A DNA stretch of 35,872 bases. Origin: an uncultured Hyphomicrobiales bacterium. GTDB lineage: Bacteria > Pseudomonadota > Alphaproteobacteria > Rhizobiales > Aestuariivirgaceae. The translations under genes were made by a program, and so were the position numbers. The notes beneath the pieces were generated by a model. The model was not told where the DNA came from. It worked only from the letters and a program-made list of their open reading frames with translations, and searched no databases. Below are positions 1 to 35,872 of this stretch, piece after piece (positions within the stretch are counted from its first letter, which is position 1; every line of letters starts with the position of its first letter). The stretch covers positions 1 through 35,872 of the forward strand of contig CAJBCQ010000086.1 of the NCBI GenBank assembly GCA_903951595.1, in the 5' to 3' direction.

Positions 1-1
1 T

Positions 2-964
2 GCAGGCTATGTTGAGCGCGGCGGTGCCGTGCTTGTCGCATCCGGCCCTGATTATGCTTCCCCGTTTGGCCTCTACGACACGCCTCTGGGCAGCGTTTTG
101 CCCGCCCGTCCCACCGGTGCGGTGACCGAACAAGCCTTCAAACCGGAAATCACCCAGATCGGCCGCCGCCACCCCGTCACCCATCTATTGCCCGGATCCG
201 AAACCACCCCACCAAGCTGGGGCCGTTGGTTCCGCGTGGCCGATGTCGCAAGCGATACCGAGGGTGAAACGGTAATGTCAGCTGCGGCAGCGCGGCCTTT
301 GCTGTTGCTGTCGCGCAAAGGGGAAGGGCGCGTGGCGCTGATGCTTTCGGATCACGTTTGGCTGTGGGCGCGCGGCTTTGAAGGCGGCGGCCCACAAGCT
401 GAATTGCTGCGCCGTCTGGCGCATTGGCTGATGAAGGAACCAGAGCTGGAGGAAGAAGCCCTCATCGCCACGCAGGAAGGTGCCAACCTGCTCATCACAC
501 GCCGCACGCTGGCGGCATCGGCAAATGCCGTCACCCTCACTTCACCTTCGGGCAAAGCCGAAAAGCTGAACTTGAGCGAAACCGAACCGGGCCGCTGGAT
601 GGCGCGCATTGCCGCTTCCGAACCCGGCATCTGGCGGCTCACCGATGGCAAGCTTTCCAGCCTTGCCGCTGTCGGCAATATCGACAGCCGCGAAATGCGC
701 GAAATCGCAGGCACGGACGAAAAGCTCAAACCCGTGGTCAAAGCAACCGGCGGCAGCATCATCTGGCTTTCCGAAACGGATGTGCCACGGTTGGAAAAAA
801 CCGCCAAAGGCCGCCGCATGGCTGGCAATGGTTGGCTCGGCTTGCAATCGAATGAAGCCTATCGCCTCACCGCCATTCGTGAATGGCCCCTGCTGGCAGG
901 CTTTGCAGGGCTTGGCCTGCTGCTCGGCCTTGCCAGCCTCATCTGGCGGCGCGAAGGCCGCTAA
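2..964 (+). CDS. C-terminal part of a membrane-anchored conserved protein (glutamine-amidotransferase-like/VWA-type large membrane protein), truncated by window start
   Basis: Frame open from base 2 to TAA at 962-964; C-terminal hydrophobic helix (PLLAGFAGLGLLLGLASLIWRR); GPDYASPFGLYDTPLGSVLP and VALMLSDHVWLWARGF resemble the large alphaproteobacterial membrane proteins of this type. Confidence 0.6.
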   Translation, partial: AGYVERGGAVLVASGPDYASPFGLYDTPLGSVLPARPTGAVTEQAFKPEITQIGRRHPVTHLLPGSETTPPSWGRWFRVADVASDTEGETVMSAAAARPLLLLSRKGEGRVALMLSDHVWLWARGFEGGGPQAELLRRLAHWLMKEPELEEEALIATQEGANLLITRRTLAASANAVTLTSPSGKAEKLNLSETEPGRWMARIAASEPGIWRLTDGKLSSLAAVGNIDSREMREIAGTDEKLKPVVKATGGSIIWLSETDVPRLEKTAKGRRMAGNGWLGLQSNEAYRLTAIREWPLLAGFAGLGLLLGLASLIWRREGR

Positions 965-1473
965 ATCACCCGATGCGGCGGCAGGATGAGCCCTTGGGCA
1001 TGAGCCAGCGTTCCGGGCTTTAATTCCAGCGCCAACAAGCGGCGCAGATCAACCGGCCCCGGCATCATCATCTGGCCTTCCGGCACCGGTTGAAAACCCA
1101 CCCGCGCATAATAGGGCGCATCACCCACAAGGATCACAAGCCCATGCCCCAGCACGCGGGCAGCAGCAAGCCCGTGCTTCATCAGCGCCAACCCGATCCC
1201 TTGGTTTTGATGCCCCGGATGCACCGCAAGCGGCCCCAACAGCAAGGCCGCAACCCGGTCACCGCCGATGCGTAAATGCCAAAAGCTGATAGCCCCCACC
1301 AGCACACCCGCCGCATCGCGCGCCACAAAGGATAAGCCCTCCGCGGCTTCTTCGCGCTCGCGCAGACGGTAAGAAGTTTTCACCCGCCGCCCGATGCCAA
1401 AGCTCGCATCCAGCATGGCTTCAATGGCAGCCGCATCACCCGGCTTCTGGGGTTCGATAACAAAGGAGGTCAT
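961..1473 (-). CDS. GNAT family N-acetyltransferase (YhbS-like)
   Basis: 170 aa; motif A-like region LLLGPLAVHPGHQNQGIGLALMKHGL followed by VILVGDAPYYARVGFQPVP. Confidence 0.88.
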   Translation of the reverse strand: MTSFVIEPQKPGDAAAIEAMLDASFGIGRRVKTSYRLREREEAAEGLSFVARDAAGVLVGAISFWHLRIGGDRVAALLLGPLAVHPGHQNQGIGLALMKHGLAAARVLGHGLVILVGDAPYYARVGFQPVPEGQMMMPGPVDLRRLLALELKPGTLAHAQGLILPPHRVI

Positions 1474-1801
1474 GATCGTTTCACTTCACGAGAGGGACGC
1501 ATGGCCCGCCCGCAAAAACACGAACGGCCGCTCAGCCTGCCAAAACGGCAGAAACCCGGGCTCGTCGTCGCGAGATTATGGTGCAGATAGCGATCATGGC
1601 TTGAGCCATTACAACAACACCCAGCCGGATACAAGACTTGCGCCCCAGCAATCATCATCTTAAAGTTGTGATTGTGGCAGGCATATCCGGAAAATTGACC
1701 ATGCACATTGCAAAGGGATTGACGCGCCGATCCATTTTGCCCATCTTGTGCAAAGTTGCTCCCCGCCGGACATGCCGCAAGGCCCCGGCGGGGTTATTTT
1801 T

Positions 1802-2518
1802 ATGAGCCTGCCCCCAGCCGAGCCCCGGGCTGTTGCTTTCATCGACGGTCAAAACCTTTTCCGCCACGCCAAAGATGCTTTCGGCCACCACCATCCGAAT
1901 TTCGACCCCGTCAAACTGTTCAACGCCATTTGCGCTCAACAAAACTGGAAGCCGCTTGGCATCCGATTTTACACGGGCACGCCCAGCGAGGCGGAAGATC
2001 CCAAATGGCATGCCTATTGGTCCAACCGCCTTTTGGCGATGCGCCGCGCCGGCATTTGCGTCACCACTCGCTTGCTCAAATATAGAAAACAGGAAGTTCT
2101 GCTGCCTGATGGTTCCAAGCAGATTGTGACCGCCGCGCAGGAAAAAGGAATTGACGTAAGACTGGCACTGGATGTGGTGCGCCTTGCCATCGAGAAACAA
2201 TATGATGTCGCTGTGCTTTTCAGCCAGGATCAGGACTTGGCCGAAGTCGTCACAGACGTAAAGCAAATCGCCAAACTCCAGGCGCGCTGGATCAAGATTG
2301 CCTGCGCTTATCCGGTGGCAAACCAACCGGCGGTCAGCCGAGGGATCAACAATACGGACTGGCTACCCATGGGTCAGGCTTTCTATAACGCTTGCTTGGA
2401 TTTGCGAGATTATCGCCCCAAAAAAATCCGCACATGGCCTTTGCACAGGCTCCTCCAAATGTTCCATCAACTGCCCGCAAGGCGAGTCTCCAGACCCGTT
2501 CGGCAGTTGCCAGCCTGA
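1802..2518 (+). CDS. NYN (LabA/DUF88-like) domain protein, predicted RNase
   Basis: AVAFIDGQNLFRHAKDAF, KGIDVRLALDVVRLA and DVAVLFSQDQDLAEVV acidic motifs of NYN domains; ATG at 1802 chosen over the upstream in-frame start at 1748. Confidence 0.82.
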   Translation: MSLPPAEPRAVAFIDGQNLFRHAKDAFGHHHPNFDPVKLFNAICAQQNWKPLGIRFYTGTPSEAEDPKWHAYWSNRLLAMRRAGICVTTRLLKYRKQEVLLPDGSKQIVTAAQEKGIDVRLALDVVRLAIEKQYDVAVLFSQDQDLAEVVTDVKQIAKLQARWIKIACAYPVANQPAVSRGINNTDWLPMGQAFYNACLDLRDYRPKKIRTWPLHRLLQMFHQLPARRVSRPVRQLPA

Positions 2519-2592
2519 TGCACTGGCGCGTTGATCTCTTGACTTTATTCCCATAATACTCTAGGAACAAAATCACTTACCCGAAGGGGGAG

Positions 2593-2608
2593 GCGGTTGC
2601 GCAACCGC
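2593..2608. repeat. 16-bp perfect palindrome GCGGTTGCGCAACCGC inside a G-rich intergenic segment
   Basis: Read directly; embedded in gggggaggcggttgcgcaaccgcaggccgcgagggtgaggggca, which resembles dispersed GGTGAGGGG-type intergenic repeats. Confidence 0.6.
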
Positions 2609-2748
2609 AGGCCGCGAGGGTGAGGGGCAGTTTTCCAATCGATTGCCCGCGGAGCGTTCCAAAGCTCAAAAGACACATAGAGAAACGACCCGGAAGGCTC
2701 CGCTCTCCCCCGACTTATCCCGAAACCGGACCCACCGGACGATCTCGC

Positions 2749-3219
2749 TTACCAATTTTCTGAAATCACCGCGCCATCGAACACTTCCGCAACACGCCGC
2801 CGCGTTCCGCCCGTCACATCTTCCGGCAATTCGCGCACAGCAAAAAACCGCGCCTCGGCGATCTCCATATTCGGGTGAAAATCCCCAATCTCAAATTCCC
2901 GCGTCACCAGAAAGGCCAAATGGTCACCGCGCATCTGGCGATCATTATTGTAGAAGCCGAAAAGCTCCGGCCGACCCGCCATCGCCACGGCGGCCTCCTC
3001 CAAAAGCTCCCGCGCCCCTGCCTGCCAAATCGTCTCGCCCCGCTCCACACCACCCCCGGGGAACAGCCAGCCCGGCGAATAGCTATGGCGGATGAGCAGC
3101 ACGCGATCCTGCCCATCCACCGCCATCACCCGCACCCCCAAGGTCATGCCGCGCCGCAGCCGGTGCAGCGGATGGATGATAAGTTTGGAAGCAATGGCAA
3201 ACAGAGGCTTGGCGATCAT
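2749..3219 (-). CDS. NUDIX hydrolase
   Basis: Nudix box GGGVERGETIWQAGARELLEEAAV; start set to ATG at 3219 (MIAKPLFAIASK), since the longer ORF runs into the divergent gene at 3246. Confidence 0.9.
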   Translation of the reverse strand: MIAKPLFAIASKLIIHPLHRLRRGMTLGVRVMAVDGQDRVLLIRHSYSPGWLFPGGGVERGETIWQAGARELLEEAAVAMAGRPELFGFYNNDRQMRGDHLAFLVTREFEIGDFHPNMEIAEARFFAVRELPEDVTGGTRRRVAEVFDGAVISENW

Positions 3220-3245
3220 GGCCCGACAAACTAGCATCTCACCCC

Positions 3246-4154
3246 ATGATGTACAGCACACCCGCAACACCTTTGAGCGAACGCGATTTCCACGACCGCA
3301 TCTATCGCGGTGAAATCCTGCGTTTTGATGCCATTCCAGCCATGCTGGAACTGGCGCAATTCGCGCAAAAATTCCTCGCCCAAGCCTTCCACCCGCACCC
3401 GCCGCCGCAAATCCACCGGCATCTCTCGCATGAGGAGCAGATCCCGCGATTCGCACAATTGCAGAAGCAATTCTGGAAGCAGGACGAAGTGAGCCACCTC
3501 TGGCAAGAAATTTTCCGCACCATCGGCCTCGACCCACAAGGCCTCACCCGCGATCATTTGCATTTGCGCTTCCAGCCGCATCAGGACAAAAACACCGAAT
3601 ATTCCCGCGCCCGCACCACCTCCACACTGGCCTTCCACCGCGACACTTGGGGTTCCAATCTTTATGCACAGGTGAATTGGTGGGCACCCATATTCCCCAT
3701 TTCCCAAGGCCGCACGGTGGCCATGTATCCAGCCCTATGGAACCGCGCGGTTGCCAACACTTCCGCGCAATATGATCTGGCAAAAATCCTCGAACGCTCG
3801 CGCGCACAAGGCCGCAATGCGGTGAGTGCGGATGAGGCCATTCCGCATCTGACCGAAACCCTCGACCCCGAACTTGCCATTCCCGTTGTCATCGAGCCTG
3901 GAAGCCTCATCGCCTTTTCCGGCGCCCATGCCCATGCCGGGGTTCCCAATGCAACGGGCCTTACCCGCCTGTCGCTCGAAACCCGCACACTCAGCGTGGA
4001 TGATTTCCGGCAAAACCGGGGTGCCCCCAATATGGACGGCCACGCCCCATGGGCGGCTCCGGGCTGGTTCCGGCACATGGTCACAGGCGAAAAATTGAGC
4101 GATTTACTGGGCATGGAGCATATTATCCCCTACCCATTTCCCACCCGCCCCTGA
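3246..4154 (+). CDS. Predicted Fe(II)/2-oxoglutarate (phytanoyl-CoA dioxygenase-like) oxygenase
   Basis: HxD-type motif FHRDTW plus distal HAHAGVPNATGLTRLSLETRTL (His...Arg) spaced as in 2OG oxygenases; 302 aa. Confidence 0.6.
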   Translation: MMYSTPATPLSERDFHDRIYRGEILRFDAIPAMLELAQFAQKFLAQAFHPHPPPQIHRHLSHEEQIPRFAQLQKQFWKQDEVSHLWQEIFRTIGLDPQGLTRDHLHLRFQPHQDKNTEYSRARTTSTLAFHRDTWGSNLYAQVNWWAPIFPISQGRTVAMYPALWNRAVANTSAQYDLAKILERSRAQGRNAVSADEAIPHLTETLDPELAIPVVIEPGSLIAFSGAHAHAGVPNATGLTRLSLETRTLSVDDFRQNRGAPNMDGHAPWAAPGWFRHMVTGEKLSDLLGMEHIIPYPFPTRP

Positions 4155-4226
4155 GCCATCATTGCGCTTGGGCGCGGGAATGCGTATTGGCAAGAAAACC
4201 CAACTGCGGAAAGCCCCCGACCTGCC

Positions 4227-5939
4227 ATGATCAACGCCTTCCGGATATTCTTCGGTGCCGAACGCGGTAAGTCAGTCATCCTGCTCATCTGCCTTGTGCT
4301 GGCCAGCTTTGCCGAAGCCTTGAGCTTTGGTGCGCTGGTGCCGGCGCTGGGGCTGGTTGGCGGCCAAACGGGGGCTGGCAGCAACCGCATCAATGATGCC
4401 CTTACCACTGCTTTCGGCTGGGTTGGGCTTACCCCGACCATCGGCACGCTGATGCTGCTGATCACAGGCTCACTCATCATAAAATCCGTGCTGATGTTCT
4501 TCTCGCTCGGCTATGCGTCCTATGCCAAAACCCGCATCACCACCCAGCTGCGCCGCGAGTTGATCACAACATTGTTGGATGCCCGCTGGAGCTATTTCAC
4601 AGGCCAGCATTCCGGCCGCATCGCCAATGCCATCAGCGTGGATACCGCCAATGCCGGTGAAGCCTTCCTGAATGCCGCCCGCTTTTTCGCCTTCGCGCTG
4701 CAATCGATTGCCTATATCGGCTTGGCCTTCCTCATCTCACCAATCGTCACCGCCTTGGCATTGGCCGCTGGCCTTCTGGTGGTTGTGGGCCTGAACGTGT
4801 TCCTGACTGTTTCGCAAAAAGCCGGCAGCAAACAGGTGCGCCGCACGTCGGATCTTGTGACCTTCCTTGTCGATACGATCAGCAATCTGAAGCCGCTCAA
4901 AACCATGAGCCGCCAAAAAAGCTTTGAGCACTTGCTCACCGCCAAGGTGAAGCAACTACGCCGGTCCATTCTCACCCGCGAGCTTTCCCGTCAGGGCCTC
5001 ATCAACACCCAGGAAATCCTCACCGCCTGTGTCTTTGGTGCAGGCCTTTATGTCGCCGCTGTTTATTGGAAAGTGCCACTAGCCGAACTCGTCGTGGTCG
5101 GCATTCTCGTCTTTCGCATCGTCTCAGCCCTCACGCGCACGCAAAACAACCTGCAAAGCGCCTTGGAACTGGAAACCGCCTATTGGCGCACCCGCGAACT
5201 GATCAAGGATGCCAAAGCCGCCGCTGAACCTGATACTGGCAAAAAAGCCGCCACGCTGAAAAAGGGCTGCCGCTTCGAGCATGTCAATTTTGCCCATGAC
5301 AAAACGCCGATCCTGAAGGATGTGACCTTCGATATCCCCGCAGGTGGCATTACTGTTCTGCAAGGCCCATCGGGTGCAGGCAAAACCACCATCATCGACA
5401 TGCTCACCGGCCTCAACCGTCCCGCTTCCGGCCGCGTGCTGGTGGATGGCGTGCCACTTTCAGAAATCTCCAATCGCAAATGGCGCAGCCTCATCGGCTA
5501 TGTGCCGCAGGAACTGAACCTGCTGCACGGCACCATTTTCGAAAATATCAGCTTGGGCGACCCGCGCGTGACAGAGGCCGATGCTTGGGAAGCCTTACGC
5601 TTGGCAGGTGCCGACTCGTTCGCGCGCGACCTTCCCCACGGGCTTTCAACCGATGTGGGCGAAATGGGTGCCAAGCTCTCCGGCGGCCAGCGTCAGCGCA
5701 TCTCCTTGGCCCGCGCCCTTGCCGTCAAGCCACAGCTTCTGGTTTTCGATGAAGTGACCAGCGCCCTCGACCCAGAAACCGAAGCCGAAATCGTTGCGCG
5801 CATCGCAAAGCTCAAAGGCAAATACACCATCATCGCCATCACCCACCGCCCGGCATGGACGACCATTGCCACCAAGGCCTATAAGGTGAAGGCAGGCGTT
5901 GTGACGCCCATGGCCAAGCCACGCAAGACGCGCGCGTGA
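4227..5939 (+). CDS. ABC exporter, fused permease/ATPase (MsbA-like lipid/multidrug type)
   Basis: N-terminal TM domain; Walker A GPSGAGKTT, signature LSGGQRQRISLARAL, Walker B LLVFDEVTSALD. Confidence 0.92.
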   Translation: MINAFRIFFGAERGKSVILLICLVLASFAEALSFGALVPALGLVGGQTGAGSNRINDALTTAFGWVGLTPTIGTLMLLITGSLIIKSVLMFFSLGYASYAKTRITTQLRRELITTLLDARWSYFTGQHSGRIANAISVDTANAGEAFLNAARFFAFALQSIAYIGLAFLISPIVTALALAAGLLVVVGLNVFLTVSQKAGSKQVRRTSDLVTFLVDTISNLKPLKTMSRQKSFEHLLTAKVKQLRRSILTRELSRQGLINTQEILTACVFGAGLYVAAVYWKVPLAELVVVGILVFRIVSALTRTQNNLQSALELETAYWRTRELIKDAKAAAEPDTGKKAATLKKGCRFEHVNFAHDKTPILKDVTFDIPAGGITVLQGPSGAGKTTIIDMLTGLNRPASGRVLVDGVPLSEISNRKWRSLIGYVPQELNLLHGTIFENISLGDPRVTEADAWEALRLAGADSFARDLPHGLSTDVGEMGAKLSGGQRQRISLARALAVKPQLLVFDEVTSALDPETEAEIVARIAKLKGKYTIIAITHRPAWTTIATKAYKVKAGVVTPMAKPRKTRA

Positions 5940-5950
5940 TGGGGAATTAA

Positions 5951-7084
5951 ATGCCAGACATCACCATAAGGCCCGTGAAAACGCCGCGCGACCGCAAAGC
6001 CTTTCTCGACCTGCCCTTCCGCCTTTACAAGAACGACCCCAACTGGGTGCCACCGCTTTATCTGGAGCGCGAGGATCACCTCACGCGCAATCCTTACTTC
6101 CAGCATGCCGAAGCCCAGCTTTTTCTGGCCGAGCGCGCTGGTGAAGTCATAGGCCGCATCTCCGCCCAAATCGACCAGCTGCATCTGCAACGCTATAACG
6201 ACGCCACCGGCCAATTCGGCTTCCTGGAAGCGCAAGATGATCCGGCCATTTTCGAAGCCCTGTTCACCGCTGCCGAAAGCTGGCTGAAGGCGCGCGGCAT
6301 GCAGCGCATGGAAGGGCCTTTCAGTTTTTCCATCAATGAGGAAACAGGCCTTCTGATTGATGGTTTCGACAAGCCGCCTTACATCATGATGGGCCATGCC
6401 AAGCCTTCCTATGACGCCCGCGTGCAGGCGCAAGGCTTGGTGAAGGCCAAGGATGTGATCGCTTATGAATATGATCTGAACATCCCCATGCCCCGCGCCA
6501 TGACGCGCATGATCGAAAAGAATAAGGCCTCGGGCAAATTGAAGCTCCGCCCCATGTCAAAAAAGCACCTCGCGCGCGATCTCGACATCATCATCAGCAT
6601 CTTCAACGATGCCTGGTCAGAAAATTGGAACTTCGTGCCGATGACGCAAGCTGAAGTGAAAGCACTGGGCCAGGTGCTGAAACTGCTCGTCACCGAAGGC
6701 CATATCGCCATTGCTGAATATGAAGGCGAGCCTGCGGCCATGATTGTCACACTGCCAGACATCAATGGCTGGATTCACGATCTGGGCGGAAAGCTATTAC
6801 CCTTCAACTGGGCCAAGTTTCTCTGGCGAGTGATGTTCACACCCGAAAAAGGCTTCCGCGTGCCGCTAATGGGAGTTCGCAAAGCCCACCGCTCCACCGC
6901 CGCTGGTGCCATGCTGGCCTTTGCTGTTATTGATGCCGTGCATGAATATCACCGCAAGCGCGGCACGTTCATGAGCGAGCTTTCGTGGATTCTGGAAGAC
7001 AACATGCCCATGCGCCGCATCATTGAGGCCTTGGGCGGGGTTCCTTACAAAACCTATCGCATTTATGAAAAGGCCATCGCGTGA
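5951..7084 (+). CDS. bcerS: GNAT-fold protein, candidate bacterial ceramide synthase (often annotated as N-acetyltransferase / dATP pyrophosphohydrolase)
   Basis: 377 aa; RDRKAFLDLPFRLYKNDPNWVPPLYLERE N-terminus and MEGPFSFSINEETGLLIDGFDKPPYIMMGHAKPSY centre resemble this family; located in a sphingolipid cluster as in Caulobacter. Confidence 0.7.
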   Translation: MPDITIRPVKTPRDRKAFLDLPFRLYKNDPNWVPPLYLEREDHLTRNPYFQHAEAQLFLAERAGEVIGRISAQIDQLHLQRYNDATGQFGFLEAQDDPAIFEALFTAAESWLKARGMQRMEGPFSFSINEETGLLIDGFDKPPYIMMGHAKPSYDARVQAQGLVKAKDVIAYEYDLNIPMPRAMTRMIEKNKASGKLKLRPMSKKHLARDLDIIISIFNDAWSENWNFVPMTQAEVKALGQVLKLLVTEGHIAIAEYEGEPAAMIVTLPDINGWIHDLGGKLLPFNWAKFLWRVMFTPEKGFRVPLMGVRKAHRSTAAGAMLAFAVIDAVHEYHRKRGTFMSELSWILEDNMPMRRIIEALGGVPYKTYRIYEKAIA

Positions 7085-7851
7085 AGTGGGATGCGCTCAT
7101 CATGGCGGCAGGCCGCGGGCCGGATGACCCGATGGCGAAAGCCTATGGCGTTTCGCATAAGTGCCTTTTAGAAGTAGGCGGCATCCCGATGCTGGCGCGT
7201 GTGGTGGATGTGCTGTCGCGCCACAAATCCATCCGCCGCATTTTCATCTCCATCGAGGATGAAACGCTAATCAAAAAGGCACTCGGCCGCGATGCCGAAC
7301 ATGTGGAATTTATGCGCTCCGGCGACAGTGCTGCCGCTTCCGCTTTGCTGGCATTGGGATCGGGAAAACTCACCCATCCCATACTTCTCACCACCGCCGA
7401 CCACGCGCTTTTGACGCCAGAAATGGTGAGCAATTTTCTCGGTGCGTCGGAGGCTGTGAAAGCAGATTTGACGGTAGGCTTGGCGCGCGCGGAAACAATC
7501 CTCAAAGCCTACCCCAACGCCAAACGCACCTTCTTGAAATTCGGTCGCGACCGCGTATCGGGCTGCAATCTCTACGGCCTGAAAAACGCGAACACCGCCC
7601 GCGTGCTCGAATTCTGGCGCACCGTGGAGCAAGATCGCAAATCCCCCCTGAAACTCATGCGCGCCTTTGGGCCGCGCCTGCTATTGGCCTGGGCAACAGG
7701 CCTCACGAGCCTCAACGGCGCATTCCGTCTGGCATCAAAGCGGCTCGGTGTGACGGCTGTGCCCGTCCTGATGCGGCAGGCCAATGCGGCTGTGGATGTT
7801 GACAAGCCAGCGGACAAGGAACTGGTGGAACGCATTCTGGCGGTGAACTAA
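7081..7851 (+). CDS. NTP transferase (MobA/GlmU-N-like nucleotidyltransferase)
   Basis: ALIMAAGRGPDDPMAKAYGVSHKCLLEVGGIPMLARVVDVL nucleotidyltransferase motif; TTADHALLTPEM; overlaps the upstream gene by 4 nt. Confidence 0.85.
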   Translation: MKWDALIMAAGRGPDDPMAKAYGVSHKCLLEVGGIPMLARVVDVLSRHKSIRRIFISIEDETLIKKALGRDAEHVEFMRSGDSAAASALLALGSGKLTHPILLTTADHALLTPEMVSNFLGASEAVKADLTVGLARAETILKAYPNAKRTFLKFGRDRVSGCNLYGLKNANTARVLEFWRTVEQDRKSPLKLMRAFGPRLLLAWATGLTSLNGAFRLASKRLGVTAVPVLMRQANAAVDVDKPADKELVERILAVN

Positions 7852-7854
7852 GTC

Positions 7855-7919
7855 CGTCATCCCGGACGCCGCAAAGCGGCGAGCCGGGACAGGGCTTTCT
7901 AAACCTCGCCCGCAATCTC
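7855..7919. repeat. 65-bp direct repeat copy 1 (REP-like palindrome plus 3' end of the GIY-YIG gene)
   Basis: cgtcatcccggacgccgcaaagcggcgagccgggacagggctttctaaacctcgcccgcaatctc; 63/65 identical by eye to 8262..8326; internal hairpin TCCCGG...GCCGC-aaa-GCGGC...CCGGGA. Confidence 0.9.
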
Positions 7920-8195
7920 GGAAAACAAATCCCGCCAACGGGGATTCGACTTCTCAATCAAGGCAAACTTCCACTCCCGCAACCAGCGCTTAATCTGCTT
8001 TTCGCGCAAGATTGCAGAAGGCATTTCAGCATGCGGTTCATACCAGACCAGCAGCTTGATATCGCGATCAACCGTATACCCGGCCTTCAAATCCAACCGA
8101 TGCTCACTAACCCGCAGCACCAGATCGCTGGTGACGCCTACATACATTGAGCCACGGTAGCGATTTGCGAGAATGTAAACGCAAGGTAGCTTCAT
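7899..8195 (-). CDS. Small GIY-YIG nuclease family protein
   Basis: CVYILANRYRGSMYVGVTSDLVLRVSEHR...KLLVWYEPH...AILREKQIKRWLREWKFALIEKSNPRWRDLF, typical single-domain GIY-YIG; 98 aa from ATG at 8195. Confidence 0.92.
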   Translation of the reverse strand: MKLPCVYILANRYRGSMYVGVTSDLVLRVSEHRLDLKAGYTVDRDIKLLVWYEPHAEMPSAILREKQIKRWLREWKFALIEKSNPRWRDLFSEIAGEV

Positions 8196-8219
8196 GCTGG
8201 AAGTTTGAAAGAAGCCCTG

Positions 8220-8238
8220 TCCCGGGTCAAGCCCGGGA
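8220..8238. repeat. REP-like hairpin TCCCGGG-tcaag-CCCGGGA
   Basis: Read directly; wider unit aagccctgtcccgggtcaagcccgggatgacg is in inverted orientation relative to the unit at 7856..7898. Confidence 0.85.
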
Positions 8239-8261
8239 TGACGTAAAAATTGATCATTGAT

Positions 8262-8326
8262 CGTCATCCCGGACGCCGCGAAGCGGTGAGCCGGGACAGG
8301 GCTTTCTAAACCTCGCCCGCAATCTC
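8262..8326. repeat. 65-bp direct repeat copy 2 (includes a remnant of the GIY-YIG 3' end)
   Basis: cgtcatcccggacgccgcgaagcggtgagccgggacagggctttctaaacctcgcccgcaatctc; two substitutions relative to copy 1. Confidence 0.9.
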
Positions 8327-8389
8327 AGACACTTGAAAGCAGCCCGGATGACGCATGAATTGGTGGCAACGCAAAGCGATGAGGCTTCG

Positions 8390-9118
8390 TCACCACCCCG
8401 CCACCATCCGCCGCGCCTGTTGCAAGTCCGCCGGGAAATCCACTTCGCACCATTCATAGGCACCGGCTTCGCACACGGCCACTTCCGTATGCTTGGCAAG
8501 TTCACCCACCGCATAAGGGAACCATTGGCGCAGGCCGATGGGATCGCGCATGCAAGTTTCCAGCACCGCGCGGTAACGCGCCGAGCCTTCGCCGCGGAAA
8601 TAATAAAAGCCGATCGCTTCTGCATCCACCGCTTCCACCGGCAAGGTCTTGCCGATTTCGGTCAGCCTGCCGCCGTCGAGCATCACCTTCATATCGTCGG
8701 CATCAAACTTAGGCTTGCGGTTGATGGCCACTGTCAAAGGTGCAGGCGGAGAGATCAGAAGCCCGGCCACCAAATCGGCCCGGAACACGTTATCGCCATT
8801 CACCTGCACGAAATCGCCCGTCATCTCATGCCGCGCCATCCAGCAGCTCGCCAGATTGTCGGCAACCGAATAGAACGGATTGAAAACCGTGCGGATGGTG
8901 ATTTTCAAATCCGCCGCAATGGCGGCCAGTTCTTCTTCCATCCGCGCGGCACCATAGCCCGTGATGACCACAAATTCGCGCGCCCCGCAGGTCACAAAAG
9001 CCTCAATCTGGCGGCGCACCAAAGGCTTGCCGCCAATATCGAGAAGGGCTTTCGGCACATCGGCGGTGAGCGGCAGCAAACGCTTGCCTTGGCCCGCGCC
9101 CAAAATGATCACTTTCAC
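8390..9118 (-). CDS. Sugar-phosphate nucleotidyltransferase-like protein (RmlA/GlmU N-terminal type)
   Basis: MKVIILGAGQGKRLLPLTADVPKALLDIGGKPLVRRQIEAF; VQVNGDNVFRADLV; 242 aa. Confidence 0.88.
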   Translation of the reverse strand: MKVIILGAGQGKRLLPLTADVPKALLDIGGKPLVRRQIEAFVTCGAREFVVITGYGAARMEEELAAIAADLKITIRTVFNPFYSVADNLASCWMARHEMTGDFVQVNGDNVFRADLVAGLLISPPAPLTVAINRKPKFDADDMKVMLDGGRLTEIGKTLPVEAVDAEAIGFYYFRGEGSARYRAVLETCMRDPIGLRQWFPYAVGELAKHTEVAVCEAGAYEWCEVDFPADLQQARRMVAGW

Positions 9119-9201
9119 GAGACTTGAACCTTGCTGGGGCTATGCTTACAAACCGTTTCAATTGCACCCCACCCGGGCGAAGTCAACGTTGCGGCAACCT
9201 A

Positions 9202-10098
9202 ATGTTCACAATCGCCCATTTGTCTGATGTCCATCTGGCTCCCCTGCCCAGCCCCACAATGGCTGAGCTGATGGGAAAGCGCCTGTCAGGCTACCTCTCA
9301 TGGCACCTGAACCGCCATAAAATCCACAAAACACACGTTTTGGCCCGGATTACGGCCGATATCGCTGCCCACAAGCCCGATCACATCGCCTTCACGGGCG
9401 ATCTGGTGAATCTGGCGCTACCGGCGGAATTCAAGGCGGGGGCTAAATGGCTGAAAAAGCTGGGTAACCCGCGCGATGTCACGATGGTGCCGGGCAACCA
9501 TGATTCCTATACGCCGGAAGGCTTCGCTGAAGGTCTCAAGCTTCTGAACCCCTGGATGCAGGGCGATGCCGCCACCGCGCAACCGCAATTCCCCTTTGCC
9601 CGCTACCGGCGCAATATCGCGATCATCGGGCTTTGCACGGGGCTTCCCACCCCGGTTTTTAACGCTTCCGGCACCTTGGGCCGCGAACAGCTGGAACGCC
9701 TCGCCATCCTGCTCCAGCAAACCCGCACGCGCGGCTTTGCCCGGGTTGTCATGCTGCACCACCCGCCCGCCCCCGGCCTTGCCATCCCCCGCAAGGCGTT
9801 GACGGATGCAGGCGATCTGGTGGCGGTTCTGGCCCAACATGGCGCGGAACTGGTGCTTTACGGCCATAATCACCTGCACCAATCTCATGTGATTGAAAGC
9901 GCGCTTGGCCCGGTGCCCTGTTTCGGCATCCCGTCAGCTTCCGCTTTGCCCTATCCCGGACACCCACCCGCCGCCTGGACGCGCTATGCCATCAACCGCA
10001 CGGAAGGAAACTGGCGCATCACCGCCCTGACGCGCAGCTTGAACCCCGCGCGCGACAGGATGGAGACCAGCCGCGAATTCACCCTTGGCGAGACCTGA
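9202..10098 (+). CDS. Calcineurin-like metallophosphoesterase
   Basis: LSDVHL, FTGDLVN, VPGNHD, LHHPPAP, YGHNHLHQ metallophosphoesterase motifs; ATG at 9202. Confidence 0.92.
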   Translation: MFTIAHLSDVHLAPLPSPTMAELMGKRLSGYLSWHLNRHKIHKTHVLARITADIAAHKPDHIAFTGDLVNLALPAEFKAGAKWLKKLGNPRDVTMVPGNHDSYTPEGFAEGLKLLNPWMQGDAATAQPQFPFARYRRNIAIIGLCTGLPTPVFNASGTLGREQLERLAILLQQTRTRGFARVVMLHHPPAPGLAIPRKALTDAGDLVAVLAQHGAELVLYGHNHLHQSHVIESALGPVPCFGIPSASALPYPGHPPAAWTRYAINRTEGNWRITALTRSLNPARDRMETSREFTLGET

Positions 10099-10101
10099 AC
10101 C

Positions 10102-10545
10102 ATGCCCAATGCCACCGCCCGCAAATTCGGCCATCCAGCCACATTGATCGCCGAATATGCCCATTGGCTGGTGCAAATAAGGCCTGCACAGGCAACGCTT
10201 GGCGCGCTCGTGCTGATCTGCAAGGATGAGGCCGACAGCTTCTCGCGCATCAGCCAAGGGGCCTTTGCCGAGCTTGGCCCCGTCACCGCCGATATCGAAA
10301 CCGCCCTTGCCCGCTTCAGCCCTTACGAGCGACTAAATTGGCTCATGCTGATGATGGTGGACCGGGATGTTCATTTTCATGTAATTCCGCGCTATTCTGT
10401 AACCCAACGCTTCGCGGATACGCAGTTCCCGGACCCCGCCTGGCCCGGACCCCCAGATCTGGGCCATGCCGTGAAGCCCGACCCGGAATTGCTGCAAAAA
10501 CTTGTTACCGCAATGAAGGCCAACTGGCCCCAAAGCGCCCACTGA
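10102..10545 (+). CDS. HIT family hydrolase-like protein
   Basis: DVHFHVIPRY HIT-like motif; 147 aa. Confidence 0.75.
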   Translation: MPNATARKFGHPATLIAEYAHWLVQIRPAQATLGALVLICKDEADSFSRISQGAFAELGPVTADIETALARFSPYERLNWLMLMMVDRDVHFHVIPRYSVTQRFADTQFPDPAWPGPPDLGHAVKPDPELLQKLVTAMKANWPQSAH

Positions 10546-10564
10546 AAGCATATGCTGACGCCTC

Positions 10565-11785
10565 ATGGCCATCGCTGATCGCTATATCCTGCGCCAGGTC
10601 GCAAAACCCATCCTGACGGCCATCGCCATCGGCATGATGGTGCTATTGGCCGAACGCATGGTGCGCCTGCTCGATGTCACACTGGGCAAGCGCAACAGCT
10701 TTGCGGTGGTGTTCGAGCTGCTGGCCTATCTTGCCCCGCATTATCTGGGCCTTGCCGTGCCGCTGGCCTTGTTCATCGGCCTGCTGCTCGGTTTCAACAA
10801 AATTTCCAAAGACAGCGAACTCGACGCCTTTCTTGCTGCCGGCATCGGCCTGCACCGATTGGCGCGTTCGGTGATGCTTCTTGCAGCCATCCTATCGGTG
10901 TTCTCCATCGCCATCTTCGGCTGGCTGCAACCGCATACGCGCTATGCCTATCGGGCAGTAATGTTCACCGTTTCTAATATCGAAGTATTCTATCTGGCCG
11001 AAGAAGGCGTGTTCATGCAATCGGGCACGCGCACCTTCATTATGGACAAGCTGCAACGCGGCGAAGGCGCGTTCGAGCGCATTTTCATTTTCGACTACAA
11101 AGGCAAAGCCGGTGCCGAAACCACCACCGCCGCCAGTGGCCGCCTGATTGAGGCCCCCGGCCAGACGCGGCCCGTACTGCGGCTGGAAAATGGCCAGCGC
11201 CTGAAAATCGACGAATGGCCGCTCAGCGACAACGCCCTCTTGCCGCTGCCACAGGCTGGTTCTTTCGAAATGGCCGACACGCCCCTTGGCACCATCACCA
11301 ACAAGATTTTCCGCCCGCGCGGCAATGACGAGCGCGAATTGACCCTAGTGGAACTCTATCAGCGCGTGATGAGCCCGCCACCTGACTCCATTCCCCGAAC
11401 CATCTGGGAAAACCGCTCTGAGCTGCATAAACGCGCGGTGATGATCCTCACGACACTTATCCTGCCTTTCCTGGCCCTGCCCTTTGCCATCACCCGCCGC
11501 CGCAGCCAACGCGCCTATCGCATTGGCGTCGCCCTCATCATCCTCATCGCCTATCACGAAGTGATTGAGCGCGGTGCCGTTTTGGTGCGCGTGCAGGAAG
11601 CCTCACCCTATCTCACCCTGTGGCTGCCCTTTGCAGCCCTTGTCGCCTTTGCCTTTTGGCGCTTCTGGGTTGTCTGTTTCCGGCTTCCCTCCGACAAGCT
11701 GGACCAAATGATCACCAATGCGCTCACGCCCTTTGCCAATCTGCGCCGCGCCATTGCCGCGCGTCTTGGAGGCAAGCCCGCATGA
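10565..11785 (+). CDS. LptF-like permease (YjgP/YjgQ family)
   Basis: DRYILRQVAKPILTAIAIGMMVLLAERMVRLLD N-terminus, C-terminal TM bundle with LLILPFLALPFAI-like region; 406 aa; followed by an overlapping LptG-like gene. Confidence 0.85.
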   Translation: MAIADRYILRQVAKPILTAIAIGMMVLLAERMVRLLDVTLGKRNSFAVVFELLAYLAPHYLGLAVPLALFIGLLLGFNKISKDSELDAFLAAGIGLHRLARSVMLLAAILSVFSIAIFGWLQPHTRYAYRAVMFTVSNIEVFYLAEEGVFMQSGTRTFIMDKLQRGEGAFERIFIFDYKGKAGAETTTAASGRLIEAPGQTRPVLRLENGQRLKIDEWPLSDNALLPLPQAGSFEMADTPLGTITNKIFRPRGNDERELTLVELYQRVMSPPPDSIPRTIWENRSELHKRAVMILTTLILPFLALPFAITRRRSQRAYRIGVALIILIAYHEVIERGAVLVRVQEASPYLTLWLPFAALVAFAFWRFWVVCFRLPSDKLDQMITNALTPFANLRRAIAARLGGKPA

Positions 11786-12855
11786 GCATTGTTGGCTGGA
11801 TGATCACCCGCATGGTGGTGACGCGCTTCCTCATGATCCTGTTCGGGCTGTCCCTGTTCATCGTGACGCTGGATGCCATGACCTATGCCAATGACATTCT
11901 GGCGCTCAAAAATAATGATGTGAACGCCATCCTCATCTATGCCGCCTTGCGATTGCCTTCCATCATGTCCAGCTTCCTTCCCTTCTGCGTGCTGCTCGGC
12001 ACGCTTTTGGCGCTGATGGAGCTGAGTTACCGCAATGAGATGACAGCCATTTGGGGGGCCGGGCAATCGCCGCTTTCCATCATGATACTACTCTTTCCCA
12101 TCGGGCTTTTCCTCGGCGGAGTTAATTTTCTCATCAATGATCAGGCCATCCCACGAGCCGCCCCCATACTGCATGAATGGGGCATTGGCGATTACGGCCA
12201 GAAGAAGCTGAAACTGGGCGAGAATGACCCCATCTGGATGCGCTCTGGCAGCGACATCTTGCGCGCGGCAAGCTCGAACGCCCCCGCCACCAAGCTCGAA
12301 GATGTGGTGATCTTCCGGCGCGACGCAGATGGCCTTTTGCTCGAACAGATCCATGCCGAAACCGCAACGCTGGTGGGGGATCGCTGGGAGCTTACCCATG
12401 CCGTTGTCTACACCCGCGCCCAAATGGCCCCCGCGCATGTGGACCGCATGGTCTATTCCGGCACCATCCGGCCCGCTGCCAAAGGCGCACGTTCCGGTGA
12501 CCCGGAGGAAATGTCCGTCAAGGAGCTTTCCTATTTCATCGACAATGCCGGGTTCGGCATCAAGCCCACCTATCTTTATGAAACCTGGCGCTTCAAGCGG
12601 CTGAGCCTGTTCATATCCAGCTTCCTGATGATCGCGCTCTGCGTGCCGCTGGCCAGCCGCTTCCGGCGCGGTGGTGGTCTTGGCATGTTCTTCATCCTGG
12701 GCGTGGGGCTGGGCTGGGGTTATTTCATTGTGGAAGGCATTGCCCAAACCATGGGCGAATTGGGCTTTGTGCCCCCCTGGATGTCCATCTGGGTGCCCGT
12801 CGCGGCATTGGCTGCACTCACGACATCGCTGACCTTGAAGGCAGACACCCTCTAG
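11782..12855 (+). CDS. LptG-like permease (YjgP/YjgQ family)
   Basis: ATG at 11782 overlaps the stop of the upstream gene; ITRMVVTRFLMILFGLSLFIVTLDAM N-terminus, LPSIMSSFLPFCVLLGTLLALMELSYRNEMTAIWGAG, PWMSIWVPVAALAAL C-terminus. Confidence 0.85.
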   Translation: MSIVGWMITRMVVTRFLMILFGLSLFIVTLDAMTYANDILALKNNDVNAILIYAALRLPSIMSSFLPFCVLLGTLLALMELSYRNEMTAIWGAGQSPLSIMILLFPIGLFLGGVNFLINDQAIPRAAPILHEWGIGDYGQKKLKLGENDPIWMRSGSDILRAASSNAPATKLEDVVIFRRDADGLLLEQIHAETATLVGDRWELTHAVVYTRAQMAPAHVDRMVYSGTIRPAAKGARSGDPEEMSVKELSYFIDNAGFGIKPTYLYETWRFKRLSLFISSFLMIALCVPLASRFRRGGGLGMFFILGVGLGWGYFIVEGIAQTMGELGFVPPWMSIWVPVAALAALTTSLTLKADTL

Positions 12856-12927
12856 CCCCCCGCCCGTTGACGCCGCCGCGCGCACAGGCCAAAACAGCCC
12901 GACACCTGAATCTGTAAGGATTGCCAC

Positions 12928-14124
12928 TTGTCCGCGACGTCCACCAAGCCACGCGCAAAGCCACGCAAGAAGGTCCAAACCGCCCCCGCCGCTGTCCTGT
13001 GCCTGACCGGTGCCGACGCCGGGGCCATTTTTGGCCGCAGCACAAGCGAACGGCTTACCCGCCAATTCGCCCGCGCAGGCCTTGCGGGCAAAGTCACCCC
13101 GGCACAAGCCCAAACCCATGAAGGCCCGGTTCTGCTCGTGCGCGCGGATGCGGTGATCGACGAGCCGCTGATCGGCTTGCTTCTCAAATCCCCCGGCCTT
13201 GTGCTTTTATCGGACGACACAGGTGCCATATTGGCCATCCACGCCAACGGCAAAGATGCCAAGGCATTGCTGCCGGTTCTGGCAGGCAAGAAAGCCCTGC
13301 CAACCCAATGGAAAGCCGCGGCCCGCAAGCCTGCTGAACTGGATGCTGTGTTCTGGGAAAAACTCCGCAAACGCGAAGTGCCCTATGCGCGCTTGGCTGA
13401 TGGCCAGAACAACAAGGCCCTCGAATGGCGCGTGTTCATGGGCACCTATAAGGGTGCCACCGACATCGTAACCAAGCGCCTGTGGCCTTACCCTGCCTTC
13501 CTCGTCACTCGCTTTATTGCACCCTTGGGGGTAACGCCCAATCAGGTAACCACCATCGGCGCCATCGCCACGATCGCGGCGTTCTTCCTGTTCATGAACG
13601 GCCATTTTGCTTGGGGCCTGTTTGCCGGTTGGCTGATGACTTTCCTCGACACGGTAGACGGCAAGCTCGCCCGCACCACCCTCACCTCATCAAAATGGGG
13701 CGATGTGTTCGACCACGGCATTGATCTCGTGCATCCACCCTTTTGGTATTATGCTTGGGGTCTGGGCTTGGCCGCCGCAGGCCACGACTGGCCACCTGCC
13801 TTCTTCTGGATGATCTTCGCTGCCATTCTCGGCGGCTATGTGTTGCAGCGTTTGATGGAGGGCATTTCCATCAAGGGGCTGGGCATGGAAATCCATATCT
13901 GGCGACGCATCGACACTTACTTCCGCGAGATCACCGCGCGGCGCAATCCCAACCTCGTCATCCTGACGGTGAGCTTGGGCTTTGGCCGCCCAGATTTGGG
14001 GCTGATCGCCGTGGCGATTTGGACACTCGCCTGCCTTGTGCTGCATGCGCTGCAACTGGGCCAAGCCTTTGCGGCCAAATCCAAATCCGGCCCCCTGACA
14101 AGCTGGATGAGCCAGCGGGCATGA
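12928..14124 (+). CDS. CDP-alcohol phosphatidyltransferase with extra N-terminal (degenerate nucleotidyltransferase-like?) domain
   Basis: Signature DTVDGKLARTTLTSSKWGDVFDHGID fits DxxDGxxAR(x8)GxxxDxxxD; about 190 aa precede the TM domain; TTG start likely. Confidence 0.85.
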   Translation: MSATSTKPRAKPRKKVQTAPAAVLCLTGADAGAIFGRSTSERLTRQFARAGLAGKVTPAQAQTHEGPVLLVRADAVIDEPLIGLLLKSPGLVLLSDDTGAILAIHANGKDAKALLPVLAGKKALPTQWKAAARKPAELDAVFWEKLRKREVPYARLADGQNNKALEWRVFMGTYKGATDIVTKRLWPYPAFLVTRFIAPLGVTPNQVTTIGAIATIAAFFLFMNGHFAWGLFAGWLMTFLDTVDGKLARTTLTSSKWGDVFDHGIDLVHPPFWYYAWGLGLAAAGHDWPPAFFWMIFAAILGGYVLQRLMEGISIKGLGMEIHIWRRIDTYFREITARRNPNLVILTVSLGFGRPDLGLIAVAIWTLACLVLHALQLGQAFAAKSKSGPLTSWMSQRA

Positions 14125-15080
14125 AAACAGGCCTCCTCGTCAACCCGCGCGCCGGCAAGCTTTCCGGCAAGGGCCTGAAGCTCATAGAGGCTTTGGGTAC
14201 AAAAAGCGGTGTCTTTCAAACCGTGCTGAATGATTTCAGCGAGCTGGAACCCTCCTTGCGCCAATTCGCAGCCCAAGGCGTTACAACCTTGGCCATAAGC
14301 TCTGGCGATGGCACCATTCAGGCCATTCAAACCCTGCTCGCCGAAACGAACATTTTTGCCCAATCCCCGCGCCTCATGCTGCTGCCGCATGGCACCACCA
14401 ACATGACGGCAGCCGACTTAGGTGTCACCACCCGCAACATCCAAAAGCTCGCCGCCATTCTGCAAAGCACCCCCGCCCTGGCCGGAGCCGAGACCCGCAT
14501 CCGCCCCACCCTTCGCATTGCCAACCCCGCCGATGGCCGCCCGCGCCACGGCATGTTCACCGGCACCGGTGCCATTTGGCGGGCCGTGCAATTCTGCCAA
14601 CAGGCCGTGCATGGCGCAGGGCTGAAGGGCGATGCCGCCACTTTCGCAACCCTGGCCCTCGCCATTGGCGGGCTGTTCTTCAATGGCAACACACCAGAGG
14701 CCGAACGCATTGGCCGCGTGTGGAATTTCAAGGCCCGTGCTGAAGGCAAGCCCATCGGCTCTGGCGATCAGCTTTTATTCATGGCCACCACGCTGGAAAA
14801 ACTCGTGCTGGGTTCCAAACCCTTCTGGGGCGGCAAAACCGCTTCCATCCGCGCAACTGTTTTGCCCTTCCCACTACCGCAAGTCTGGCGCTGGATCATC
14901 CCCACCCTTTATGGCAACGAAACCCGCGCCGTGATGCCGGGTGCGGTAAGCCTGTGTGCGGAGGATTTCGAGATCGACACGCGGATCAGCTGGATCGTGG
15001 ATGGTGAGTTCTACGATGCCCCCGAAAATGAACCGCTACGCATCACACGCGGGGCGGATTTCACTTATGTGATCGTGTGA
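14121..15080 (+). CDS. cpgB: Diacylglycerol/sphingosine (LCB)-type lipid kinase; candidate ceramide kinase
   Basis: LLVNPRAGKLSGKG, ISSGDGTIQAI, LLPHGTTNMTAADLG motifs of DAGK catalytic domains; overlaps the upstream CDS by 4 nt. Confidence 0.8.
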   Translation: MKTGLLVNPRAGKLSGKGLKLIEALGTKSGVFQTVLNDFSELEPSLRQFAAQGVTTLAISSGDGTIQAIQTLLAETNIFAQSPRLMLLPHGTTNMTAADLGVTTRNIQKLAAILQSTPALAGAETRIRPTLRIANPADGRPRHGMFTGTGAIWRAVQFCQQAVHGAGLKGDAATFATLALAIGGLFFNGNTPEAERIGRVWNFKARAEGKPIGSGDQLLFMATTLEKLVLGSKPFWGGKTASIRATVLPFPLPQVWRWIIPTLYGNETRAVMPGAVSLCAEDFEIDTRISWIVDGEFYDAPENEPLRITRGADFTYVIV

Positions 15081-15889
15081 TGCGCGCCGATGTGCAGGCG
15101 CTGGCTGATGCCTGCCGCACACGGCACGATCCGGGAGTCGTGGCCATCCTCGCCTATGGCTCTTGCCTGCGCGACAAAACGAGCGAAGGCCTGATCGATC
15201 TTTATGTGCTGACGCGGGATTTTCAAGCCGTGAGCCGCAATCCCTTGAGCCGCTTCTTCTGCCGCCTTGTGCCACCCAATGTCTATTATGTGGAAGCAGA
15301 CGGTGCGCGCGGCAAATATGCCGTGCTGCCATTGTCGCGCTTTGCACAAATGGCACGCGCGCAAAACCCCTATATCTGGGCCCGCTTCGGCCAGCCCTGC
15401 GCGGTGGTCTATGCCACGGATCAAAAACCAGTCGAAGAAGCATTGGCGCAATGCGCGGCAACCATGTGGGCTGAAGCTGCCGCATTGAGCCAAGCAGATG
15501 ATGATGCGCTGCAAGCCCTCACCCGCCTTTTCGCCGCCACTTATGCAACCGAACTGCGCCCAGAAAGCAGCGCGCGCGCCAATGTGATCGTGAATAGCGA
15601 CGCTGCGTTTTATGCAGCCGCCGCCGCAAAGCATTTGGGCAAAAACTGGCGCTCGGTGAACACCACACCAGCCAACTGGCGCACCCGCCGCATTATCGGA
15701 AAGGCGTTGTCAGTGGCACGACTGGTAAAAGCAGGCTTCACCTTCCAGGGTGGCGCTGACTACATGGCATGGAAAATTGAGCGCCATTCAGGCGTGAAGA
15801 TAGAGATCACCGCTTGGCAAAGAAAGCACCCCGTGCTGGGCGCGCTGTCACTCTTGCCGCGATTGCTGAAAAAGGGCGCTGTTCGATAA
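15080..15889 (+). CDS. Nucleotidyltransferase resembling Tam41-type phosphatidate cytidylyltransferase
   Basis: ILAYGSCLRDKTSEGLIDLYVLT (YGS...D.D-like motif), NVYYVEADGARGKYAVLPLSRF, WARFGQPCAVVY similar in order to Tam41 motifs; overlaps the upstream gene by 1 nt. Confidence 0.65.
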   Translation: MRADVQALADACRTRHDPGVVAILAYGSCLRDKTSEGLIDLYVLTRDFQAVSRNPLSRFFCRLVPPNVYYVEADGARGKYAVLPLSRFAQMARAQNPYIWARFGQPCAVVYATDQKPVEEALAQCAATMWAEAAALSQADDDALQALTRLFAATYATELRPESSARANVIVNSDAAFYAAAAAKHLGKNWRSVNTTPANWRTRRIIGKALSVARLVKAGFTFQGGADYMAWKIERHSGVKIEITAWQRKHPVLGALSLLPRLLKKGAVR

Positions 15890-15952
15890 GAAAGCGAAAA
15901 ACGAAAAAGACCCTCGGGCGTGACCCCAGAGTAACGTGGGTTTTTCATCGTC

Positions 15953-15981
15953 ATCCTCGGGCTTGACCCGAGGATCCTTTT
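15953..15981. terminator. Hairpin ATCCTCGGG-cttga-CCCGAGGAT followed by ccTTTTc, between convergent operons
   Basis: 9-bp perfect arms at 15953-15961 and 15967-15975; belongs to the same GGGCTTGACCC-core palindrome family as 8220..8238. Confidence 0.6.
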
Positions 15982-15995
15982 CGACTTCGCTATTC

Positions 15996-17198
15996 TTACT
16001 CCGCCGCCTGCTGCTGCTTCACAACAACCTGACCAAACAGCTCAATAATCCGATCAATATCCGCCGGCGTATGCGCCGCTGAAACAGAACACCGCAGCAG
16101 GCAGAGCTTGGAAGGCGTTCCCGGCGGCAGTGCGATATTCACATAAACACCCGCATTCAAAAGCTCATTCCACATGCCGATGGTGGTCGGCTCATCTTTG
16201 CATTTCACCGCAATCACCGGGCTCACCACATCGCAGCCCATCGTCAGGCCCAAGGCCTTGAAGCCTGCATGAAGGCGCGCGGAATTTTCCCAAAGCCGCG
16301 TGCGCCGTTCCGGCTCGCGCGCCAGCACCTTCACCGCCTGCAAAGCAGTTGCGGCGGAAACGGGTGAAGGGGAAGCGGTGAACATATAGGGCCGCGAGGC
16401 ATAGCGGATCGTATTGAACAGCGGATGATTGCCCGCGCCAAACCCGCCAATGGAACCTACACTTTTCGAGAAAGTGCCAACGATGAAATCAACTTCATCA
16501 TCAAGCCCCGTCTCATCGCCAAGCCCACGCCCATTCGGCCCCAGAACACCGAATGAATGGGCGTCATCGACGAGAAGCTGGAAGCCGTGCTTCTTCTTCA
16601 CCTCAACAAAATCCGCCAAGGGTGCGCGGTCGCCCAGCATCGAATAAATGCCTTCGAGAACGACAAGCCGCCCGCCCTCTTCGCCCTCAACCCGCGACAG
16701 ACGCTTATCGAGATCAGCAGCATCATTATGCCGGAAGCGCACGAGCTTGGCACCCGACAGCGTGCAACCATCATAGATGGAAGAATGGCTATCTGCATCG
16801 AGGAAGATCGTATCCTTCGGCCCAGCCAAGCCCGCCATCATGCCCAAATTTGCCTGATAACCCGTGGTGAACACAATGCAATGCTTGCGGCCCAAGAACT
16901 TCGCGATCTCCGCTTCCAGCTCCCCATGCATGGCATAAGAACCATTGGCAATGCGAGAGCCCGTGGTGCCCGTGCCAAATTCCGCCAGCGCCTTTTTGCC
17001 CGCTTCAATCACCGAAGGCTCAAATGTGATGCCCATGTAATTATTGGTGCCCGCCAGAATGGTTTCACGCCCATTGATGATGGAGCGCGTGGGCGAGAGA
17101 ACTTTTTCATTCACAAGGCCCACCGCATTCACACCCATCGCCATCATGCGGGCATGGCGTTCGGCAATGTGCTTGTGCTTATCGAAAAGGTCCATCAT
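15996..17198 (-). CDS. spt: Serine palmitoyltransferase (alpha-oxoamine synthase family)
   Basis: TNNYMGITFEPSVIEAGKKALAEFGTGTTGSRIANGSYAMHGELE, DDAHSFGVLGPNGRG, GTFSKSVGSIGGFGAG (PLP-lysine region); adjacent ACP and reductase. Confidence 0.92.
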   Translation of the reverse strand: MMDLFDKHKHIAERHARMMAMGVNAVGLVNEKVLSPTRSIINGRETILAGTNNYMGITFEPSVIEAGKKALAEFGTGTTGSRIANGSYAMHGELEAEIAKFLGRKHCIVFTTGYQANLGMMAGLAGPKDTIFLDADSHSSIYDGCTLSGAKLVRFRHNDAADLDKRLSRVEGEEGGRLVVLEGIYSMLGDRAPLADFVEVKKKHGFQLLVDDAHSFGVLGPNGRGLGDETGLDDEVDFIVGTFSKSVGSIGGFGAGNHPLFNTIRYASRPYMFTASPSPVSAATALQAVKVLAREPERRTRLWENSARLHAGFKALGLTMGCDVVSPVIAVKCKDEPTTIGMWNELLNAGVYVNIALPPGTPSKLCLLRCSVSAAHTPADIDRIIELFGQVVVKQQQAAE

Positions 17199-17449
17199 CA
17201 GCTCCTATTCACGCGCGCTTCCACCACACTGACAAGATCATCCAGCGTGCGGGTTTCCGAAAGCACGTTGAGTGCGATTTCGATGTTGAAATGATCCTCC
17301 ACCTCCATCACGAAATCCATCACCGTCACGGAGTCGATATTCAGGTCGGTGGAAATGTCGGTGGTCAGCGAAAGGGCCACGCCCGCGCTGTTGAACGGCT
17401 GCAAAAGCTCGCAAAGGGCCGTGAAAATCTCAGCACGGGTGGCAGTCAT
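17198..17449 (-). CDS. Acyl carrier protein (sphingolipid-associated)
   Basis: 83 aa; phosphopantetheine motif DLNIDSVTVMDFVMEVEDHFNIEI. Confidence 0.9.
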   Translation of the reverse strand: MTATRAEIFTALCELLQPFNSAGVALSLTTDISTDLNIDSVTVMDFVMEVEDHFNIEIALNVLSETRTLDDLVSVVEARVNRS

Positions 17450-18438
17450 GGCAGTTTCGTCTCCTGATCCGAATTCGGCCTAGATGTAGCCGCACCGCGC
17501 CGTGGCGGCAACAAGCCTTGATCCCGGTAGGCGGCAAGCGTTTGTGCAAAGCCGCGCGCAAAGCCAAATTCAGGCGAAAAACCCGGCAATGCCGGCCCCT
17601 GCACCACCCAATCGGGATGATAAAGCTCACCTAGCTTGCTCTGGCTCAGCATGAAAGGCACGCCCCGAAGACTGGCAATCCAGTCCGCCAGCAAAGCCGG
17701 CAACGCCAAGGCGGCACGCGGCACAAAGATCGGCTGCACACAGCGCCCCTCAGCGGCTCCGGCAATGGCGCATAGCTCATCCCAGCCATAGCCGCCAGAT
17801 TTGCCATCATCCATTTCATGGATCGTGCCTGAAGGCGCATCCGCCAAAGCCGCATCCACCAAAGCCCGCGCCAGATCGGCCACATGCAACAAAGAGATAC
17901 GCCCCTGCCCACGGCCCGGCACCAAGGCATAGCGGCGCGTTAATTGCACAAATAGCGGCAGGGTTGCTTTGTCGCCAGGGCCATAAACGGCGGGCGGACG
18001 GATCATCACCCAATTCATGCCACCCGCAGCGCGCGCCACCAAATGCTCACCCGCTCGCTTGCTCGCCGCATAATGCGACAAATCCGGCTCACGCGCGGCC
18101 AGCGATGAAACATGCACAAAGCGGCGCACCTTGGCACCAACAGCCGCCACCGCAACATTGGCAGCCCCTTGCCCATTCACCGCAAAAAACCCATCACGGT
18201 TCACCGCCATAATGGCACCCGCAATATGAATAACCGCATCCGCCCCATCGCACAGGCTCGCAAGGGCGGATTTATCAGCCAAATCTCCAGCCACAATTTC
18301 CGTATTGAGATGAAGCTTCAATCGGCCCGGATCCCGCGCCAAAACGCGCGCACGAAGCCCGCGTGCGGCCAGTTCGGCCATAACGGCGCGGCCCACAAAA
18401 CCACCGGGGCCAGTAACTGCAATCAAGGGAGCGCTCAC
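17446..18438 (-). CDS. cerR: NAD-dependent epimerase/dehydratase-type SDR; candidate ceramide reductase
   Basis: VTGPGGFVGRAV Rossmann motif, HVSSLAA, YAASKRAGE active-site motif; operonic between ACP and acyl ligase. Confidence 0.8.
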   Translation of the reverse strand: MSAPLIAVTGPGGFVGRAVMAELAARGLRARVLARDPGRLKLHLNTEIVAGDLADKSALASLCDGADAVIHIAGAIMAVNRDGFFAVNGQGAANVAVAAVGAKVRRFVHVSSLAAREPDLSHYAASKRAGEHLVARAAGGMNWVMIRPPAVYGPGDKATLPLFVQLTRRYALVPGRGQGRISLLHVADLARALVDAALADAPSGTIHEMDDGKSGGYGWDELCAIAGAAEGRCVQPIFVPRAALALPALLADWIASLRGVPFMLSQSKLGELYHPDWVVQGPALPGFSPEFGFARGFAQTLAAYRDQGLLPPRRGAATSRPNSDQETKLP

Positions 18439-20273
18439 TGCGCGGCAACAGCCCGCAGCGGCATGGCAACCGCATGCACCGGCGCATTGGCGGCGATTTC
18501 GGCAATTTCGCCCGAAACAAAGCGCGCCTTGGCCGCCGCACGCGACAACTTGCCCGACGAAGTAAAGGGCAGGCTCTTGGGTGCCACCAGCACCACATCA
18601 CATTCCACCCCAGCCGAATGATGCACACTGGCTGAAACCTTGCGGCGCAAATCTTCCATTTCGGCAGGCGCTGTCAGGCGGCATTGCACCAGCACCGTTA
18701 CCTGATCTTCACCATCATCATTCTCAATACCGAAGGCCGCAACATCACCTGAACGCAAGGGTTCAATATGTTCGGCCGCCCATTCAATATCCTGCGGCCA
18801 GATATTGCGGCCATTATGCAAGATCAAATCCTTGGCGCGGCCCGTAATAACGATTTGGCCGTCGATGAGATAGCCCATGTCGCCCGTATCCATGAAACCG
18901 CCATCGCGCATCACGGCATCGGTTGCTTCAGCGGCTTCGTAATAGCCGTTCATCAGGCTCGGACCCTTGACGAGGATATGACCAATTTCGCGGTCGCCCA
19001 GCGTGCGACCATCATCGTCGGTCACTTTCATCTCATGGCCTTCGAGCGGGCGTCCGCACACCACGAATGTGCGCGTGCGTTCCGGCTTCAAGCCCGGTGC
19101 TGCCGGAACGGCACGGCGCGACAGCTTGTAATGCGCGCGGTCCACCACATCCACAGCCGCAGGCGCGGTCAAATCTGAGAAGGTAATGGCGAGCGTGGAT
19201 TCCGCCATGCCATAGCTGGGCAAAAAGGCCGTGGGGTTGAACTTCGCCGGCTTCATATGCGTGGCAAAAGCCTCCAACACATCTGCCCGCACCATGTCGC
19301 CACCAATGCCCGCAACCCGCAAAGCCGAAAGATCAATCGACGGCGCATCACCATTCAGGCGACGACCCGCCAGATCATAGCCAAAGGAAGGCGAGAAGGT
19401 GATGGTGGAACGATTATCGCTCATCAGCTTCAGCCACAAAGCAGGACGCCGCGCGAAGGAAGGTGTGGACAGATAATCCACCGTCACCTGCGCCAACATG
19501 GGGCTGAGGCAAAAGCCGACCAGCCCCATATCGTGATAAAGCGGCAGCCACGAGAAGGCGCGGTCGGCAGGCGAAATCGCCATGCCCTGCCGCAAAATAC
19601 CTTCCGCATTCGCCATGATGGCCTTTTGCGAAATCAGAACGCCTTTGGGGCTGGATGTGGAACCGGAAGAATATTGCACATAAGCCACGTCATCCGCCGT
19701 GAACGGTTCCAGCACCACATGCGAAGCATCCACCGATGCCAAGGCCGAATGGGTGAACACTTTCACATTGCCAAGCGCCTTGGCAGCCGCCTCCACATGG
19801 CCCAGCAGATCATCACCCGCCACAATGGCCGAAGCGCGCGCGGCTTTCAGCATGCCGGTAATGCGCTCAATGTAAGATTCCTTACCACCAATATACATGG
19901 TGTAAGGCACCGGGCACGGCACAAGCCCGGCATATTGGCAGCCGAAAAACACGGCCATAAAATCAGCGCCTGTTTCAGCAATCACGCCCACGCGCTCACC
20001 GCGTTTCAGGCCTGATGCAATGAGCCGCTGGCCGGTGGCAATTGCCAGCTCACGCAATTCCGAATAGGCCAGCACGCGCTCCAAAGCCCCGCGCGAGGAA
20101 TAGAAATTGAATCCAGTTTCACCGCGCGCGGCATAATCAAGGCCTTGGCTGATGGTGGCAAAGCCGCCGACTTTCTGGGGATGGTTGCGGCTGGCGCGGG
20201 CGGTACGCGAAATGACCTGCTCGGGCTCCACCCGATCCACAACTTCGCCCGCCGTTTTCAATTCATGACGCAA
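18435..20273 (-). CDS. Fatty-acyl-AMP ligase / acyl-ACP synthetase
   Basis: YVQYSSGSTSSPKGVLISQKAIMAN AMP-binding motif, DTGDMGYLIDGQIVITGRAKDLILHNGRNIWPQDIE; 612 aa; first gene of the spt operon. Confidence 0.92.
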   Translation of the reverse strand: MRHELKTAGEVVDRVEPEQVISRTARASRNHPQKVGGFATISQGLDYAARGETGFNFYSSRGALERVLAYSELRELAIATGQRLIASGLKRGERVGVIAETGADFMAVFFGCQYAGLVPCPVPYTMYIGGKESYIERITGMLKAARASAIVAGDDLLGHVEAAAKALGNVKVFTHSALASVDASHVVLEPFTADDVAYVQYSSGSTSSPKGVLISQKAIMANAEGILRQGMAISPADRAFSWLPLYHDMGLVGFCLSPMLAQVTVDYLSTPSFARRPALWLKLMSDNRSTITFSPSFGYDLAGRRLNGDAPSIDLSALRVAGIGGDMVRADVLEAFATHMKPAKFNPTAFLPSYGMAESTLAITFSDLTAPAAVDVVDRAHYKLSRRAVPAAPGLKPERTRTFVVCGRPLEGHEMKVTDDDGRTLGDREIGHILVKGPSLMNGYYEAAEATDAVMRDGGFMDTGDMGYLIDGQIVITGRAKDLILHNGRNIWPQDIEWAAEHIEPLRSGDVAAFGIENDDGEDQVTVLVQCRLTAPAEMEDLRRKVSASVHHSAGVECDVVLVAPKSLPFTSSGKLSRAAAKARFVSGEIAEIAANAPVHAVAMPLRAVAAQ

Positions 20274-20390
20274 AAGACAATCCCCGCATTCCAGATCACT
20301 GGGACAGGGTTAAAGCGCGCTACTGCACCGCACAAATCAAAAGGTGTTTCAGTTTGTAACCCAATCAAAAGCTGAACGACTCGTTAATGT

Positions 20391-20918
20391 TCAGCCCGCC
20401 GACATGGCCATAAAAACGGCCAAAAGCGCAAAGATTCCAAGGGCAAAGCCGGAGAGCCAGGCAAGGGTGAGCGACGCGCCTGAATAACCATCCCGCTTTG
20501 GCTTGGCCGGTGGGTTCAAACCAGCCGAGGCGCGTTCACGCGCGATCATCCGGTGAGCCAGATGGCTGATGATATGACGCGCCAATTCTTCGCGGTCGCG
20601 AGTCTCTAACAGCACCTCACGCCCATTCTGGGTATCCACCTCAAAGCGATAGGTGCGCGGGTCTGGTGCCATAACTACCGAGGAAATGAGATCAATCCAA
20701 AGCCGCGGCGGATCGCCCGACAAAAGGGCGATTTCCACAAAGCCAGATTTCGGCAGTCCCGTCGCCAGCCCCTGCACCAGATCCTGCTTCAGGGCATAAA
20801 GGCGCAAGGTCTGGGCATCGCGGATTTCGGTGACGGCATCAAAATGCGCCGCCTCCTTGATCCGCGCCTCGCGCAGCGCGTCCGTCAAACCCTCAAAAGC
20901 CAGTTCCTGTCCCGGCAT
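20391..20918 (-). CDS. Conserved hypothetical protein with C-terminal TM helix
   Basis: MPGQELAFEGLTDALREARIKEAAHFDAVTEIRDAQTLRLYALKQDL...; C-terminal SLTLAWLSGFALGIFALLAVFMAM. ATG at 20918 preferred over 20957. Confidence 0.7.
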   Translation of the reverse strand: MPGQELAFEGLTDALREARIKEAAHFDAVTEIRDAQTLRLYALKQDLVQGLATGLPKSGFVEIALLSGDPPRLWIDLISSVVMAPDPRTYRFEVDTQNGREVLLETRDREELARHIISHLAHRMIARERASAGLNPPAKPKRDGYSGASLTLAWLSGFALGIFALLAVFMAMSAG

Positions 20919-21017
20919 GGGAATTCCTTTACCATAATCAGCGACACACTGTGCCAAATCCGGCCAGATTCACCCGCTTTGCCGCCCTTGAACCCGATCC
21001 TTGCAGATCGGATGCCA

Positions 21018-21776
21018 TCAATTGGCCGGTTCGGCCGCAGGCTCAGCGGCAGGCGCAACGGCAGGCGTGACCGACGCCTTTTCCGGCCCCCCGCAAGCCG
21101 GTGGCAGGTCCACATCAGCAAGCCACAGCTCGAAAGTATTCGGTCGCACCTTCTTGGCCCCGCTCCAGCGCCCCGCCAGATTGACAATTTTCATATCAAA
21201 ACCAAAGCTTTGCAAAAGCCCGTTCAACACCTCCGCGCGCGGCACATCGGCATCTTTCAGCACGCGCAATTCATTCTGCTTACCATCCCATTTGGCCTTG
21301 GTGATGGCGGGGATGGCGATGGTTATTTTGTCAGTGTCTTTGAGCGAGGTGATGAGGGTACGCACACAGGCCCGCTGCTCATCACTCGTCACATGCACAA
21401 AAATGCGCGCAGGCAGGCGTTCCACCGCCTCAGTGAACACGGCTGCAACCGATGGATTAACTTCAGACGCCTTAAGCAGGGCTGATTCCATTAAGGTTAA
21501 CAACTCAGGGTCAGAGGCTGAATTGGCGTAATCAAGCTGGGCCGCCACGAATTCAACAGGCACTTTGTCGTTCTTTAACAGATACTCGAACATGGCAATG
21601 CCATATTTCTGGCGTTCCGGGCTTTCATCGCTGACCAGATCAATCATGGTCTTAAGATCGGCCAAGTTCTGCTGCCAGCGCGTATAATACCAGCCCATTG
21701 AAGCCACCGTGATGGGAATCATCACGCTGGCAATCATCTGAACCATCATTTCGCGCAATGGGCGCTGGGTGGACAT
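21018..21776 (-). CDS. Hypothetical membrane-anchored protein with Ala/Pro/Glu-rich tail
   Basis: N-terminal hydrophobic segment (MMVQMIASVMIPITVASMGWYY), soluble alpha-rich region, tail PAVAPAAEPAAEPAN. Confidence 0.7.
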   Translation of the reverse strand: MSTQRPLREMMVQMIASVMIPITVASMGWYYTRWQQNLADLKTMIDLVSDESPERQKYGIAMFEYLLKNDKVPVEFVAAQLDYANSASDPELLTLMESALLKASEVNPSVAAVFTEAVERLPARIFVHVTSDEQRACVRTLITSLKDTDKITIAIPAITKAKWDGKQNELRVLKDADVPRAEVLNGLLQSFGFDMKIVNLAGRWSGAKKVRPNTFELWLADVDLPPACGGPEKASVTPAVAPAAEPAAEPAN

Positions 21777-21920
21777 GGGACGTAAACCTCATCAAAGAAA
21801 CCGAGGGCTTCTTCATAGCCGAATATGGCGTGAGGATGACAGTGGCAACCTAAAGGCACCCCCTCAGTAATCGACACGCCAGAAATGAGTAAAATCCGAA
21901 CAGTCTGCTTACATGAATCT

Positions 21921-21949
21921 TTAGTCGAACAAGCTAGTCTTTCGACTAA
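21921..21949. promoter_or_regulatory. Inverted repeat TTAGTCGAA-N11-TTCGACTAA abutting the start codon of the GGDEF gene
   Basis: 9-bp perfect arms at 21921-21929 and 21941-21949; last base is the A of ATG at 21949. Confidence 0.7.
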
Positions 21950-23427
21950 TGAGCAAACTTCGCAAAAGCATGATGGTGACGGGATTGTGGTGCGCGGGCG
22001 TCTCCGCGGCGCACGCAGCCGCTGCAACCGGTATCATCACACCCGAATCCGCCGCTTTTGGCGGTATCGCCATCATTGCTGCTGCTGCGGCCGCTATAAG
22101 TCGGCGTAATCTGCTGCTCGCACGGCGCGAGCATGCCGCTGCTATGCATCAAGCAAGCCATGATCCGCTGACCGGCCTTCCCAACCGACTGGCCTTCATG
22201 CGCAAGCTTTCAGGCATGATGGAAGACAAACGCCAAGCGGCCGTGATTTTTCTCGATCTGGATGGTTTCAAAGCGGTAAATGACAATTTCGGCCATTATG
22301 TTGGCGATGATTTCCTGAAGGCCAACGCCGTCCGTCTGCAAGAGGCCGCCGGATCGGATCGCCTGCTCGCGCGTGTGGGTGGGGATGAGTTCGCCATTGC
22401 CATTTTTGGCCACAATGCCCGCCAGATCGCCTGCAGGATTGCAAGCAACATCACCCAATGCATGAAAAACCCCATCCTCAGCGATGGTCGTGAGCTGTTT
22501 GCCGGCGCAAGCCTTGGCATTGCCTGCGGCAATAGCGCCGATGTGACACCCGAAGAACTGCTCAAGCGCGCCGACATGGCCATGTATGAAGCCAAGCGTA
22601 GCGGCGGCTGCACATGGGAAATGTTCGACAGCCGCTTGGCCGCTGCCCTTAATCGCTGCGAAACCTTGTTCACCGCCATCGGGCAAGCCGTGGATGCGGC
22701 ATTCCCCATACCCATGTTCTATGAACCCATGACCCGCACCGACAATGCCCAGCTTATCGGTGCCCGTGCCGTGCTGAAATGGCATGATGCAGACGAAGAT
22801 GCCGAAGGCCTCATGGGCCTTGCCGCGCGCGAAGGTTTTGGCAGCGATCTTCTGCATCATGTGCTGGACCGCGCCTGTGCAGATGCACGCAATTTCCCTG
22901 CCATGCGTCTGTGTGTGCCCGTCACCGCCCAGCAACTCCTGGCAACAGATTTTGAACAACGCATTGAAACGACTTTCCTGCGCCATGGTGCGGACCCTTC
23001 CCGCATTGAATTCCAGTTGCCGGCACACCAGCTTCGGGCACTGCGCAAGCGGCTTTGCCCGCAAATGATGCAGCGGCTCACCACGCGCGGCGTGCAATTC
23101 AGCCTGACAGGCTTTGGCAACGGCCCTTCCGACATTAGCCTTCTGGCAAAAAGCCCCTTCAAGCGCCTTGTGCTGCATGAAAGCCTCTCGGCCGGCATTT
23201 CCAGTGATGTGACCACCCAGCAGGTAATCCAAGGCATCAATGCGATTGCCCGCGCCTATGGCATCGAAGTGGGTGCGGCAGGTGTGTCCAATTCCAGCCA
23301 AGCCAAATTGCTGCGGCTTGCCGGGGTAAGTGAGATTTCAGGCCGCCAAGTCGGCGAGCTCTGCTCACCAGCTGAACTGGTGCGCGACTTTGTGGATCCA
23401 GCGACCACAAGAGCGATCTCAGCCTGA
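21949..23427 (+). CDS. GGDEF diguanylate cyclase-like protein with degenerate EAL-like C-terminal domain
   Basis: DPLTGLPNRLAFMRKL, FLDLDGFKAVND, RVGGDEF; C-terminal EAL equivalents altered (TGFGNGPSDISLLAKSPFKRLVL; GIEVGAAGVSNSSQAKLLRLAG). Confidence 0.88.
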   Translation: MSKLRKSMMVTGLWCAGVSAAHAAAATGIITPESAAFGGIAIIAAAAAAISRRNLLLARREHAAAMHQASHDPLTGLPNRLAFMRKLSGMMEDKRQAAVIFLDLDGFKAVNDNFGHYVGDDFLKANAVRLQEAAGSDRLLARVGGDEFAIAIFGHNARQIACRIASNITQCMKNPILSDGRELFAGASLGIACGNSADVTPEELLKRADMAMYEAKRSGGCTWEMFDSRLAAALNRCETLFTAIGQAVDAAFPIPMFYEPMTRTDNAQLIGARAVLKWHDADEDAEGLMGLAAREGFGSDLLHHVLDRACADARNFPAMRLCVPVTAQQLLATDFEQRIETTFLRHGADPSRIEFQLPAHQLRALRKRLCPQMMQRLTTRGVQFSLTGFGNGPSDISLLAKSPFKRLVLHESLSAGISSDVTTQQVIQGINAIARAYGIEVGAAGVSNSSQAKLLRLAGVSEISGRQVGELCSPAELVRDFVDPATTRAISA

Positions 23428-23609
23428 AGATCGCGCCACAAAACCAGCGCCCCATCCCCCACCTAAATCTTGCCGACGCGCCTGCCAGTACAAAGGCTTG
23501 CCAGCTCATCTTTCTGGCTGGTACGCAGGCTTCATGCCAATTGCTATTAATGATTCCAACCGTTTTATAAGAACAACCAAGAGACTGGCACCGGCCCTTC
23601 TGCGGGCGG

Positions 23610-24719
23610 ATGGTCATGTTTGATTGGCTGATTGTGGGTGCTGGCTTTGCCGGATCCGTTTTGGCCGAACGCCTTGCCACCCAGCGCGGCGACAAGGTGC
23701 TGCTCATTGACCGGCGCCCCCATATCGGCGGCAACGCCTTCGACACGCATAATGAGGCGGGCATCCTCTATCACAAATACGGCCCCCATATCTTTCACAC
23801 CAATTCGCAGGCGATTTTCGATTACCTCTCGCAATTTACGAAATGGCGTTTTTACGAGCATCGCGTGCTAGCGGAAGTGGAAGGCAAGCGCCTTCCCATT
23901 CCCATCAATCTCGACACGGTGAACGGGCTTTATGGCCTGACGCTGGATGAGCAAGACATGGAAACCTTCCTGGCCCACCGCGCCGAGGCGGTGGCGGATA
24001 TCCGCACATCTGAGGATGTTGTGGTAAGCAAAATCGGGCGGGATCTCTACGAAAAGTTTTTCAAATACTACACCCGCAAGCAATGGGGCCTTGACCCATC
24101 CCAACTCGACAAATCCGTGACCGCCCGCATCCCCCTGCGCCTGAACCGCGATGACCGCTATTTCACCGATACATTCCAGTTCATGCCGGCAGATGGCTAC
24201 ACGCGCATGTTCGAAAACATGCTGGACCACGATAATATCCGCATTGAACTAAATGTAGACTTCAAAGACATCGTCAAGGAGCACGCTGCCCGGCGCATGA
24301 TATTCACCGGCCCCGTTGATGAATATTTTGGCTACAGGCTCGATCCCCTGCCCTACCGCTCGCTGCATTTCCAGCATGAGACACTCGACAAGGAATGGCA
24401 CCAGTCCACCGCATCGGTGAATTACCCACAAGCCCATGATTACACGCGGGTGACCGAGCACAAATATCTGACCGGTCAAAGCCACCCCAAGACGACGATT
24501 ACATATGAGTTTCCCACTGATAAGGGCGACCCTTATTATCCCATACCCCGGCCGGAAAATGCGGCCCGCTACAAGCTGTATGAGCAACTTGCACTGGCTG
24601 AACAGGATGTTTGGTTTGTGGGCAGGCTTGCCACCTATCGCTACTACAACATGGATCAGGTGACAGGCCAGGCGCTTGCCACCTTCCGCCGCATCGAGGA
24701 AACCTTGCCAACCCCGTGA
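23610..24719 (+). CDS. glf: UDP-galactopyranose mutase
   Basis: VGAGFAGSVLAERLA FAD motif, HIGGNAFDTHNEAGILYHKYGPHIFHTNS, RLATYRYYNMDQV. Confidence 0.94.
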   Translation: MVMFDWLIVGAGFAGSVLAERLATQRGDKVLLIDRRPHIGGNAFDTHNEAGILYHKYGPHIFHTNSQAIFDYLSQFTKWRFYEHRVLAEVEGKRLPIPINLDTVNGLYGLTLDEQDMETFLAHRAEAVADIRTSEDVVVSKIGRDLYEKFFKYYTRKQWGLDPSQLDKSVTARIPLRLNRDDRYFTDTFQFMPADGYTRMFENMLDHDNIRIELNVDFKDIVKEHAARRMIFTGPVDEYFGYRLDPLPYRSLHFQHETLDKEWHQSTASVNYPQAHDYTRVTEHKYLTGQSHPKTTITYEFPTDKGDPYYPIPRPENAARYKLYEQLALAEQDVWFVGRLATYRYYNMDQVTGQALATFRRIEETLPTP

Positions 24720-24722
24720 TCG

Positions 24723-25550
24723 TTAAGGCGCGTCCCACCGCGCCCATCCGGGTGGCGAAATCAAGCGCCGATGCTGTGCGCGCAAAGCCGAAATCTCAGC
24801 CATTTCCGCAGCACTCAGCTGCAATGTCACGGCCTTAAGATTGCTCTGCGCGTTGGCCCGCTTGGTCGTCATGGGAACGGGGATTACCCCTTGCGCGATG
24901 ATCCAGGCCAGCACCACTTCAGCCGCTGGCACCGCGTGGGCTGCGGCAATCTTGCCGATCACAGGATCGGCTAAGGCGGCGCCACGCGCAATCGGCGAAT
25001 AGGCTTCTAGAATAATGCCAAGCCGCGCTGCCGCCGCCTGCACCTTGCTTTGGTCGAGCATCGGGTGGAATTCGACCTGATTGACGAGGATGCGATGCCC
25101 CGAACGCTCCACCGCCCGCTCCATCAGCGCCACATTGCAATTGCTGATGCCGATGGCCTTCACCAACCCCTGATCTTGCGCCTCGTTCAAACGGGCAATC
25201 GCTGCATCAAAATAGGCAAGATCCGTCAAAGGCCAATGCAGCAGCATGAGATCAATCGGCCCGCTATTAAGAGCGGTAAAACTTTGCGTGATGGAGGCCG
25301 CAATATGCTGTGGCGCCACCTGCGGTGATACTTTGGAGGTGATGAACACATCCTCGCGGGCCAAGCCAGAAGCCTTTACCGCCGCACCCACTTCGCGCTC
25401 ATTGCCATACATTTGCGCGGTGTCGATATGGCGGAAACCAACCTCCAGCCCCGCCAGCACGGAATCAAACGCCACCTTGTCCCGCAAGGGCCATGTGCCA
25501 AGACCCAACACCGGAATACCATTCAGCCGTCCATGCGCCCAAGCAGTCAC
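24723..25550 (-). CDS. Aldo/keto reductase
   Basis: GFRHIDTAQMYGNEREVG, VFITSKVSP, IDLMLLHWP, AIGISNCNVALMERAV, ILVNQVEFHPML. Confidence 0.93.
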   Translation of the reverse strand: MTAWAHGRLNGIPVLGLGTWPLRDKVAFDSVLAGLEVGFRHIDTAQMYGNEREVGAAVKASGLAREDVFITSKVSPQVAPQHIAASITQSFTALNSGPIDLMLLHWPLTDLAYFDAAIARLNEAQDQGLVKAIGISNCNVALMERAVERSGHRILVNQVEFHPMLDQSKVQAAAARLGIILEAYSPIARGAALADPVIGKIAAAHAVPAAEVVLAWIIAQGVIPVPMTTKRANAQSNLKAVTLQLSAAEMAEISALRAQHRRLISPPGWARWDAP

Positions 25551-25586
25551 CCTACTCTCCCTGTTTCCATAGGCAAATGATCACAA

Positions 25587-25623
25587 TGAAAAAACCGGCG
25601 CAAGTTTCGCTCTTGCACCGGTT
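25587..25623 (-). terminator. Intrinsic terminator downstream of the inositol-dehydrogenase-like gene
   Basis: AACCGGcGCAAG-tttcgct-CTTGCaCCGGTT hairpin; T6 tract on the minus strand immediately downstream (aaaaaa at 25589-25594 on plus). Confidence 0.82.
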
Positions 25624-25654
25624 CAAGTTTAGGGAGGAACCCATGGACCAGGGA

Positions 25655-26653
25655 TCAGACCTCGGAAACTTTGACAGCACGGCCTTCCGCAACTGACTTG
25701 TAGGCAGCTTCGGCCAGCACCAACGCCTTCAATCCGTCCTCGCCCGAAGGTGTCATAGCTATACCGGAAGTGAGAGCTGCAATAAAGGCAGAGATTTCAT
25801 TACGGTAAGCATCCGTATAACGCGTCATGAAGAAATTCAACAAAGGTTCGCGTGCATATCCACCAGCATTTGCCACCTCAACCGTCGTCGCGCGCATGTT
25901 TTCCGCACTCGCCATGCCGGTTGAGCCCAGCACTTCGATACGCTGGTCATAACCATAGGTCGCGCGGCGCGAATTGCTGATGATGCACTGCTGACCGGAC
26001 TTGGTGGTGAGAATGATGGAGGCGGAGTCGAAGTCGCCCAGCTCGCCGATCTTCTTATCCACCAGCACCGATGCTGTTGCCATCACGGTGTCTGGTTCTT
26101 CCGTGAGCAGGAAGCGCGCCATGTCGAAATCATGGATGGTCATATCGCGGAACATGCCGCCCGAACGGGTGATATAATCATAAGGCGGCGGGCCGGGATC
26201 GCGTGAAGTGATGGTCACCATCTCCACCTTGCCAATGGCACCGGTATCGATCTGGCGGCGCACTTCCATGAAATTGGGGTCAAAGCGACGGTTGAAACCC
26301 ACCATCAGCTTGGCCTTTTCCTTGACAACCGTAGCAAGGCACTGGCGCACGCGGGCCACCGAAAGATCAACCGGCTTTTCACAAAAAATGGCTTTGCCCG
26401 CCCGCGCCGCCTGCTCGATCATGTCGGCATGCATGTCGGTGGGTGTGGTGATAAGAACCGCGTCGATGTCTTTGGCATTCATGATGTCATCAATGCTACG
26501 CACTTCAGCACCCAGCGTGCTGGCAACAGCTGCGGCAGCTTCGGGGAAGGCATCGGCAACGGCAACGAGCTTGGCTTGCGGAATGGATGCAATCGCACCC
26601 GCATGCACCTTGCCGATACGGCCAGCGCCGAGCAGTCCGAGTCTAACGCTCAT
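25655..26653 (-). CDS. iolG: Gfo/Idh/MocA oxidoreductase, probable inositol 2-dehydrogenase
   Basis: RLGLLGAGRIGKVHAGAIASIPQAKLVAVAD, CEKPVDL, GFNRRFDPNF, SRDPGPPPYDYITRSGGMFRDMTIHDFDMARFL. Confidence 0.82.
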   Translation of the reverse strand: MSVRLGLLGAGRIGKVHAGAIASIPQAKLVAVADAFPEAAAAVASTLGAEVRSIDDIMNAKDIDAVLITTPTDMHADMIEQAARAGKAIFCEKPVDLSVARVRQCLATVVKEKAKLMVGFNRRFDPNFMEVRRQIDTGAIGKVEMVTITSRDPGPPPYDYITRSGGMFRDMTIHDFDMARFLLTEEPDTVMATASVLVDKKIGELGDFDSASIILTTKSGQQCIISNSRRATYGYDQRIEVLGSTGMASAENMRATTVEVANAGGYAREPLLNFFMTRYTDAYRNEISAFIAALTSGIAMTPSGEDGLKALVLAEAAYKSVAEGRAVKVSEV

Positions 26654-26767
26654 GGGCATTTCCCCTCTGTGATGGATAACCCGATCTAAATGCCAAGGCT
26701 TGCTGGCTGTCAAACAAAAATCAGAGCAAAAATTCCATTTTCACCAACCATGGCAATTCTGCTCCGC

Positions 26768-27502
26768 TCAATCGCGCTGCAAGGATCTCCAGCCGGAAAT
26801 GCCAGCAAAATAGATGGAAGATGCAATCCACAACCACAGCACCGCCGGATGCAGCATGTCACGCCCCGGTATCACCAAGAGCAGTGTTGCCACACCCCAA
26901 ATGGCCGTCACCGGAATGGTAATCGCCGCCCAAGCCTTCACCCGCAGCGGATGCACGAATTTCAGGGGAACGAATGTCAAAATGCATAAAATAGCGATGA
27001 CGATAAAGTTCACGACCTGGCTCGTCTGCAGCACGTGAAAATATAAAACCACCACATTCCACACGGCCGGAAAGCCGACGAAATAATAGTCATCCGATTT
27101 GATGCCCACATTGGCAAATGTGTAGCAGGAAACCGCCATAATGGCGGCAGCGGTGAACACCGCCAGCCAATCCGGCACCATGCCGAACCAATAGATCATG
27201 AGGGCAGGAACAGCGACGTAATTGAAGAAATCGATCACATTATCGAGCGTGCGCCCGTCTACATTGGGCGTGTATTGGAGAACATTGGCCTTGCGCGCCA
27301 GAAACCCATCCACCCCATCCACAAATAGGGCAACACCCAGCCAAAGGAACGCGACGGTGATGTTGCTGTTCAGCACAGCTACAACCGCCAGAAATCCCAG
27401 CACGATGCCACTGGCCGTGAACAGGTGAACGGCCCAAGCCAGCCCCGCGCGCTTAGGATTCTTGATGCCCGTCCGAAACTCCACCCGCTTTATTCCCCTC
27501 AT
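26768..27502 (-). CDS. pcs: Phosphatidylcholine synthase (CDP-alcohol phosphatidyltransferase)
   Basis: AWAVHLFTASGIVLGFLAV and FVDGVDGFLARKANVLQYTPNVDGRTLDNVIDFFNYV; 244 aa. Confidence 0.92.
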   Translation of the reverse strand: MRGIKRVEFRTGIKNPKRAGLAWAVHLFTASGIVLGFLAVVAVLNSNITVAFLWLGVALFVDGVDGFLARKANVLQYTPNVDGRTLDNVIDFFNYVAVPALMIYWFGMVPDWLAVFTAAAIMAVSCYTFANVGIKSDDYYFVGFPAVWNVVVLYFHVLQTSQVVNFIVIAILCILTFVPLKFVHPLRVKAWAAITIPVTAIWGVATLLLVIPGRDMLHPAVLWLWIASSIYFAGISGWRSLQRD

Positions 27503-27542
27503 TGCCCCAAAAAACTGAGGTTAGCCTGCTGAAAGATGCCGC

Positions 27543-27923
27543 TCAAAAGCCGTTGCGCTTGAGCCAATCCTTCATCTCCGCAATTTCGCTTTCCTGCGCC
27601 GCGATGACCTTCTGCGCAAGGGCTTTCACTTCCGGGTCAGCACCCTTTTCCAGCACAATGCGCGCCATGTCGATGGCACCCTGGTGATGGGGGATCATGC
27701 CGCGCATGAAATCGGCATCCGCATTGCCGGTTTGCTCGCCCGCCATGTCCTCATGCATCTTGTTCATAGCATCGGCGAAAATACCACTTCCGGGGGTTGC
27801 GTTCATCATATGGGTTCCAGGGTCATGCCCCACCCCGCTCATCATCCCGAACATGCCGGAAAAGACTGTAAAAACGACAATGCCAATGCCTGCGGCAAGG
27901 CCAATCCAGAAATTGCGGTCCAT
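27543..27923 (-). CDS. DUF305 family protein
   Basis: DADFMRGMIPHHQGAIDMARIVLEKGADPEVKALAQKVIAAQESEIAEMKDWL. Confidence 0.9.
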   Translation of the reverse strand: MDRNFWIGLAAGIGIVVFTVFSGMFGMMSGVGHDPGTHMMNATPGSGIFADAMNKMHEDMAGEQTGNADADFMRGMIPHHQGAIDMARIVLEKGADPEVKALAQKVIAAQESEIAEMKDWLKRNGF

Positions 27924-27952
27924 GAAATTTTCCCTTCGTTAAGAAGGGCAGC

Positions 27953-28486
27953 TTACCCGCTGCGGGCCCCACCGCCAATGCCGGGCGTGCGGGTCATGGC
28001 AAAATAGATGCCAGCATAGGAAAGGCTGGCGAATATCAGCCCCAGCACCACCCCACCCGCCACTAAGGGCAGGAAAATACTGCCAATAGTCTCGAAACTG
28101 AAAAACTTTTGCACCAGCATGCCCATATCCGCCTCAGCCACACTGGCCTGCTGGTTCAGCAGCAAATTGCCGAGCTGATAGGAAGATAGCCAAATGAAAG
28201 GCAGCGTCGCCGGATTGCCGACCACCTGCCCGATCAGGGAAGCCAGAATACTCACCCTCAGAAAGATGGACATGCCCACGCAAAAGGCCAGATGCAGGCC
28301 CAGAAACGGGGTAAAGGACACAAAAACCCCAATCGCAAATCCCAGTGCCACACTATGCGGATGGTGCCGCAATCGCTTGAGCCTGTGCCACAGATAAAGC
28401 CAGCCCCGCTGTAGCCCGCCACGCGGCCAAATGGCCTCACGCGCCCTTGCAATCATCTTGGCCGGATATCTGCGCGAAAACATCAT
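27953..28486 (-). CDS. DUF2062 family membrane protein
   Basis: HPHSVALGFAIGVFVSFTPFLGLHLAFCVGMSIFLR...GNPATLPFIWLSSYQLG. Confidence 0.88.
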   Translation of the reverse strand: MMFSRRYPAKMIARAREAIWPRGGLQRGWLYLWHRLKRLRHHPHSVALGFAIGVFVSFTPFLGLHLAFCVGMSIFLRVSILASLIGQVVGNPATLPFIWLSSYQLGNLLLNQQASVAEADMGMLVQKFFSFETIGSIFLPLVAGGVVLGLIFASLSYAGIYFAMTRTPGIGGGARSG

Positions 28487-28763
28487 GGATGGCGGCTCGT
28501 AACTTCCGGTTTTTGAACTTTCAAGAATCTAGCCCAACGAGATGAACGGCCTGTGACTCCATCGAGCTTATCATCCATAAGATGAATAAATTACAAGCCG
28601 CACGCATGGCAGGCAGAAAATCGATTGCGTCGCTGATGATCTGATCGGGAATGTGCAAATCCACGGGCCTGTTCCGTCACAGAACTGTCACAAAAATGTT
28701 CTTCACCTTCATCGCTTTGCATGTTTGAAATTAGCCTCACGCAGACTGGATCAGGGGTAAAAA

Positions 28764-29129
28764 ATGCAAAGTGATGAGGCCATCAAGACACAAGCTCCCG
28801 CCGCAAAAGAGCCCAAGGTAAACAAGGCCGAAAAATTGCCGCGCGCCAAACGGGCCGACAAAAAGCCCAAGCCTCTGGCAGGACACTTGGAATCCGTAAC
28901 GCTGGATCTAGAGGCGGACCCTGCGCGCGCACTCACTTTCACCATCGCCCCCAAGACAGGCGCCAAGCGCGTGATCAGCGTGGAAGCGACAGGCGAGGCG
29001 CGCCAGAGCGCATTAACAATGCTGCTGGCCGCCAAGTTCGAGGGCAAGAAAATCACGGTCACCGTTGGTGAACAAAACGCTTCTGTTGCCCGCACGCTTG
29101 AATTCAAATCCAAGCCGCGCGGCAAATAA
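28764..29129 (+). CDS. Small basic hypothetical protein (Lys/Ala/Pro-rich N-terminus, beta-rich C-terminus)
   Basis: 121 aa; PAAKEPKVNKAEKLPRAKRADKKPKPLAGHLESVTLDLEADPARALTFTIAPKTGAKRVISVEATGE...; isolated between intergenic gaps. Confidence 0.6.
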   Translation: MQSDEAIKTQAPAAKEPKVNKAEKLPRAKRADKKPKPLAGHLESVTLDLEADPARALTFTIAPKTGAKRVISVEATGEARQSALTMLLAAKFEGKKITVTVGEQNASVARTLEFKSKPRGK

Positions 29130-29154
29130 ACCCCCACACCGCTACAAATGAAAA

Positions 29155-29181
29155 CGCCCTCCCCGCTTGAGCGGGAAGAGC
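29155..29181. terminator. Imperfect hairpin centred on CCCGCT-tg-AGCGGG between convergent genes
   Basis: gccctccccgcttgagcgggaagagcgc; TTTT on the minus-strand exit side. Confidence 0.45.
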
Positions 29182-29221
29182 GCTTGATTGTCTTTCGGAC
29201 CTGAAAAAGATCCGTCAGTTA

Positions 29222-30154
29222 TCAATCATACAGAACCGCCGCAACCTTGGGGTCGGTAATGTTGGTCTTGTCGTACCAGTAGAAGCCGGTATCGATGACC
29301 TTCGGCAGGGTTTCGCCCTTCATGGCCTTGGCCAGCGAATTGACGACGCATTCGCCAATGCCAACGGGGTTCTGGGTGATGGAACCGAGCAGGGTGCCGT
29401 CCAAGATGGCATCCTTCTGGGTCTTGCCGGAGTCATAGCCAACGCCCACAACCTTGGCGCCGCTTTCCTTCAGCGCAACGGCCAGACCCACCGCAGTGCC
29501 TTCGTTGGAAGCGAAGATGCCCTTGAGGTTCGGGAACGCCTGCAGCGTTGCCTTGATGTCGTCCGTGGCCTTCAGCGCATCATTGGCATACTTGATGTCA
29601 ACGATGGTGATCTTGGGGTACTTTTCCTTGATCCGGTTCACGAAGCCATCGCGGCGGCCAATACCCGTGGCCGACGTCTGGTCATGAATCTGGGCCGCCA
29701 CTTCGCCTTCCCCGCCAATGGCTTCAGCAAGCTTATCGGCAGCGGCACCCGCAGCGTTCACGTTGTCGGTGGTGCAGGTGGTGAGCGGCAGATCGCTTTC
29801 AACGCCTGAGTCGAAAGCAACGATCGGAATGCCGGCATCAGCGGCCTTCTGCAGGGCCGGAACCTGGGCCTGCGAGTCGAGCGCGGCAAAGCCGAGGCCC
29901 TGGGGCTTCTTGGCAATAGCGGCGTTCAGAATGTCCGTCTGCTTGTCGATTTCAGCTTCGGTATTCGGACCTTCGAAAGTGATGGTGACACCGTTGGCGG
30001 CAGCAGCCGATTCAGCGCCAGACTTCACAGCCTGCCAGAACTGGTGGCTGAAACCCTTGGCGATGATCGGGAAATAGGTATCTGCCGCAATGGCAGGGGC
30101 CGCAGACATGGCGGCAGCACCCAACAATGCAGCGGCGAACAAGCTCTTTTTCAT
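29222..30154 (-). CDS. Sugar ABC transporter substrate-binding protein (periplasmic binding protein 4, ribose/inositol-type)
   Basis: Signal peptide MKKSLFAAALLGAAAMSAAPAIAA; FSHQFWQAVKSGAESAAA, GIPIVAFDSG, GIFASNEGTAVGLAVALKE. Confidence 0.92.
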   Translation of the reverse strand: MKKSLFAAALLGAAAMSAAPAIAADTYFPIIAKGFSHQFWQAVKSGAESAAAANGVTITFEGPNTEAEIDKQTDILNAAIAKKPQGLGFAALDSQAQVPALQKAADAGIPIVAFDSGVESDLPLTTCTTDNVNAAGAAADKLAEAIGGEGEVAAQIHDQTSATGIGRRDGFVNRIKEKYPKITIVDIKYANDALKATDDIKATLQAFPNLKGIFASNEGTAVGLAVALKESGAKVVGVGYDSGKTQKDAILDGTLLGSITQNPVGIGECVVNSLAKAMKGETLPKVIDTGFYWYDKTNITDPKVAAVLYD

Positions 30155-30230
30155 TTGTCGTCCTCCTGACAGGTTTTCTTTTGCCGCATCAGGCTGCGGC
30201 GACCATGTTGGCAAGGTTCTCTCACCCGTC

Positions 30231-31235
30231 CTACATTTTTTTCCGCAGCACAATGTCAACATAGACTGCGATGATGATGATAAGGCCCGTCACCACGATT
30301 TTCCACTCCTCCTGCACACCCATAATGCGTAGGCCGTTGGTAAGAACGCTCATGATGAAGGCCCCGATGATGGTGCCCAGAATGGTGCCGCGGCCACCGG
30401 CAAGCGAAGTGCCGCCGATAACAGCCGCCGCAATGGCGTCAAGCTCATAGCCCAAGCCTAAGGCAGGCTGCGCGGAATTCAGGCGCGAGGACACAAGAAG
30501 CCCCGCAACACCGCAAATCGCACCACTGAGCGCATAGGTCGTGATCTTCCAGAAATCAACATTCATGCCCGAAAGGCGTGCAGCTTCTTCATTGCTGCCA
30601 AGCGCAAAGATATAGCGGCCAAGAATGGTACGGTTGAGCATGATCGAGGCGATGATGGCCACGATGAACATGATGAAAACGCCATTGGGAATTTCAAGCC
30701 CGGGGATCAGCAGCGTGATCGAGCTTTCCGGCGAGATGTACTGATAGCTCGGCGTGCTGTTGAAATAGATGGGCTTGGCTTCGGAGAACACCAGTGCAAG
30801 CCCACGCGCAATCTGCATCATGCCCAGCGTAGCAATGAACGGAGGGATTTTGAGCTTGGCGATGGTCCAGCCTGAAAAAGCCCCCATCAAGCCACCTGAA
30901 GCCAGTGCCCCGACAATGCCCAGCGGCAATGGCAGGCCGAGATTGGTCAGAACAAGACCCGCCACAACAGCCGTCAGCGTCATCATCGTGCCAACCGCCA
31001 AGTCAATGCCACCGGCGATAATCACGAATGTAACCGCAACCCCCAGCACGCCGTTCACAGCGGTGGCCTGCATGATGTTGACCATGTTATTCCACGCCGC
31101 AAAGTTGGGCGCGAAAATGCTGAAGAACAGCAACATGATGACCAGCACCGCAAAGGCCACCACCTTCTGCAACGCGGCCATGGTGAACATGCCGCCCTTG
31201 CCGTCCTGCTGTTCGCTCAATGTCGTGTCTGTCAT
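30231..31235 (-). CDS. Sugar ABC transporter permease (RbsC-like)
   Basis: VIIAGGIDLAVGTMMTLTAVVAG, ALGSNEEAARLSGMNVDFWKITTYALSG, GTSLAGGRGTILGTIIGAFIM. Confidence 0.93.
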   Translation of the reverse strand: MTDTTLSEQQDGKGGMFTMAALQKVVAFAVLVIMLLFFSIFAPNFAAWNNMVNIMQATAVNGVLGVAVTFVIIAGGIDLAVGTMMTLTAVVAGLVLTNLGLPLPLGIVGALASGGLMGAFSGWTIAKLKIPPFIATLGMMQIARGLALVFSEAKPIYFNSTPSYQYISPESSITLLIPGLEIPNGVFIMFIVAIIASIMLNRTILGRYIFALGSNEEAARLSGMNVDFWKITTYALSGAICGVAGLLVSSRLNSAQPALGLGYELDAIAAAVIGGTSLAGGRGTILGTIIGAFIMSVLTNGLRIMGVQEEWKIVVTGLIIIIAVYVDIVLRKKM

Positions 31236-31253
31236 GGTTCTGATCTTCCAGAA

Positions 31254-32852
31254 TTAAGCGACGTTGTACTGGCGCTGGGTGGCCAGGGTCATAATGGATT
31301 CTTGGGTCGCAGTACGCCCGTCAAGCTCGCCTGTAATGCGGCCTTCGCTCATCACAATGATGCGGTGCGACAGGCGCAGCACTTCGGGCAGTTCTGACGA
31401 AATCACCACAATCGCCTTGCCTTGATCGGCAAGCCCTTGCAGCAGCTTGTAGACTTCAGCCTTGGCACCAACATCAATGCCGCGCGTCGGCTCGTCAAAG
31501 ATGAGAATGTCGCAATCACGCAAGAGCCATTTGGAAATGACCACCTTCTGCTGGTTGCCGCCCGAAAGCAGACGGGTTTCCTGATCCACATTCGGGGTTT
31601 TGATCTTGAGAAGATCGACAAAGCTGGCCGCCACCTTGTACATGGCACTGTCCTGCATCCACATGCGGCCAGAGGCATAGCGTTCCCACGAAGCAATCGT
31701 CACATTGTCACGCACCGACATCGGCGTGACGAGCCCGAAATGCTTGCGGTCTTCGCTGAGATAAGCAAGGCCAAGCCGCACGGCATCGCGCGGGCTTTTG
31801 ATATTCACACGCTTGCCGCGCACATGCACTTCGCCGCTGTCGATGGGGTCTGCTCCGAAAATGGCCCGTGCCACCTCCGTGCGCCCGGCACCCATCAACC
31901 CGGCAAAGCCCAAGATCTCGCCCTTCCGCAAGCAGAAGCTCACATCGCGGATAGCCCGGCCCCGCTTAAGCCCCACCACTTTCAGCGCCTCTTGTACGCC
32001 CGGCTTGCCCTCAGCCCGCTCAGCGTCGCCTAATTCGCGGCCCACCATCAGCGAAATGATCTTGGAGATGGAGGTTCCAGCGGCAGGCAATGTTTCAATC
32101 GTCTGGCCATCACGCATGACGGTGATGCGATCAGCAATGCGCTTCACCTCATCCATCTTGTGGGTGATATAGACAATGCCAACCCCTTGCGCCTTCAAAT
32201 CGGCGATCAGCGTGAACAGATGCTCGACCTCGGTTTCGGTCAGTGCCGAGGTAGGCTCGTCCATAACCAGCACTTTGGATTTGTAGGACAGTGCCTTTGC
32301 GATCTCGACAAGTTGCTGGCGGGCCACCGTTAAGTGGCCAACTTCAGCCTCCGGATCGATATCCACCTTCATGCGCTCAAAAATTTCAGCAGCATCGGCG
32401 TTCATTTGGGCTTCATTCACCAACATGCCGAAACCGCGGCGCGGTTCGCGACCGATGAAAATGTTCTGGGCGGTGGTCAGATGCGGCATCAGGTGGAGTT
32501 CCTGATGGATGATATTGATGCCCATATTCTGAGCCGTGCGCGGATCAGGAATGGCAACTTCTTTGCCTTCAACCTGAATGGAGCCGCTGTCGGGCTGATA
32601 AACACCCGTGAGAATTTTCATGAGGGTGGATTTGCCCGCCCCATTTTCGCCCATCAGGGCCAGCACTTCACCGGCATGAAGGTCAAGCTGTGCCTGACGC
32701 AAAGCATGCACACCGGGAAACCGCTTTTCGATATTCCGCATCACCACAAGCGGCGCGTCAACCGACGCCTGGCTCGCGGCCTTGTCTGTGGAGATGCTGC
32801 GCTTCGCACTCATCTTGACGTTCAGTTCCCTCGCATCCGGCGTGTTTTCCAC
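31254..32852 (-). CDS. Sugar ABC transporter ATP-binding protein, two ABC domains (RbsA-like)
   Basis: [23 protein letters not shown], second-domain [40 protein letters not shown]. Confidence 0.95.
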
Positions 32853-32905
32853 GTCCAGATCATTCTACACATTTCGGGGGAGAGACAAGCGCCATAAACG
32901 CCCGT

Positions 32906-32931
32906 TTTCCTGTGGCTTGGCGCACAGGAAA
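32906..32931. promoter_or_regulatory. Inverted repeat TTTCCTGTG-N8-CACAGGAAA in the divergent transporter/regulator intergenic region
   Basis: 9-bp perfect arms at 32906-32914 and 32923-32931, 54 bp upstream of the ATPase gene start. Confidence 0.6.
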
Positions 32932-33126
32932 CGATGACGCTTCAATCCCGGCAAGACAGGCTTTTCGCCCCTTTCTTTGCGCCGGGCGGCATGAACAAGC
33001 GCGGTTCATTCCTCCCTGCCTGAGTCATCGCAAAAGCAGCAAATAGTTGCAAGTCAAATGTTCCCTTGCCTCAAATTGTATCTTGAATGTAGCATTATGC
33101 CTCAAATAGAAGTGGGTGAAACTACC

Positions 33127-34128
33127 ATGCGCCGCGTCAGCATCACCGAAATCGTCCAATATACGGGCCTTTCCCGCGCCACCGTGGACCGGGTGATGAA
33201 CAATCGTGGGCAAGTTCACCCGCGCACCCGCCGGGTGGTCGAAGAAGCCATCCATGCGCTGAGTTCGCAGGATACCATTACCGCCCTTTCCGGCCCTCCG
33301 GCCGATTTCGTTTCCCGCGTAGGCCGCGGCATGGCGGCCCAGTTGAAACTCGCTTGGGAAATATCGCGCGCGGCGGGTGCTTTCCACGACATGTATCAGG
33401 CTGACGAAAACGAGCTTTTGGATGTCATCGGCAAGCTATGCCTCGATGTTTCGCGCCCCCTCATCATTACCGCCAAGAATACCCAACGCCTGACTGATCT
33501 GCTGCGCCAAGCGCGTGCGCGTGGCAAGCGCATCATCACCCTGGTATCCGATCTTGCGCCGGATGCTCGCGATGGCTTTGTCGGCATCGACAACCGAGCG
33601 GCCGGGCAAACCGCCGCCTATCTCATCGGCCGCGCTGCGGGCGGCAAGCCGGCCCAGGTAGCCATGGTGGTGGGCGACACATCCTTCCGCTGCCATGAGG
33701 AGCGCGAAATCGGCTTCCGCAATCGCCTGCGTGCCAATTTCCCGGATGTGGCGATCACCGGCGAAGCGCGTGGGCAGGATAGCCCCGCCCTCACCCACGA
33801 ATCCGTGTTGCGCTTGCTGACAGAACAGCCCTCCCTTTCGGCCATCTACAATGTTGGCGGTGGAAATATGGGGCTGGTGGATGCCATCCGTGAGGTCGGC
33901 CGCGCGCAGGATATGATCGTGGTGGTGCATGAGATGAACCACATCACCGTGCCGCTATTGAAAGAAGGCCAAGTCGATTTCGCCATTGCAGGCAACCCAG
34001 CCGAGCAACTCAAAGAAGCCATCCGCCTAGCCAGTGCGGAAAAGCCCGGTGCCATGCGCGAAGTGACCCTTCAAGACTTCTATGTCTTCACCCGTTTTAA
34101 TGTGCCCGGCTTTGCCCAATCCATCTGA
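33127..34128 (+). CDS. LacI family transcriptional regulator
   Basis: HTH VSITEIVQYTGLSRATVDRVMNNRGQVHPRTRRVVEEAI, then periplasmic-binding-like domain; alternative upstream start at 33094. Confidence 0.9.
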   Translation: MRRVSITEIVQYTGLSRATVDRVMNNRGQVHPRTRRVVEEAIHALSSQDTITALSGPPADFVSRVGRGMAAQLKLAWEISRAAGAFHDMYQADENELLDVIGKLCLDVSRPLIITAKNTQRLTDLLRQARARGKRIITLVSDLAPDARDGFVGIDNRAAGQTAAYLIGRAAGGKPAQVAMVVGDTSFRCHEEREIGFRNRLRANFPDVAITGEARGQDSPALTHESVLRLLTEQPSLSAIYNVGGGNMGLVDAIREVGRAQDMIVVVHEMNHITVPLLKEGQVDFAIAGNPAEQLKEAIRLASAEKPGAMREVTLQDFYVFTRFNVPGFAQSI

Positions 34129-34143
34129 TAAAGGAGCCGCCAA

Positions 34144-35130
34144 ATGGATGACCTTGATTACGGCACCCGCGACAAGCGCGGCGATTGGCGCCCCAATGGC
34201 AAGCTCAAACCCGCCCCGCTGATAGCTTGGCCCGTTCAGCCCTTGGCGATCCTCAAATGGCTGCCGAGCTATTTCCTGCCGTGGAACCTGGCTTTCGCGC
34301 TGTCGGCCCTGGCCTATTGGCAATGGATCATTCCAGAAGTGAGCGTGATGCAGAAGCTTTCATGGGGCTGGGCTTTGCAGCTTCTGCTCATCAACAGCAT
34401 TGCGGTGTTCCTGTTCTATGGCGCCTTCGAGTGCCGCCTCTATATCGCCCGCGCGCAAGGCGCGCGTTTCAAATACAACGCCAAATTCCCCGCCGACCAG
34501 AAAAGCCGCGCCTTCTTCTTCCAGCGCCAGAATATCGACAGCCTGATCCGCGCCTTTGGCAGTGCTGTACCGATCTGGACCGCGTTTGAAGTGCTGATCC
34601 TGCATCTATATGCAACAGGTGCCGTGCCGTGGGTGAGTTTCAGCGAAAATCCTTGGTATCTGTTCGGCTTGTTTCTGGTTCTACCACTTATCCATGAGCT
34701 GCATTTCTTCGCCATCCACCGGCTCATCCACACGCCGTTTCTTTATAAGTGGGTGCATTCGGTGCATCATAATTCGGTGAACCCTTCGCCGTGGTCATCG
34801 CTTTCCATGCATCCGGTGGAGCATCTGCTTTATTTTTCGCTCGCCCTGCTCCACATCCTCATTCCCTCAAACCCCCTGCTTGCCATTTATCAGCTACATT
34901 TTTCAGGCTTTGGCGCGGTGGTGGGCCATGTCGGCTTTGACCGCGTGGAAATGGGTGAGAACAAGGCCATCCCCAGCCACGCCTTCGCGCATTATTTGCA
35001 CCACAAATATTTTGAGGTGAACTATGCCGACGGCCTCATCCCCTTCGATAAATGGTTCGGCACCTGGCATGACGGCACGCCTGAAGGTGACGCCCAAATG
35101 CAGGCCCGCCGCCGCGCCGCCTTGCCATGA
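34144..35130 (+). CDS. Sterol desaturase / fatty acid hydroxylase family di-iron membrane protein
   Basis: His boxes HELHFFAIHRLIH, HSVHHNSVNPSPWSSLSMHPVEH, HAFAHYLHHKYFE. Confidence 0.92.
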   Translation: MDDLDYGTRDKRGDWRPNGKLKPAPLIAWPVQPLAILKWLPSYFLPWNLAFALSALAYWQWIIPEVSVMQKLSWGWALQLLLINSIAVFLFYGAFECRLYIARAQGARFKYNAKFPADQKSRAFFFQRQNIDSLIRAFGSAVPIWTAFEVLILHLYATGAVPWVSFSENPWYLFGLFLVLPLIHELHFFAIHRLIHTPFLYKWVHSVHHNSVNPSPWSSLSMHPVEHLLYFSLALLHILIPSNPLLAIYQLHFSGFGAVVGHVGFDRVEMGENKAIPSHAFAHYLHHKYFEVNYADGLIPFDKWFGTWHDGTPEGDAQMQARRRAALP

Positions 35131-35872
35131 CTAGGCCGATATAGCCGCCCGGATGAAATCCATGCTTTCGCGCAAGGCAGGTGCGGCATCCGCCAGCTCA
35201 TGCACCTGCGGCGAGAACGGCTCATAGGAAAAGGCACCCGCATAGCCCGCATCCAGCAAAGCGCGGATCTGTTCGACATTGCCCAACCGGTCGCGGCCAT
35301 CGACAAGAATGCGGTGACCATCCTGCATCTGTTCAGGCGTCAGTGATGGATCGATGACGCCGGAGATATGAACAATGCCCGTATGCTCAGCAAAGATTGG
35401 CCCACCACCGGCCAAGTGATGATGGAACGTGTCATGAACGAGCTTGAAACGCCCAACCCCACCCACCGACCGGATCGCTGCCACCGCTTCCGACTTATGG
35501 CGCAAGGAGGAGGTTACAAAGCCCAAAGGCTCAATGAGGCCCACAATATCAGCCGCCGCCAACATGGGCAGTATCGCCGCCAATGCCTCAGCCAAAGCCG
35601 CCGCCCGCTCGGCATCACTCAAGGCCGGTGCATCATTGCGCGGAATGAGATTGATGGTTTCAGCGCCCGATTCTTTGGCCTGATCGATGAGCAACTGCAC
35701 CTTGGCCCGCATGGCCGGATTCCAATCGTTGAACCCATAAGCTTCCGAAAGCCCCAGCAAACGCAGGCCTTTCGCGCGCACATATGCGCCAATCGCCTGC
35801 GCGGGTTCCCCATCGAAAAACGCCGCCGTGGTGAGCTTCTTGTCCGCCAGATCATTGCGAAGCTCAACACCA
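35131..35872 (-). CDS. Xylose-isomerase-like TIM-barrel sugar isomerase/epimerase (partial, runs off window end)
   Basis: Minus frame open to the window edge (GVELRNDLADKKLTTAAFFDGE...); ETINLIPRND, LIEPLGF, KLVHDTFHHHLAGG, FSYEPFSP. Confidence 0.82.
   Translation of the reverse strand, partial: GVELRNDLADKKLTTAAFFDGEPAQAIGAYVRAKGLRLLGLSEAYGFNDWNPAMRAKVQLLIDQAKESGAETINLIPRNDAPALSDAERAAALAEALAAILPMLAAADIVGLIEPLGFVTSSLRHKSEAVAAIRSVGGVGRFKLVHDTFHHHLAGGGPIFAEHTGIVHISGVIDPSLTPEQMQDGHRILVDGRDRLGNVEQIRALLDAGYAGAFSYEPFSPQVHELADAAPALRESMDFIRAAISA

Follow-up and report, generated by a model that had tools for sequence, protein, structure and literature searches.

A Caulobacter-type sphingolipid locus holds the sole LptFG pair of an Aestuariivirgaceae genome lacking LpxC and LpxB

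The closest described system is the phosphosphingolipid cluster of Caulobacter crescentus, CC_1152-CC_1168 (the CCNA_01210-01226 region) (PMC11324152, PMC12275187). A Caulobacter CC_1153 mutant still makes CPG, though not CPG2. CPG is also made there without CpgA (PMC11324152). According to Olea-Ozuna et al., the cluster comprises five ceramide genes, six genes for CPG and CPG2, second versions of LptC, LptF and LptG, and a flippase, with CC_1157 and CC_1167 regarded as unrelated to its function (PMC11324152). Published chemistry covers CpgB, CpgD and, in part, Spt; the activities of CC_1153, CpgA and CpgC are unknown (PMC12275187). The route of bacterial sphingolipids to the outer membrane is likewise described as unknown (PMC11324152).

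The window analyzed here (35,872 nucleotides) is one entire contig of the 264 that make up a draft genome of the Aestuariivirgaceae (Hyphomicrobiales); the draft totals 2.72 Mb and is rated 100% complete. Judged by gene family and order, its segment 4227-20273 is a nearly complete Caulobacter-type set for predicted acidic sphingolipid synthesis and export. Assignment of Caulobacter counterparts relied on gene position and on what has been published about each gene rather than on aligned sequences. Comparison of the two regions revealed several common features: (i) the ceramide genes spt, acpR, cerR, aasR and cerS, (ii) the headgroup genes cpgA, cpgB, cpgC and cpgD together with the CC_1153 and CC_1158 types, and (iii) LptF/LptG genes and an MsbA-like flippase gene. 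The regions differ in that Caulobacter keeps LPS and another LptFG pair, whereas the window genome has a sole LptFG pair and no LPS genes detected, and in that the Caulobacter region includes LptC2 (CC_1168), whereas the single LptC of the window genome is encoded on another contig. Two proteins upstream of aasR (20391-20957 and 21018-21776) were rejected as LptC2 candidates, since neither gives an LptC match.

Four ceramide genes lie on the minus strand in the order of CC_1162-CC_1165: spt, encoding serine palmitoyltransferase (15996..17198; NF047599, 581.8 bits against a cut-off of 500); acpR, a dedicated acyl carrier protein (17198..17449; PF00550, E 5.7e-9); cerR, an extended SDR reductase (17446..18438; PF01370, E 2.3e-26); and aasR, a fatty acyl-AMP ligase/acyl-ACP synthetase (18435..20273; NF006624, 747.5 bits, cut-off 600). 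The operon is headed by a gene for a conserved single-TM protein (20391..20957, minus strand) that has no Pfam match and occupies the same spot adjoining aasR in many relatives. An assignment of Spt to the KBL, BioF or HemA type is ruled out by the NF047599 score and by the ranking of solved structures, in which bacterial serine palmitoyltransferases come first (440 bits), ahead of KBL (216), BioF (at most 183) and ALAS (170). The fifth ceramide gene, cerS (5951..7084, plus strand), encodes a GNAT-fold ceramide synthase with a weak PF00583 match; as in Caulobacter, where its counterpart is CC_1154, it lies in the same region as the spt operon but in an operon apart from it.

The headgroup genes cpgA, cpgB and cpgC, counterparts of CC_1159, CC_1160 and CC_1161, follow each other on the plus strand. 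CpgA (12928..14124; PF01066, E 4.4e-11) has the complete CDP-alcohol phosphotransferase motif D-x2-DG-x2-AR-x8-G-x3-D-x3-D, and CpgB (14121..15080; PF00781, E 1.4e-11) is the predicted ceramide kinase. For CpgC (15077..15889), sequence profile searches of Pfam, NCBIfam and PDB gave nothing useful, and its assignment comes from an AlphaFold model (pLDDT 90.9, 30 sequences). Among solved folds, this model matches Tam41 in complex with CTP-Mg best (7ecd, E 1.1e-6, TM 0.60); S. pombe Tam41 (6ig4) is matched as well. CpgC shares with the Tam41 CDP-DAG synthase this fold and a GS...D nucleotidyltransferase motif, but the two are only ~14% identical and CpgC lacks a Pfam Tam41 match. Unlike Tam41, CpgC would act on ceramide-1-phosphate; its fold agrees with the activation of this substrate suggested for CC_1161 (PMC11324152).

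CpgD, the CTP:phosphoglycerate cytidylyltransferase and counterpart of CC_1152/CCNA_01210, is encoded on the minus strand (8390..9118; PF00483, E 3.4e-12) amid plus-strand neighbors, an odd orientation kept in most relatives having cpgD. Its best solved relative is LicC (E 6.5e-13). Matched by pattern to the published Caulobacter residues, for which the CTP- and glycerate-binding contacts come from 2026 CpgD structures (PMC13228409), it retains R16, G12, N90, N110, G111 and W201, with T93 replaced by S and S170 by A. Three further plus-strand genes complete the set: a MobA/CofC-like nucleotidyltransferase gene of the CC_1153 type, conserved in position among relatives (7081..7851; PF12804, E 5.4e-12); a calcineurin-like metallophosphoesterase gene of the CC_1158 type (9124..10098, probable start 9202; PF00149, E 1e-12), retained even at loci without cpgB and cpgC; and a gene for a HIT-like protein (10102..10545), the likely CC_1157 counterpart, with the motif HFHVIPRY and an orthologue that matches PF01230 below threshold.

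Between the HIT-like gene and cpgA lie lptF (10565..11785; PF03739, E 2e-62) and lptG (11782..12855; PF03739, E 4e-59), both on the plus strand and of the ceramide-linked type described below. The candidate sphingolipid flippase, an MsbA-like ABC half-transporter and CC_1166 counterpart (4227..5939, plus strand; PF00005, E 3.5e-31; PF00664, E 5.8e-19), scores under the NCBIfam MsbA equivalog cut-off, and its gene adjoins cerS in many relatives. Neighboring genes overlap by 1-4 bases in three groups: the lptFG pair, the cpgABC series and the spt operon. A UDP-galactopyranose mutase gene is found nearby (23610-24719).

An earlier note, made from the letters of this DNA, had described a tight minus-strand operon of spt, ACP, SDR and acyl-AMP ligase genes converging on a plus-strand lptF-lptG-cpgABC cassette, with a GNAT-fold protein, an MsbA-like exporter and two nucleotidyltransferases upstream. 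The family matches and small overlaps across 15996-20273 bear out the operon, cpgC and spt are convergent, and the upstream proteins were all found in their places, the second nucleotidyltransferase being encoded on the minus strand. The oxoamine synthase proposed there as Spt passed NF047599, the Tam41-like gene was recovered by fold of the predicted model and not by Pfam, and the related Caulobacter-type set of ceramide and headgroup genes agrees with the families and order given above. The metallophosphoesterase and HIT-like genes, both conserved, lie within the same range and were missing from its list. The synteny survey that it called for showed that the gene order recurs in dozens of named genomes, and thus the order is not due to chance.

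The genomic setting distinguishes this locus from the Caulobacter one. LpxC and LpxB were each found in 0 of 52 Aestuariivirgaceae genomes, the window genome included; the LPS-less status of the family was assigned from these two lpx searches. When 241 genomes from across the Alphaproteobacteria were given the identical LpxC search, the protein was detected in 210. In the window genome, a whole-genome search placed the sole LptF and the sole LptG in the locus, whereas the remaining Lpt machinery is intact elsewhere: LptD-SurA-PdxA-RsmA on another contig, and LptC-LptA-LptB outside the locus, with a single LptB that passes the LPS-export equivalog (374, cut-off 240). Since the family lost its LPS genes and this pair is the only one in the genome, the locus LptFG probably carries sphingolipid, which backs the dedicated transport proposed in the earlier note.

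We estimate with a probability of about 0.74 that the locus makes CPG lipids, probably including CPG2, which are exported to the outer membrane and replace lipopolysaccharide there. Gene content, the single LptFG pair, the absence of LpxC and LpxB, the presence of LptB, LptA, LptC and LptD, and the LptFG clade were computed here; the substrates, product, cargo and order of steps of the following pathway we infer. AasR would charge AcpR with a fatty acid, Spt would join the AcpR-borne acyl group to serine, and CerS and CerR would complete the (dihydro)ceramide. CpgB would phosphorylate the ceramide, and CpgC, as a Tam41-type CTP transferase, would probably convert the product to CDP-ceramide, to which a putative transferase would pass glycerate or phosphoglycerate; the metallophosphoesterase may trim the product. 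CpgD would form CDP-glycerate, and CpgA would attach the second phosphoglycerate, probably giving CPG2. The MsbA-like protein would flip the sphingolipid, and the ceramide-linked LptFG, driven by the single LptB, would load it onto the ordinary LptC-LptA-LptD bridge. Thus, the Lpt bridge of the window genome is predicted from its genes to export sphingolipid.

The distribution of headgroup genes bears on the nature of the product. Among 47 scorable loci from named genomes, the whole headgroup set is present at 21. CpgA was observed at 31 loci, 29 of which also have the HIT-like gene, whereas the 16 loci without CpgA have neither the HIT-like gene (0/16) nor CpgD (0/16); the p value for co-occurrence of CpgA and the HIT-like gene is 1e-10, with phylogeny not corrected. 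This pattern argues against regarding CC_1157 as unrelated to the cluster. It also suggests a first-phosphoglycerate module formed by CpgB, CpgC, the CC_1153 type and the phosphoesterase, and a second one formed by CpgD, CpgA and the HIT-like protein. The CC_1153 type in the first module fits poorly with the Caulobacter CC_1153 mutant (CPG present, CPG2 absent). A ceramide headgroup other than CPG or CPG2, made by enzymes with substrates unlike those of Caulobacter, is an improbable alternative. It draws on the chemistry published for CpgB, CpgD and partly Spt alone (PMC12275187) and on the many family members without CpgC, CpgA or CpgD; it is opposed by the CpgD contacts, kept save for the substitutions of S170 by Ala and T93 by Ser, and by the complete gene set and order of the locus.

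The relatives also show which part of the locus LptFG follows. Of the 52 family genomes, 51 have a CerS homologue, which mostly adjoins LptFG; LptD was found in 51/52 and CpgC in 29/52; LptF/G matches number two in 42 of the 52, with a third in nine and one match in one draft. Nine CpgC-less members were opened: LptG still lies between cerS and spt, likewise LptF where it is co-located, and the phosphoesterase and sometimes cpgB are retained, while cpgA, cpgC and cpgD are gone. Since the pair stays beside cerS in such members, LptFG follows the ceramide and not the phosphoglycerate headgroup.

In a tree of 114 LptF and LptG sequences, LPS-type LptF and LPS-type LptG each formed their own clade (14 rows each; SH-aLRT 99 and 100, respectively), and the window LptF and LptG, as well as every cerS-linked LptF and LptG, fell outside these clades. 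This was a quick tree with some long branches, so its inner branching order is not relied on. LPS-less genomes without CerS retain LPS-type LptFG. In LPS-bearing relatives, lptFG occupies a fixed site, with a divergent pepA next to lptF-lptG-lptD-surA-pdxA-rsmA. In 17 LPS-less genomes, seven of Aestuariivirgaceae and ten others, pepA and lptD are separated by a gap of 153-599 bp without lptFG; in five further LPS-less genomes pepA does not adjoin lptD. The window lptFG is not beside lptD, which is on another contig; the pepA-lptD junction is not visible in the window genome because that contig begins 122 bp before lptD.

Across the Alphaproteobacteria, 241 genomes were scored for LpxC and CerS: 23 have CerS without LpxC, 8 have neither, 15 have both, and 195 have LpxC without CerS. 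CerS is thus present in 23/31 LpxC-less and 15/210 LpxC-containing genomes (Fisher test without correction for phylogeny: odds ratio 37, p 9e-16). Two LptF/G matches were found in all 16 genomes tested with LpxC and without CerS. At least four matches were found in 13 of the 15 genomes with both proteins, compared with none of these 16 (0/16). LptD is single in 15/15 genomes with both proteins (split in one draft); with two LptFG pairs and one LptD, two entry pairs therefore appear to feed one outer-membrane translocon. Among the LpxC-less genomes with CerS, the window genome excluded, 19/22 have two matches, 1/22 has three, and 2/22 have none; the LpxC-less genomes without CerS have either no match (five) or two (three). 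Of the 20 LPS-less CerS-containing genomes that have the pair, 19 have LptFG no more than about 7 kb away from cerS, in several gene orders.

We consider it likely that the whole family, and repeatedly other Alphaproteobacteria, lost LPS together with its LptFG from an ancestral pepA|lptF-lptG-lptD arrangement, and that their Lpt bridge runs sphingolipid, whatever its headgroup, via a separate ancient LptFG type tied to ceramide synthase. LPS loss as the explanation of every LptFG count was dropped in view of seven exceptions (G147, G304, G064, G083, G084, G123 and G155). Three of them (G064, G083 and G084) have 4-5 LptFG matches without LpxC; these, and the third LptF-like gene of nine family genomes, speak against the sphingolipid reading. 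In G147 and G304, CerS is present and LptFG, LptD and LptC are all absent; hence sphingolipid is not always Lpt-dependent.

The biosynthetic genes may be read correctly and LptFG may still move another cargo, such as a polysaccharide-lipid or another phospholipid, its adjacency to cerS being a matter of operon history. The UDP-galactopyranose mutase gene (23610-24719) suggests another surface glycan, and LptFG is retained in CpgC-less relatives; nevertheless, we regard another cargo as doubtful, given the proximity of LptFG to cerS in varied gene orders, the separation of the ceramide-linked clade from the LPS type, and the presence of both pairs in genomes with both lipids. That LPS is present and its lpx genes were missed through the 264-contig draft assembly or divergence is very improbable and nearly refuted already by their absence from all 52 genomes (several genera, near-closed genomes included), the 210 detections of the same search elsewhere, and the concurrent absence of LPS-type LptFG.

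The locus alone is a further member of an already known cluster type, and the novelty lies in its LPS-less setting. Literature searches on LPS-less Aestuariivirgaceae, and on LptFG with sphingolipid beyond PMC11324152, returned nothing relevant, most subscription journals being outside their coverage; as far as the literature was searched, a lack of LPS combined with an Lpt bridge that probably serves sphingolipid is unreported for this family. The sole LptFG pair in a sphingolipid locus, together with the absence of LpxC and LpxB, removes the LPS confounder, and sphingolipid export can therefore be tested via one gene pair in this lineage. As a general rule, we propose that a genome has one LptFG pair for each type of surface lipid but a single LptD in every case. 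Such features offer genome-based recognition of LPS-less Gram-negatives, which bears on the response to polymyxins and LpxC inhibitors.

Compared with canonical LPS export by LptB2FG-C-A-D, the predicted system uses the same protein families, and its LptB, LptA, LptC and LptD are ordinary, whereas LptF and LptG lie outside the LPS-type clades and score below the LPS-type NCBIfam cut-offs (209.6 against 230 for LptF and 194.3 against 240 for LptG). LPS-less Sphingomonas resembles the proposed arrangement in having sphingolipid in the outer membrane instead of LPS. Its genes are scattered, and the Sphingomonas loci examined have cpgB and cpgC without nearby cpgA and cpgD; S. wittichii and Z. mobilis retain counterparts of LptF2/G2 (PMC11324152).

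In two genomes of one family (G147 and G304 of f96), genome searches found CerS, and LpxC, LptFG, LptD and LptC were all missing; these bacteria would thus appear to have sphingolipid without any Lpt system. In two further genomes, both of which carry genes for two lipid types, LPS and sphingolipid, the LPS-type lptFG pair is followed by surA-pdxA-rsmA, and lptD is relocated elsewhere (L169 of G228 and L173 of G168).

Homologs of CpgC, the Tam41-fold nucleotidyltransferase, are also present beyond Proteobacteria, on Nitrospirales contigs (Nitrospirota records L129, L136-L138 and L141), the longer of these loci also encoding CerS, CpgD, CpgA and CpgB homologs. The ceramide kinase gene cpgB occurs twice in G037 (L069 and L156, contigs C13 and C69): one copy accompanies cpgC and the gene for NT53, a CC_1153-type nucleotidyltransferase, and the other lies inside a cerS-lptFG-spt locus lacking cpgC.

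Outside the core locus, the window encodes a fatty-acid hydroxylase family protein (34144-35130, plus strand; PF04116, E 3.3e-19). Because hydroxylation of the acyl chain is important in Caulobacter sphingolipids (PMC11324152), this protein may hydroxylate sphingolipids or fatty acids. A phosphatidylcholine-synthase-like CDP-alcohol phosphotransferase (26768-27502, minus) scores 224 bits with its top NCBIfam model, NF045887, under the cut-off of 300 bits. Directly upstream of the MsbA-like gene is a weakly PhyH-like gene (3246-4154, plus; E 0.005) without a counterpart among the related loci compared. Since the genome is LPS-less, galactofuranose formed by the predicted UDP-galactopyranose mutase (23610-24719, plus; PF03275) would have to be carried by another surface glycan. 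The sugar ABC transporter operon (29222-32852, minus) and the divergent LacI-type regulator gene (33058-34128, plus) are ordinary.

Two predicted membrane-anchored proteins (20391-20957 and 21018-21776, both minus), assigned to no recognised family, are conserved beside the acyl-AMP ligase gene aasR in many relatives. In the PPGTP motif of Spt (15996-17198, minus), Leu occupies the position of Arg in the ARPPATP motif of Sphingomonas SPT; this residue is usually Leu, Val or Ile in Aestuariivirgaceae, and Arg in Sphingomonas.
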